A stretch of 64,000 nucleotides of DNA. It comes from Cenococcum geophilum 1.58. Its lineage: Eukaryota > Ascomycota > Dothideomycetes > Gloniales > Gloniaceae. The notes below the pieces were generated by a model. It ran no database searches. It saw only the letters and a list, made by a program, of their open reading frames with translations, and was not told where the DNA came from. The DNA lies in NCBI GenBank assembly GCA_001692895.1, contig KV748191.1:868001-932000 (forward strand). The letters run 5' to 3'. How positions within the stretch are numbered: the first letter of the stretch is position 1; each line of letters begins with the position of its first letter. This document shows positions 1 through 64,000 of the stretch, in pieces. The translations under genes and the position numbers were made by a program.

Positions 1-3000
1 ATTCCTATTCTTAAGAGTGTTACTATTATATTTTCTGCCTTTATTAGGCCTTCTCAGAGCCCTTAGGTATTTACCCCCCATAGCGTTAACTATGCTATAG
101 CTTAGGTTCGTCTTACCTAAGTTAGCCTCTATACCTTCGACTCCTATTTACCTCTCCAGCATTAGTCCAACTAGTATTACATTACGGTAAATAGTTTCCC
201 GGCGTTCTTACGTGTTCTACTTTAGCTCCTTTTTCTATCTTGCTATTATCTTTACTAACCTCTTATACGTCTCCCTTCCTCCTTTATATAGGCCTGGGCC
301 CTAAAGCGGCACTATTTTTCTTCTGCTTTCTTTACCTGTTTCTCTAATATCTCTTCCCTACTTTAGGGTTGTTAGTTTGTTCTCCTATAGGGCACCCTAA
401 AGTCCTTCTATAGTTTACTTAGGCGTATCTTAATATACTTTATAACATTAGAGTTACGTTTATTTTGCGTCCTTTATATTATAGCGGCTTTAATATATAA
501 CTATAAGGGGGGAATATTAGATTCCTTCTCAAGCAGTACTATAGCCGTTTGCTTATGCCTGCCTATAATACTCTAAAGGCAGGCTGTTTAGACCTTTTAA
601 AGTGGTTTAAAGAGTAATTTAGGGGGGCCCTTCTTAGTTTCTCTAATGGCCTAAATACTAGATCTATATATTATGGTTAGCCAGACAACTGCTATATATA
701 GTAGGCGTAACCTCTAAAAGCATGGACCCCATATAGAATTAACAATCTTAGATAAAGTAATAAACTGTGCTTAGCCTTTACGGGCCGCTTACGCCGTATA
801 TACGCTCTACCAGAGCTTACTATCTACCCATACTCCTAATACCCTTAGGCCCTAAACTAGTTAACCCCTAAAGCCTTAGATGTAAATTATATACTAGAGA
901 TCTATAGATTAATTACGTTTTCTTATAAAATAGATTAGCTAGTATTTCTCTAGTAAGAATTAGACTCTATAACGTTTTACCTATTCTATATAAGTGTTAT
1001 AGGCTTTCTTTAGTGTTCTATAATTCTCTACGGCTATTAGCCCGTATATAATTAGGTTTATATCATTAATAAAGCCTATCCCCTAGATCGCCCCTTTCTT
1101 AAAGGAGTTAAGCAGGTTGCTTATAAAGAAAAGGAAGAGTATAAGCGAGAGGGGTAATCCTTATAGTATTCCTATTATAACTGCAATAGGGGGGCTCTAG
1201 TATCCCCTAAAGACTAGTAATATTTTTTTCTGGCCTATAAACCCTTAGACAAATTATATAATCCATTCTAAAAAGCCCTTTACCCTAAGGATATATAGGA
1301 GACGCTTATAGGGTATATTATTATAGGCACTACTAATATCTAGGCTAAGCATTAATACTATAAAGTCCTTTTACATCACCTATGCAGATTTAATAGTGGT
1401 AGCAAGTAGCGTAAGTACTAATAGTGTTAAGCGGTTCTTTCTTGCCCCTATTTAGCTTTATAGTAATAGGGCGTATTCCTCTACCGTGTCTACTATATAT
1501 TCCGCTATTACCCTTTCTAAAATCTTACTAAGGGTGTTTTCTAAGGCAATAGGGCGGTAGCTTCCTAGGATTAAGTAATCTACTTTACCTTCTTTTTATA
1601 GAATAACCGTTATTATAGATCTTCTAAGTCGCGGGTAGTAGCCTATAGCAAAGCATGCTCTAGCTATATCTGTAAGCTAAGGTACTATAAGTGGCCTATA
1701 GGTTTTTAGGGCCTTATTTAGAATCCTATCTAGTCCTAGTACTATATTATTTAAAAGGCGGCTAATAGTTCTAGCTATTTCCTCTATTATTATATCGCTG
1801 TTAACCCACAGGCGAGTTATTAATATTTCACCCATAATATTACTAAGGTCTGCTAGAGCTGGTTAGGGGAAGAACCTTTCTATAAGGATCTTTACCTTCT
1901 TATTATTGTCGTTTATAGCCTATAATTCTCCTACTCTTTATAGGGGTGGTAGGTATAGGTCTTCTACTAAACGCCCTACCTTTTTCTTTACCTATTTTGC
2001 TATAGCCTAAAGGCCCTTATTATAGGGGAGGCTTAGGTTAGAAGTATGCTCGTTTATAAACCGTCTCCAGTTATTCCTTACTTCTTTTTTTAGGGTATTC
2101 TTTAGCTAGTTTCTTATATCTTTATATCGTCTTTTATCTTTAGGGTTATGGCTACTTATATATTTCCTTTTTACTTATTATTAGCTAATAACCAGAACTG
2201 CGCATTATATAAACTATACGTATTGCGCGTAGGGGCCCGGTTTTAAGATCGGGCAGTACTCTTCTAACCTATTTTTAATTACTGCCTAGATCCTTTCTAG
2301 TCTTCGGTTAATTTCCTTAGGGGTGGCCAATAAGCCTTGCTTATTTAGTATTAGGTGGATTTCTTCTAGGTTTTAGAGTTATTATTTAACTATATTAAGG
2401 AAACTATTTATCTTAAGCTTCCTTATTGCGTATCTTTTTCTATTTAGTTACGCTTTAGTATCTAGGTCTAGCTATATCTAAATAAGGATATAGTCTAGGG
2501 TAAGTGCCTATTCTTCTTTAGGGTTATACCTTTTAAGTCTCTAGTATAGGCCTTCGTTTATAAATATAAGGTTAATTATACTTCTAGCGGTGCCTCATTG
2601 CTATATAATTGCTCCTAGGGGGGTGGCTAGCTTAAGGCCCCAGATATCTATAGCTCTTAATAGGCACTCTAACTATTAATCTGCAGTAATATAGATACCC
2701 CCCTACTATAAGTAGTAGAGGTTTATATCTCCTAATAGGATAAACTCTATACCTTTAGTTTCCAATAAGCTTATTACCGATATAATATTCTCTATTTATA
2801 GAACCCCTTTAACCCTAGGGTTATATACATTAATAATTTATACCAGTCCCCTATATATTTAGATTATTATAACTGCAATATCTAGGTTAACTGCCTACTA
2901 TAACTATAAGGATAGGCTAATAGCCTTACTAATTATAAAGTATACGCGTATAGCTGCTTTTAGTTTATATAGGAGCTAAAATCCTTAGGGGTAGTATATT

Positions 3001-3844
3001 AATTATATAAAGGTATTATAATACGGTTTTTATATAGTAAGGATATAGTATTTCTCTAGGTCTAGACTGTCTAGTAGGGGCCTTATAAGGCGGTGGTTTG
3101 TGTTGCCGCAGTTATACTATATAATGGATAGGTAGCGGACCCCTAGTAAGGGTCCTTTAACTCTCCTTTATTTCTTACTTCTTCTATTTTTACTTTCTTT
3201 AGGATATTTAGAGCTTCTATCTCTTATATCTATACCCTAGTTACTACTTATTTTATATAAAGCTTTCCATTCCCATATCTTATATTCCTATTAGCGCTTC
3301 TATATTTAAATCTATTATTATTACTAGTTCTTCCCCTATTCTTACTAGTTAGCTATATACCCTTTATAGGTTAGCTATAAATATTATATTTACCGCATTA
3401 AGTCTAATTCTTAATTATCCTAGTCTTAAGCCTGCTGTTACTATCTATAAGGGTCTTCCTATAGGGCGTCCTCTCCCTTATATCCCCTATAACCCATATA
3501 TCCCTAATTAGTCTAGTAATATTACGTAGTATTACTTCTAGCCCGTTAAGGCTTAGGATGGCTAGCCTAGCCCTCTAGTATTAAAGGTAGGAAACGCTAG
3601 AAAGGCGCCTGCGTCCCTTTAGCTTATTGCCTATTATTTCTATTTATATAACCTAGCGTATAGTTATTCCCGCAGCTATTAAGCCCTTACCTTCCATCTC
3701 CTATATTTAATATAGTCTTCTCTCTCCCACGCCTTATATATACTTTAGTAGTAGTTTACACATTTTATTTAGTCTTAATTTAAGCAATATCTCGTATTAT
3801 AGGGGCCTGTATAGTAGCCGCAGCATACCTATACTGCGTATATA
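1..3844 (-). mobile_element. LINE (non-LTR retrotransposon), 3' portion: ORF1 end, endonuclease, reverse transcriptase
   Basis: Read on the minus strand, this is the downstream part of a Tad-like fungal LINE. Around 3780-3840 are Cys/His knuckles ending ORF1 (CGYYTGPYNTRYC). At about 3060-3150 an APE-type endonuclease opens with YNCGNTNHR, and about 100 nt on LQEPYYNK-like residues can be read. Around 1030-1140 the reverse transcriptase reads GLPLSLILFLF and FINDINLI, where active LINEs have the PLSP block and an F-x-D-D box. The catalytic FADD is therefore degraded, and many CAA/CAG codons have become stops, as RIP predicts. Its 3' end lies outside the window. Its 5' part continues at 13,022 after two nested insertions. 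The element is dead. The LINE call is firm; the clade is my inference. Confidence 0.85.
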
Positions 3845-4064
3845 TTAGGAAATTTTTTTTGGGGCTCGTTGTTGCGGTTTACGGCAAATTGCCATAAACC
3901 GTACGGTTGCGGCAGGTGGATATGGTCGATAGCAATTTATACAAAACGCACGTTTTGCAACAAGTTTGCAGCACCCTAATAGTAATTTACGCGTTTTATA
4001 ACAAATTTATAGCACCTAATAGTAAATTACGGCAAAATGCTACCCTATAAATAAATAGTGCGCA

Positions 4065-4195
4065 AACTATACAAATTGTACGAATTGTAAAAACTGTACG
4101 AATTGTACGAATTGTAAAAACTGTACGAATTGTACGAATTGTACGAATTGTACAAATTGTACAAATTGTAAAAACTGTACAAATTATAACTATAT
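4065..4195. repeat. 10-bp tandem array
   Basis: Tandem copies of ACGAATTGTA with variants ACAAATTGTA and AAAAACTGTA, about 12 units. It lies just inside the left end of the inverted-repeat element, after a short hairpin around 3875-3905. Confidence 0.8.
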
Positions 4196-4350
4196 AAATT
4201 ATAATTATATTATATAATAACCAAATTATTATATATTTCTATAGATTTCTATAGTATACTTTTAAATATATTTATATTATAACTATATAAAATGTAGAGC
4301 TATCTACTTTAGGCGTTAAGGGGAAGCCTCTTACGGAGGCTTTAAATTAT
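4196..4350. other. AT-rich spacer in the inverted-repeat element
   Basis: About 155 bp of AT-rich sequence between two tandem arrays. Nothing recognisable is seen. Confidence 0.6.
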
Positions 4351-4550
4351 TTGCCTACCTACCTACCTGCCTGCCTGCCTACCTGCCTATCTACCTACCT
4401 ACCTACCTGCCTACCTGCCTACCTACCTACCTACCTACCTACCTGCTTGCCTGCCTACCTACCTACCTACCTACCTGTCTATTTGTCTATACCTACCCGT
4501 CTATACCTACCTATCTATGCCTACCTATCTGTGCCTACCTGTCTATGTTA
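4351..4550. repeat. Tetranucleotide array (TACC/TGCC)
   Basis: A run of about 45 tetranucleotides, mostly CTAC and CTGC, degrading towards the right into CTAT/CTGT variants. A 98-residue open frame across it is a by-product of the repeat. A short GATC run (4558-4573) follows. Confidence 0.9.
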
Positions 4551-4599
4551 CCTTAATTCGATCGATCGATCGAATTGTTTATCGTATTCGCTGGCTGGT

Positions 4600-4992
4600 C
4601 GTTCAAACGGTTGTCGTGTGGCTCTGGCGACGGTCGTGTGGCGATAACGACGGTCGTCTGGCTCTGACGGTCATCTAGCTCTGGCGACGGTTATCTGGCT
4701 CCGGCGACGGTCGTCTAGCTCTTACGACGGTCGTCTGGCTCTGACGGTCGTCTAGCTCTGGCGACAGTCATCTAGCTCCGGCGACGGCCGTCTAGCTCTG
4801 ACGACGGTCCGTCTAGCTCTAACGACGGTCGTCTAGCTCTAGCGACGGTTATCTGGCTCCGGCGACGGTCGTCCAGCTCTAGCGACGGTTATCTGGCTCC
4901 GGCGACAGTCGTCTAGCTCTAACAACGTCGTCTGGCTCTAACATCGTCTAGCTCTGGCGACGGTCGTCTGGCTCCGGCGACGGTTGTCTACT
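4600..4992. repeat. ~20-bp GC-rich minisatellite
   Basis: About 20 copies of a 20-bp unit close to GGCGACGGTCGTCTAGCTCT, mixed with 17-bp variants that lack three bases. Variation is mostly C/T and G/A. A unique stretch of ~160 bp (5000-5160) separates it from the next array. Confidence 0.85.
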
Positions 4993-5159
4993 AGCTGTCG
5001 TTCTGGTGTCCTTCCTAGGTAGGGAGGATAGTAAGGAAGGGTAAAAATGAGGTGGCTACCTAGGTGTATATAGGGGGTATACTTAGCAGAGGCACGTGTA
5101 GAGGCTATTGGAATATAGTGGACCTAATAGTAGTGTGGTCGCGCGCATATACACAAAGG

Positions 5160-6415
5160 CTTTGTATAGAAGCTTCGCGTTGAGCCTCCGTATGCAGAGC
5201 TTCGCGCAGAGCCTCGTGTAGAGCTTCGCGCAGAGCCTCGTATAGAGCTTCGCGCAGAGCCTCGTGTAGAGCTTCGCGCAGAGCCTCGTGTAGAGCTTCG
5301 CGCAGAGCCTCGTGTAGAGCTTCGCGCAGAGCCTCGTGCAGAGCCTCTATATGTAGAGCTTCGTGTAGAGCTTCGTAGAGCTTTATGCAGAGCTTCGTGT
5401 AGAGCTTCATATAGAGCTTTGTGTAGAGCTTCGTGTAGAGCTTCGTGCAGAGCCTCTGTACGTAGAGCTTCGTGTAGAGCTTCGTGTAGAGCTTCGTGTA
5501 GAGCTTCGTGTAGAGCTTCGTGTAGAGCTTTGTGTAGAGCTTCGTGCAGAGCTTCGTATAGAGCTTCGTGTAGAGCCTCGTGCAGAGCCTCTGTACCCAG
5601 AGCTTTGTGTAGAGCCTCGTGTAGAGCCTCGTGTAAAGCTTCGTGTAAAGCTTCGTGCAGAGCTTCGTGTAGAGCTTTGTGTAGAGCCTCTGTACGCAGA
5701 GCTTCGTGTAGAGCATCGTGCAAAGCTTTGTGTAGAGCNTCGTGTAGAGCTTCGTGCAGAGCTTCGTACAGAGCTTCGTGTAGAGCCTCGTGCAGAGCCT
5801 CTGTACCCAGAGCTTTGTGTAGAGCCTTGTATAGAGCCTCGTGCAAAGCTTCGTGTAAAGCTTCGTGCAGAGCTTTGTGTAGAGATTCGTGTAGAGCTTC
5901 GTGTAGAGCTTCGTGTAGAGCCTCTGTACGTAGAGCTTCGTGTAGAGCATCGTGCAAAGCTTCGTGTAGAGTATCGTGCAAAGCTTCGTGTAGAGCTTCG
6001 TGTAGAGCTTCGTATAGAGCCTCATGCAAAGCTTCGTGTAGAGCTTTGTGTAGAGCTTCGTGTAGAGCTTTGTGTAGAGCTTCGTGTAGAGCTTCGTGCA
6101 GAGCTTCGTGCACGAATTCGTGTAGAACTTTGTGTAGAGCCTCGTGCAGAGCCTCTGTACGCAGAGCTTTGTATAGAGCCTCGTGTAAAGCCTCGTGCAA
6201 AGCTTCGTGTAGAGCTTCGTGTAGAGCTTCGTGTAGAGCTTCGTATAGAGCTTCGTATAGAGCTTCGTGTAGAGCTTCGTGTAGAGCTTCGTGTAGAGCT
6301 TCGTGTAGAGCTTCGTGTAGAGCTTCGTGTAGAGCTTTGTGTAGAGCTTTGTGCAGAGCTTTATATAAAGCCTTATGCAGAGCTTTATATAGAGCCTTAT
6401 ATAAAGCCTCTGCAT
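5160..6415. repeat. 12-bp minisatellite with periodic 15-bp variant units
   Basis: About 100 tandem copies of a 12-bp unit (GAGCTTCGTGTA). Because the unit is a multiple of three and lacks stops in most frames, three long frames stay open: a CRAS repeat on the plus strand and LYTK and ALHE repeats on the minus strand. None looks like a real protein. A 15-bp variant starting CCTCTGTAC occurs at 5453, 5588, 5687, 5798, 5921 and 6152. All spacings equal a multiple of 12 plus 3. One N lies near 5739. Confidence 0.95.
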
Positions 6416-6678
6416 TAGGAATTTTTTTTTTAGGCATATTGTTGCAAGCGAAAATTGGGGTCTGCAAAACCTGCGTAAGTTGTAATTTTGGTAATTTATA
6501 GCGATTTGCAGCAATTTGCTACAAATATATAGATAAGGTAGGCGCGTGTATAGGTAGCCTATGTATTTATAGCAAATTGCTGCAAATCGCCGCAAATTGC
6601 CAAATTTGCAACTTACGCAGGTTTTGTAGACCCCGATTTTCGTTTGTAATAACGTGCCTAAAAAAAAATTTCCTAATA
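6415..6678. repeat. Large palindrome with ~115-bp arms
   Basis: The left arm (about 6415-6530) and right arm (about 6562-6678) are inverted copies of roughly 90% identity around a ~30-bp centre. Both start TTAGGAA plus a T run and AGGCA, and both contain AAAACCTGCGTAAGTTG. Differences between the arms are mainly transitions. The structure could form a long hairpin and supplies the right terminus of the surrounding element. Confidence 0.85.
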
Positions 6679-6688
6679 TATAAATTAG

Positions 6689-6859
6689 TGTCGGAATGTT
6701 AGTTATGTGACGTGGTTACAAGACCATGAAGTGAGACTAGCTAATCTGACCTTGGAGCAAACCCCTATTTCTAGATATCAATTAACTACTAACTTTAACA
6801 CCGCATACGTACCACTATAAGTGATATTCGTGTATATTGATAAAGTGAGTATACCGATA
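6689..6859 (+). repeat. 5' LTR of copia fossil 1
   Basis: 171 bp, starting TGTCGG. It is about 90% identical to the LTR at 12,846-13,016, with transitions only. Confidence 0.92.
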
Positions 6860-9800
6860 CTAATTAGTAGACGTATAGATTAGGAAATACGCAATAGCAA
6901 AGCTTAAAACTACGCATTAGCTTAACTGCTAACGCGTTAAATCGCAGAGCTATTGCCCTATTTTAGTTAAAGGAGAAAACTATATTACCCTTAAAGCTCG
7001 AGACCACGTATTAGCTTGCTGATGCGTTAAATCGCCTAGAGAATTGTACCTTTACTTAGAGAGAGCTACGTTACCCTTAAAGCTCGAAACCACGCATTAG
7101 CTTAACTATTAACGCGTCAGATTGCCTAGAGGACCCTTAAAGCTTAAAACCACGTATTAACTTAACTGTTGACGCGTCAGATCGCCTAAAGGACCGTATC
7201 TTTGCTAAGAATCGTCTACAGTTTCTAAGAACTGTAGATTTGTTAATAGGACATATATATACCTTTATATCCTTACTTTAAACCTTAACTTCTTTAAACT
7301 AACGACTACCCTTATACCTACCCTTATACCTACCCTTATATATAAAGATATAATAATATAGAAATTGACTAGAAGGAAAGAATTATTAAATACGGCTACG
7401 GAATTGACTTGGAGATGGCTATAGATAACGACCTAACGGAGTATATGGAGACTAAGATATACCTATATATACGATCTAACCTTATAGACTTTACACTATG
7501 GACAGTGTTTTAGGAAGACTTTAAGAACTTTATACTAGAGACCTTTAAATAAGTATAATCTAATACTAAAATGGGAATCCGTTAATACCTAGTTAAGAGA
7601 GGAGTATATATTGCTAAGTAAGATAAGAGATACTCCCTTGGTAAGGTGCTGACGGACGTCGCTAATAAAGAAGAGTTTTATAAATGGACGGATAAGGAGC
7701 TTATCGCGGCCCTTATAGAGGTAAAACCAATAATTACGATAACTCTGTAAGACTGACTTAATTTGACCTTAGATAAGCTTGCTACACCTCTAGCCCTACT
7801 ACTAGCTACTTTACTAACTCCACTAGCTATCCTAGCTGCCGTACCACTAGCTACTTCGGTTACTGCACCGCCAGCTACTCCGATTACTACCCCTGCTACC
7901 CCTACTACCCCTCCCGGTCCTTAATTCTCTAACTATAACTAAATCTATACTTTTATTAACTAACTGCTATAGCTAAGAGAGCAGCAGCCGTAGCAGCTAT
8001 AAATATATACACTACCTAAACTAGCCGTGCCTAGTGCGGAGCAAGGACCTAGATATAGTAAGGAGGTGGCTATAATTGCGAAGATCTATACAGACGACTA
8101 AAAGTACGATAGAGTTAATGACAGCTTCGACTTTAAGCTAACTATCTTTTATAACATCTGTAAGAGATCTAGCTTACCACTAGAAGGCTATATAGTGGCA
8201 TTCCCTAGTATGCTAAAAGGGCTTGCTTAGGACCACTACTATAATAGTAACCTTAAGTTAAGACCTTTTATGGAAGCCTGTAACTATATATAATAGTTCT
8301 TTAAAGGGCTAGAATACTACTATAAGAACCTTATAGAGTGGAACAGTATAACCCTCTAAGGAGTTATAGACAAGAACCCTAATAAGTTAATTTATTAGAA
8401 CTTCTAACTGCTTATAGATAAACTGCTAAAGTAACGTCATGGACTATACCTAGACTTTTGTACGAACCGCATTCTTATAAATAAGTTGGTCACTGCTTAC
8501 TAGGGAGTGCCAGTATGCCGTATCGCTATCTCTAACCCCTTAGAAGACCTCTCTTAGTTAATTAGTAAGCTATAATCCTCTATTATTGCGTAAGAAAAAG
8601 AACACCCCCTATAGGCCTTAATGAGATTGTCTTATTAAACCTTTTTCACGGATTAATGTTACTATTAAAATGACTAAAATCGAGACCGAAACACTAATCG
8701 CTATGGCAGTAATCGCCCCTATAGAACTAACGGCGGACTAAAGGCCAAGTGCTATATCTGTAAGAAGGAGGACTGCCGTTCGTGGAAATATATAGAGGAG
8801 GAGCGTAATTAATCTAGAGACGATTATAAGAGACGTTTTATTAATATTAAGGGCCGTAATAAGGGTAACTTTAACAACCACTTTAAATAATACGTCGCCG
8901 CCTATGAAAGAGATAAAGAGGATAACTTAGACTTTAAAGCCTATATATAAGACGCTAATAACTCTAGGAGCAATGCCGGAGAACCTGATAATAGTTTTGC
9001 CTATATTACCACCTTTGGAATACTTACTATAGAGGAAGTAACCTCTATAAGCGTAGAGCTAGCTAATAAGGCTTATATATACCTACTTACGGCTTTAGAA
9101 CTTACTACGGAGTCTGCCACAAAACCTTATACGGAGATTAACCTATTCGCCTGTAATACGACCACAACTATAGCGTTATAATACACCTTGACGGTCTTTA
9201 TAGGAATTATAATTAATATAGGTGCTTTGCGTAAGTCTACGGCTGGCTATAGCCAATTTTAAGCCTTATAGGCCGTAGATAAGTTTATAAGTCTTAACAC
9301 GTTAACTAAGGGCTAAGTGACTGTCTAATTTGGGATTGGAGCCTCTATATTTATCGGAACCATAGACGTTAACAGCCTTATAGGCAAGGTATAATTCTAT
9401 ATCGTTAAAGCAGATACTCCTTTCCTACTTTGCTTAGTAGATATAGATAGACTCTATATTAAATACGATAACCTAAAGGACGTTATTATTACTCGCACTA
9501 AAAAGGTGCCAGTAGTTAGACGATTTGGCTATCCGTTTCTTGTATAGAGCTTCTCTTTACAGTCTTATCTAGTTGAGTCCTTTAACGCGAACCCTTGCTA
9601 CTTAACTAACGTAGAGCTACGATATCTATATTGTTAATTTGGTTACCTATTAGTTAATAAACTGTAAAAGCTTCTTGATAAGACTGGCTACGGCCATAAT
9701 ACTAATAGATCTGCCATTGAAGAGCTAACTAGACTCTGCCACTACTGCTAGAAGTTTAGTAAATCTCTAAGTAGATTTTGCTTTACCTTATAAGACGACG

Positions 9801-12800
9801 TTAATTTTAACTACAATATTATCGTCGATATTATGTATATTAGCGGCTCCCCCCTACTATACGTAGTTAATGAAGCAACTTAATTTTAAACTGGTAGATG
9901 GCTACGAGATATTAGCGCTAAGTACACTTAGGATGTTCTACAAATGTGCTAGATTAATAGCTATTTAGGACCACCAGACTTAATTACTATAGACGCTAGG
10001 AAGAACTTTGTTAGTAAGGAGTTTAAGCACTATGCTGCTACTATAGGAGTAACTATAAAGTTAGTTCTAGTCGAATTATATAATTCTATTGGAATAGTAG
10101 AGCGCTACTATAGTCCGCTATAATGAGCCTACTAAATTATTATATTTGAAATCCCTGAAATTAGTAAGGAGATGGCCTTATAAATGGCTTTTAAAGCTAT
10201 TAATAACACGGCTGGCCTAGAAGGCCTAGTCCTTACACTTTTAGTCTTTGGAGCCTACCCCCGAATGGTTAAATTGGACGTACTATTACCTTTAGTTGCA
10301 TAGCGAGCTGCGGCTATTAAGAAAGTAATAGTAGAAATCTAGAAGCTTTGAGCTAAATAATAGATCGCTAACGCTTTTAATATGCGAAATGGATAACGAA
10401 CTGACGCTATTTATGGCCTCCTACCTAGTTTGCCTATCTTAGTCTGGAGAGAAGGCAACACTGGCTAAAGCGGTTATTGGGACGGGCTATATATGCTGCT
10501 TGCCGTTGACGGTAAGACCTGCACTGTGAAGCTATTAAATAGGCCTACGACCTTCCGCTCTACGGTTGTAAAATCTTACCTACTAGACCTATAAAACTTA
10601 GTTAAACCATAAGAGTCTGTTGAATTAGCTAAACTAGTACCTATACTAGCTAAACCTTAATTATTACCTAAAGCTAAACTATAGCTACCGCCAAAGCGAG
10701 GTAGAGGTCGCCCCCGTAAATACCTATTGCTTACGGCCGTCGCAAATACGGCTGTTACGGACGCTATAATAGATATAGATGCCCTTACGGGTAATATTGC
10801 AGATATAGCTGATATCGCTATCTACTTATAGGACAATGATACCGCAAATATGGCTGATATTACTATTTACTTATAGAACGATAGTAACACCTAGTTTAGC
10901 GCTTTACGGTAAAAGGAGGTTATAGGCCTACTTGAGAAAGGCGTTTTTAAGATTATTAAGCTACACGATATGCTAAAGGGGGTTAGACTCTTTAATTCAT
11001 GGTTTGTTAACGAGATTAAGAATAAAGGAACTAATAAAGCCTTTAAGAAATTACGACTTATTATATAGGCCTATAACGATTTAAAGAAAGAGCTAGTTCT
11101 TACCTAGTTACTAATAATTTAATAAGTTAGCTAGTGGCTGATTCTCTATATCGCTGCTACGCTACCATAGATATAACTCTACCTCCGAGATATCTTATAA
11201 GCCTATATCTAGTCTACTATGAACCTAAACCGCGAGTTCTATATACGACTACCACACAAGCTGAATAAATAATTGGGAATTGATAAGGACTCCGTTTTAA
11301 AGGTTGTAAAGCCACTTTATGGAGTGCCTAAAGCTGGAAACTACTGGTTTAAGACCTACTATTTATACTACGTTAATTAGCTGCGAATGGACTAGTCTAC
11401 GTACGACCCTTGCTTGCTTTACAGCAACAAACCTTTTAGAATTGTTGGCTTATAGACTAATGATATGCTATTCCTTGCAGATGACACCTTTATAGAGGCT
11501 AAATAAAGCGAACTATATAAGGCTAAATTTATGGCTAAGGAGTAAGAGTAACTAACTACTAATATACCAGTTAAGTTTAATAGAGGACTTATTTAATTGG
11601 CATAAGACGAGAGTATTACGCTGACGTAAAAGCGCCAGTGTAAGAACCTTAGTGTGGTTAATACTACGCTAGTAAACAGCACTAGCTTTAGAGGAATTAC
11701 GCACGGCCTACTTATGCTAAAGGACTAGTATATCGCTTAACGCGCTAGAGGAGCCTATATTACCTTAGTCTGTTAACCAAAGGCTTTATTTAACTTATCC
11801 TTTACTGCCTAGGTAACTAATCCTAAAGAGGTAGACGTGAAGAAGTTAAATAAGCGCCTAAGTTAGCAGATTTAGAACTTATATAGAGGTCTTAAGTTTG
11901 TTAAATTAGAGGCTAAGACCCTATAGCTTTTAGTCTTTATAGATGCTTTTTTTACTAATAATAAGGACCTCTCTTCGTAAATTAGCTATATTATTGTACT
12001 AGCTGACGTAACTAAGAAGGCTAACGTTATCTATTAGAGCTTAATTAAGTGTAAAAGAGTTACTAGAAGTGTTCTGGCTTCTAAACTCTACGGAATAGCT
12101 TATGGCTTTAATATCGCCGTCGCTATTAAGTCTACGGTAGACAAGGTCCTATAGATCAACCTCCTGCTTATACTTTGCACTGATTCTAAATCGCTATATA
12201 ATTGTCTTGTACGACTTGGAACCATATAAGAGAAGCAATTAATAATTAATATAATGTGCCTGCGATAAGCCTATGAATGTTAGCAGATTACGGAGGTTAA
12301 ATGGATTAATAGTGAAGCTAACCCTACGGACGCGATGACTAAGGGGAAGCCTTGCGTTGCCCTATAGCGACTTATTGATATAAACTAGGTTAATATATAG
12401 GCTGTAGGTTGGGTGGAGCGTAAGAAGTAATAGAAGGTGGTTTTTGGGTTATAATGGTGCTAGGGCATACCACCCGCCATATTCTGCGGACCCTAAATTT
12501 AACTAGCTAATTAGGATTTTCTATCCCCGGGATGGAAAATTGCTATTGGCTCGCTTACTACTAGCGCCTTGGCGGCCCTCGTGATATATTAACCTGCTAC
12601 CCCTAACAATCCTTCTCCTTCTTTTCTTTAGCTTAGTGTCCCCGTAATATAGCATTCTATAAGCTTCTGTTTAGAGGTATTAGTATAAGCCGTAATACTA
12701 GTTGTATAATTACGGACCTATAAGAGGAGCGTGGAAACTATTGCGTATTAATTAGATCTTTAGCTATTGCGTATATGTTATAAATAGTCTAGAAACAGAC

Positions 12801-12845
12801 TTGGCTTTAGAGTGTAGATTAGCCTTCTTCTTAGAGTTGCTCTAG

Positions 12846-13016
12846 TATTGGAATGTTAGTTATGTGACGTGGTTATAAGACTATAAAGCGAGACTAGCTA
12901 ATCTAACCTTAGAGCAAACCCCTATTTCTAGACATTAATTAACTACTAACTTTAACACCGTATACGTACCACTATAAGTAATATTCGTGCACGTTGATAA
13001 AGCGAGTATACCGACA
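12846..13016 (+). repeat. 3' LTR of copia fossil 1
   Basis: 171 bp, ending CCGACA and followed by the ATTAG target duplication. Confidence 0.92.
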
Positions 13017-13021
13017 ATTAG

Positions 13022-14344
13022 GTATGTCCCTATTATATATAGCAATAGTATTATTTTAGGCATAGTCTGTAGTTATAGAGCCTTATATTATATATAAGGC
13101 CATTTATAATTATTCCTTTTTAGATAAAAAGTTTTTGTATTCCTAGTATATATATACTAAAAATAAGGGAGCTATATGTTTATTTAGTGTCTCCCTAGTA
13201 AATCTCTAGCAACCCTTATATTCTCTTATTATTTTTATTATATACTTAGTTTATATTTTTCTATTAAAGCTATTAGATTTAGGTGATTTTAAGTCCTAGT
13301 ATAAGGCGTTCTATTTATCTTACTATTTTCTATATAATTGCTATATTATCTGCCTAGCGTCCCTTTTTTACCCTAAGGCTTATAGGAACTACTAGGACTT
13401 TAACTAGATAATCCTTATAGAGTACTTTTATACTAATACGTTCTCCTAGCCTATTCTCTACCCTTATAGCTCGTTCCTTTACCTATTAGTCCTTTAGGGT
13501 AACTCTAATATCTCTGCTCTTAAGGTATTAGACTATAATAGCGTTATAAACCTCTTTATATATCTTTATAAGGACTTCTATTTCTAATTATCCCCTAAGC
13601 CCCTCTACTTATTCTATATTTGGTTATATTATAATTATATACTTAGTTATTAACTTAAAGGGAATAGGTTCCCTGTGCTATAAAAGCGTAGCTATAGTAG
13701 CCTAGGTGCGGTTTGCCGGTAAGGGAGGGTTATACTTATTTTTAACTTTGCTTAGCCGTTAGAGGATTTAATTAAGGGTTTACTAGAGGGGCGCCTAAGG
13801 TTTGCTAAACTAGCGGAGCCATTTTACTAGCTATATTAGTTCGTTATAGCTAATGGTTACTCCCCCGCAATTCTAGATACTAAATATATTTAATAGGCTT
13901 TATATTTTATTAGATGCCTTCTTAATAGAGATATTTCCGCTTTATAGTGTGGTATTCGCCCGTCTTTATTATAGAGGGCTATTGCTAGACGTAGTTCTAG
14001 CGGTCGCGCGCGAGTGCGAGCCACCGTTGTTTAATATGTGCCTCCCCTATAATGTATGTATTTTAGGGGGATTCTCTAGGTGTTTTTTAGGGTTCTTTTA
14101 GTTGGTTTTGGTCTTTTTAGGCTAGGTGTAGTAAGAGCTCCTTTCCGGTATATTTTTTTAGGGAGATAATTAGGTGACCGTTATAAGCAAGTAGGGTTAC
14201 CCCTTTAACGTAGTAATTACTACCTCCTTTAGCTAAGTATATATTTAAATCTAAATCTAAGCTTTAATGTAGTTATTATCCCTTAATTAAAGATTATATA
14301 AGCTAGTAATTATAAATAAGGATTAAAATCTATAAGTAAATATC
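13022..14344 (-). mobile_element. LINE, 5' portion: ORF1 (gag-like)
   Basis: Minus-strand sequence resembling ORF1 of ascomycete LINEs. It contains SRDIRVTLKD and a downstream KVLYKDYLVKVLVVPI block typical of the ORF1 core. It runs at its left end into GLIYN..LYNYRLCLK and a Cys-knuckle start next to GHT (about 13,022-13,045). That knuckle is completed at 3838 and below, on the far side of two inserted elements, so this and 1-3844 are one LINE. Its 5' end is not resolved; it may lie near 14,300 or continue past the gypsy insertion at 24,305. Confidence 0.75.
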
Positions 14345-14559
14345 TGTGAGGGGATCTTGTAGACAGGGGGCTATAAGGACACAATTGGAATAGGATAGAT
14401 TGGTGAGAGAGACGAATCCTTAAGGAGGTAAGGCCTCTGGAATCGTGGAGACTATATACTATGGGTATGTGCCTCTAGTATATAACCGGCGACTATCTAA
14501 GGGGCGTCCGGGGGTTGTCCTGAGGGCAACCTAAGGTGTCCGCAATAATATCCCTTACA
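14345..14559 (-). repeat. 3' LTR of the gypsy fossil
   Basis: 215 bp, about 89% identical to 24,085-24,299, with transitions only. It is preceded by ATATC. Confidence 0.92.
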
Positions 14560-15969
14560 TTGCCCCCCCCCCTTCTTGCGGTTGGCCCCTGATCGCTATT
14601 ACCTTGCGGTAGGGAGATTATAAGGGCTTATCCTAAAAGAGGTTTAGAGAGATATTGGAGAGGTGTTGGCATGCTGCTATATATTATCTATTTATCTAAC
14701 CCCTGCTTTAAACTCCTGAAAAACCTTAATAAGGAAAAAATATAACTGGAGAAAAGATGTAAGGATTGCTAAGAGACCTATTAGAAGCCTACTAGAAGTA
14801 TGCCGGTAACTACCTAGGCTAATATAGGGATTTTTATGCAACTTTACTTTTAAGCCTTTATACCAGTCTGTAATTAATTATAAGTATTATAGGTAATTTG
14901 GTGTTTTAGTATAGTTCCGTAGAACCTTTAGTATGGGATTTAACGTACGGAGCCTTGGCTTACCGTTGTCTTTAACTGCTGAGATATAGTTTATAATCTT
15001 TTCTTATAATCCTTTTCTTATAATCCCCTACGTTACTAATGCCTTACTCCCGCATTTGCCCTTAGGTTATTAGATGCAGTTAAGGTATTAATTAGTTAGT
15101 TAAAGAGACTTGTTTCTTAAGATTTGGTGTATATGGTTTTAAATTTAATAGTTTTGTACCGTATATTTGGCGTAGCTCTACTGCTTAGCAAATAGGGACA
15201 TTTCGCGATAGTAATTATAGCTATTGTGTGATTGTCAAGAACGTCTATAACGTTGTTCTTTAATACTGTGGTATCGTTTTAGGTCTAATTTAACCTATAT
15301 ACGTCTTTGATTTAATGTCTTAATTGCCTTCCCCTAGCCGCGTAGTTAGTTTTTATAAGGAAGTAATAGTTAAATAACTTATACGCGTATTTCCTTCCTT
15401 CTAAATAGCGCTATTGTAACGGAGTTATATTAGTAAGGTTGCGGCTATTTACTGGAAGGGTATTGGAAGGTGAAGTATAAAGACACCTTGCTTATTAAGC
15501 TGCTCCTTTTTTTAAACACCTTACTTCTCGCCATTAACTATTGTCCAATTTTAGACGTATCTTTGATATATTATTAAGATTTTCTTCTTTTTTATTAATA
15601 ATTTAATATACCTCTTTATTCTCCTACTAACTGCTCTTTTAAGCAAATTCTATAGCGTATCCTAGCCCTACCTTTGTATATAAAACCCTAACCCCCGCTA
15701 ACCTGCAACTAGTGCTGGTCCTACTTAAATAATTTTACCTGTACGTCTTTAAAAAACCAGAAATCTAATAATAGGATTCTGGAGGCTTATAATAAGATAC
15801 ACTGCGTTAGATCTAATACCTTTAGTCCTTATAATTAATGCATGCGTACTAAGAGTAGCAGTTGCGTTAAGGTAAGTTTTTCTATCCTTAATAGATTTCT
15901 ATTGCTAACTTTAAGTTTTAATAATAGCCTGGGCCTGAGTGGTGACGTTCCTTTAATATCTTTAACTAC

Positions 15970-16850
15970 TATATCGCCTAGGCTCTCTCTTATTCTAGCG
16001 TAAATGCTAAATAACTTGGCCGAATTCGAGACTATGCTATAGCTATCTATACTGCCTATAATTTCTAGTAAGCTAGCTAGTAACGCCTAATATAAGAGTA
16101 AGGTTGGTATACTAAGGATAGGGTAAGGGATGGGGGTAATAAGAAGAAGGTTGCTGTTTATTATAGGAAGGAGTTTGTGTATATATATTAAGTTTTGAAA
16201 GAGTATAATATGATGCGGTATTAGGTAGGTTACCCTTTGGGTACCTAGTGGATAGGTAACTAACGGTTGCTGTAGTAAGGTCTTAGTGGTTCTGGACTAT
16301 ACTAGCCAGCTAATGTCTCTGTTTATTTTGGGCTTAAGCGTGTTTTTATTAACTATAAGCTTACGCCGCAAGAGCTTTATTGGTATTGGTTTGGACCTAA
16401 TATTGGTGTTAAGCGTTTAAGAGTCTCTACTCTAGCTACACCTTATCGTCCTGCCCCTGTTTTTATACCTACTTATACGCCTACTAAGGCATTTAGATCC
16501 CATTCTTATTAGCCATTACTTAGTGGCCTAATAGATACTAATCCTACTCCTGATGATGATGGGGCGTAGTGGCTTTTCAGATTGGGTATTTGTGGTTTAG
16601 ACTTTTAGGATTCGTTCTTATATATAGTAGTAATTAAGGACCTCGATTAGGTGCTTAAAAAGGCCTCAGAAGGCTTTTGGGAAGGGCTTAGGAGCCCTAG
16701 GAACAATGTTCCTAGTATAGATTAATAAATAGGAATGCAATTCTAGCAAAATGCCCTATTAACTCTATACTATGTACGTGAAAAGGCTAAGGACCCGTCC
16801 TGCCTTAGGCTATATAGCCCTAATCCTTATAGTTTCTAGAGCTTGTCCGT
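15970..16850 (+). other. Coding-like plus-strand stretch antisense inside the gypsy 3' region (fossil)
   Basis: Between the integrase and the 3' LTR, one plus-strand frame reads like a protein for about 290 codons, opposite to gag-pol. It shows normal amino-acid composition, with blocks such as YWYWFGPNIGVKRLRV, and the interruptions in it are of the RIP type. This suggests it once coded. It is broken, with more than ten breaks. I do not recognise the protein. It may be an antisense accessory gene of the element, a captured gene, or a remnant of another element nested here. The 1.4 kb to its left (14,560-15,970) shows no product I can name. Confidence 0.45.
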
Positions 16851-19800
16851 TCTATATCCGATTTAACCTATTTACTCTTTTTANAAGCTTTCTTTATAGG
16901 TNGNGATAANACNNTAGTATTAGAGCGCTTTNTGCGATTTNTAGATTNTAGANCTTAGTNCTAATATTCTTTTAGAATATCTTTATAATAATTAAGGTGA
17001 TCCTTTGGTTCCCATATAGAGTTTTTAGCGGGCTAGCCTAGCTATTTAACTTTAAATTGAAGCTTGTTCTTAACAGACTTATGGCGTAGTATAGCTTTAA
17101 CCTTGTACCGCTCGCCCACTACCTTAGGGTATTTAATTAGGCCTAGACGGAAGTTCTTTTCCGGCGGTGGTCTATGCTATGGCTCTAGTAGGTTTATGTA
17201 AAACACTAAATATATATAGGCTATAGATAGGGGTAGCTAGAGACAATAGGCTAGCTTACTAATTCGTTCCTTGACTTAAAAGGGACTTAGGTATCTTATA
17301 TTAAGCTTCTTTAATAGTCGACGGGTCTTGATATTTGTTAAATGTAATAAAACCTTATTGCCTACTCCGAAATGCTTGTCCTAGTGCTTATAGTTATATT
17401 AAAGTCTTTACTACTCTTAGGTATTTTGCAGGCTCTACTTTACATACTTCTATTACTTCTCCTATTCCTAAAGGTATCCTTATACTCTCTAGTGGATGTC
17501 CTTAGACTTCCCAGTAGGATCCTATAACTAATTATGCGGCCTTAGCTAGTAATCGTTGGGTATACCATTAAACCCAAATAGTTGGACGCTATAGGCAATC
17601 TGGATTAGTGTATACTTATATAATATATGTTGCTTTAAATTATAAGCGTACTTTGTATACGGAAGTAGCTCGCACTAGTTATTTTGCTAGTAGTTTAAAT
17701 ATATCCGTAGGTAAGACTCCAGTTCCTAGTTCTGGCGTTCCGTTTACCTATCCGTCTATAGGTAAAAAGCTATACTATAATAGTGGTCTATCTTTAAATA
17801 GAAGCATAGATCCAACCAGTACTGGCTTATAAAGACGCTGCCCCTATTAGTAATAATAGAGTGCGGCTAATCTACTTTAAGAAAGCATTTCTTTTTAATT
17901 AGGTTGGCGAGCTTTTATATATTAATCGTCTTATTAACGGGAAGGTATTGGACGTACTTTAAAAACCTATTAATAAGTACAAGGACCAAATTATATGTTC
18001 GTCCTTGGCCATCTTTAGATAGCGGGAGATCCGTAATAAAGTCTATAGCGTAATATCACTATAGCTTACTAGCGGGGGGAACTGATTTAAGTAGACCCTA
18101 TAGCTTGTGCCTGCGGATCTTGTATACTTAACACTTCTCACAATAGTTAATGTACTTCTTTGCTTCCTAATTAAGCCTTAGCCAATAGTATTTACGCTAA
18201 AGTAATTCCACTGTCTTTGTTTGACTATAGTGGCCGCCTAAAGGATTATCGTAATTCTTTATAAGAATCTTCTGTTATAGATTTGCTTCTTATAGCACCT
18301 AAACCTTACTACCTCTACGTAGTAGGCCCATCGGGTCTAGTTCCTAATGGTGGCGCCTAGCAGCTTCCTTTCTATTACATTTCCGGTCTACTTTTATATT
18401 GAGAATAGTATAGGAAGCGTCCCTCCGTTATACCTTATGGATAAGATTTATTAACCCTTCGGATGGTTCTTAGGTAAAAGCTATTTTATCCCGTACTACT
18501 TTAAGTACGAGACTAGATAGTACTATGGATCTTGCAACTCTTTAATACGCGTGCGTTAGGAAGGCCGCTATAAGGTTAAAGTTCTTTAGTTATTATAGGG
18601 CTCCGAGTTCCAATTGCTCTATAGCTTCGCTATTAGTTTAAGGGGATAGCTTAGCAATTAGGGATAGTATATTACTAGGTTCCAAGAATATATTAGGGAC
18701 GTTCTGTTTAGGTATATTTGGACCCTTATCGGCAACGGACTAGGTACTAGTTGGAACGTTAGTAAAAACTAATAGGGCTTACACCGCCTGAGACTTAGTG
18801 CATAAAGCTATAGGTACTTAAGCATCCTATATCTAGAGCTTGTTCTGTAATATAGGGAGTAAGATATTTATTATCTATTTTCCTTCTCCCGTTTTAAAGC
18901 CTTTAGCATAGTCTAGCCGTCGTAACGGTCCATTAGTAGGGTTGTTTTCCCCTAGCTTATATTTAATCTCAAAATTAAATCATATAAGCTCCTCTGCCTA
19001 TCTAGCTTATTAAGGTGTAAGCTCCTTTATAGTTATAAAGTAGCGTAGATTATAGTAATCTAAGAGTATATAAGTGGTATGGCTCGCGTGCTTAAGGTAA
19101 TGTCGCCACTATTTAAAGCAGTCGACTATAGCTAGTAGTTCCTTGTTATGGGTATAATACCTAACTTTAGGTCCCTGGAATTTTCTATTATAAAATGCTA
19201 CTGGTCTCTAATGGAGCTGGGTAGCGTCCGGATGCCTATTAGGTTATAGTAGAATACTAGCGAGGGCAAAATTCGATACATTAGTAATTATTATTAATAG
19301 CTAATTTAGGTTAAAATACCGCAGTAATAGAGCTTCTATAAACTTTGCGCGAAGTTTTTAAAAGGCCTTTTAAACCTTTCCAGGCCATAACTATGGCTTA
19401 TACTATTTAGTTAGTCCCTTTTTAGTTTTCTTCCTTACCGCCTTTAAGCTTTTTGCTCCTTAGGTTAGGTCTTAGGAAGCTTTTATAATATAGTTAGATA
19501 GGTATTAGGTAATATCCGAGTAGTTATAGATAAAGCGCCTATAGAAATTAGCAAAGCCTAGGAATACTTAAATATCCTAGTAGCTCTCTGGCTCCGGCCA
19601 CTCCTAAATTATCTATACCTATACTAGGTCCATAACTACACCTATAGGCGTTATAATATAACCCAGGAACTTGACCTGCTTAGTATTAAAGATATACTTT
19701 AATGCTTTAGTATAGAGGCCCTAATTATCTAAACGTTCCAGCACTTTGCGGACGTGTTACTCGTGTTAATCCTTATCTTCTAAGTAGATTAAAATATTAT

Positions 19801-21384
19801 CTAAATAGATGACGGTCGACTAGTCCCCCTAAGGCTCTATAAATATATAATTAGAATGTTGTAGGCGCATTAGCTAACCCGAAAGGCATTACTAGATACT
19901 TAAAGTAGCCGTATTAGGTCTTAAAAGCGGTCTTTTACTTATCCCCTTTTTTGATATAGAGCCTATAATAGGCGTCTTATAGATCTAACTTTATAAAGAT
20001 CTTTACCCTAGATAGTTAATCCAGCATTTTACTAACTAGTGGTAGTGGGTAACGGTTCTTAATTATAATCTTGTTAAGACCGTAATAGTTTACGTATAGC
20101 CTTATAGTTTTATCTAGTTTTAGGATAAAGAGAATCGGCGCGCCTAACGGCGACTTACTAGGCCGGATCCATCCCTTTTTTAGTAAGCTATTAAGGTACT
20201 CCCGTAGGATCTTAAGCTCTTTACGCGAGAGGTTATATATAGGAAGGTTCGGCGGTTATTTGCCTTCTTCTAGATTAATTATATAATCGTACTCCAAGTT
20301 CTATAGTAGGACTTTAGCTCTCCTACCTAAAAATACCCTTAGTAAGTCCCTTAGGCCTACTGGAATATTTAACAAATTGGGGTCGCGTTTATCCTTTATG
20401 TTATTATCGGGTAGGTTTTAAAGCTCCCTCAGGATGCTCGCGGGCAGTGTTATGCGCTATAGTAGTTACTTATACATAGTTGCCACTGTATATCGAACCG
20501 TTTCATACAGTAGCTAATAGAGGGTAGGGAACTCCTTAACGCAGCGTTTGAGGTGCCGTAGTATACTCTTTATATATTGCTTAAGCCAGAGTAACTTATG
20601 GCGGTTAAAGTATCTTATAAGATCCTTAAGATCGCCGCCTCCCTATAATATCTCCGCGACCTATCCAGTAGTTCCCTATAGGGTCTCCGTTATAGAGGGG
20701 TTGTCACCTATACTAAGCTCTATATCTATCTTATTATCAAATAGGGGTTAGATTTAATACTCCTTTAGGTATAGAGCGTATACTATTTTACCTAGGGCTA
20801 TATTCTCTAGGATGTCCTTTAAGCTTATTAGTAATATACGCCCTTCCGAATCTTTATCGTTCTACTATTTAAAGGCTCCTATTTTAAAGCGTATCTTAAA
20901 ATCTACTTCCGCAAGCTAAGGGTATCTAAGGATAAGGTTATAACCTATAAAGTTAGCCACCTAGAAGGGTTGCGGGCCGACTACCTTGGTGTGGTTATGT
21001 ATATTAGCCACTAACACTATAAGCTTATAGGCACTGTATAGCTTAATCCAATGCTTATTTAGGAAGCCTGTGATAGGTTTCCGCTACCTTTATAATGGGA
21101 TGAGTTTATACTCTTTTACCAAATTATATTATATAAGATTGATTTCGGCGCCGCTATTATATAGTACTTAGAACTGTTGTACCTCACCTATAGGGAGTGT
21201 CATTTCCAGCTTAATAGTAATACGGAGAGTCTTTCCTTCTATATCTTACCCTAGTTATAGCCGGGAGAGGTCCGCAACTAGGGCTTTTCTTTTTTTAGAT
21301 TATTAGTGCGGTTGTCGCCCTACTTATTTTTCTAATAAGATCTGCCTTTAGAGTTTTCTCTTAACTTCTTAGAGTGTTTCCGTA

Positions 21385-22410
21385 GGCCGTCGAAATCGGA
21401 CTCTGCACCTGTACGTGGTGATGGCTACGAACCTGGTCTTCGAAGTTCAGATCCAGAGCCAACGCAGAGACGTCGCACAGCGTGCGGACAGGACCTGGTG
21501 GTGGTTGTGGGCGTTAAGGGCGGTAGTGAAAGTTTTTTCGGATAGTGAGATCTTGAAAACCACTACTATTAGCTCTCTATAATACGACGACTACTACGCT
21601 GTTCTCCTATCCAGGGCACCTGTACGATCCAACATGGATGTACAGTTTTCGATAACATCCCCCGACCCCCAGTAGAAGGCATTAACGACCTCACATTAAC
21701 GAATAAGCAAGCGCGAACGAACGAACGAATGAGTAAATATACGGCCCCTCCTAACCCCCAGGGCAATCGCCCGCGGAGCATGCGGTCACTCGCCGTACTG
21801 CCGTAATACTACTGAAACCGATAGCCGGATAACCCCGTATAGTTTTCCTTGTCTCCTCTTAACGGAGTAGTGCCCTTAGAGAGGGCCTAGTGACTGGGGC
21901 CTAGGCACAAAAGATACCTAGATACACACACACATCCCGCTTTCGTCTTTTGGTATTAGGATAGTAGAACAGATAAATCCCCCTTACGCCTTCGATAGGC
22001 CTTAGGGGGGGGGGAGGCATGGCGTATATAGCAATAGTTAACAGGAGATAGTATATAGGGGGTAGTTAAGATATAGGACACAACTATAAGCATACAGCAG
22101 TCGATCGGCAAGGCCTAGCTAGGACGTAGTGAACCCTAGCTTTGGATAAGCTAGAGAAGGAAGCAGTGGTTCCTAAGAAGTTCAAAACATCCAAGGAGGA
22201 GGACGAGCAGTAGGCCCGCAGGGCCGCTATTACGTGCAGGCATAGCAATTCGGGGTTTTTCATCCTACTAAGGTGGCTCATAGGGTTTTTCCTCCCCCCC
22301 AATAGTAAGGGGTTTTTCCCGTCAATATTACTTTCCCCTTATGTACGGAGTAGTCTGCGTGGGCTTAAATAGGATCTGTATTAGACGTTAATTAAAGAAT
22401 CTACTACTAC
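21385..22410 (+). mobile_element. 1.03-kb SINE-like element, copy A
   Basis: An insertion into the gypsy element, bounded by a perfect 15-bp direct repeat TAGAGTGTTTCCGTA (21,370-21,384 and 22,411-22,425). It ends in a CTACTACTAC tail next to the right repeat. It is GC-rich and CpG-containing, unlike its RIP-mutated host. It shares with copy B (32,482-33,487, opposite strand) a 5' block (GAAATCGG..CTCTGCACCT and CGCAGAGACGTC), a middle block (AAAAGATACCTAG) and a 3' block with repeated GGGTTTTTC and TAGTCTGCGTGG. Only short ORFs are present. A long target duplication and simple-repeat tail imply LINE-type mobilisation, but at 1 kb it is long for a SINE. No clear tRNA promoter boxes were found. 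Confidence 0.7.
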
Positions 22411-24084
22411 TAGAGTGTTTCCGTAAAGGTGCCGGATAGGTATCGGGTTGGCCCTAGGAGTTTTTCCCGTTATTTAAGGTTCCTAACTTTAACCCTTTTA
22501 AAGTTCTCTTTAAGAACGGCTTCTTTAAAGGTTAGGTCTGCCCTACGTTACTACTAAAGTGCCTACGCTTCTAGTAACCCCCTAGCTTTCTACCGGAAGA
22601 GGTCTGGTTCCTTACTATATCTTTAGCGTTTAGAACTACTCGTTCGAAATCCGCATATATAGTAATCCGCGATAAGGCTCCCACGCGCTTTATTTCGTTA
22701 TAAATTACTAGCTTAATTCTAGCCTAGATAAACCTAATCTTCTTTTTCTTACGGATGCTACTATTCTTGTTTTTAAAGGGCTTTAAATCCATCTATTAAG
22801 CATAAGTTTTTATAAAGTTTATAAACTAGCGGAAGTTATAGCGGTCTAGCTATATCCTATTCCAGAATAGCTCTATATTATTATATTGTATAATATACGG
22901 ATCTTAAGTCTATTTCTTTAGGAAGGTTTGCAGCTATAGCTATATAGTGATTTGCTCTTTATTAAGCTAATTAAGTGCGATCTAGTTTAGTGATTGGTAT
23001 TTAATTTTACTAATAATCTAGCGTATACGCTCTTTAGTATTATCTTATATTATTAGCATCTTAAAGAAGTTGTTTACCTCACAAACCCAATTATCTAACT
23101 ATTAGGTGTTAGGTCTGTAGTAAAGTTCTAAACTACCAGAGGCCTTAGCCAGTCAGTCTATATCCTTTTTCTATTTATAGCGTAGATAACTCTCTAAGTC
23201 TTCTACACCTCTTTAAGTAGGTACTAGGTAGCTCCTAAAAAGCCCTTAGCCTTAACTAGATTATAAAAGAATTTACCTAGCTTAGATTAGACCCTACTAG
23301 ATCTAGATTTACCCTTAAAGGGTTCTAATATATTTATTAGTAGCTTCCTTCTATATAGCTTCTAAGAGCCTTACAACAGCTTCCTAATATCTATCTTAAA
23401 GGAGATTAATATAGGGCTCTTAACCTTTTAAACTCGGGCCTAGGGAGGCTCCTACTATAGAGGTAGTGTTAGTACTAGTAGCTAGTATAGGCTTCCCAAC
23501 AAGGCTCGGGTCCTAAGTTAGTAATTAGCTTAGATTACCTAAAGGGGTAGGCCTACTTAGCTCGTGAGTAGTCTATATACCGCCACTATACTAATTATAG
23601 GCCGGTGGTCTTCCGGGAGAGTTCCGGTTGGTTCCCTAGTTGGATATATTAGTATATTCCTCTAGCATTTCTAGCTTAGGGGAAAATCTTAAAGTCGCCT
23701 CTAGCGCTTAATCTTTTAATTGGCTTAGGTGGGGCCGGAGGGGTTCTAGTTACTTTTCAGCAGTATTATAACCGTTATAGAGGGTATCTGCGTTTTCCTT
23801 AGTGGTAACCGTAGGTGTATAAGAGTCTTCGAGCTCCTAGAGCATCTGGGTATTAGGGCTCGTTCGGCCGTCTTGCCTAGAGGGTTATATTATCGCAATC
23901 TCTCGCTGTCGGAGGGACCTTCCTGCCTTTACGCGACGGCTTTCTATAAGGTATCTATAGGGTTTCTATTTAGGTCGTCGCGAGATTTTTAAGGGAGGAT
24001 AGTGGTTATAAATAAAAGATATAAATAAATAATCTGGTCCTTAGAGCCGACTGCCCTTCTAAAAAAGAGTAGGAAGGATTTAAA

Positions 24085-24299
24085 TATAAGGGGATCTTGT
24101 AAATAGGGGGCTATAAGGACACGATTGGAACAGGATAGATTGGTAAGAGAGACGAATCCTTAAGGAGGTAAGGCCTCTGGGATTGTGGAGACTATATACT
24201 ACGGGTACGTGCCTCCGGCACGTAACCGGCGACTATCCGAGGGGCGTCTGGGGGTTGTTTTAAGGGCAACCCGAGGTGTCCGCAATAATATCCCTTACA
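24085..24299 (-). repeat. 5' LTR of the gypsy fossil
   Basis: 215 bp, ending CCCTTACA on the plus strand and followed by ATATC. Confidence 0.92.
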
Positions 24300-24304
24300 A
24301 TATC

Positions 24305-25250
24305 TAAGTAATACTAAGTTATAATTAAATCTGGCGCCTGGGATAAAACTCTATAAGGTTTTAAAAATACTAATTAATACTAGTTAGAGATATAGTTGGA
24401 TAGCTACTATTAAGTAGAAAAGGTTATATAAAAACGAGCTACCGCCTTACTCCTAAGTAGTTAAATTAGAAGAGATAATTTATATTAGAGGTAAGTAATC
24501 CTAGAAATAAGGACTATCCCTCTAAATATATTAGTATATAATAAGTCCCACTTAACCTCTAATCCTTTTTATAAGTTAGGCGTAAGGCTTAGAGGCTAGG
24601 TTTAATTAATAGTTACCTTATACCTATAAGACCTATCCACCTCTTTAGGTATACTATTAGGCTAACTTATATTTTAAGTGTCTATATATATAGAGTAAAC
24701 GTAATAATAGATTTAGTGCTTTTTAGTTATTAAGCCTCTATTATACTAATACCTTAAATTAATAAGATACTCTATAGAACTAAAATAAGGTTAGTAATAT
24801 ATATATAGCTAAATAATTACGGGATACTTAGCTAATTACTAGAAAATACTATTCCAAACGGTAATAAATAACTTCGCTATAAATATTTTCTAGCAGTCGG
24901 ATATAATATACTAAGTAGTTATTGTAAGGGCGCAAGGTGCTTTAAGGCAGCTTTAAAGGAAATAAGATTCTATTAAGAGTTAAGTTATATAGACCTTATA
25001 AGTAACGAGATGTTCGGATAAGGAACAGAATAGATTTGGGTCGACGTGGTTAAGATATAGGGGTAGCCGTGGTACGTGCACGTGCTTCGAGAGGCTTCGA
25101 TAGCGTTCCACTATCGTCGAGTGTTTCACTGAGACGTCCTTACTGTAACGGGACAGTCCCGTTATAGTTATATACCTAGTATATAGTAATAAGAACTAAG
25201 AATATATTACTAAATATATAATATATAGGGAGTGCCTTATTATTAGATAA
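24305..25250. other. AT-rich sequence with no recognised feature
   Basis: RIP-like AT-rich DNA right of the gypsy element. It could hold the upstream end of the LINE cut at 14,344, but I cannot read a product. Around 25,010-25,160 the base composition becomes mixed, with a short inverted repeat AACGGGACAGTCCCGTT at 25,158-25,174. Confidence 0.5.
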
Positions 25251-25706
25251 ATAAAAGCTTTATTGAGGTATAGGTTATTTCTTAATTAAATTTTACTCTT
25301 ATTTATATATTTGGTTTTCTAGTTCTCTTAGTATTAGTAAGGCAACTAGCCTTAAATTTAAATCGCGTTATGTAAAGGTTAAGATTTTCTTTAAGTCAAA
25401 GACATAAGTTCTTTTGCCCTTAAAGTCCATAGACACTAGGAGGAGTAGTTGCTAGACCTATCTGACAAGAACTCTGCCTATTTATCTTACAGCTTCTACG
25501 AGATTAAGGTATCGTGGTCCTTAAAGGTGCAACCGATATTATTCTAAAGTGGCCGCAAATTAACAAGAATAAGGTTATGCCAGTTTTCTTTCCTTTAAGG
25601 AAAAAAAGCTCTGCTTACTGATACCTTTGAAGTTTATAAATGCCCTTATTGGTTCTGCTAGGGACGGTGGTTTCTATGTCTCATACGTTAAAGAACACAA
25701 CCTCCC
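25251..25706. other. Mixed-composition spacer; possible 3' remainder of a decayed gene
   Basis: It becomes less AT-biased to the right. On the minus strand, 25,560-25,706 shows short peptide stretches that could continue the decayed secreted-protein gene beside it, but in changing frames. Confidence 0.35.
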
Positions 25707-26007
25707 TTAATATGCCCCACTCTGGCTTGGACGATCACCGGATTGGAAACAGCTAGCTAATGACGACGATATTCCTATGACCGGTCCTCCGAATGTCTCG
25801 TCGTAGCTCGCAATATCCGGCGAGAGGATCTTAGTCAGGTCTGACTTGCTCGACACGCCGCCGGTAGACCACAAGCGAAGCCAGCTCGGTGGCTTCCTCA
25901 TCACAGAGACAGGAGTGCTCAGAAGTCTTTGCCGACCAGGAAGCTTCAGGCCTTGCGACTGCAGTGGAGGCGATGAGCGCAATGAAAACTGTAGGGACAA
26001 AATACAT
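25707..26007 (-). pseudogene. Decayed small secreted protein gene (possibly NTF2-like)
   Basis: On the minus strand a methionine at 26,007 opens MYFVPTVFIALIASTAVARP, a convincing signal peptide. It is followed by a mature part with CLCDEEATELA. After about 45 residues the likely continuation (STGGVSSKSDLTKILSPDI, then SYDETFGGPVIG) lies in another frame and runs to 25,707. The layout (signal peptide, CxTDxEA-like motif, then a region with SYDE and GG) resembles small secreted fungal NTF2-like proteins, but this rests on memory of the family pattern. A frameshift or an unrecognised intron separates the parts. It sits alone between two retrotransposon fossils, so it is probably a relic of the original locus. 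Confidence 0.4.
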
Positions 26008-26009
26008 TT

Positions 26010-27147
26010 TGAGTGATGGAGAAAAGTAAGCTATAAAGTGGTTTAGTAGCTCGATTAAGTCACTAATTGTGACCAGTGGAAGGAAACTGCGGGCATTATA
26101 AACCAGCAGCCGGCGCCGTAGGCCGTCCGATTCAGTTGCCATTGAATCGTGTACAGGCTGTAGGCGCCTTTTACAAAGCGTCACTTTTCGTATATGCACG
26201 CCTCTTAAGCCAATCTAGAGGCTTTATAACTACTGTATATAGCTTGGTATCAGAGGCTTGGCTGAGCGCCCGCTGAGTTGCTCAGCTGCACGTGACCCTA
26301 ATACCCCCTGCCGATATTCGCGAATATGCACGTCGCCGCCTGCGGCCAAGTCGTGGATATACCTAAATCTCGCACACCCCCATTGGACCAGCCATGCGCC
26401 CATGCGTTTACCCCATGTTGAAAGGTCACTTATCCGCTTGCTAAGGTTACAGACCTTATCCCTTGGAACACCAATTTGCGTCCATCTGTTATCGGTAAGA
26501 ACTAGCCAATTATATCAAGGCTCCGTGATCAGAAATATGAGGTTTAGAATCTGTCAACTGCTATACAAAAGTTGTATATACACTCAATCTTTGGAGTTCA
26601 ATTGCTCTATATAAGGTAGCAAATATTTGTCTTTTCTACAGAAGGAACGCTACAAATCATACACCTAAATGAGGTCCTCGGAGCTCTCTAAGGCTTCTTC
26701 TACTTCTTACTACTACGTGGCTTGCGTGTAGTATTTGGTGAGAGCTCAGATATGGCCTTCCTAAGGCCTTTATATTGCTCTTGTGAAGTTTTATAGGCCT
26801 TAAAGCAGGCAGAACGGTTCCTTCTTTGGCCAATTGTGAATGTAAAGGGGGTTAAAAGCAGGCAGAGGCCAGGGCTATTGGGGGGGTTCTTTTGCCTTAC
26901 AATTTGGATTAACTCAATATTGGGTCTGTTTAGCAAGGTCTATATCATTAAAAGTACATTTAGAGGGCATGGTTGATAAAAATCTATTGCTTGAATCTAT
27001 ATACAATATACGCGTATTTTTGAGCTTGGTGTTCCGCACGGACCACTTTTTAGATGGACGCAGGTGTTCCATGTGATAATGGCAGTGTTACGGCTACTTA
27101 GAAAGGACGTCGATGAGTTAGCCTATATAGATTTGGTTAATTAATTA
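26010..27147. other. Non-repeat remnant between two retrotransposon fossils
   Basis: Moderate GC content without strong RIP bias to about 26,950, then AT-rich. A minus-strand frame at 26,700-26,936 encodes 78 residues with a basic end (TRKPRSSKK). It has no recognisable domain and may be the tail of a decayed transposase or host gene. The part up to 26,640 may include the old promoter of the decayed secreted-protein gene. Confidence 0.4.
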
Positions 27148-27152
27148 CCATC

Positions 27153-27446
27153 TTTCAGCCAGGCAGGTATTAAGACAAATGACGTTCGCTGACTGGTAGG
27201 TAGAGACACAGAATTGAATGAGTGATCTATCTATTAAAGGTGGCTCTCGAGGATCTATATATACACGAGGAAGATGCTAGAATAGGAAAGGAGGGAGGTT
27301 TAGGCAATAGAGATATCTACTAAGATATACGAAATACGAGGGTAAGCACTAGGGTAGTCTTACGTAGGGTACTAGGCAGCAAAGACAATTGTAAAACGAT
27401 CTAAAGCACATCCGATTTAAGCCAATAGCTACTTCCGTGGCTAATA
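27153..27446 (-). repeat. 3' LTR of copia fossil 2
   Basis: 294 bp, preceded by CCATC. It matches the split LTR at 32,398-33,711 with transitions only. Confidence 0.9.
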
Positions 27447-30400
27447 TACCCCCTTAGATCTAACGTAGAGCGTTAGAGCTGGATTACCGGAATAGGCAGT
27501 TAGGATAGACGACTTAGTAGTGAGCTTTGCTGTTATCTAAGTGTTAATTTATTAGATATCTGATATCGCGGAGCCCTACTACTTTAATAAATTTTTGATG
27601 ATTTTACTTTAAGAGAGCTTTAGTTAGTCCATCTATAGCTATCTCGCTTGTTAGTACCTATTGTATAATAAAGCTTCCGTTTTATACCTCTTGGCGAAGC
27701 CAGAATTAATAGATATCTACGTATTGGAGTTTTATAGATACTATAGGAGTCTCCTTTATTACAATCCGTACTAACTACTAATTGTCGTAATTAATAATAA
27801 CGTCCTGTTCTGGATTAAATCTAATAGCTTTAAATATCCGCACTATATGCTTAACCTCCCTACCAATATATAAGAGAGCTAGGAGTTCTGCCTTTATAGT
27901 AGACTTTATAACTACCTTTTATCTAGTTACCTGCTATGCTATAGGCCTATTAAATAAGCTTATTAAGAAGCCCTATAAGCTCCGACGTATTAGAGTATTA
28001 TTAGCAAAGCTAGTATTAGAAGCAGCTTTTAGAACCTAGTTTATCTTATACGGCGTAATAATAGAGAACTTAAGAGCGAGGTATCTAGTATTATAGAGAT
28101 AGGTGAGTAATTTATTAATCTTCGTAAGATAAGCTGGTAACGGATTTTATAAGAACTTAGCTAGCTTACTAACTAAGAAAGTAATATCTAGTTATATAGT
28201 AGATATAGGATACGTTGCAGAACCTATATGGCGTTGATATCCTTTTATCTGATTCGGCGTAGCTTCTCCCTTATACGGTGTTAATTCCTGGCCCGATAGT
28301 AGTGTAGCTAATAGCTTTAGATATTCTAGATAGTATATTAAGACTAGCTTCTTAAGATACTAATCTAGGCAGAGCTAGAGCTTTCCCTTTTATCGATCTT
28401 ATATAACACGAGTGTTTAGGAATAACGTAAATTAAGGTATTTAATGTATCTTAAATCGATCTTATAGCTGCTTTAGGATGTCCTCTATCTATTAATAACA
28501 GCTCGGGTGTTCTATAATTAGGATATTGTTAACGTAGAAGAATATAAAGATAGGTTTAGTAGGGTGTATATAGAGATACAGCTTATCCAGTATAGCTTTT
28601 AAACCTATACTTCGCAGAGTAGCAGATATTTCTAAAAACTATAACTTTAGAGATTTCTAAAGTCCGTATATTGCCTTTCTAAGACGAAGAGAGGATCTAG
28701 GCGGTAGGTATATACCCTTAGGGGGAATAAGGTAGACCTTATCGTTAACTAAGGCATTAATAAAGGCGTTAACGGCGTTAATCTGTATAACGTCTAGGTT
28801 AAAGCTAGCGATAAGAGCGTAGAGCAGACGGAAGGTCCGATAGGCTGTTGTAATAGCTTTAACCTCCTCTTATAAGACTACTTAAAGGTCTTTATAGATA
28901 ACTAGACGAGCCTTAAATCTTATAATAAAGCTGTTTAAATTTTCCTTATAGGTAAAGACCTATATAGTAGGAAGTTAATAAACCTTTTTAACTAGCCGTA
29001 CCTCGTCCTAGGTATGTTTTCCTATTAAGGCCTTTATCTCAGTATAAGCAGCTACTTTAAACTCTATAGCGTACTTATAATTAAGCATCTCTTTCTATAA
29101 CTTTAGTGGTGGTAAAAAATCGTCTTAATATCTGTACGTCTTTATAGCAGTAGTATAAAAAGCATAAGCTAATGGTATTGTATCTAGATTAATAATATTA
29201 TTACTGTTATTAATTTAAACTATAAAGGCTTATTATTATAAATCCTAATTAGGCATATCTTTCTTTTTTACTATAGGCCGCTTTTTACAGCTAGAATGTC
29301 TCTTACCCCCTAATAATAAGCCTGCTATTATTTAAGGTTTGGAACGAGGTATAGGATCTATAAATAGTAGTTTAGTGACTTTAGAAGATAACTAAGTGGT
29401 AGATAATATCTGTTAAGGCGCCAAAGGTATAGATAGCCTAGATAGTTCTAGAGTTAGCTCTAGGGTAGGTAGCTAACGGAGTTCTTCTATTAAGATCTAA
29501 ATGCTTTTTAATATAGGAGTAATGTTAATATTTACTAAATATGGCAGTTTTATATCTAGTTCTTTGTTAAAGTTCTCTATTTAGTTCTTACTTCTATCTT
29601 AAAGATTATCTAGTAGGTTCTAGACTTACTAAAAACAATCCTTTTAAGCCTATAAGATAATGAGGTGTTCTAGTATTTTAGGAGACTAATATCTCTTTAA
29701 CTTATTAATTTATATATTACAAGATCGGATAATATGGTTAGTTGTTAGTATCTATATCCTATAGATATTTAACGCTTTTATACTAACGAGATAACCTATT
29801 TAGGCTTATAGCTTAAACTTTACTTTTCTAGGAATACCGTATTTAATAAGTATATAGGTTAAAGATCTAGCTATACAAAGTCCTGCTAGCCATGGCTTCC
29901 GTTTATACAGTATCTTAAATAGGGTCTTTTAGTTAATAGACTTAATAGGAGTTTAATTAAGTAGAAATACTACGAGGAGTATAAACTCGGGCCATAGATC
30001 TACGGGTAACTTTGCTTTAATAATAGCAGTCCTTAATTATTTAGAAATGGCTCTCTCTAACCTCTCTACAGGTCCATTTTAAGCTAGGGTATATAGCATT
30101 AATTACTTAATAACACCTCCGTTAAGCTAGATAAGGTTCTTTACCCTTACCCCTATACCTTATTCCTTATCCATATACTAAATACGGATACCTTAAGTAT
30201 TAAATTTCTTCGTAAATGCTATTATTAATTTAAAGAGTGGAAGTAGTGTCTCTTACTTATAGTTTTTAATAGGAAAAGCATAATAGTACTTTATATAGTT
30301 ATACTAAAAATAAGCTATATACGTGTCTCTATTAAACCCATCTTGTTCTATAATAACATTAAAGTAAACACGTTTAAAAGGGTAAGTTCCCTTTACGGAT

Positions 30401-32397
30401 ATTCTATAAGATGTTTACTATATTATCTTTCCTAGAACATATAGTTTATAAAGTAGTACACTATATAGAGTTCTTCCTCTGTCCATCTTAACCACTTTAA
30501 CTCCGTCTAATATAGTTAGCAGATAATTTACTAACTCTATATTACAGTATAGTAAGCGTTAATACTATACTTTATATATTAAGGTCTTAAAGAATCTAGT
30601 AGATATAGCGTAGGTAGTAGGAGTAGGTAGTAAGCAGGCGATAATATTAATAAGGTAGAGACCTCTGTATTCTATAAGGTTTCTAAATAGGCTTCCATTA
30701 TCTTTATAGCGTAGATAGTTTATAAATTAGTCTATAATTACTCCAACCTTACAGAGCTTTACTGCGGATATTAAATTAGTATAAAAATACGGAGTATATA
30801 CTATGTTCCTTAATATCAGATACCAAATTAGACGTTATTTACCTACCTTAAGGGCCAAGTTAATATTACTATATCCATAGATTTCTACCCTAGAATCTCC
30901 AGCCGTTACTATAGACCTGCTTGGCTTAAAATCACGGAAGTATCTAATATCGTTATAGAAGTGGGTATCTGCTATAGTATTGTACCCCCAGGCATTAATT
31001 AAGGACAGATCTGGATATTCCTGCGATGATAATAATAAGTAGGATGTTGTTATAGCCGCCGCTATAGCTCGAGGTCGGTCTAGATCCTTAATCTTTTTAG
31101 TAGTAGATAAAGCTAATAGAGACGTCCTTAACCTAGGACCTTCCTTCTTAATCTACTTAAGCCTCCTATTATAATACTACTTGTTTATTAGGACCTTAAG
31201 CCATTCTTAATACTTCCTTAAATACTTATTATTTAGTATAAAGTTTATACCTTAAAGAGACTAAAACAATTGCTTGCAATTCCTTAACTTATAGGGTAGA
31301 CCATAAGCAAAGCACTTTAACTTAGGTAACTAAGAAGGTGCTAGGGTAGTAGACGTTATAGGATCTACAGCTAGCTGCCCTAAGAGTATAGCATAGGCGT
31401 TACGTCCCGTATTCGGATGCTTATAGAGGAGGTTAAATTCCTTAATTATTGTTAACATTTTAAGCTTCTTTAACCTCTTTGCTACCTTTTAGATAAAGGC
31501 ATAATATAGAGCTGGATAGATCTCCTTATAGTCCTAGATAAAGGCTCGTATAACGCTGCCTTTTATTACCTCTATTAACCCTTCCTCTAGCTCTTCGCCG
31601 TTTTATATAATAGTAATATAAAGCTAAAGCCATAATTCTAGAGTCTGGTGTTTAGGCCCTTATTTCCGTTTCTTAAGATTATTTAATACCATTTACTACA
31701 ATATAGCTTAAGATGGCTTTGCTACCTTCCTTAGCTATCTTATAATTAAATATAGTATAGTAAGATTTTTAAGATACCCTAAGAAGTTGGTGCCTATAGT
31801 GGTATATAAGAGTGCTATAAACATATGGAGCTTTTCTTCCCGCTTTAGGTAGTCCTGTCATTAGAGCTTATAGAGCTTAAAGAGCATTCTCTATATCTCT
31901 AGAGATTGCTAAGTTTGTTATCCTTAACTTAATAACCTAGGTATAGCTATTCTAGTAGATAATGGAGTTGCTACTGGAGCTGTAGGAGCCGCTACTAGTG
32001 CTACAGGAGCTACAGGATCCGCTGCTGGTGCTGCAGGATCTACAGGTGCTGCTGCAGGTGCTGTAGGAGCTGCTACTATCGAAGGTATAGCTGGCTCATT
32101 ATTTTCTTTAATTTCGTTCTCCGTCTTATCTAGGTTAATATAGTCCCAAATCTTCACAAAACTTGCTTCTTAGCGGATAAATTAAAACTATATAGGCTAG
32201 CCTTTCTGGGTTAGCAAAAGAGGGTTTATAGAGTCCTTAGTTGCCATATTAGCTTTTATTTTAAGGTTATATAAAGAGACGCGCTTACGCATAAAGCACG
32301 CGATATTTCNTAACGAACTATACTTAAAGAGGCTTAGTAGTAGTCGTCTAGCCACTAAGATCTCCCTAGTGCTTAGAAGGTTACTAGGCTTATAACT

Positions 32398-33711
32398 TTT
32401 AGCTAGGCAGGTATTAAGACAAATAACGTTCGCTAACTGGTAGGTAGAGATATAGAATTGAATAAGTAATCTGTTTATTAATAATAATAAATTCAATTTA
32501 CCGTCCGACCCGGTCCCCCTAATGGGTCCACGCAGACTAATTCCTATGGTAAAAACTCAATATACACACTGAGAAAAACCCATTTTTGGGTGAACAAAAA
32601 ACCCCCAAGGGAAACGTAAGAGGTAATACTTCCAGATAGCATTCGTACTACATCAACGGGGGGAAAAACACCGTCAGGTTACTGCTCAGAGGCCCCTAAG
32701 GAAGGTGTCTTGAATGCCTGTCTTGCCCTATCTGCCTTTTAAACCACTTTCCCTATCTATTATTGCCTATGTGGAATTATATACCTGCCCTTCCCCTACT
32801 CCGCCCTATATGTATACATATATGCTACTTATAGCTTCCCTACTTACAGCATAATCTAATCTTATTATTATACCTTCTAGTATAATCTACTGCCCTCCTA
32901 TATAATGCATTTATATCCAGTCCTGTATAACCTTTTTTAAAACTAAAACAACGGGACAGTAATCGGTGCTAGGTATCTTTTCCTAGGGCCCCAACCTAGG
33001 TCCTTTATAACACAAAGGAGAATATATACCGCGTGCGGCAGGTCCAAGCTGTTAGGTAATAATAAAGGCGGGTGGATAAGAGGCCTTAAAAGGTAATGGA
33101 CGAGAGGCTTTCGGAAGGTAGGTGGATAAAGAGGCTCATCGCGGGCTTTAGCCTGCAAGGCGTACGTATATACTATATAGGGTCGTGCAGCATGGCGTAC
33201 CATGCTGTGTAGAAGGAGGACGCCGATTTAGATGCCGTGATTTGAGCAGGTCAACCGTATGTGAAGACGAGTTGGTCGTGTTCCTGAGGCCTTGTTGGGG
33301 CTCACCCTCCCAACAGAAACTTCTTTCTTCGCGATCACCCGTCGCAGCGCCAGCGGTGCGCAGCCGTACGGACGTCTCTGCGTTTGCTCTGGTAGTNTAT
33401 TGACACGATCCTAACGGAACATCAATAGTACTGCCAGGTTCCCGGGCTCCACCGCGTGGAGGTGCAGAGGCCGATTTCATGAAGCCCTAATCTGTTTATT
33501 AAAGGTGGCTCTTAAGGATCTATATATATACAAGGAAGATGCTAGAATAGGAAAGGAGGGAGGTTCAGGCAACAGAGATATCTACTAAGATATACGAAAT
33601 ACGAGGGTAAGCACTAGGGTAGTCTTACGTAGGGTACTAGGCAGCAAAGACAATTGTAAGACGATCTAAAGCACATCCGATTTAAGCCAATAGCTACTTC
33701 CGTGGCCAACA
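32398..33711 (-). repeat. 5' LTR of copia fossil 2, split by an insertion
   Basis: The LTR halves 32,398-32,481 and 33,488-33,711 flank a 1006-bp insertion. The shared 15 bp TAATCTGTTTATTAA is the insertion's target duplication. Confidence 0.9.
32482..33487 (-). mobile_element. 1.01-kb SINE-like element, copy B
   Basis: Minus-strand relative of copy A, inserted in an LTR and bordered by the 15-bp direct repeat TAATCTGTTTATTAA (32,467-32,481 and 33,488-33,502). On the minus strand it begins near CATGAAATCGGCCTCTGCAC and ends in a TTATTATTAT tail beside the repeat. Its left part is AT-richer; its 5' part is GC-rich and CpG-containing. Because the pre-insertion LTR length is recovered exactly, the limits are secure. 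Copies A and B are clearly diverged, so they are not a recent duplication. No ORF over 110 codons is credible. Confidence 0.72.
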
Positions 33712-34357
33712 CCATCAACTATGCCTTCCAATCGTACTTCCAACACCTGCGACCCTAATTACGCGCTAGCACCATACTACCACTAATTACAAATAGGCAC
33801 ATTACTGCCCTCTAGTTTAACCTAATGGCTCGCATTTCCATCCGACGGGTCATTACCCCCCTGTAAATATACAACCTGTAGCCACTGTACGTAAGCGATA
33901 TCCCTTAACCCGTTAAAATGGGCACGCAGGTTATTGATAAGAACCCACGAATCAGATTAGCTTGACCTGGTGTCCATACTTACGCGTTGTTCTGATTCTT
34001 GTGTTCGCGCACTGGCCTTCTCCTCTGCCTGCCTAAACGGGTTAAGGGATAGTTTGGGAGAATATGATCGTTAAAGTTTGCAGTTCCCTAAAGCTAACAA
34101 TTTCTGCCTGGATTAGATCCATGGTAGATGTTGCAAACTTTGCAACATCTTCTATATAACTCGCACCTATTGTCTTCCATTCTTCAGACACTTTGCCTTC
34201 CACTCTTCAGACACTTAAACTGCTGAACATTAGAAATCGGTAAGCTTTTCCTGGAAACATGGCTTTTGATTGTGTTTACGAAGCTTAAACTTACCCAGGT
34301 CTCTATTATATTGTCGCCAACGTCCATATTCAACAGCCTATTGCCACTTTCGTTACT
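33712..34357 (+). promoter_or_regulatory. Edge of the repeat island and upstream region of the F-box-like gene
   Basis: Base composition changes sharply here from AT-rich repeat to gene-like sequence. It contains a 153-bp MITE (33,899-34,051). A pyrimidine-rich stretch with two near-identical TCTTCAGACACTT copies (34,180-34,220) lies 140-180 bp before the start codon. Confidence 0.5.
33899..34051. mobile_element. 153-bp MITE with perfect 16-bp terminal inverted repeats
   Basis: TATCCCTTAACCCGTT at 33,899-33,914 and its exact complement at 34,036-34,051. The outer TA at each end fits a TA target duplication of the Tc1/mariner/pogo type. The inverted similarity continues imperfectly inward (GGCA..GCAGG). 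It contains no coding potential and lies 307 bp upstream of the F-box-like gene. Confidence 0.75.
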
Positions 34358-35275
34358 ATGGCCCTATCGCTTCCGGACCTTCCAGTAAATCTTATCTACC
34401 GTATACTTAACTTCATTCCGAGCAAAGAAAACGCGATTATACAAGTTCACGAGACGTGCAGAGCCCTAGCACTCAAAACCACAGAACTCTTCGCAAGGAA
34501 CTACTTCTCATCGGGTTCATGGCGCCTAACGCGAAGAACTGTCTCAGCTCTTACTGGAATTTCGAAGCATAAATATTTAAATCCAGCTTTAAAAGACATT
34601 ACACTTTTCCGATATACCAACGAATATGAAGATGGCTTGAGATACTCGCTGGCTGAAGGGATTGATATTAAAGAACTTGGCCAGAGCCTACAAACATTAG
34701 CGAACCTACGGTCACTTAATCTGGCGGATTTCAACTTCAGAGATACCGAAAAATTTCTCGGCGACCTGCTTGCTACGTTATCGCTTCCCTCAATAACTGA
34801 CTTTGGGCTATTAAAAGTTCTCGTACACGCCAGTGACATTGGAAAATTTATTACTCTGCACAGTAACACCATCAAAACTGTTGTGTTTGATGAACTAGAC
34901 CTTATTGCCCCAGCGAAGGGCGCTTGGTCTGGGCTCTTAAGTTCCTTGACTTGTCTTAAAGATGTAGAGCTCATTCACATTCGTAAGCCACTAAAATGTG
35001 GCATTTACGTCAGATTCGAGCCTGAGGACGAAGAAGATCCTACATTCCACAGATACGTAGAGCTGGACACGAGATATGACGAATGTGGCTGCAACATGTG
35101 CCAAAAATACTCCGATTTACACTGGAGCTTTGCGGAATATAGACTAGGCACGGATGCAGAGAAGGAGGATTGGACCAGAGGACTTGAACTTATGGTGGCT
35201 GGAAGTAGAACTGTTGATTTTGTGTGCAGTTATGGTAAAGACTGGCGTATGGTCAAACGGGGAGGTCAAGCATGA
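34358..35275 (+). CDS. F-box-like protein
   Basis: An intronless frame of 305 residues. The N terminus reads LPDLPVNLIYRILNFIP, followed by HETCRALA about 15 residues later. That is the spacing of an F-box, which binds Skp1 in SCF ubiquitin ligases. The rest has weak leucine-rich spacing (LRSLNLADFNF, LSLPSITDFGLLKVL, LTCLKDVELIHI at about 115-210), as in fungal F-box proteins with degenerate LRRs that choose substrates. A CGCNMCQKY cluster near residue 248 is unassigned. The start has a good context (ACTATGGCC) and directly precedes the F-box. It is the first intact gene beside the repeat island. A repeat begins 13-15 bp after its stop and probably forms its 3' UTR. The substrate is unknown. 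Confidence 0.75.
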   Translation: MALSLPDLPVNLIYRILNFIPSKENAIIQVHETCRALALKTTELFARNYFSSGSWRLTRRTVSALTGISKHKYLNPALKDITLFRYTNEYEDGLRYSLAEGIDIKELGQSLQTLANLRSLNLADFNFRDTEKFLGDLLATLSLPSITDFGLLKVLVHASDIGKFITLHSNTIKTVVFDELDLIAPAKGAWSGLLSSLTCLKDVELIHIRKPLKCGIYVRFEPEDEEDPTFHRYVELDTRYDECGCNMCQKYSDLHWSFAEYRLGTDAEKEDWTRGLELMVAGSRTVDFVCSYGKDWRMVKRGGQA

Positions 35276-35287
35276 GAACTCTGTAGT

Positions 35288-35545
35288 ATTGCAAGAGGCT
35301 CTAGAGCCTCACTATATACACCAGATAGGTGGCGAAAAGGCTGACGACGACGACGTCGTCACTTAGTCAGTAATAGGTAATGGAAATAGGTAATGAGACA
35401 TTCGATGAGACTTACGATTAAGAAAGAGGGTAATTAGTCATAAGTTAAGACGCAACTGAGACATTGTACGTAAAGCCGATCTTGGTCGACAGATCTTAAT
35501 CCATAACTCGTGGCAACATCTCTTCTACAGATTCCAGCTAGAGAA
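35288..35545 (+). repeat. Palindrome-bearing dispersed repeat, copy 1
   Basis: It shares with 43,230-43,437 (inverted) the core GCAAGAGGCTCTAGAGCC, followed by TCACTATATACAC, TAGGTGGC and AAAGGCTGACG. More weakly, AGGTAAT..AAA, AGGGTAATTA and TCGACAGA also match. GAGGCTCTAGAGCCTC (35,295-35,310) is a perfect palindrome. The outer limits are approximate. Confidence 0.65.
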
Positions 35546-35987
35546 TCGCCTGTTTTCGTGAATCGCAAAGAGTGAAGAATCAAGTGCGGTTTATAGTATC
35601 CCTTTCCACCCTTTTTAATAGCTTTTCAGGCGTAGATGGGGCCATATCATGGTGTTGAAGTTGTTGAGTTGCTTTGGTCGCGACGCGCTCGCGCCCCGCG
35701 GACCTGATGATGCCACCCCGTGCATGTTAAGACCCTAGCAACATAAAGAGTATCGCGGGTATTGAGTTTTTCTAAGGGGGCAATAGTAGGGAGCTGGGGG
35801 GGGCTAGGGGGGCGAATTTGGCCGCCCTCTACTCCGTACTCGCGGTGGGGGGGCAGGGCCTCGCAGCGATACATGTAAGATAGAATTGATAACTAATTCT
35901 CTCAGCTTGCGTATTGGTGCTATAATCTATATAAGATTCTCTTAGGAGAGATTTCCTAGGTCGTGGATGGTCCTTGTCAGCGAGGAG
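35546..35987. other. Intergenic spacer, partly GC-rich
   Basis: It includes a CG-rich block (35,675-35,705) and several G runs. There are no credible genes. Confidence 0.5.
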
Positions 35988-36419
35988 CTAGGCGAACTCG
36001 GCCAACTCTCCCTCGCCAGCATCGTCTGAATCAGCGTCTGGAGCATCCGTCACGTCCGTCACGTCCGCCTCGTAGCCCGCCTCATCTTCCAACCCGGAGT
36101 CCTTCTGCGCCGGGCCTTGAGAAGAGCGAGGACTGTCTGATGGGCACCAACCCGTTTTGGTCCGAGCCTCTGGTAGGATGTCAAAGAGGGGGTGTGTGAA
36201 GTGGAGCAAGTATAGGAGTAGGACAAGGATGAGGACGAAGAAGGGTGAGAGGCGATGGAGAAGACCGGCCAGCGAGAGGAGAGTGGGGTGGGTTGAAATA
36301 AGAAGGGGAGGTGAGGAGAGGTGAGGAGAAGGGATAGATGAAGCTTCTTGAAAGAAGAGGCCAACAGATAGAGAGGGCGGTAGGAAGGCCCTCTTCGATA
36401 GCTGTTTGAGACGAAACAC
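35988..36419 (-). CDS. Possible small membrane protein, uncertain
   Basis: A 143-residue minus-strand frame. A hydrophobic stretch (LSPFFVLILVLLLYLLHF, about residues 57-74) could span a membrane. It is followed by an acidic C terminus rich in Asp and Glu (DADSDDAGEGELAEF). The first third is low-complexity Ser/Pro/Leu, and two other minus frames are open over the same purine-rich DNA. It may therefore be a chance ORF or the last exon of a lost gene. I recognise no family. Confidence 0.25.
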   Translation of the reverse strand: MFRLKQLSKRAFLPPSLSVGLFFQEASSIPSPHLSSPPLLISTHPTLLSLAGLLHRLSPFFVLILVLLLYLLHFTHPLFDILPEARTKTGWCPSDSPRSSQGPAQKDSGLEDEAGYEADVTDVTDAPDADSDDAGEGELAEFA

Positions 36420-36531
36420 ATGCGGTAAGGATTAGCGCTAAGGGTGGCAGATTTACCGCAGAAAACGACGTCACAAACCGCCAAAAACGGGGGTCATTAT
36501 GCCGTCGGATCTTTTAAAGTAGTTAATTTTA

Positions 36532-37225
36532 ATGGTCGCCACTAATCGCACACCCCCTAAATGATATTCGTACACCCCCCAATTAATATTCGTACACCCC
36601 CTACCTTATTTAGTTTAGACACTTCCTCACTAAGTTTAGACGCTTCCTCACTAAGTTAGATCATTACGTGCGTTTAACTTATTTGCGCCTATATCGCGAA
36701 AATCAAAGTACGAGCCCATAGTATAGCTAGTATTTCGCTTAAATGCTAAGGACTTTCTACAAGTTAACGCGATTGGCAGTTGTAGAGCCAGCTATAGAGT
36801 TAATTAGCCGACTATTACGATGCTCTATAATTATAGGCTCTTAAATATAAAGTAGAGGTGTTAATTTAGGTCCCACCGGGCGCAGGCGCGGGCGTGGGCG
36901 CGAAGCAGAGGTGGCAGTACCTAAATTAGTTTGTGCGACGCCTTATAAAGCACTGCACAATCTAATTAATTAACTTAGGCATAATCCAAATTTAGACTCT
37001 ACTACTTATACTATAACTAAAATTAAGACTTAATCGTAATGTTGCTGTTATAAAACTTACATGGCGCGCACTTTAATTTTCGCGATGTAAGCGCAAACAA
37101 GTTAAACGCACGTAATGATTTAACTTAGTGAGGAAGCGTCTAAACTTAGTAAGGAAGTGTCTAAACTAAATAAGGTAGGGGGTGTACGAATATCATTTAG
37201 GGGGTGTGCGATTAGTGGCGACCAT
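36532..37225. mobile_element. ~0.69-kb foldback (long inverted repeat) element, copy 1
   Basis: Both ends read ATGGTCGCCACTAATCG inward. The arms extend about 165-180 bp (36,532-36,712 and 37,062-37,225) at over 90% identity. Within each arm GTTTAGACGCTTCCTCACTA recurs in tandem. The left arm has one extra 22-bp copy of the block ending ATTCGTACACCCCC. The centre is CG-rich. A related element lies at 41,108-41,738. No transposase; short TTTA on both sides may be the target duplication. Confidence 0.8.
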
Positions 37226-37585
37226 TTTAATTAAGAGGTAAGTTGTGTGGTAGGATAAGCGATTTAGGCTCGGTTGACCACATGACTTTGTATTTTGAGT
37301 TGAGGCTACCCCGTGCAGGGATTGTGCATTAGCGCTTATAACCACGGTCAAACACGTTAGACTAGCGTGAATTTAATTTTCCAAGCTTTCAGCAATCTGC
37401 CCAATCATAATCCCATCATTTGAAGTATTAATTACTACCCATTCCGGCCCCTAAATGCATCAATGTTTAACGCCATTGTGCTACGCTTTATGCCATTATA
37501 TTATGCCCCAAAGAAAACCCAGAACTCCGAAATCCAATGAGTCCCCGATGTTGAACTCTCCTTCTAAGTTGGAAACTTCGTTACC
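37226..37585. other. Spacer downstream of the oxidase gene
   Basis: Includes the presumed 3' UTR of the minus-strand oxidase gene. No other feature is seen. Confidence 0.5.
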
Positions 37586-39719
37586 TTATGCCACCCCAAT
37601 AGCCTGCGGGTTCCAGAACACCATTTCTGGATCTACTACTTGCTTGATTGCTAGAAGCCTGTTGTAGGCGTCCGTGCCATAGTACAAGCTATGTGCTGTC
37701 TCCGGATCCAGGCTTGGGTCCACATAATTTAAGTACGCACCGAACTGCGTCTGCGGCTGGGCGTTCTCGATCGCGTCATTCATTCCATCTATAAAGCCAA
37801 TGGTGGCGGACGGAAGTGCGCCTCCTGAGGTGAAACCATAGTTCTGGAAGACCCAGAGCGAAGAGCGATCTGAATAGGAGGAGAATGTGCTATCGCGAGT
37901 GTTAATGGCAGAGCCTGGGCCACCATAGAGGTTTATAATCGAGAACCACGACTGTGGAAGGTCGAGTCAGTAACCAGCAGATATAAGAGGACAGGATGAA
38001 AAGAAATGCGTACGCTTGGCTCAGCAGTTTGGGTTATGTAAGTGAAGTAGCTGTTCAAGGCTGCTGCGGTGAGCGGACCACTTTCAGGGACGGTGATGCT
38101 CTTGGCAAACTGTGGCTGATTAGACTACTACGTTTTTGTGGTGGGAATGGACTACGAACAAAGGTGTCATGAGCATTGTAACCAGTTAGTGGCTCTTGTA
38201 ACGAAGCCCCGCCGGACAGCGCGGTTAGACTATCAATCCAGCCAAGGGCTTTAACGCTTGGGGTTGATGAAGGAAGCCCACGCAAGAGTTCTGGCGCGAT
38301 CTATTCGTTTTCAGTAAGCCATCGATGTTGAAGCAGTAAAGAGATATAGAGTCAATAAAAAAGCATATTCGAAGGGGGAGGATTGGGACCAGTGTTAACT
38401 AGCACCAGATGATTTCCAAGTGCTATCGGTATTAAAATTAATAAGGCTGAACCAACCTTCTGATTAAACTCATCTTCAGTTCCAATGAATGTCCCGCCAA
38501 GACTGTAGCCTGATCCATCAAGATAAATTCCGAATCCGAGCCGACCATCAACTACAGAAGCGTTTTGCGCAAAATCTTGGATGTGGAGGAAAGTATTTGT
38601 AAAAGTTCCCTGAGAGCTAAACATGCCAGAAAAGCTGTATGACCAGTTTATGACAGTGGTTGGAGCCGGTTGTGTCTGTAGATAAAAATTGACGACAATA
38701 CCGAATGAATCAGCTGCTCCGCGTAGAGCCTTGAAGGAAGGGCGTTAGCTTTTTCTGAATTTAACCAAAGGAGTCCAAAGGTTTAAAAACCTACCCAATA
38801 AATGTCGGGGTATTCCGTAGATGTAGCATGGATGTAACTGCCGTTTGCAAGCACGACATCTAGTCCAACGATGGTGTCCAGGGCCAATCCCCACAAGCGG
38901 CTATCATAGCCGTAGCCTCCATGAGTGAAGTGACCGCCTATTCCAACACTGAACGAGTGTTAGTTAACGAGACATGAGTATGAAGTTAAATTTCTAATGT
39001 AATCACCCAGGGCAAGTTCCATGCGGTAGAGCTCGCTGTGCTTGGTTGTATATTCCCAGTGCTAAATTTCCAAGTCTCACTCCTCCGCCAACCACAGCAA
39101 TGCCGGTAGTGACATCCACAACGATATTTTGAAGTGGCTCAAGGTCGATCACCATACTGCCATCTTTCCCACCAGAGCTAAATGAGGCGTAGGAATGGCC
39201 ACCGCTTTTCGCCTGAACTTTCACGCCGTACTTGCCCGCACAAACAACAGCATCGGAGATGTGCTGGGGAGTCGTGGGCAAAACTATAACGACAGGCGTA
39301 TACGGTAGGCGTAAGTTGTATGGCTGGGCAAGTTGGGCGAAATTGGGAGAAGAAATGAGACTAATTGGAATATTCTTGTTATTCAAGCAATCTGTTAGGG
39401 TGGTGGTGCTGGCAGTAGGTGTGGCCGAAGATGTTGTCGACCTTGATACAACAGAACTCGAGGTTGGATTGGAAGCACAAGTCCCAAAGGCGGACTGGCA
39501 GCCTGTACCACAGTAGGCATCAGTTGACCCGCACCATCCATAGGCACTGCAACAGCTGCCAAATGATGACCCGAGACACGTATATCCGACTGATCCGCCA
39601 CAGCTCGCGTCTGGAGAGACTGCTCGGGCCTTTAGGGCCGAAGTCGCTGGGGTGGCACTGACCAACCCCAGGGTGAGGAGCAGATTCACCGCTAAAAATA
39701 GATCGAATGCAGGAACCAT
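37586..39719 (-). CDS. Secreted CBM18-AA7 (BBE-type) FAD oligosaccharide oxidase, one apparent frameshift
   Basis: Six exons fit: 39,719-39,007; 38,948-38,795; 38,729-38,457; 38,300-38,160; 38,109-38,014; 37,952-37,586. The product has a signal peptide (to about residue 22), a CBM18 chitin-binding module with eight Cys (about 40-81), a Ser/Thr linker, then a FAD_binding_4 domain. His175 in GGHSY and Cys236 in GTCPGVGIGGH match the two residues that bind FAD covalently in AA7 oxidases. SWFSIINLYGG and YNRLLAIKQVVDPEMVFWNPQ are the BBE C-terminal motifs. The likely role is oxidation of chito- or gluco-oligosaccharides outside the cell. In exon 6, near 37,920, GGTGGGCCCAGG has one base too many for the family reading frame. 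This means a recent pseudogene or an assembly error. A start at 39,791 is also possible. Confidence 0.8.
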
Positions 39720-40740
39720 CTCGGAAATTTTCACTGCACTTGCAGGGGAGGAAGAAAAGGTCTGCAAAAAGATTAAGAGAAGGAGCCCCAACTAGAGTCG
39801 CCTTAAGAGAGTTCCAAGAGAGCCTTGTAGGCGGGATCGAAGGATGATGTAGTCCGGATTGAGAAAGGCGAAGTGAGTTCCAAGGACCAAGAGGTAGTTT
39901 CAAGGGTGAGGTGAAGTGGGTTGAACGAATGTATTTCTGTATGAGGAAACGGGTGAAGATGACCTCTATCGAAGCGGGAGAAATGGTAAATAAGTACATT
40001 TGTCCATCGAAGATATCGCAACAAGCTCAACCTGGTCCGAAAATAAACACGACCTGTGCTATGACGGCAAGAGGCCCGTGGGTATCCTAATAGCCAAGCT
40101 GAGAGTGACACGACCGCGAATACGACTGCACAAAGAAATTAGCAGCGATAGCCAGTGACCTCGCTTGGAAGCCACTTCCCCCAAATTTTAGCACTAATGC
40201 TCTAATGTAACCCAATGAAATGTTACGACGAGGTGCGAAACCTCCAAAAGACAATTCTACCAGCGTGGCTCGGCTCAGCCTTACAATATTGTTCCAATAT
40301 CAGCACCAAGCCTTCTTCGGTTACCTCAGACTTTATTCGCCCGATCGCCTTTACATAATTGCATACCGCCTCTTAGTAATGGTCTACTAGTCAGGAGAAG
40401 TACGATCCAGTGATGAAGAAAAGCCTTTAACACATTACCTACACATGCTACAATATAAGATTTGTTCCATGCAATAAATCTCGACTATCTATTCCCTAAG
40501 AATATAGAAAATTCATGCGAGGTAAATAACAATCCCCTCTATTATATACTAACCACGGCTTAAGGCCTTCCTCCTCCGTCACCACCTCCGTCACCGCTTC
40601 CGTCAACATCCGCCACCTCGTTTCTACCTCTGCCTCTGCCTCTGCCTCTCAACATCCTCCCTTTCTATCCCCTCTCCTCTCCATCTCTCTCCGTATTTGT
40701 GTCATCTCGTTCTACCTATTTATACGTTAGATTTAGCTAT
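39720..40740. other. Intergenic; upstream region of the oxidase gene
   Basis: Moderate GC content. Near 40,625-40,650 is a short TCTGCC hexanucleotide run. The open frames seen overlap on both strands and look fortuitous. Confidence 0.5.
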
Positions 40741-40823
40741 ATTATGTAGAGAGTGGGGGAGAGGTGGAGAGAGAGAGAAGAGGCATTTGGGGAAGTGGGG
40801 GTGTATAGCTTTGATAACATCGG

Positions 40824-42041
40824 CAGTGTGTTCGACAGGCAATCAATCGCAGGCAGGGACCCCCGGTTGCGATTGATTGGCCAAAACCCTGGTTGTGATT
40901 GATCGACTGATGAGAATTAGCTGATTGATTGCGATTGATTGAGATTGATTGCCAAGAATTACCCAATTGGGTAGTCCGTGATAGAGAATCTAGGTACTAG
41001 ATTTTTTGGCAGAGCTTCGCCTTATATAGTAAATATATACTCCAAAAATAAGTCCTCCCTATACTCCTTATTCATCCTCAACCTTTTCTATATACCCTTT
41101 ATTTAAGGATAGCGGTAGAGGGACGCCCCCTAATTAATACGTGGATACCCCCCACTTATTAAGTTTAGACGCTTCCTTATTAAGTTAGAATATNACGTGC
41201 ATTTAACTTGTTTACACCATATCGCGAAAATTAAAGTGCCCGCTATAATAGCTATAACATCACGATTAAGTTTTAATTTTAGTTATAGTATAAATTTAGA
41301 TCGCGCCTAAGCNAATTAATTGGATTATATGGTGCTTTGTAAGGCGCTACGTAAACTTATTTAGGTGCTGCTACCTCTGCTTAATATCTACGAACTGCCT
41401 CTACGAGCACGGCCGCACTCGCGCCGGCGCCGGCGCCCACGCCCACGCGTAGTATCACTAGTATTCTGTTTAAATGCTAATAGCTTGCGATAAGCCAATA
41501 TATTAACGCGAACAAAGCTAGCCGGGTAGCTACGGCGGCGTTTAACAGTTAGAGGCTGAGGTGGATAGGTAAGGCAAATATAAGGTGGTGTTTTGGGTAC
41601 GGGCGCGCAACGGTCGCGTACTAATGCAGATGCAAACAACTTAAATTTATGTAATATTCTAACTTAATTAGGAAGGAACTAAACTTAATAAGTGGGGGGT
41701 GTCTATGTATCAATTAGGNGGTATCNCTTTACCGCTGTTTTAAGTAAATACAGCTAAAACGCGTTTTAGTAGCAGACTATACTAAACCTATTAATCTTGG
41801 CGTATTTAATTGCTATATTCCCAAGCAATTTAATTAGATTAATACTGTATATCTTAACACCAAAAGTCTATTACAAACCACCTCTGTTAGTGAGATTTTA
41901 TATCAATCAATCGCAGGCGCTTGATAAGAAATTCATGGTTGCGATTGATTACTTGATGACAATTCCTGGTTGCGATTGATTGATTATTAATCAATCAATC
42001 GCAGGCGCGCTCGTTGAGCGGCTTGCCTGTCGAACACACTG
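40824..42041. repeat. Inverted structure with CAATCAATCGCA motifs, split by a foldback element
   Basis: CAGTGTGTTCGACAGGCAA at 40,824-40,842 has its exact complement at 42,023-42,041. Next to each are repeated copies of TCAATCAATCGCA or its complement (around 40,841, 40,869, 40,925, 41,906, 41,942, 41,966, 41,990). Foldback copy 2 lies between them. It reads as an older inverted-repeat element, later invaded. Purine-rich tracts border both sides. Confidence 0.6.
41108..41738. mobile_element. ~0.63-kb foldback element, copy 2
   Basis: A diverged relative of 36,532-37,225. The ends share AGCGGTA and a block of Cs, then CACTTATTAAGTTTAG, with arms of ~115 bp. The interior matches the other copy in inverted order (TTAGTTATAGTATAAAT, CTGCTACCTCTGCTT, a CG-rich centre). 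TTTAAG on each side (41,102-41,107, 41,739-41,744) is a candidate target duplication. It contains several Ns. RIP-type C/T differences are common between the arms. Confidence 0.72.
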
Positions 42042-43229
42042 AACATCGGACATCACCTCGGAACGAGTCTACAGAATAGGTCCCTAGGGAGTGGAGGGAG
42101 GAGAGAAAGGAGGAGAGGGAAGAGAGGAGAGAAGGGAGGGAGGGGGTAAAAGGTAAAATAATCACAAACTGTGTGTGCGCGACGATATAGGGCCGGTGGG
42201 CCATAAAAAGTGGTTAATATAGATAGATTTTCTTACTAAAAGTCTAGACGAGCAGAAAAAGTGGTTTGAGCAAATTAAGAAAAGTGTGCCCGTAGGGAAC
42301 GCATTGAGCCTTGCTTGGACTCAGCCATTTCCTCCAACTGGAATGCACTATGGCGCCTTTTATGCACACACCATGGTCACCGATGTCATTCCTGCTCTTC
42401 CCACTACTGCGAGTTGGGTTACGCTTAATGACCTGGCACGCTGCTCTCCCACCGGCAGCATTGTCACACTGTCTTGTTTGAAAGAGAAAATTTGTGCTAC
42501 ACCAGCTTTGCCTGCGATCTTTAACGCCAATCGCGAGTCACGCACGCGGCCATCGGTCTAAGCAAATCTTCTTCTCTGACTATCATCATCCCATATGCCG
42601 GGCCCCCGTTCCGTCTCTACTCCAACTTCAAGCTCGACATGCTGTATATAGGTTCTTTGTATAGGTCCGACTCTCGGGCTTTTAGCGTGGAGCCGCGAAG
42701 GTAATAGCTTCTTTCACCACGCTAATGTCAGTTGGGAAGGTGGAAAGGATCCATCTCGCAGTAGCTTGGCCCGAAATGCGCAATTGGTGCTAAGAATATC
42801 CAGAATTTTAGAACCAAATCACGAGGTTCAAAGCTCTCCAGACTTACCTAGTGGTCAAATACATAAAACCTAGATAATTGACAACGATAGTAGAGAGGAT
42901 TTACGGATAATCCGCGCCTGTCATCTTCATACTGTTGGCCTGTCGTGCCCTAATGGATGCCGCCGGAACTCAAGGTCTTCCTTTTATCAAAATAGTTTAA
43001 TAAAAATGCGATGAACCGTCTTCAATGCGTTTGATCAGTAAAAGATTTATATAAGTGAAGAGGGATCATCAATAAGAAGTATTCCTCCTTGCGAGCATTT
43101 CGAGCACTATAACTGTCGGCCTAGTATCAATCACTACACCATATCAAGCTTGGATTAGGGGTGTCTTGGCCCACCCATTTTTGTGTATTTAATAAGGCTT
43201 TACAGTCTTACAATAGACCAAAGTTCTGT
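42042..43229. other. Intergenic with a possible gene relic
   Basis: At 42,286-42,561 the composition is gene-like. A 91-residue plus frame and a 61-residue minus frame overlap there, but neither matches a family I know. The rest shows nothing. Confidence 0.35.
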
Positions 43230-43437
43230 CGATCCAGGTCGGATTTTAGTAATTACCCTATTCCTATTCTAGTTGCCTATCACCCTATAACCCAACCAGT
43301 TTCTATTACCTATACCCAATGTTGATCAAGTGGCAATGAGGTAACAGTTTTGGGTCGACGTCGGTATCGACGTCAGCCTTTGCCACCTACTTAGTGTATA
43401 TAGTGAGGCTCTAGAGCCTCTTGCAATGAGACAGAGT
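43230..43437 (-). repeat. Palindrome-bearing dispersed repeat, copy 2
   Basis: Inverted copy of the repeat at 35,288-35,545, with the same GAGGCTCTAGAGCCTC palindrome (43,405-43,420) and flanking CACTATATACAC, TAGGTGGC and AAGGCTGACG. Beyond that the similarity is patchy. Confidence 0.65.
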
Positions 43438-44035
43438 CATCATTCTTTTTATTTTTTGGTCTTCCGATCGACAAGTTCTTATCCTTGATCGTCCTGTTCG
43501 ACAACAACACTACTAGTTCAGTATATTCTCGGGGAGGAATGAAGTGGCTGTTGAAACGGTGGGCATGAGACGGATGACACCGTGATATTTGGGGAGAGGG
43601 CAATGGTTGGTACATGGAGAGCATAAACGTGCGGAAAATATGCTATTAGGCGTGTTGAAGTCAACTCTCAGCAGAGACCCAAAAACTCATAAAAACGGTC
43701 TTGAAACTTTGCAGATATTCCCAACGCTTGAGATTCAAATGAGCATTTAGTGATGATTGCACTCTCCTAAAGCATTTGCGCGCTGTATCTGTTGCCCGTT
43801 ATTGCCTCATTCACTCTAAGTACTCATACATTCACTTGGTGACCCCATAAGCGAGATATCTGCGGGCTTAATTTGACACGTACCATCTCTTGTGCACCTC
43901 CATGGACCTCGCTTCACATCGTCACGCCTACAAGCCTGCCAGCAGCCTGTCTCTAGGAGGCTTGGCAAGTTTCTTCTGCACTAGTTGGGTTGAAAGCTAC
44001 TGTTTCAAAGTCAGTCCCCAACGTAGTAATTCGGT
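43438..44035 (+). promoter_or_regulatory. Upstream region of the 2EXR gene
   Basis: 598 bp of non-repeat sequence before the start codon. Short frames here are not convincing, and no specific regulatory site was recognised. Confidence 0.4.
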
Positions 44036-44869
44036 ATGGCGCCCTCTATATCCCGGGACTCAATTTCGGCGGAACCGGCTTCTCTGATTACCTTCTCACT
44101 TTTCCAAAAGCTCCCCACGGAAACACGTTTGCAGATCTGGGGACTCTTGCTGCCAGCAGCAGGCCGGGTTGTCGAATTAAGGCGGAACTGCTACATTCCT
44201 TTCGCTACCGCTTCACCCTCATATCCAGTTATTTTCTCGACTTGCAAGGAATCAAGAAATGAAGCTTTTAGATGCAGCAACGGAAATCTCCTCACAATTC
44301 GACCGTCAGACAGGTTCCGCCCATCTGTCTGGATCCACTTCAACTTCGTAGAAGATACCCTCTACTTGAATAGTTGGAAATTCCGCCGGAAGCAAGCCCC
44401 TAACCCATCAAACCCTCCCGACGGCGACATAAGTGCCTGTCTTGGAAAGCTAATCTCAGATATACATCCCAGCGACCTAGCACTGATTCAGAACCTTGCT
44501 GTCAATTGGTTCCCAGGCAGTATTAACTTCGACGGGTCACACTTCCCCGAGCGGCTCTATAAATTCAAGGGCTTACAATCGCTGACCATCGTCCTCTGCG
44601 AGCGGCGAGTCGACGGCGGACCAACATTTTTCGCCAATACGAGGAACGTCTGGGAAACGGATTTGGTGGACATTATCTGGCTGTTGTTAGAAAATTTTGT
44701 TTCCATTCTAACGGATCACCCAAGCTGGAAGAAACCGCGGGTGGACATAGTCACTCCGGCATGCTCTCTGGAAAAGGAAAACTCTGAAAGGGTTTTGCAC
44801 TCGACTCTCCCATACAGGCGCCGGGAGTTAGATTTTGATACTTTCTTTAACGACTACCTTGGTATATGA
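44036..44869 (+). CDS. 2EXR domain-containing protein
   Basis: An intronless frame of 277 residues. Near the N terminus FSLFQKLPTETRLQIWGLLL (about residues 20-39), followed about 30 residues later by FSTCKESRNEAF (67-78), is the signature of the fungal 2EXR family: F-x-x-L-P-x-E-x-R-x-x-I-W and a Cys/Cys-x-E-S-R box. The family is large, ascomycete-specific and of unknown biochemical role. The body (80-277) has several Trp and Leu-rich blocks, as is usual there, and no signal peptide or membrane segment. The start lies in CGGTATGGCG; no in-frame upstream ATG fits better. It is the first gene of the gene-dense part. Confidence 0.82.
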   Translation: MAPSISRDSISAEPASLITFSLFQKLPTETRLQIWGLLLPAAGRVVELRRNCYIPFATASPSYPVIFSTCKESRNEAFRCSNGNLLTIRPSDRFRPSVWIHFNFVEDTLYLNSWKFRRKQAPNPSNPPDGDISACLGKLISDIHPSDLALIQNLAVNWFPGSINFDGSHFPERLYKFKGLQSLTIVLCERRVDGGPTFFANTRNVWETDLVDIIWLLLENFVSILTDHPSWKKPRVDIVTPACSLEKENSERVLHSTLPYRRRELDFDTFFNDYLGI

Positions 44870-46423
44870 GCGAATCGGAACTATAACCATTATTGAATGT
44901 TATGACATCTGGCTATTTGGCTGATTATGACTGCGGGCGTTTCTTTATACCTGCTAACTTGCCTAGCTGCTCAGTCTTTGTAATGAATTGGAGGGGGAAT
45001 ATATTGCCAAAAGTATAACTGCGCTTCGGCGGGTGGAGATTGCTATCTCAGGGAAATGCTCCATTAGGCGTCCTCTGTACGCTTCCTGATAGTGCTTCAT
45101 ATTGGCCGACAAGCTCTTTCAGTTCTCAAAAAAAAATCTTGTCTTCAAAGGCTTCACAGATAGCGCTGCTCATGGAACGGGTAAGACTAGTTTTGTATAT
45201 GGGCAAAAGCCGGATAGGATTCAAGGTCTTGAAGAACTTCATGTAACATGAGCCGATTAACTCACTATAGCTCATTTCAGTATTTCCTTGAGAGTTTCTC
45301 AAGTCTATAGAAGTGCAACTTCTCTATAGAGCGAGTCTGTTCTCCATATTATTGAGCGTAACAAGTGTTTATCAGCCCTGTCAAATTTCTTCGCGTTCGA
45401 ATTCCAATTGTCAGTGGTAATCAGCAGTATGAAAGCATTGAAATTGGGATAACCTCTATTGTACAGAAGCATAGACCTCAGCCTAGAATACTGACTCTAG
45501 ATTCTAAGCATTAAGGCAATGGCTAGCACTCTGCAGTACAGGCGGAGCTGGCTCGAAAATAAGGGGAAAGCCCGCATTGCGCTCGCTTGATTTTCAGCCG
45601 AAGCCCGGGTTTTATAAGGAGATCTCCTGGGCTGATTTCGGATATTAACCGGGGATGGTTAGCGGCGAAGTGGCATCCCATTATTAGCCGCACCGGCATC
45701 TTTTTGAGCTCTGACTGCCGATGTGCTCGGCTGCTGCAGGCTGCTCTCAATGAGGAGCGATTAGGAATGCTGACCGCAGGTGGCTACCCTTGCAAAAGCG
45801 TTTTGGATGCGTCTGTTCCGATTAATGATTACACTAGAGTCTCCGTAGCTAGGAGAATCAAATAATACGAACGATTCTCCGCATTGGCTGGTGGGAGGAA
45901 GGAGAAGGAGCACAAGTTAGATTTCTTGCAGCTCAGTTTTTTAAGCCCATCCACCCTCGCTTGTGGCTCTCTGGGAGGAGGATATGTGCAAGTTTGAAAG
46001 AAGTGCAGGTTTATCGTTCTCGAGCCGCACCTGAATAACCTAGATTCTCCGCGGAATACGCGTTGTAGACATTCGGCGAAGTTGTTGAAAGGGCTTCGCT
46101 CCTATTGCAACACCTACAGCATAAAATTCTCGAATGTTTGTTTTGAGTCGAGGCCTGTGTGGAGTGATGTGCCGTATTCGTTGTTCCCCGCATAGCTGCC
46201 GAGGCCGCCGAGCCAACTGCGAGACAGGGCTTCCTCATCCCGTTCGCGCCCTTCTTGCCGACGTCACCACGGCATGAAACTTTATCAGCCGTGGTGTCAA
46301 TTAGTCCTTAAAAACGCTCATCCTGCTCGCGATACATCTCCTACACCATTGAATTCCACCATCGAAAGACCTCAATAACAGCCTTGTCCTTTTAAATAAT
46401 CCTTTAAGCTAAAATCTTGCACA
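44870..46423. other. Intergenic, 1.55 kb
   Basis: No convincing gene. At 45,523-45,865 overlapping frames of 75-92 residues exist on both strands in GC-richer DNA, possibly an old gene remnant. The last ~150 bp is the promoter of the Rcf2 gene. Confidence 0.45.
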
Positions 46424-47395
46424 ATGAAGGTACTCACAAAAGAAGAGGAGCAGGCCCATTACAAGTAAGAGCTTTATTCTATACATCATGCCATCAACTC
46501 TAACCTTGGAATTTTCACAACCAATATGCTAATTATTTGGTACAGCGCTACGGTAAAAGGTGGCCTTTTCGGTCTTGCTGCAGGTACCGCAGTTGGTGGT
46601 CTTGGTGTATGGGCCGTGGGCAGGAGATTTCACGCTTTCCGCCAACTCACGGTCCCCTTCCGAGCTTTTCTCATCGCGTCAACTGGCACATTCGTTTGTA
46701 AGAATACACTTGATAGCTTCTCAAAGCTCCATTGAGCTAACAAATCCGGTGTAAAGCAATCATAGAAGCAGACCGATTCTCGCGCGATTATGATTTGAAA
46801 ACTAACCCCGAAAAGCGCCGGTACGAAGAAGAGGTTCGCGAACAACACAGACAACTCGAAGCTGCGAAAACCCGGAGTCAACGATTGAAGGAGTGGGCAG
46901 AGGAGAACAGATACCCCATTATCTTCGGATCCTGGGTCGCGTCTATGGCCATCGCGTTTGGTCTCGTTAGCCGGAATAAATACTTGACTGGTCAGCAGAA
47001 GCTGGTACAAGCTCGTGTGTATGCGCAGGGCCTGACTGTTGCTGTGTTGCTGGCGAGTTTTGCGTTTGAAACCAACGATATGAACAAGGGCAAGGGCAGG
47101 TGGGAGACTATCAAGGTTCTGGATCCGAACGATCCGACGCATAAGCATCTGATAGAGAAGCGGATACATCATGAGCGGTATGCTGGTGAGGACCAATGGA
47201 GAGGTTCGTATTATCTCTGCGAGTGCTTTGCTTTGCTTTTTTTTTCTTGGCATGCATAACAAGCTTGAATTTGAGCACAAATACTAACTGCTCTTTGCAG
47301 AGATGGTTGAGGCTGAAGAGGCCAAGATGAAGGCACGCGAGCAAGCTGTTAAGGCACAGGAGGAGAAGGATGCCAAAGTTAGAAAATCCAACTAG
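46424..47395 (+). CDS. RCF2: Rcf2-type HIG1 domain protein, mitochondrial respiratory supercomplex factor
   Basis: Four exons: 46,424-46,464; 46,546-46,697; 46,757-47,203; 47,301-47,395, giving 244 residues with consistent phases and GT..AG introns. The start MKVLTKEEEQAHYNATVKGG is typical of fungal Rcf2/Aim38. Hydrophobic segments lie at about 20-38 (LFGLAAGTAVGGLGVWAVG), 48-60, 115-137 (RYPIIFGSWVASMAIAFGL) and 155-170. The HIG1 signature is Q-K-L-V-Q-A-R-V-Y-A-Q-G-L-T (about 141-156). The C terminus is a charged helix. In yeast, Rcf2 associates with cytochrome c oxidase and the III-IV supercomplex in the inner membrane. The length is close to the family's. No operon-like context applies. 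Confidence 0.9.
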
Positions 47396-49230
47396 AGTGC
47401 TCAGTAAAGCTATTTCAACAGTGTGGGTCGTCATCGTATCCTGCGTGGTCCTTATCATTACCTTATCACCCTAGAATTCGCGGCGAATATCTGATTTCCC
47501 CCTCTTTCCTTGTGTTGAAGCATCGGATCGGCGTAAAACGGATGACTTCGAATGGTGGTTAATGTATTTATAGCCCATCGGGTATTACGTGTTTTGATGA
47601 CTGTAAATAAGTAAAAGAATGATCACATTCCGGTGTATTCTGCATATTTAATGCCCCGCCAATTAAAATAATATATATACATGAGGGAGTCTTTTAAGGG
47701 GCAATTTATGCCATCTTCGTCTCCCCACGTGGGTCTCCGAGACCGTTAGAGTATTTTAGAACTATATGTACAGCGGGTTGGTACATTTACAAAATAATTA
47801 GCGTTGTTCTGATTGTTCGAAGTGGGACTGCATGAATTTTTACCGCCAAATCGAACGACTTTAAAGCAAAGCATCCAAATCCGAACCTCCAGTTGGGTAA
47901 AACGATTTGGGACTTGCAATTGATTCATAACATCTTTAAAAACGAAAATTTCCCCCCTTTCCACTAGTCATTAAAGTTATCATGGGCAAATGCTGGGATG
48001 ACGCAGTCACTGCACCTAACCAAAACATTATTGCGAGATGTTGGCCAACCCTCTTTTAACCGTACACTGATATAGGCGGCCTTGAGCATCTCGTGGATCG
48101 TCTAAAAGTCGAGTATAACAATGCCTTTAAGGAGATTACCGCTAGCATATATTCCCTCCAATATTTTCTTCCTTCGAGAGTTAGTCGATGATGAGGCGGC
48201 TTTCTTGGCCTTAAGCCTCACCACTAGGGCTGCAGATATACTATTGGCCCCCCCTAATGATTTGCTGCCGCTGCCGCTACCGCTGATACTTGGATGCTAG
48301 AGCCGTGATACCGGTTCTGCTTCGTCATTTCGCGGATGAATAGAATGACTTGTCACGGACTTGGCCACGGGTTGGGTTTTCTCCATGTATATCGGTAGTA
48401 TAAAGTTAAACGCTTTTGGCCCGTTAGATAACTGGAAAGGAGTTATTAAGGTATAAGTAATAAAGGAGGTTTTTAATAATATACTGGAGGGAGTATAGAG
48501 CTGGCCGAATATTCTGGTGTTGAGTAGAAGCATTAATGAACGATCTCCTGGCCAATAAGATTTTACCTGGAGTTTGGGTGTTCTTAATCACGTTAGTAAA
48601 GCCTATATAAGCATAATTCTGCGGAGAAGTGTCTGTTCCATAGTATGCAAAAGGGGCTTTCCACAGCGTCAGGGATTCCAGATGAGCGTCTGTAGTCACT
48701 TCACGAGGAATGCGGATATGAATTTGTTTAACAAAGGGTTGGGTTAAAGGCATTATCTAGCTCAATATGTCATTCCAGACAAGCGTTATCTGGAGCTCCA
48801 TGTCATCACTATTGCCGTAAGGCCACCCTAAACAGTTGCCTTAATATTACATTTAAAGAAGAAACACGTAAATGCTGCTGTATTAAATCACTAAGACAAA
48901 CGTCCTCTGGGGAAATAATTACAGAAACCAATGCTTTCCGTCCCGCACAACCACCTTTTCAAGTGAGTGAGACGCCCGGGCTTGGCATCAAGCCGCTAGC
49001 GGCACAGCCAAGACTAACAAATCGGAAAAGAAAGTAGAAATGAAGAGAAGCAGCAGAAGGTTTTTTTTTATACAACCTCAATGATGAAAATGAGGTAACA
49101 TTGAGACATAAATCCCAGCACCTCTACTAAACACCATTCCTGAATGTGGAAAACCGGAACGCCGTAATCCAATTGCATCCGTGATCTTGTTGTATACCAT
49201 CAACTTGTCTCAACGTGTTTCCGAAGATAC
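47396..49230. other. Intergenic, 1.8 kb, with one unassigned ORF
   Basis: Holds the 3' ends of the converging Rcf2 and Sec16 genes. A minus-strand frame at 48,424-48,753 encodes 109 residues (starting MPLTQPFVKQIHIRIP). It contains Tyr-rich stretches and no domain I know; it may be a gene relic. The rest is AT-rich without features. Confidence 0.45.
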
Positions 49231-52200
49231 CTATTTCGTAGCCATGACATCGACATACCGTCCCGTTCTCTTCCCTTTCTTAACAGTCCCCCCTTTTCTT
49301 GCCTGTGGTGCACCGATTAAATCTTCAATACTGCTCGCATTGCTCATCCCAGTTGATGGTCTTGATGGAGGTCCAGAAGGTGGCATGTTTGGCGGCATGA
49401 GCGATGGAGGCATCTTGTCGCTGTCGGGCCCGGGAGTCTCGCTCCGAGGAGGCGTCGCAGCCCTAGACCCAGGTCCTGACGGCGGCGGCATACTCGAGCT
49501 CCTTTGTGGATTCGACGTTGGTGGTCTCGAGGGAGGTGCTGACATCGAATGCGGCAAGCTTGAGCCAAGCTGACCTAGTGCATGGTTCGCAGCTGCGCTA
49601 TTGCCACTAACACTTCGAGAGGGTGGACCACTCTTTGGTGGTGGCGGTGTGGGAGTAGGTGTTGGGGCCGATGCCCCGCCAGCTTTCTTGTTTATCCATT
49701 TCTTGAGTTCAGGATCATAATAGAATGAATTCTCTTCGCCAAGTTTAGCCTTGATGGGGCCGGGGGCAGCATTAGGATCTTTCTTGAACCAGCCACCGAA
49801 CCAACCCTTTTTGTCGCCTGCGCCTTCCTTAGATTTCGCAGCTAGGGAGAGTCAGTAACAGTGCAATGCAAGAATTGGGAATAATAAGACACAAAAACTT
49901 ACCATCGGCTTCGGCAGCTTTCTGGAAGGCTTTATCAACCTGTCTGTCTGCTTCAGTTTTCTGTTTCTTCTTAAGTTCGGCTGCACGACGGGCAAGGTCG
50001 TCATCGTCGTCATCGTCGTCCATAAATGACTTCTTTACGACAGGTGAAGAATCTTCGAGATCATCAGGAGAGTACGGCTGATAGGTAGGAGGTTCGTATA
50101 AGCTAGTGGGTGGTTCATAACCACTCGAAGGTGGCTCGTAACTAATGGGAGACTGATCTGGTGCGGACACTGGGGATGTAGGTCGTTGGTCAAAGCTTGA
50201 TTGAGGCTGGTAACTAGATAATGGCGCCGTTTCCTCTGTGGGCGGAGTCGGTTGATAAGGACCACCATACGAAGAGTGCATAACCGTTGTATCAACTTCG
50301 TGGGGTGAGTAGAGGGACTGCGATTGCGGTGCCGGCGCTCGATGGGTGGGTGGGTTGTACTGAGCAGGTGTGTATGGACCTGAAAGTTGGGGAGAGGCCA
50401 GGTAATTGTCGGAACCCCGTCTGAACCCTAACGAACCATCTGATGACTCCATTGACGGTCTGCTTAGTTGATATGCAGACTGAGCCTGGGGATCGTACCG
50501 TGACCTTGCCTGGTCTAACGAACTTCGGGAGGGTTGACCGCTTGCAGGAGCATACCTTGAATTCATCGAGGGTCCCGCAGGCGGTACTTGGGGGCCGTTT
50601 CCAGGGTAAGTACCATAGGATCCGTACAAATCAGTGCTTGAATGTGACGGACTAATCGTGGGTGTGTTGCCTGCAATCTTAGCAAAAGGTCCTACTTCAT
50701 TCGTGCCATTTCCAGAATGATTTGAGGCAGCATCGCTGTCATCACCAGCAATGAAGCTATTGAATTTCGCTAAAAGAGTTCCAGATACTTTGTCCATGCT
50801 TGGCTTTGAAATCCATGATGAGGATCCATCCTTCGGGGATTGAGAGAGTCGTTTACTCAGATCATCGAGAACTGCTATGAAACTGCCATTATAATATGGG
50901 GAAATTCTAGTGGTAGACTTTATTGCGGCTGCAATAGCGTCACAGTACTGCTGTGCCTCGTTCCGATAGCCAAACTCAGCCAACGTATAAGCATGAGCGA
51001 GTTTGTAAGTCTGCAGGTGTGGTAGACTGGTCGAGCTATTTGAAGCCGAAAGGGAAAGCGCAAATTCATAAACTTCGGTCAGAAGTACCGACTCCAAATC
51101 CCTTCCTACGTCCAGAGGACTACTCTGATGATCAGCTCCAATAAGTACAACGTCGGACTGTGGGTCGTCAACACCCCCAATATGTGCAGAGGATCTCGCG
51201 AATATATAGCAAATATGGGCCGCCTCGACTCGGCCATAGCCAGCCAGAAGCTTACCCAGGGAGATCAATGCCTGCACATCCCCTTCACTTCGGTTGCTTA
51301 GGACTAATAGTAGTGTCTCTCGCCATCGATCAAGGCCTTGTAGAACGTTCTTAGTCGATCCATTGCCATCAGTGCTAACCATCTGGAAGCCGGCCCTGGC
51401 TGATGCTGGAACAAGCTCGTCGATGCAGTCATCCCAGTTTCCAGCGAATATCTCGTAGAGCACTGCGAGTGCTTGAGTGTTTCCACCAATTTTCTTAACT
51501 TCTTTACGAACGAACTCTTGGACAACTTGTTTCCAGATATTCTTGTCAAGGGTTGAGGAGAGGAGCATTGCATGAGCCCAAAGGCGCTGGTCGACCGCAT
51601 GCCAGACGGCCTTTTCCCTATCACCCTTCGTCAATAGGTTCCGCAACTCATCGACTGCGCGTGGGTCTACAGGTTCAGCTTGCACGTTGGATGTAGAAGA
51701 ACGTGAGAGGCCTATCAAGTTGGCACCAATAGCAAACGGTGAACTAGAATCGGGTGACTCGGTATTGTCGGGGGATAGGATTTTTCGGATTGCTTGCTTG
51801 GCAGCAGAAGTACCCTCAAGACGACCGTCATGCTCAACAAAGGTTTGTATCACTTTCCAAAGAAGAGTCTTCTCTTCCAAACGTTTTTGCTCTTCCGGAG
51901 ATATCACACGGTCTAAGCCAGGCAACTGCAATTCTTTCTCCATGGACTCGATCTTCCCGCCTAGCCAAGCAGCAACATCCTTTTTCTTACCCTTGGCTCT
52001 AAGTGGACCTGGAAACCTAGCGACACCCTCTTCAAGTGGACAGGTTTCTTTTATGTTCTGAATCTTCACCTCACCAGGGCTGCACTTCATCATTGGCACA
52101 GAGCCTCCAGCACCATATCGGGGAATGTGTTTGGGAAAACTTGTTAAAACAGTACCACCAAGCCCCCATTTAAAAATTGGATAGCCCTTCCATCGACTTA

Positions 52201-54865
52201 AAGGATCTGCTGCCCGTTCGTCTGTAGGCGCAATGAAATCAAACTCGCGCGAAAATGACCGCCTGTGCGGGATAATAGATGCGGTATTCTGGCTTGCTAA
52301 ACCCGAGGTGGGTGATGTAGGGTCGTGGGCTGAAGCTGGTCGTTCTACGGAAGTAAAGGCTAAGATCGGATTTTTCACGGTCGCACCGGGTGATTGCGAT
52401 TGAGATCTCTTTGGAGGGCCGAAACTTGACGTGGATGGTGGTGGCCCTGGCTGGTACTGTGGTGTATAGTTTGGCTGGACACGCTTCCGAGGTGAACCTA
52501 CCGTGGAGGAGGGACTGCTTCTGAGAGGAGGAGTTGCTGACCTTGCAGTCATAGGTGGTTTAGACGATTGACTAGATTCAATTGGACCTTGAGCCTGCTC
52601 CTGCTTCTCAAGCTCGCTAACTTCTTCGAGCGGGCGTCTGAACGGCACTCTCGGAATGCCGTCGGTCGAGTGCATAGCGTGATGCGTGAATTCTTGAGTG
52701 GTACCTTGACTCTGGGTAGTGCTAGGAGCTGATTCCGGCTGGTCCTGTGGAAGACTGTGAAATGCTAGGGGGCTAGATGTGCGGGGCGCAAACGGCTGAA
52801 CTTGAGGCCTTGGTGGACCAACAGGCTCTGACGCATATCGGCTATGAGAAGGGCCAGAGGGGGCTTGAGAAGGTGGCGCGGGGGAGTACCTAGGCCCTGC
52901 AGATAATGCGGCAGGAGGTGCAGGAGAATAGCGAGAACTGGCAGCAGGAACAGAGGGAGGCGCAGGAGAGTAGCGGGATGGTATGGGTGCTGGCGCTGGT
53001 GGAGGAATTGGAAGGCTATTAGACTGAGTTGGAGGCTGGGCTAGATCTGGAAATGCAGGTAGTCTCTCTGGTGGTTGTAGCTGGGAAATCAGTGGCGAGG
53101 TATAGGGCTGAGTTTCCTGTGTTTGTGAAGACCAGGGCCCTGTCCGATCCTTTGGAACATGTGGAGGATAGTTTGAAGGGGGGGGTGTGGGCACAGTGTT
53201 TTGTGGTGTGTATCGTCCCGAAGATGGAGCATGGTGCCTTGGCTTAGATACAATAGGCAGTTCTGCGAAGAAATCGGTGGAAGCAGATTTTGGGGTTGGA
53301 TGTGATTGCTGAGGGGCGACAAGGGGGATTCCTCCCATAGGTGACTGCATCGAATGACTCGAAGAAGGGGGCGAAAGGCTTGCGACAGACATGTTGGAAG
53401 GTGGTGGCGGACGGGTAGCTCCTACACTTGTGTTTGAATACAAACTGCTACTCCTTGGCGGTGGAGTTGGCTGCACACTGGGCACAGCAACATGGTGAGG
53501 AGTGGGTCTTTTACGCGGTTTTACAATATCCTCAGGTAGGTCGAACGGAGAAGAATACCCGCCCTTGGCCTTATCCGCAAAACTCTGGGCCGAGCTAGGT
53601 ATAGCGGGGCTGTTTGCTTGTTGTTGATATGGAGAAGGTTGATTGTAGGCCCCATATGCCACAGCTTGAGTTGATGTTGGCTTTCTTTGATCAAGCTGCG
53701 AGAAATCCGTGAATTGAGGGGTTTGAACACTATAAGCAGTCGTGGCAGGCTTCATCTGCGCTGCCACGGGAGCGTACTTGCTTGCTGAAGTTGAGTCGTG
53801 TCGAGTGGTCTGAGAAACTTCCTTTACTGGTTGTGTGGATGCATCTTCCAGAAATCCCTCACCATCATCAACAAAAAACACACCGGTTGATTCTTCTGCA
53901 TCCGGAAGAAAGTCACCGTCCTCCAAAGCTGCTTTCCACACATCATCAAGATCATCTTGAGCTGGCTTTACCTTATCTTTGGTAGTTGTTTCAGCTCCCG
54001 GGTTTCCGTTAAAGAGAGTGTGCTCTAGCAACGAATTTGTGGCACTACCAAAACTAAATTCATCTTCTGTTGAAGTTCCCCAGTTAATCACTGGAGCACT
54101 AGATTCTTCATTTGTGTTTTTCTGCGCATTTTTAAAAGTATTTGAGATTCCAGTTTCGGTGTTGTCCTGAGAAAGTGGGCCATCCCGCTCTTTTGCGCCC
54201 GGATCAAACACTTCGCCAAAATTTCCCCAGTCTAGTGACGTGGGCTCGGGAACGTTGACAAGCGGGACCTTGCCGTCATCATGAATTGACTCCTTAAGGA
54301 ACGTAGATTCGCCCTGAGGCTCATAGTGTTCTGCTAGAGGATGCTTTTCTTCACTAGCTTCCCCCACAGTATCCTGATTTTGTTCATTATCCTCAAACGA
54401 AAGATCGGACTTCCTATGTACACCATTACTCGTCTCAGGTTCGAATTGTAATGGTCGTTCCGGTGGTGTGCCTCCTGCCATTGAAGTCTGCTCTGGAGCA
54501 GAGGCTTCGTCGGAGCCGTTTGTTTGTACCGGCTGAACTTGGATAGTCGGGTGTAAATTGTGATTCGAAGAATCGTAGCTGCTGAAGAAATCATCGTCGG
54601 GTGCAGGTTTGGCATTAGAGGCGTGATGATTTATATCAGCTGCGTCGAATGCCTTCGGAGGTGCCGTGGGTAGATTGTCATTCATCGTTTCATTAGAAGA
54701 ACCTAGTGCTTGGACAGCTCCAGATAAAGATTCGAGAGAATCAACAGGAGGTGCAGAAAATGAATCTATTTCTGTGTCCGGCCTTAATGCCGGATTCCAG
54801 GAGGCTGTGGCAGCCGTGCCACCGTACGCATAGGAGAAGTCCGGACCTCCATAATCGCTTCCCAT
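49231..54865 (-). CDS. SEC16: COPII coat assembly protein Sec16
   Basis: Two exons (54,865-49,903 and 49,841-49,231) joined by a 61-nt intron give 1857 residues. The N-terminal half is disordered, Pro/Ser/Gln-rich, and starts with SWNPALRPDTEI, a Sec16 hallmark. The central conserved domain begins with RWKGYPIFKWGLGGT (about residue 890). The ACE1/Sec16-C alpha-solenoid spans about 1070-1340 (ELRNLLTKGDREKAVWHAVD), which binds Sec13. After the intron come KKGWFGGWFKK and FYYDPELKKWINKK (about 1660-1700), conserved near the Sec23-binding C terminus, then a Pro-rich tail. Sec16 organises ER exit sites on the ER membrane and recruits COPII. A poly-Asp run precedes a Lys-rich helix near 1625. It is divergent from the flippase gene. 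Confidence 0.95.
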
Positions 54866-55787
54866 TATGATAATTATTGTACGTGATTGAAAGGGTATAT
54901 GGAATTACTAAATATCAGTTAGTATGCCTCCTGATTATATACAGTCTTGAATCGCGGAATGCTGGAACACTCCAAGGCTTCTGAGGGGTCTTCGGCGTGT
55001 CTCCTAGGAGTCGGTCTTCTCCAGACATGGGGAAACGCAAGACACAAGTAATTGTATCTAGACCGAATCTGCCCTCCGCTAGAGAATCCCAGAGTACCGG
55101 AGACTTTCGCACAGTTGCGCTTTGACAGAGGTTCAAGGAGTTGTTGATCATCCCTTTCAACGTCACGACGAACGTACCTATACAGAAGGGAAAAGTGGCA
55201 ACAAATCTGAGGTCGCACAGGATTCGAGAGGCGACATAAGAGGGCCTTCAATCAGCAGAGAATGCGCGCAATGATGGAAGAAAAGGTTGGCGTGTTAGAA
55301 TGCATGGTCCAGGTGGAAGTTGCCAGCTAACATGTGTCCCTTGGATGATTGATGAACTCATGGGCTCGGAACGCAGCACGCGGCTTCCGTGGCGTTACGT
55401 AGCCTAAAAGGGTGAACAAGGAGCGACCTTTAGCACAGCCAACACCTATTACCTGCTTACCTCCACTTTCTCCCAAATAACTCGAATAAATTGCTTTTCT
55501 ACCTAACTCGGGTCCTCTAGTAATTGCTCAAGCAACGCCTCGCTATTAGCATTCAACTCGCCTCTTGCTTAAAAAGTGCGTCTGGCGCACTTTGAACAAA
55601 CCTGCGACAGGGCTTCAGCAACCCGCAATAAAGAATCCAGCAGGCTCAGCCGCCTCGATCCCCAAGTAGAACCCCTTAACCTCTCTAAATATCCATCCAA
55701 AGCCATTCCATGCCTCGACTGTAACAGCAGAACTCTGTTCACCCTCCCACGATCCTGAGTGCCTTCCAAGATAGCTTTCCATGAAGC
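54866..55787. promoter_or_regulatory. Shared divergent promoter region of SEC16 and NEO1
   Basis: 922 bp between two divergent start codons. It includes short frames on both strands (for example 54,919-55,251 minus) that may be upstream ORFs or chance. An out-of-frame ATG at 55,781 lies 7 nt before the flippase start. I recognise no defined binding site. Confidence 0.55.
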
Positions 55788-58700
55788 ATGTCGGCCCCTC
55801 ATCAATACCACCAACCGAATGCGCCAGACGATGGCGACTCGGACCTTGAGTTTGATCTTGAAGAACTTGATCCCCTCGCCGCCTCCTCAAATTCCGCTAC
55901 TTCTCCTCCACACCGCCGATCAAAGGAGCATCGACAGCCATATCACGATTTAAGTGCGAGAATACCTCTACGAAACCTTAGAGTTGGCAGACTGCGTGGC
56001 TTAAGAAGAAATGGGAGGGGTTCTAGCAAAAACGATATCGATGAAGAAGATCTTCGGGCACTTATTGAGGATGAAGATGGTACTAAAAGAAATTCAGCTG
56101 GCAGTTTAGGAACAACCGGCGATGACGACGCACCGCTTCTGCCCTCTCCTTATGGCCGAAGGAGACCCCGACGAGATGAGAGCACCCTCTCGAAGCTTGG
56201 CTCAACCCTCCGATTACCAAGCTTCATGTCAACGACTTCTAGGCCAACTACACCCCGGGACCAGGCGGCGGAGGCCGAAGCGGAGGCCGATACGGAGCAT
56301 GACCCTACTTCAAACCGCACTGTTGTTGTTGGCCAGCTTCAATCTACTCGCTTCCCCGCAAACGCAGTATCTAATGCCAAATATACCCCCTGGAGTTTTC
56401 TTCCACGCACTTTGTATAACGAATTCTCATTCTTCATTAACATGTACTTTTTGCTCGTAGCGTTGTCGCAAATCATACCCGCCTTGCGGATCGGATACCT
56501 TTCCACGTATATTGCACCACTAGCGTTCGTTATATCCATAACACTAGGGAAAGAGGCTCTGGACGATATTGCTCGACGGCGTAGGGATGCGGAGGCTAAT
56601 TCCGAGGGTTACACTGTTTTAAAATTTGATGATAATAACATAGAAAATGGAGTTTCCCCTGGGAATGTCGCTGATAAGAAAAGCAAATCACGCAAAGGGA
56701 AATGGAGAGGTCATCAGGACGCAGGCCGGTCAACCGATATTGAGGATGAAGAGCAGGCCTTATCGACTACTACAGGCATGCCCACTGCCAGACTTCGAGA
56801 AATTGTGAAGCCTTCTCGTGATTTGAAAGTAGGCAATGTTGTAAAATTGGTCAAAGACCAGCGAGTCCCTGCAGACATGGTGCTTTTGAAAAGCTACAGT
56901 AGCGAGGTAGCTAGTGCTTCCCCTGAAGCTATTGAGTCTTCGAAATCATATGACGGACATCAAGCCTTAGTCGATACGGAAGGAGGAAGTTCATCTACGT
57001 CCCGAGAAAATGTATACAATGATTTATCGGCACCCGAGCCGTGCGGGGAAGCTTTCATCCGAACCGACCAACTCGATGGCGAAACGGATTGGAAACTTCG
57101 TCTTACTTCACCCCTAACCCAATCTTTGGATATTGGCGAATACACAAGGCTCCGAGTTGTTGCAAGCAAACCAGACAAGAAAGTCAATGAATTTGTTGGG
57201 ACGGTCGAATTACTGCCGAAGTTGCAGCGCCAATATGACCCTCATATAAGCCAATGCGAAGAGAGTGAGCCTGCCACAGTAAAACACGCGTCAGAACCAG
57301 CAAAGTCAGCCCCACTAAATATTGACAACACGATCTGGGCGAACACGGTGCTCGCATCTAGCACCACTGTTCTTGCTGTAGTTGTTTATACTGGATCTCA
57401 GACACGCCAAGCACTCTCCACATCTCCTTCTAGATCTAAGACCGGACTGCTTGAGTACGAAATAAATTCGCTAACAAAGATTCTCTGTATACTAACCCTC
57501 ACACTCTCATTTGTTCTGGTGGCCTTAGAAGGGTTTAAAACCAAGGATGGCAGGCCGTGGTACATTTCCGTTATGCGCTTCTTAATCCTTTTCTCAACAA
57601 TTGTTCCCGTCGGTCTGCGTGTGAATCTGGATATGGGGAAATCCGTATATGCTTGGTTCATTGAACATGACAAGGGCATACCAGGGACTGTCGTTCGGAC
57701 AAGCACAATTCCCGAAGATCTTGGTCGGGTGGAATATTTGCTGAGCGATAAAACTGGAACACTTACTCAGAATGGTATGATTGTTTCCCCTTATGTAAAA
57801 CGGCGCTAACATGATGTCAGAGATGGAGATGAAGAAAATCCATGTTGGAACTGTGTCTTATGCCAATGAAGCAATGGACGAAGTGTACTCATATGTCCGA
57901 AGCTTCACGGTTCAGCCAGCTTCCGAAAACAACGAGCCTCCAACGTTGGTTACGCCTTCATCTGCCTACGTCGCTCCGCTTACTTCCGCGACAAGAACTC
58001 GAAGGGGGATCGGATCGCGTGTTCGTGATGTTGTGTTGGCACTCGCTCTCTGTCACAACGTAACTCCGACCAACGAGGAGAAGGAGGGCAAGACTTTCAC
58101 GGCATATCAAGCATCCTCGCCTGACGAGATTGCAATTGTCCGTTGGACTGAGAATGTTGGCCTCCGATTGCTGCAGCGTGGCCGAAATTCAATGGTTTTA
58201 CAATCGGTTGATAGTGGGCGAGTTGTGGTTCGTGTCCGAATTCTAAATGTCTTCCCTTTCACCTCTGAGGGCAAAAGAATGGGTATCGTCGTCAGGTTCT
58301 TCCAGGGCCCTGAATCTGCACCCACAGAGGAAGGGGGTGAGATTTGGTTCTATCAGAAAGGAGCGGACACTGTCATGAGCAGCATTGTTGCTGCAAATGA
58401 TTGGCTAGACGAGGAAACTGCCAACATGGCAAGGGAAGGTCTCCGTACACTTGTTGTTGGTCGCAAGAAGCTTTCCGCTCAAACTTACGAAGAATTCTCC
58501 ACAACATATGCTCAAGCTTCGCTCTCTCTACATGGTCGAGACAATGCTATTGCCGATGTTGTCAAAGAGTACTTAGAGCACGATCTCGAGCTCCTGGGTG
58601 TCACTGGCGTGGAAGACAAGCTACAGAAAGACGTCAAGCCATCTTTAGAATTGCTCCGTAACGCCGGTATCAAGATATGGATGTTGACTGGCGACAAGGT

Positions 58701-59922
58701 GGAAACTGCTCGATGCGTGGCAGTGAGCTCAAAACTTGTCGCTCGCGGACAGTACGTCCATACTATTGCGAAAAGTAAGCATCTTTACCGTTATGCTTCT
58801 CTTTCTGCCCGTTACTAACCCACTACTCAGTGAAACGCAAAGATCTTGCACATGACTCTCTTGACTTCCTCCGCGGCAAACCTGACGCCTGCCTTCTTAT
58901 AGATGGCGAATCTCTAGCACTTATGCTTAACCATTACCGTGAATCATTCATATCCGTCGCTGTCCTTCTCCCAACGGTTGTCGCGTGTCGCTGTTCGCCC
59001 ACGCAGAAAGCAGACATCGCTGTATTGATACGCGAGCATACTAAGAAGCGGATCTGTTGCATCGGCGACGGTGGTAACGATGTCTCTATGATTCAAGCCG
59101 CAGATGTAGGCGTCGGTATTGTAGGCAAAGAAGGCCGGCAAGCAAGTCTAGCAGCAGATTTTTCGATCGAGCAGTTCTGTTATCTCACCAAGTTGCTCGT
59201 ATGGCATGGAAGGAACAGCTACAAGAGGAGTGCGAAATTAGCGCAGTTTGTCATTCATCGTGGATTAATTATTAGTATATGCCAAACCGTTTTCAGCATC
59301 GCAAGCGAATTTGAGCCAATTGCGCTGTACAGAGTAGGTCTCTTTCTGTCCATTCTATTGCGTTTCTGCAGGTATTAATATGGATATGCAGGACTGGTTA
59401 CTGGTAGGCTACTCAACGGTCTACACAATGGCACCCGTCTTCTCCCTCGTTCTTGACCGCGATGTCGACGAATCCGTCGCCAATCTTTATCCCGAACTCT
59501 ATGCCGAATTAACGACTGGCCGTTCCCTCTCCTATCGTACTTTCTTCATCTGGGTTCTCGTTTCTATATACCAAGGTTCCATGATCCAAGGGCTTTCTCA
59601 GATCCTCGTGGGCCTAGATTCCTTCACTCGCATGGTCTCTGTCTCATACACGGTGCTCGTGCTCAACGAGCTCATTATGGTCGCAATGGAAGTCACGACA
59701 TGGCATTGGGTTATGATTGCAAGTATCCTAGGGACCGCTGGGATTTATTTTGGCAGCCTACCCTTTTTGGGAGAGTACTTCGACCTAGCGTATCTGATGA
59801 GTCTGGCTTTTTGGTGGAAGTTAGTTGTCGTTGCAGCCATCAGTCTTGTACCACCATATGCATTTAAGATTCTAGGAAGGACACTGAGGCCGCCGAGTTA
59901 TAGAAAGGTGAGAGGCGTTTAA
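55788..59922 (+). CDS. NEO1: Neo1-type P4-ATPase, phospholipid flippase
   Basis: Four exons: 55,788-57,774; 57,821-58,774; 58,831-59,333; 59,392-59,922, giving 1324 residues. Phases fit; the first intron is only 46 nt, with GCTAAC as branch site. An acidic, basic-flanked N-terminal tail (to about 200) precedes membrane segments at about 205-255. The actuator loop has DQLDGETDWKLR (about 427-438; DGET is the P4 motif). The phosphorylated Asp lies in DKTGTLTQN (about 654), the nucleotide-binding KGADTVM near 841, and GDGGNDVSMIQAADVGVGI near 1058. About six membrane segments follow. The short Neo1-class architecture has no Cdc50 requirement in yeast. Neo1 flips phosphatidylethanolamine and related lipids in Golgi and endosome membranes. 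It is somewhat longer than yeast Neo1 because of the N terminus and loop. Confidence 0.94.
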
Positions 59923-60414
59923 TTACATGTCTATAAAGGATTCAGCACAGCGTTCAGGTCGGAATTATTTTATTGTAACATAATGTGTCTATCATATTCG
60001 CCCTTGATCACAAAATTCTTCTAGAATCATGCGAGCATTCAAACTTCCCAAGTTTCCCACCGCACGCTCCGCTTTCTACTACACTGCCCGTCGTTCATCA
60101 GTCGGTCGAGCCTCACCGAGACCATAGAATTATTCCAAACCAATTATCAGATGCTTCTTCAGAGGATGCAAAGCCAAGCGCTCCCGAATCCCCACCATAC
60201 CTAATAGCATCATGGATAGAATTCAGCCAACTGGGCCCCTAAACATTGGATAACGTCCACCGTGTAATTAACGCTGTAGAATCCGGTGCTCATTACTCAG
60301 CCGCTGCAGTAAAAGTGGGAGCCGTTAGGATACATTGACAACCTGCCTTGGCATGTCTCTGGCAAGCACTTTAGGGCTCTCTTGATTTGACTCGCATTGA
60401 GCCCTAATCGCTTG
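59923..60414. other. Intergenic between converging genes
   Basis: Presumed 3' UTRs of the flippase and HNH genes. An 85-residue plus frame at 59,985-60,242 has no recognisable domain. Confidence 0.5.
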
Positions 60415-62215
60415 TTACGCCATGCTCAGTACACTACCCGGCAGCGAAGGGCGTGGTATCCATTTATACACGCGGTCAGAGTAGGATCTAATGTCGCCAT
60501 TATTATCGTCCGGAATGAGTGTAGGACGAGAATTCGTATCGCCATCATCGCTCCAATCAATCTCTGGTGTTCCTGCAGCACCACTCATTGCCGTTATTCG
60601 TTGCAAGATCCATTGCATCTCCAGGAGTTCCAAGCTTGGTAAAGGTCTCCTTCCCGGATCGTCAGTGGTAAGAGTGAAGATATCTCCCGATTTAATCTTT
60701 GGAGTTGACAGATCATCCGAAATACGAGTCAAGAAACATTTTTTTTCTTCTTTTTCGACGAGGTCCAAGTCCTTTGATGATACTGACTCCATGAGTAGAT
60801 CAACATTGTCTGTGAGTTTATGATCGTATTGAGGTTGCCAGAAGAATTGAATGGTAAGCTCCTTCTCATCTTCTGAAAGTTTCAGAGGCTTAAGCGCAAA
60901 ATGTCCATTATTCCAATATCCATGCGCAGTCGCAGTGAGACAGATGAGATTGAAGCAAGAATCAACGCCAGTATCAGGATGTTGAGGATCCGGAAAGATC
61001 TTTTTTCTCCATTTATCAACGCGATCTTTGTCCCAGAATACCTTCAAGAGACTCCAAAAGCTGGATTGGGCTGTATAACGGGCATGTGATGTATTTGCAG
61101 TTTTGTTGAGCATGCTATACGGAAAAATGTGTGTAGCTTGAGGCTCATTAGCTTTCGTCAAGACGCATTCTCCATTGTCGCGTTCTATACACTAGATATA
61201 TTGTCAGCAGGAGTCTTCAAAAATTAGACAAAATAAACTAACACGGTCTTTAGCCGAATCCAAACGCGACACCCATTTCTTTCCATCTGAATTATTTGTG
61301 GTTCTGTAAGTCTCTTTGGTTTTCTTCGATCCAGAGAACTGCCCTGATTCCGATCCTTCAAGCTCTTTAAATTTTTGGGTCCCTATAAAGCGTTAATATG
61401 TTTACGGCTAAACATAACCTCAATAAGCCTTAAAAATCTGGTAACTTACACAGCCTAGGTACAACGGATACGGGGGTATCATACCCAAGCACGAAACTGG
61501 GGTTTATTTTGGCAGTGTCCACTAGACCTTTCAAGATTTTTATATCGCTGAGCTGACAGCAAGCCCAGAAAGTTGGAGAAACGAGGTCGACTTCAAGAAG
61601 ACTCTTAAGGTTGGTCAAAAGCTCGGTGCGTTCTGATGTGGGTATGTTGTAATCTTCATCTGAGGGGCCTGCTTGACCGGGACCAGCTGGTCCCTCGGTG
61701 CGTTCTGGTGTGAGCATGTCGAAATCTTCACCTGAGGGGACTGCTTGGCTGGGATCGGCGGGTCCCTCGGTGCGTTCTAATGTGAGTATGTTGTAGTCTT
61801 TGTGTGAGAGGCTTTCTTGCCTGGGTTCGCGAAGGAGATAGGCGGGTCCTGAGGTTGTACCTTCTCGTTCCTGAAGTCGCCTTTTCTTTCTCGTTCCTTC
61901 CCCCCCGGCGCGCCCTTGGGTTGTACCCTTCCCTCCCTGATGTTTCCTTTTCTTCCCTTTTGGTTCCATTTTGGCTCCTCCCTCTAGTTGACGTTGTCTC
62001 AACTTGGCTCCTCTCTCTAGCTGACGTTGTCCCATTTTGGCTCCTCCCTCTTGTTGACGTTGTCTCAACTTGGCTCCTCTCTCGAGCTGACGCCGTCCCA
62101 TTTTGGCTCCTCCCTCTAGTTGACGTTGTCTCAACTTGGCTCCTTCCTCTAGCTGACGTTGTCTCAACTTGGCTCGTTGCTTAGCTCGCTCCCCTCTAGT
62201 TTTCGAAGCACACAT
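60415..62215 (-). CDS. HNH nuclease-domain protein with tandem amino-acid repeats
   Basis: Three exons (62,215-61,450; 61,382-61,243; 61,191-60,415) give 560 residues. After residue ~13 come seven 11-residue units of the type GAK(L/M)RQRQLEG, strongly basic and probably helical. Next is a Lys/Arg tract, then a 24-residue repeat (DYNILTLERTEGPADPSQ type) in two full copies and one partial. The conserved part is C-terminal. C-V-L-T-K..ATHIFPYSM (about 311-330) and DSCFNLICLTATAHGYWNNG with FALKPL about 50 residues later match the fungal HNH_2 pattern (His in HIxP, Asn in NxxxL, His in H-x-x-W). A metal-dependent nuclease fold is thus likely; activity and target are unknown. Repeat units are uneven at the DNA level (33 and 72 bp), so copy number probably varies between strains. 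The start at 62,215 is the only upstream ATG that fits. Confidence 0.75.
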
Positions 62216-62764
62216 AATTCGCGGCTAGTGTTTATCAAGTGGCTAGGTAGTATAAGTTCCAGCCCGATCAGAGCTATCGGTTTGTAGGCAGTATTGACTC
62301 TATTGGAATTTATCACGTTGCTTGTGTCCGAGGGTGAAAGGATGACGGAATTTGTAAAAAACTCTCGGCACTTGCCCACTTGAGATCGGAATATAAAATA
62401 TCCGATCTAATCACATGAGCTCGTTGAGGTTCTAACCACTCCTAGACGTGTTGAGTTAAGCGACTGAACTATCGAGGATGATAAAGGATAGGTCGGTCAA
62501 TTCAGGGACCTGTATCGCGTTTCTTGTGTTAGAGCATAACTACACACGAGTAAAGAGAAGCACGCTGAATCAAATTGAATTGAAGGTGTGTACAAGAGTG
62601 TAAAGAATAGATGCAAACATCCCAGCCGCGGTTCCGCAGGCATGCCACGCAAATAAGTCAGGTGTAGACGCCAGGACATTTCCCATGCTATCCGTATCCC
62701 ATCGCCATCGCTTTTGAATAAAACAAAAAGCCCAAAACTCCAGCGCCAATCTAATCTATCCGCG
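62216..62764. other. Intergenic; promoter of the HNH gene
   Basis: 549 bp between the HNH gene start and the stop of the transporter gene. The minus-strand 118-residue frame at 62,497-62,853 overlaps the transporter in another frame and looks fortuitous. Confidence 0.5.
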
Positions 62765-64000
62765 TTATGAATAGCGGCCTGCTCGCTCTCCAAAAAGTTC
62801 TCCTGCTTCTCTGCAATATCGGACGTCTCCGAATCCATGGACTCCAACTTCACTCCCCCAGCAAATTACTAGCGCGTCAAGAATTCCTCCTAAAACTCCT
62901 TCCATGGCTCCTAAGACGCCCCAGCCAATCGCTGCAGCAATGAGGCCAATGACATAGGCGTACATACTCCCTTTCACACCGGAGCTACCGACCTCGATCA
63001 TACGGGCTGTAGAAACCCAACCACCAAAACCAAGGGCAAGGGACACGATGAAGCGCGTTGCATGAAGCAGAAGTTTCGCTAACTGGTATGGTACAAGCGA
63101 TGATCCTGTTGGCGAAGAAAACGACCGTGGGCTTAGCGTTGTGGTTGGTGACGTTTTGGAGACAAACGACATCTGAGAAAGATTGTGTGCGGCAGTCCCG
63201 AGAGGTTGTCCATGAACCGAAGCGTATGTTAAAGTCAATGGGTTTGTCAGGGTGGCTATTGGTGTCGGAATGAGGGAGTAGGCACACATGCTCAGCAGGC
63301 CGGCGACACGACGAGGAAGAAGCAAAAGCGGAAGTCGAACGGCAAGCGACAGGAATGTCGAGAGGCAAATTGTGCCAGCCATGGTAGTTGAAGCGTGAGT
63401 GGCAGATGCTTGAACTACAACTCGTGATGACGGAGAGGGCGTAGTGTTACGATGAAAATACCATTGGCTGACTGTTGCTGCGGTTGTCGCCCGTTGTATG
63501 CCCGAAATCACACCTAGAGTCCAGAGGTAGTCTAGAACAAATGCAGCACCCAACCACCAGGTACTAAAATCGATGATGAATAAGTTCCGAGTCTTAGAGA
63601 AGTGGCCCTCGAGGAATAGTCGCGTGAACATCAGCATCCACAACCAAGTCCATAGTACAACTAACGAGAGCGTGACGATTCCGACAATCAGGAGTGGTGA
63701 CATAGCTGTCAAGATGCGTCCAGTGAATTCTAACAGCTCGGCTGCCTTTCTTAAAGAGTGCCGGCCTTTCCAGACAGTGTAAACCCAAAGTATGGCGCAT
63801 ACAGCTGGTATGAACGAGAACCATCGCATGGCTTTGTCCTGAACACTCTTTCCATCCCAGGTCCCCTTATAGCTTGAAATGAAAGGGTACAGGAAGAACG
63901 AGAATAATATTGTTGGAACCGATACCAGGATGAGGAATATCAGCGGACGCACAAATGATCGCAGCAAAGCCAGCCATAAGAGTCCGACGATGACGGACAC
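62765..64000 (-). CDS. PNS1: Pns1/CTL (SLC44) choline transporter-like protein, C-terminal part
   Basis: The frame is open to the window edge, so the N terminus is missing; 411 residues are visible without introns. About eight hydrophobic segments alternate with short loops. The block beginning TWWLGAAFVLDYLWTLGVI, then GTICLSTFLSLAVRLPLLLLPR, PLTLTYASVHGQPL and PYQLAKLLLHATRFIVSLAL, is characteristic of the choline_transpo domain in fungal Pns1. The end DVRYCREAGELFGER is also typical. Pns1 is a plasma-membrane protein; choline transport is inferred from SLC44 relatives and is not firmly shown in yeast. The gene is read leftward, in tandem with the HNH gene. Confidence 0.9.
   Translation of the reverse strand: MSVIVGLLWLALLRSFVRPLIFLILVSVPTILFSFFLYPFISSYKGTWDGKSVQDKAMRWFSFIPAVCAILWVYTVWKGRHSLRKAAELLEFTGRILTAMSPLLIVGIVTLSLVVLWTWLWMLMFTRLFLEGHFSKTRNLFIIDFSTWWLGAAFVLDYLWTLGVISGIQRATTAATVSQWYFHRNTTPSPSSRVVVQASATHASTTMAGTICLSTFLSLAVRLPLLLLPRRVAGLLSMCAYSLIPTPIATLTNPLTLTYASVHGQPLGTAAHNLSQMSFVSKTSPTTTLSPRSFSSPTGSSLVPYQLAKLLLHATRFIVSLALGFGGWVSTARMIEVGSSGVKGSMYAYVIGLIAAAIGWGVLGAMEGVLGGILDALVICWGSEVGVHGFGDVRYCREAGELFGERAGRYS

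What the first reader, a model, noticed from the sequence alone, without database searches (positions are those of the whole stretch)
21385..22410. A ~1-kb SINE-like family with 15-bp target duplications (copy A)
Copy A and copy B (32,482-33,487, other strand) share blocks at both ends and the middle. Each is bounded by a perfect 15-bp direct repeat and ends in a trinucleotide tail. Neither has a long ORF. Both sit in RIP-mutated LTR elements while staying comparatively GC- and CpG-rich. The size, duplication length and tail suggest LINE-driven retrotransposition of a long non-coding RNA. This is the best candidate here for an undescribed element family.
Basis: partly seen in the sequence, partly recalled or inferred. 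Interest (0 to 1): 0.75.

Follow-up and report, generated by a model that had tools for sequence, protein, structure and literature searches.

The report
Fungal retroelement with self-cutting RNA head
Two 1-kb non-coding jumping sequences in a fungal genome each begin, to the exact base, with what looks like a self-cutting RNA of the hepatitis-delta type, which would explain how their RNA gets a clean front end before being copied back into the genome.

Summary
Copies A (21385-22410, +) and B (33487-32482, -) have the stated ends, perfect 15-bp target duplications, (CTA)n/(TTA)n tails and shared 5', middle and 3' blocks. For B, the other LTR of the same LTR element is an empty site with one target copy, so insertion is shown.

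The 5' block is not a tRNA/pol III head. In both copies it fits a complete HDV-like self-cleaving ribozyme: P1 7 bp, P1.1 2 bp, P2 6 bp, P3 3 bp, P4, L3 UNNNCGN, J4/2 CNAA. Its predicted cleavage point is the first base after the target duplication. P1 and P1.1 differ between the copies, but every pair is kept. A strict descriptor finds these two sites and no others in 64 kb. Rfam's drz-agam-1 matches both, weakly, below its cut-off, and supports mainly the 5' half.

Best reading: non-autonomous, non-coding, ribozyme-headed retroelements moved by an unseen LINE. They work like the R2 SIDEs of flies and NARTc/SIDER of trypanosomatids. Outside the blocks A and B hardly align, so they are different lineages sharing conserved RNA modules. 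Cleavage, partner LINE and copy number are untested; no genome is held.

The parts
21385..22410 (+). copy A, 1026-bp non-coding retroelement
   Evidence: exact boundaries between two perfect 15-bp repeats
21370..21384 (+). copy A upstream target duplication
22411..22425 (+). copy A downstream target duplication
21385..21469 (+). copy A HDV-like ribozyme: P1 21385-21391/21420-21426, P2 21401-21406/21464-21469, P3 21407-21409/21417-21419, L3 21410-21416, P1.1 21411-21412/21427-21428, J4/2 CCAA from 21459 (proposed catalytic C)
   Evidence: Rfam RF01787 and RF02682 sub-threshold
21898..21921 (+). copy A middle block: hairpin CUAGG / loop ..AAAAGAUA / CCUAG
22351..22362 (+). copy A 3' block TAGTCTGCGTGG, starting 60 nt before the element end
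22401..22410 (+). copy A (CTA)n tail
32482..33487 (-). copy B, 1006-bp non-coding retroelement
33488..33502 (-). copy B upstream target duplication
32467..32481 (-). copy B downstream target duplication
33376..33487 (-). copy B HDV-like ribozyme; same helices, longer P4 loop, J4/2 CAAA from 33386 (proposed catalytic C)
   Evidence: Rfam RF01787 sub-threshold
32969..32990 (-). copy B middle block with the same hairpin
32528..32539 (-). copy B 3' block TAGTCTGCGTGG
32482..32490 (-). copy B (TTA)n tail
27152..27444 (.). uninterrupted LTR carrying the empty target site of copy B

Best explanation
A and B are full-length copies of non-autonomous non-LTR retroelements of a filamentous ascomycete. 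Their RNA is probably made by pol II, either from a nearby or internal promoter or as read-through. The RNA then cuts itself with a 5' HDV-like ribozyme exactly at the element's first base. The 3' end, with the shared TAGTCTGCGTGG block and a short repeat tail, is recognised by the reverse transcriptase of a resident LINE. That enzyme copies it into a nicked site by target-primed reverse transcription and leaves a 15-bp duplication. Shown: insertion (B by empty site, A by duplication), boundaries, tails, lack of a conserved frame, and a ribozyme fold with compensated P1 and P1.1. Inferred: self-cleavage, pol II, 3' recognition and the LINE partner.
For: Descriptor hits in the real window: a general HDV-like descriptor gives 4 hits in both strands of 64 kb, two of them A and B. 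The strict one, with P1.1, gives 2 hits, both at the TSD-defined ends 21385+ and 33487-. In 44.5 Mb of Markov sequence the strict form occurs 17 times, and 2 times with P2=6 and L3=7. A very loose form without any catalytic-residue rule hits 555 of 127,560 real positions, and both ends are among them.
Covariation: 22 of 22 proposed pairs form in both copies. Four have changes on both sides (2 of P1, both of P1.1) and 2 on one side. Sliding the partners by 1-3 columns drops pairing from 100% to 34-43%.
Active-site residues: with C at the catalytic place there are 6 hits in the window, and only A and B also have the L3 U..G pair. That G is called highly conserved, pairing with a U, in PMC3774820 (section 12). 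The catalytic C as first base of J4/2 is from PMC10879173 (section 7).
Rfam: drz-agam-1 matches from model position 1 to 82, beginning at the first base of A and the second base of B. HDV-F-prausnitzii matches A over 21385-21469, my exact ribozyme limits, with GCUAA on GCCAA.
Insertion: empty site with a single target copy.
Precedent: R2/R1 hybrid SIDEs have a 5' ribozyme and 14-bp duplications (PMC3414825, passages). NARTc and SIDER carry Pr77, an HDV-like ribozyme in L1Tc (PMC4035085, Background).
Against: Rfam scores are low: 17.6 bits (B) and 13.0 bits (A) against a gathering score of 37, and 11.6 against 44 for RF02682. The drz-agam-1 alignments put the 3' half on other bases than my P4/J4/2/P2' (B ends at 33406, mine at 33376), so they support only the 5' half. 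A gave no HDV match when the whole element was scanned, and in the narrow scan a microRNA model on the other strand ranked above it. Neither copy appears in the whole-window E<=10 list or at gathering. Only two sequences exist, so covariation is thin: 32 of 500 shuffles reach it, and P2, P3 and P4 never vary. The descriptors were written after seeing the copies. Ordinary nested folding of A is no more stable than shuffles (z 0.06), though it cannot represent the pseudoknots. With G in place of the catalytic C, copy B's site is also hit once in another register. No LINE was found among the 10 pieces scanned.
Confidence: 0.8

Rival explanations
1. The conserved 5' block is mainly a DNA-level promoter (like the trypanosomatid Pr77), and the ribozyme fold is secondary or inactive.
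For: J1/2 (GAAATCGG, 8/8) and the bases just after the ribozyme (ACGTC) are identical in both copies although they lie outside the helices. PMC3414825 (passages) says J1/2 has little effect on cleavage. PMC4035085 (Background) says Pr77 works both as internal promoter and as HDV-like ribozyme.
Against: A promoter does not explain the two-sided changes that keep P1 and P1.1 paired, nor the catalytic C plus the L3 U..G pair in place. Both functions together are compatible.
Confidence: 0.13
2. Classical pol III SINE with a degenerate tRNA, 5S or 7SL head.
For: Target duplications, tail and lack of a conserved ORF fit loosely; loose box A matches exist inside (4 in A, 3 in B).
Against: No tRNA in the window; no tRNA, 5S or SRP match in Rfam; no box B within 2 mismatches; T5-T6 runs at +149, +872, +902 and +929 (A) and +820, +887, +910 and +933 (B), which should stop pol III. 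The tRNA-related SINEs of A. fumigatus are 140-493 bp (PMC5063351, passages).
Confidence: 0.03
3. A and B are unrelated insertions, and the shared blocks, including the ribozyme, arose by chance or convergence.
For: The four blocks cover only 125 nt of about 1 kb. HDV-like active sites can converge, according to PMC3774820 (section 17).
Against: Three block scores exceed the best of 200 shuffled controls. Blocks are in the same order at both ends and the middle, and include J1/2 and the sequence after the ribozyme, which convergence of an active site would not copy.
Confidence: 0.04

Closest known systems
R2 and R2/R1 SIDEs of Drosophila (short internally deleted elements)
   Same: Non-autonomous; 5' HDV-like ribozyme that frees the RNA from a co-transcript; 3' end used by a LINE in trans; not pol III; the hybrid type has a 14-bp duplication (PMC3414825, passages).
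   Different: Those sit in rDNA and derive from a known parent. Here the sites are inside LTR elements, the parent LINE is unknown, the tail is a trinucleotide repeat, and there is a shared middle hairpin.
NARTc / RIME / SIDER of trypanosomatids (L1Tc/ingi clade)
   Same: Dispersed non-autonomous elements headed by a conserved 5' module (Pr77) that folds as an HDV-like ribozyme and acts as promoter (PMC4035085, Background).
   Different: Other host group. [quoted passage not shown]
drz-agam-1 (Rfam RF01787), HDV-like ribozyme; recalled as from Anopheles RTE-type LINEs
   Same: Match starts at the element's first (A) or second (B) base. L3 UCCUCGU v UCCACGC (B) and UGUACGU (A); AAAUC in J1/2. 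By my own reading of the printed consensus its J4/2 is CUAA v CCAA (A) and CAAA (B).
   Different: Scores are far below the family cut-off, and the 3' half of the model is not aligned to my P4/J4/2/P2'. Host and element differ.
HDV-like ribozyme of a 'cold tolerant fungus'
   Same: HDV-like ribozyme in a fungus, mentioned in PMC3774820 (section 17 part 2), citing Webb and Luptak 2011 (reference seen). I recall the species as Trichoderma atroviride.
   Different: The cited paper is not held, so its sequence and genomic context could not be compared.
AfuSINE families of Aspergillus fumigatus
   Same: Fungal non-coding elements thought to depend on a LINE (PMC5063351, passages).
   Different: tRNA- or 5S-related with pol III promoters; the tRNA-related ones are 140-493 bp with 4-14 bp duplications; the word ribozyme occurs 0 times in that text.

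Membership tests
HDV-like self-cleaving ribozyme | nested double pseudoknot P1, P1.1, P2, P3, P4 in the right order and spacing | tested here: met
   22 of 22 pairs in both copies
HDV-like self-cleaving ribozyme | catalytic C at the start of J4/2 (CNRA) and the L3 U..G pair | tested here: met
   of 6 hits with C in the window only A and B also have U..G. J4/2 starts at that C only if an A is bulged from P4 (inference).
HDV-like self-cleaving ribozyme | score above a curated covariance-model cut-off | tested here: not met
   17.6 and 13.0 bits v 37; none at gathering. Called HDV-like by fold, not a member of RF01787.
HDV-like self-cleaving ribozyme | self-cleavage at the first base of P1 (site as in PMC4908430, opening text) | not testable with these tools
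   needs an in vitro assay; the predicted site coincides with the element end in 2 of 2 copies
non-LTR (LINE-dependent) retroelement | variable-sequence target duplication, 3' simple-repeat tail, no LTR or TIR | tested here: met
   15-bp duplications, tails, empty site for B; the first and last 40 bases share no exact word longer than 5 direct or 4 inverted; no repeat of 40 bp or more joins the ends
SIDE (ribozyme-headed internally deleted LINE) | 5' ribozyme and 3' end shared with an autonomous LINE of the same genome | tested here: inconclusive
   ribozyme fold yes; no LINE in the 10 pieces scanned and no genome to search
SINE (strict) | pol III-type head (tRNA, 5S or 7SL; boxes A and B) | tested here: not met

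The most novel reading that the evidence does not exclude
Ascomycete genomes hold a diverse superfamily of dispersed, ribozyme-headed, non-coding retroelements. Their bodies turn over almost completely, while three RNA modules are kept by selection: a 5' HDV-like ribozyme with an unusually fixed J1/2 that doubles as promoter, a middle CUAGG hairpin, and a 3' recognition end. They would be moved by a LINE clade not known to carry such ribozymes.
Probability: 0.4. Interest if true: 0.72.

Novelty: new member of a known kind. Interest (0 to 1): 0.6.

Why it matters
Ribozyme-headed non-autonomous retroelements are documented for flies (rDNA) and trypanosomatids in the papers read in part here. My ten searches of the held library (open-licence papers only) listed no report of one in a fungus: of which 21, 36 and 51 showed only the top of longer lists. 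If confirmed, the ribozyme gives a signature for finding such elements in RIP-eroded fungal DNA where ordinary similarity fails. It also explains how elements nested in other transposons keep exact 5' ends, and it puts testable HDV-like ribozymes into fungi.

Tried and rejected
Rfam: no tRNA, 5S, SRP, snRNA or intron match to either element. The non-HDV matches (TLS-PK6, mir-3119, and the snoRNA sR36) are weak and judged chance.

Pattern scans for relatives: viral contigs gave 1 match to one pattern and 0 to two others. Genome contigs (prokaryotes) gave 1 match. Neither L001 nor L002 satisfies even the very loose descriptor around the match; both were set aside as chance.

A third copy in the window: the covariance model built from A and B finds only A and B up to E=10 (default filters). 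The 3' block with up to 2 mismatches adds two plus-strand sites, 47437 and 55988, not followed up.

Coding potential: 10 reading-frame pieces from the repeat half were scanned with Pfam, of 95 pieces of 50 aa or more counted. One relevant hit, sub-threshold: Pol_BBD, E 0.0084, in the LTR element hosting B; three others at E 0.057-0.56 were judged chance. That element reads as copia-like and a frame at 20019-20255 as a gypsy-type reverse transcriptase by my eye only; Pfam gave no hit for the latter. A LINE remnant in unscanned pieces is not excluded.

I first judged by eye that A meets a stop early in the frame of B's ORF; one search showed it open for 50 codons, and the frame argument in the observation check replaces it.

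Nested folding of the 5' end is uninformative for a pseudoknot. A 3'-end stem is suggested by the two-sequence consensus, but single-sequence folds of A do not show it; I do not claim it.

Full report
WHAT IS THERE. Copy A is 21385-22410 (+) and copy B 33487-32482 (-). Each lies between perfect 15-bp repeats that occur nowhere else in the window. They end in (CTA)n and (TTA)n. Shared blocks are 45 nt + 22 nt at the 5' end, 46 nt in the middle and 12 nt near the 3' end, 125 nt in all. Two of the scores clearly exceed 200 shuffled controls, the third slightly; the fourth rests on position. The rest aligns no better than a forced alignment would give (51% overall).

INSERTION. The window holds an LTR pair, with matching parts 27152-27444 and 32396-33709. 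Copy B splits the second. The first is uninterrupted and has a single copy of the 15-bp target, 3 bases changed, at the matching place. The two LTRs differ at 18 positions, all transitions, as RIP would give. A lies between another LTR pair, 14334-14559 and 24074-24299; no empty site for A was seen in the window. B is therefore younger than its host element, and A probably is too; yet A and B are very different from each other. Distinct lineages must have been moving in this genome.

THE HEAD FITS AN HDV-LIKE RIBOZYME. Reading from the first base after the duplication, A gives P1 GGCCGUC / GAUGGCU, P2 CUCUGC / GCAGAG, P3 ACC / GGU, L3 UGUACGU, J4/2 CCAA(C). B gives P1 GGGCUUC / GGAGCCC, the same P2 and P3, L3 UCCACGC, J4/2 CAAA(C). 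P1.1 is L3 GU with AC in A and CC with GG in B. All 22 pairs form in both. Four changed on both sides and two on one side; P2, P3 and P4 do not vary. Sliding partners by 1-3 columns destroys the pairing; 32 of 500 shuffles reach the observed values, which is weak because there are only two sequences. The L3 G, described as highly conserved and paired with a U in PMC3774820 (section 12), is present in both with its U. Following the false-positive control of PMC10879173 (section 7), I put each base in the catalytic place: C gave 6 hits, A 5, G 2 and U 0 in the window. Only A and B (C), and one G hit that is copy B in another register, have the L3 pair.

CHANCE. The strict descriptor occurs 17 times in 44.5 Mb of Markov sequence, 2 of them with the P2 and L3 lengths seen here. 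That is about 4e-7 per position, and both hits in the window fall on bases fixed beforehand by the duplications. The descriptors were written after seeing the copies. A very loose one without catalytic residues hits 555 of 127,560 real positions (0.44%), so two of two ends by chance is about 2e-5.

RFAM. drz-agam-1 (RF01787) is the only family at E<=10 for the whole of B (17.6 bits, E 1.3). In the ribozyme alone it leads (E 0.14), before a trivial sR36 match (E 8.7). In the ribozyme region of A it comes second (13.0 bits, E 1.7), behind a microRNA model on the other strand (E 0.94) and before another HDV family, RF02682 (11.6 bits, E 3.4). All are below the curated cut-offs. Whole A gave no HDV match, and neither copy shows in the whole-window lists. 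The drz-agam-1 alignments agree with my model in the 5' half only. RF02682 on A spans exactly 21385-21469 and aligns J4/2 as I do. Rfam alone would not carry the claim; position, strand and compensated pairs do.

HOW IT PROBABLY WORKS. [quoted passage not shown] cleavage at the 5' junction is reported for fly R2 and for R4, L1 and RTE clade ribozymes (PMC3774820, section 17). The same logic fits here: cut at +1, 3' end recognised by a LINE enzyme, target-primed copying, 15-bp duplication. For comparison, a Tad-1 clade LINE of another ascomycete has 12-bp duplications (8 of 11 sequences; PMC4522978, passages). Pol III is unlikely: no box B, and T5-T6 runs inside. J1/2 (GAAATCGG) and the ACGTC just after the ribozyme are identical in both copies although they lie outside the helices. 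As with Pr77 of trypanosomatids (PMC4035085, Background), the same stretch may also work as a promoter. This is inference.

WHAT IT IS NOT. Not a tRNA/5S/7SL SINE, no LTRs or terminal inverted repeats, and not conserved as protein: B's 110-codon ORF starts inside the ribozyme, A lacks the ATG, and the two conserved 5' blocks stand in different relative frames in A and B.

HOST. Sec16, 2EXR, a P4-ATPase, a choline transporter and RIP-like bias suggest a filamentous ascomycete (inference). The species is unknown and no genome is held.

NOVELTY. The architecture is that of SIDEs and NARTc. A fungal HDV-like ribozyme has been reported before (PMC3774820, citing a paper not held). My ten literature searches listed no fungal ribozyme-headed non-autonomous element (listings and abstract openings seen; papers named above read in part). 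Filed as a new member of a known kind, with the partner LINE and activity open.

Noticed in passing
window 4034-6715: Four kinds of minisatellite side by side (9-, 8-, about 20- and 12-bp units); the 12-bp array is reported with 64 register copies and keeps open frames of 349-536 codons on both strands.
   Followed up: no
window 36523-37234 and 41111-41736: Two related fold-back structures with 152- and 106-bp inverted arms (91% and 82% complementary) and shared arm sequence (I1, I3, I5, I6, D13); look like members of one hairpin or MITE-like element family.
   Followed up: no
window 35268-35336 and 43379-43447: A 69-bp inverted repeat pair, 86% complementary, 8 kb apart in the gene-rich half.
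   Followed up: no
window 61622-62201: 72-bp and 33-bp tandem repeats within an open frame of 264 codons (61433-62224), near an HNH_2 domain ORF (60418-61191).
   Followed up: no
window 21370-21384 and 33488-33502: Both target sites read CT just before the duplication and T at its first base, and the first 2-3 bases of the duplication match the tail unit (CTA or TTA), as if the tail grew by slippage on the target; only two cases.
   Followed up: partly
window 39006-39791: One open frame combining a chitin-recognition domain and an FAD-binding domain.
   Followed up: no
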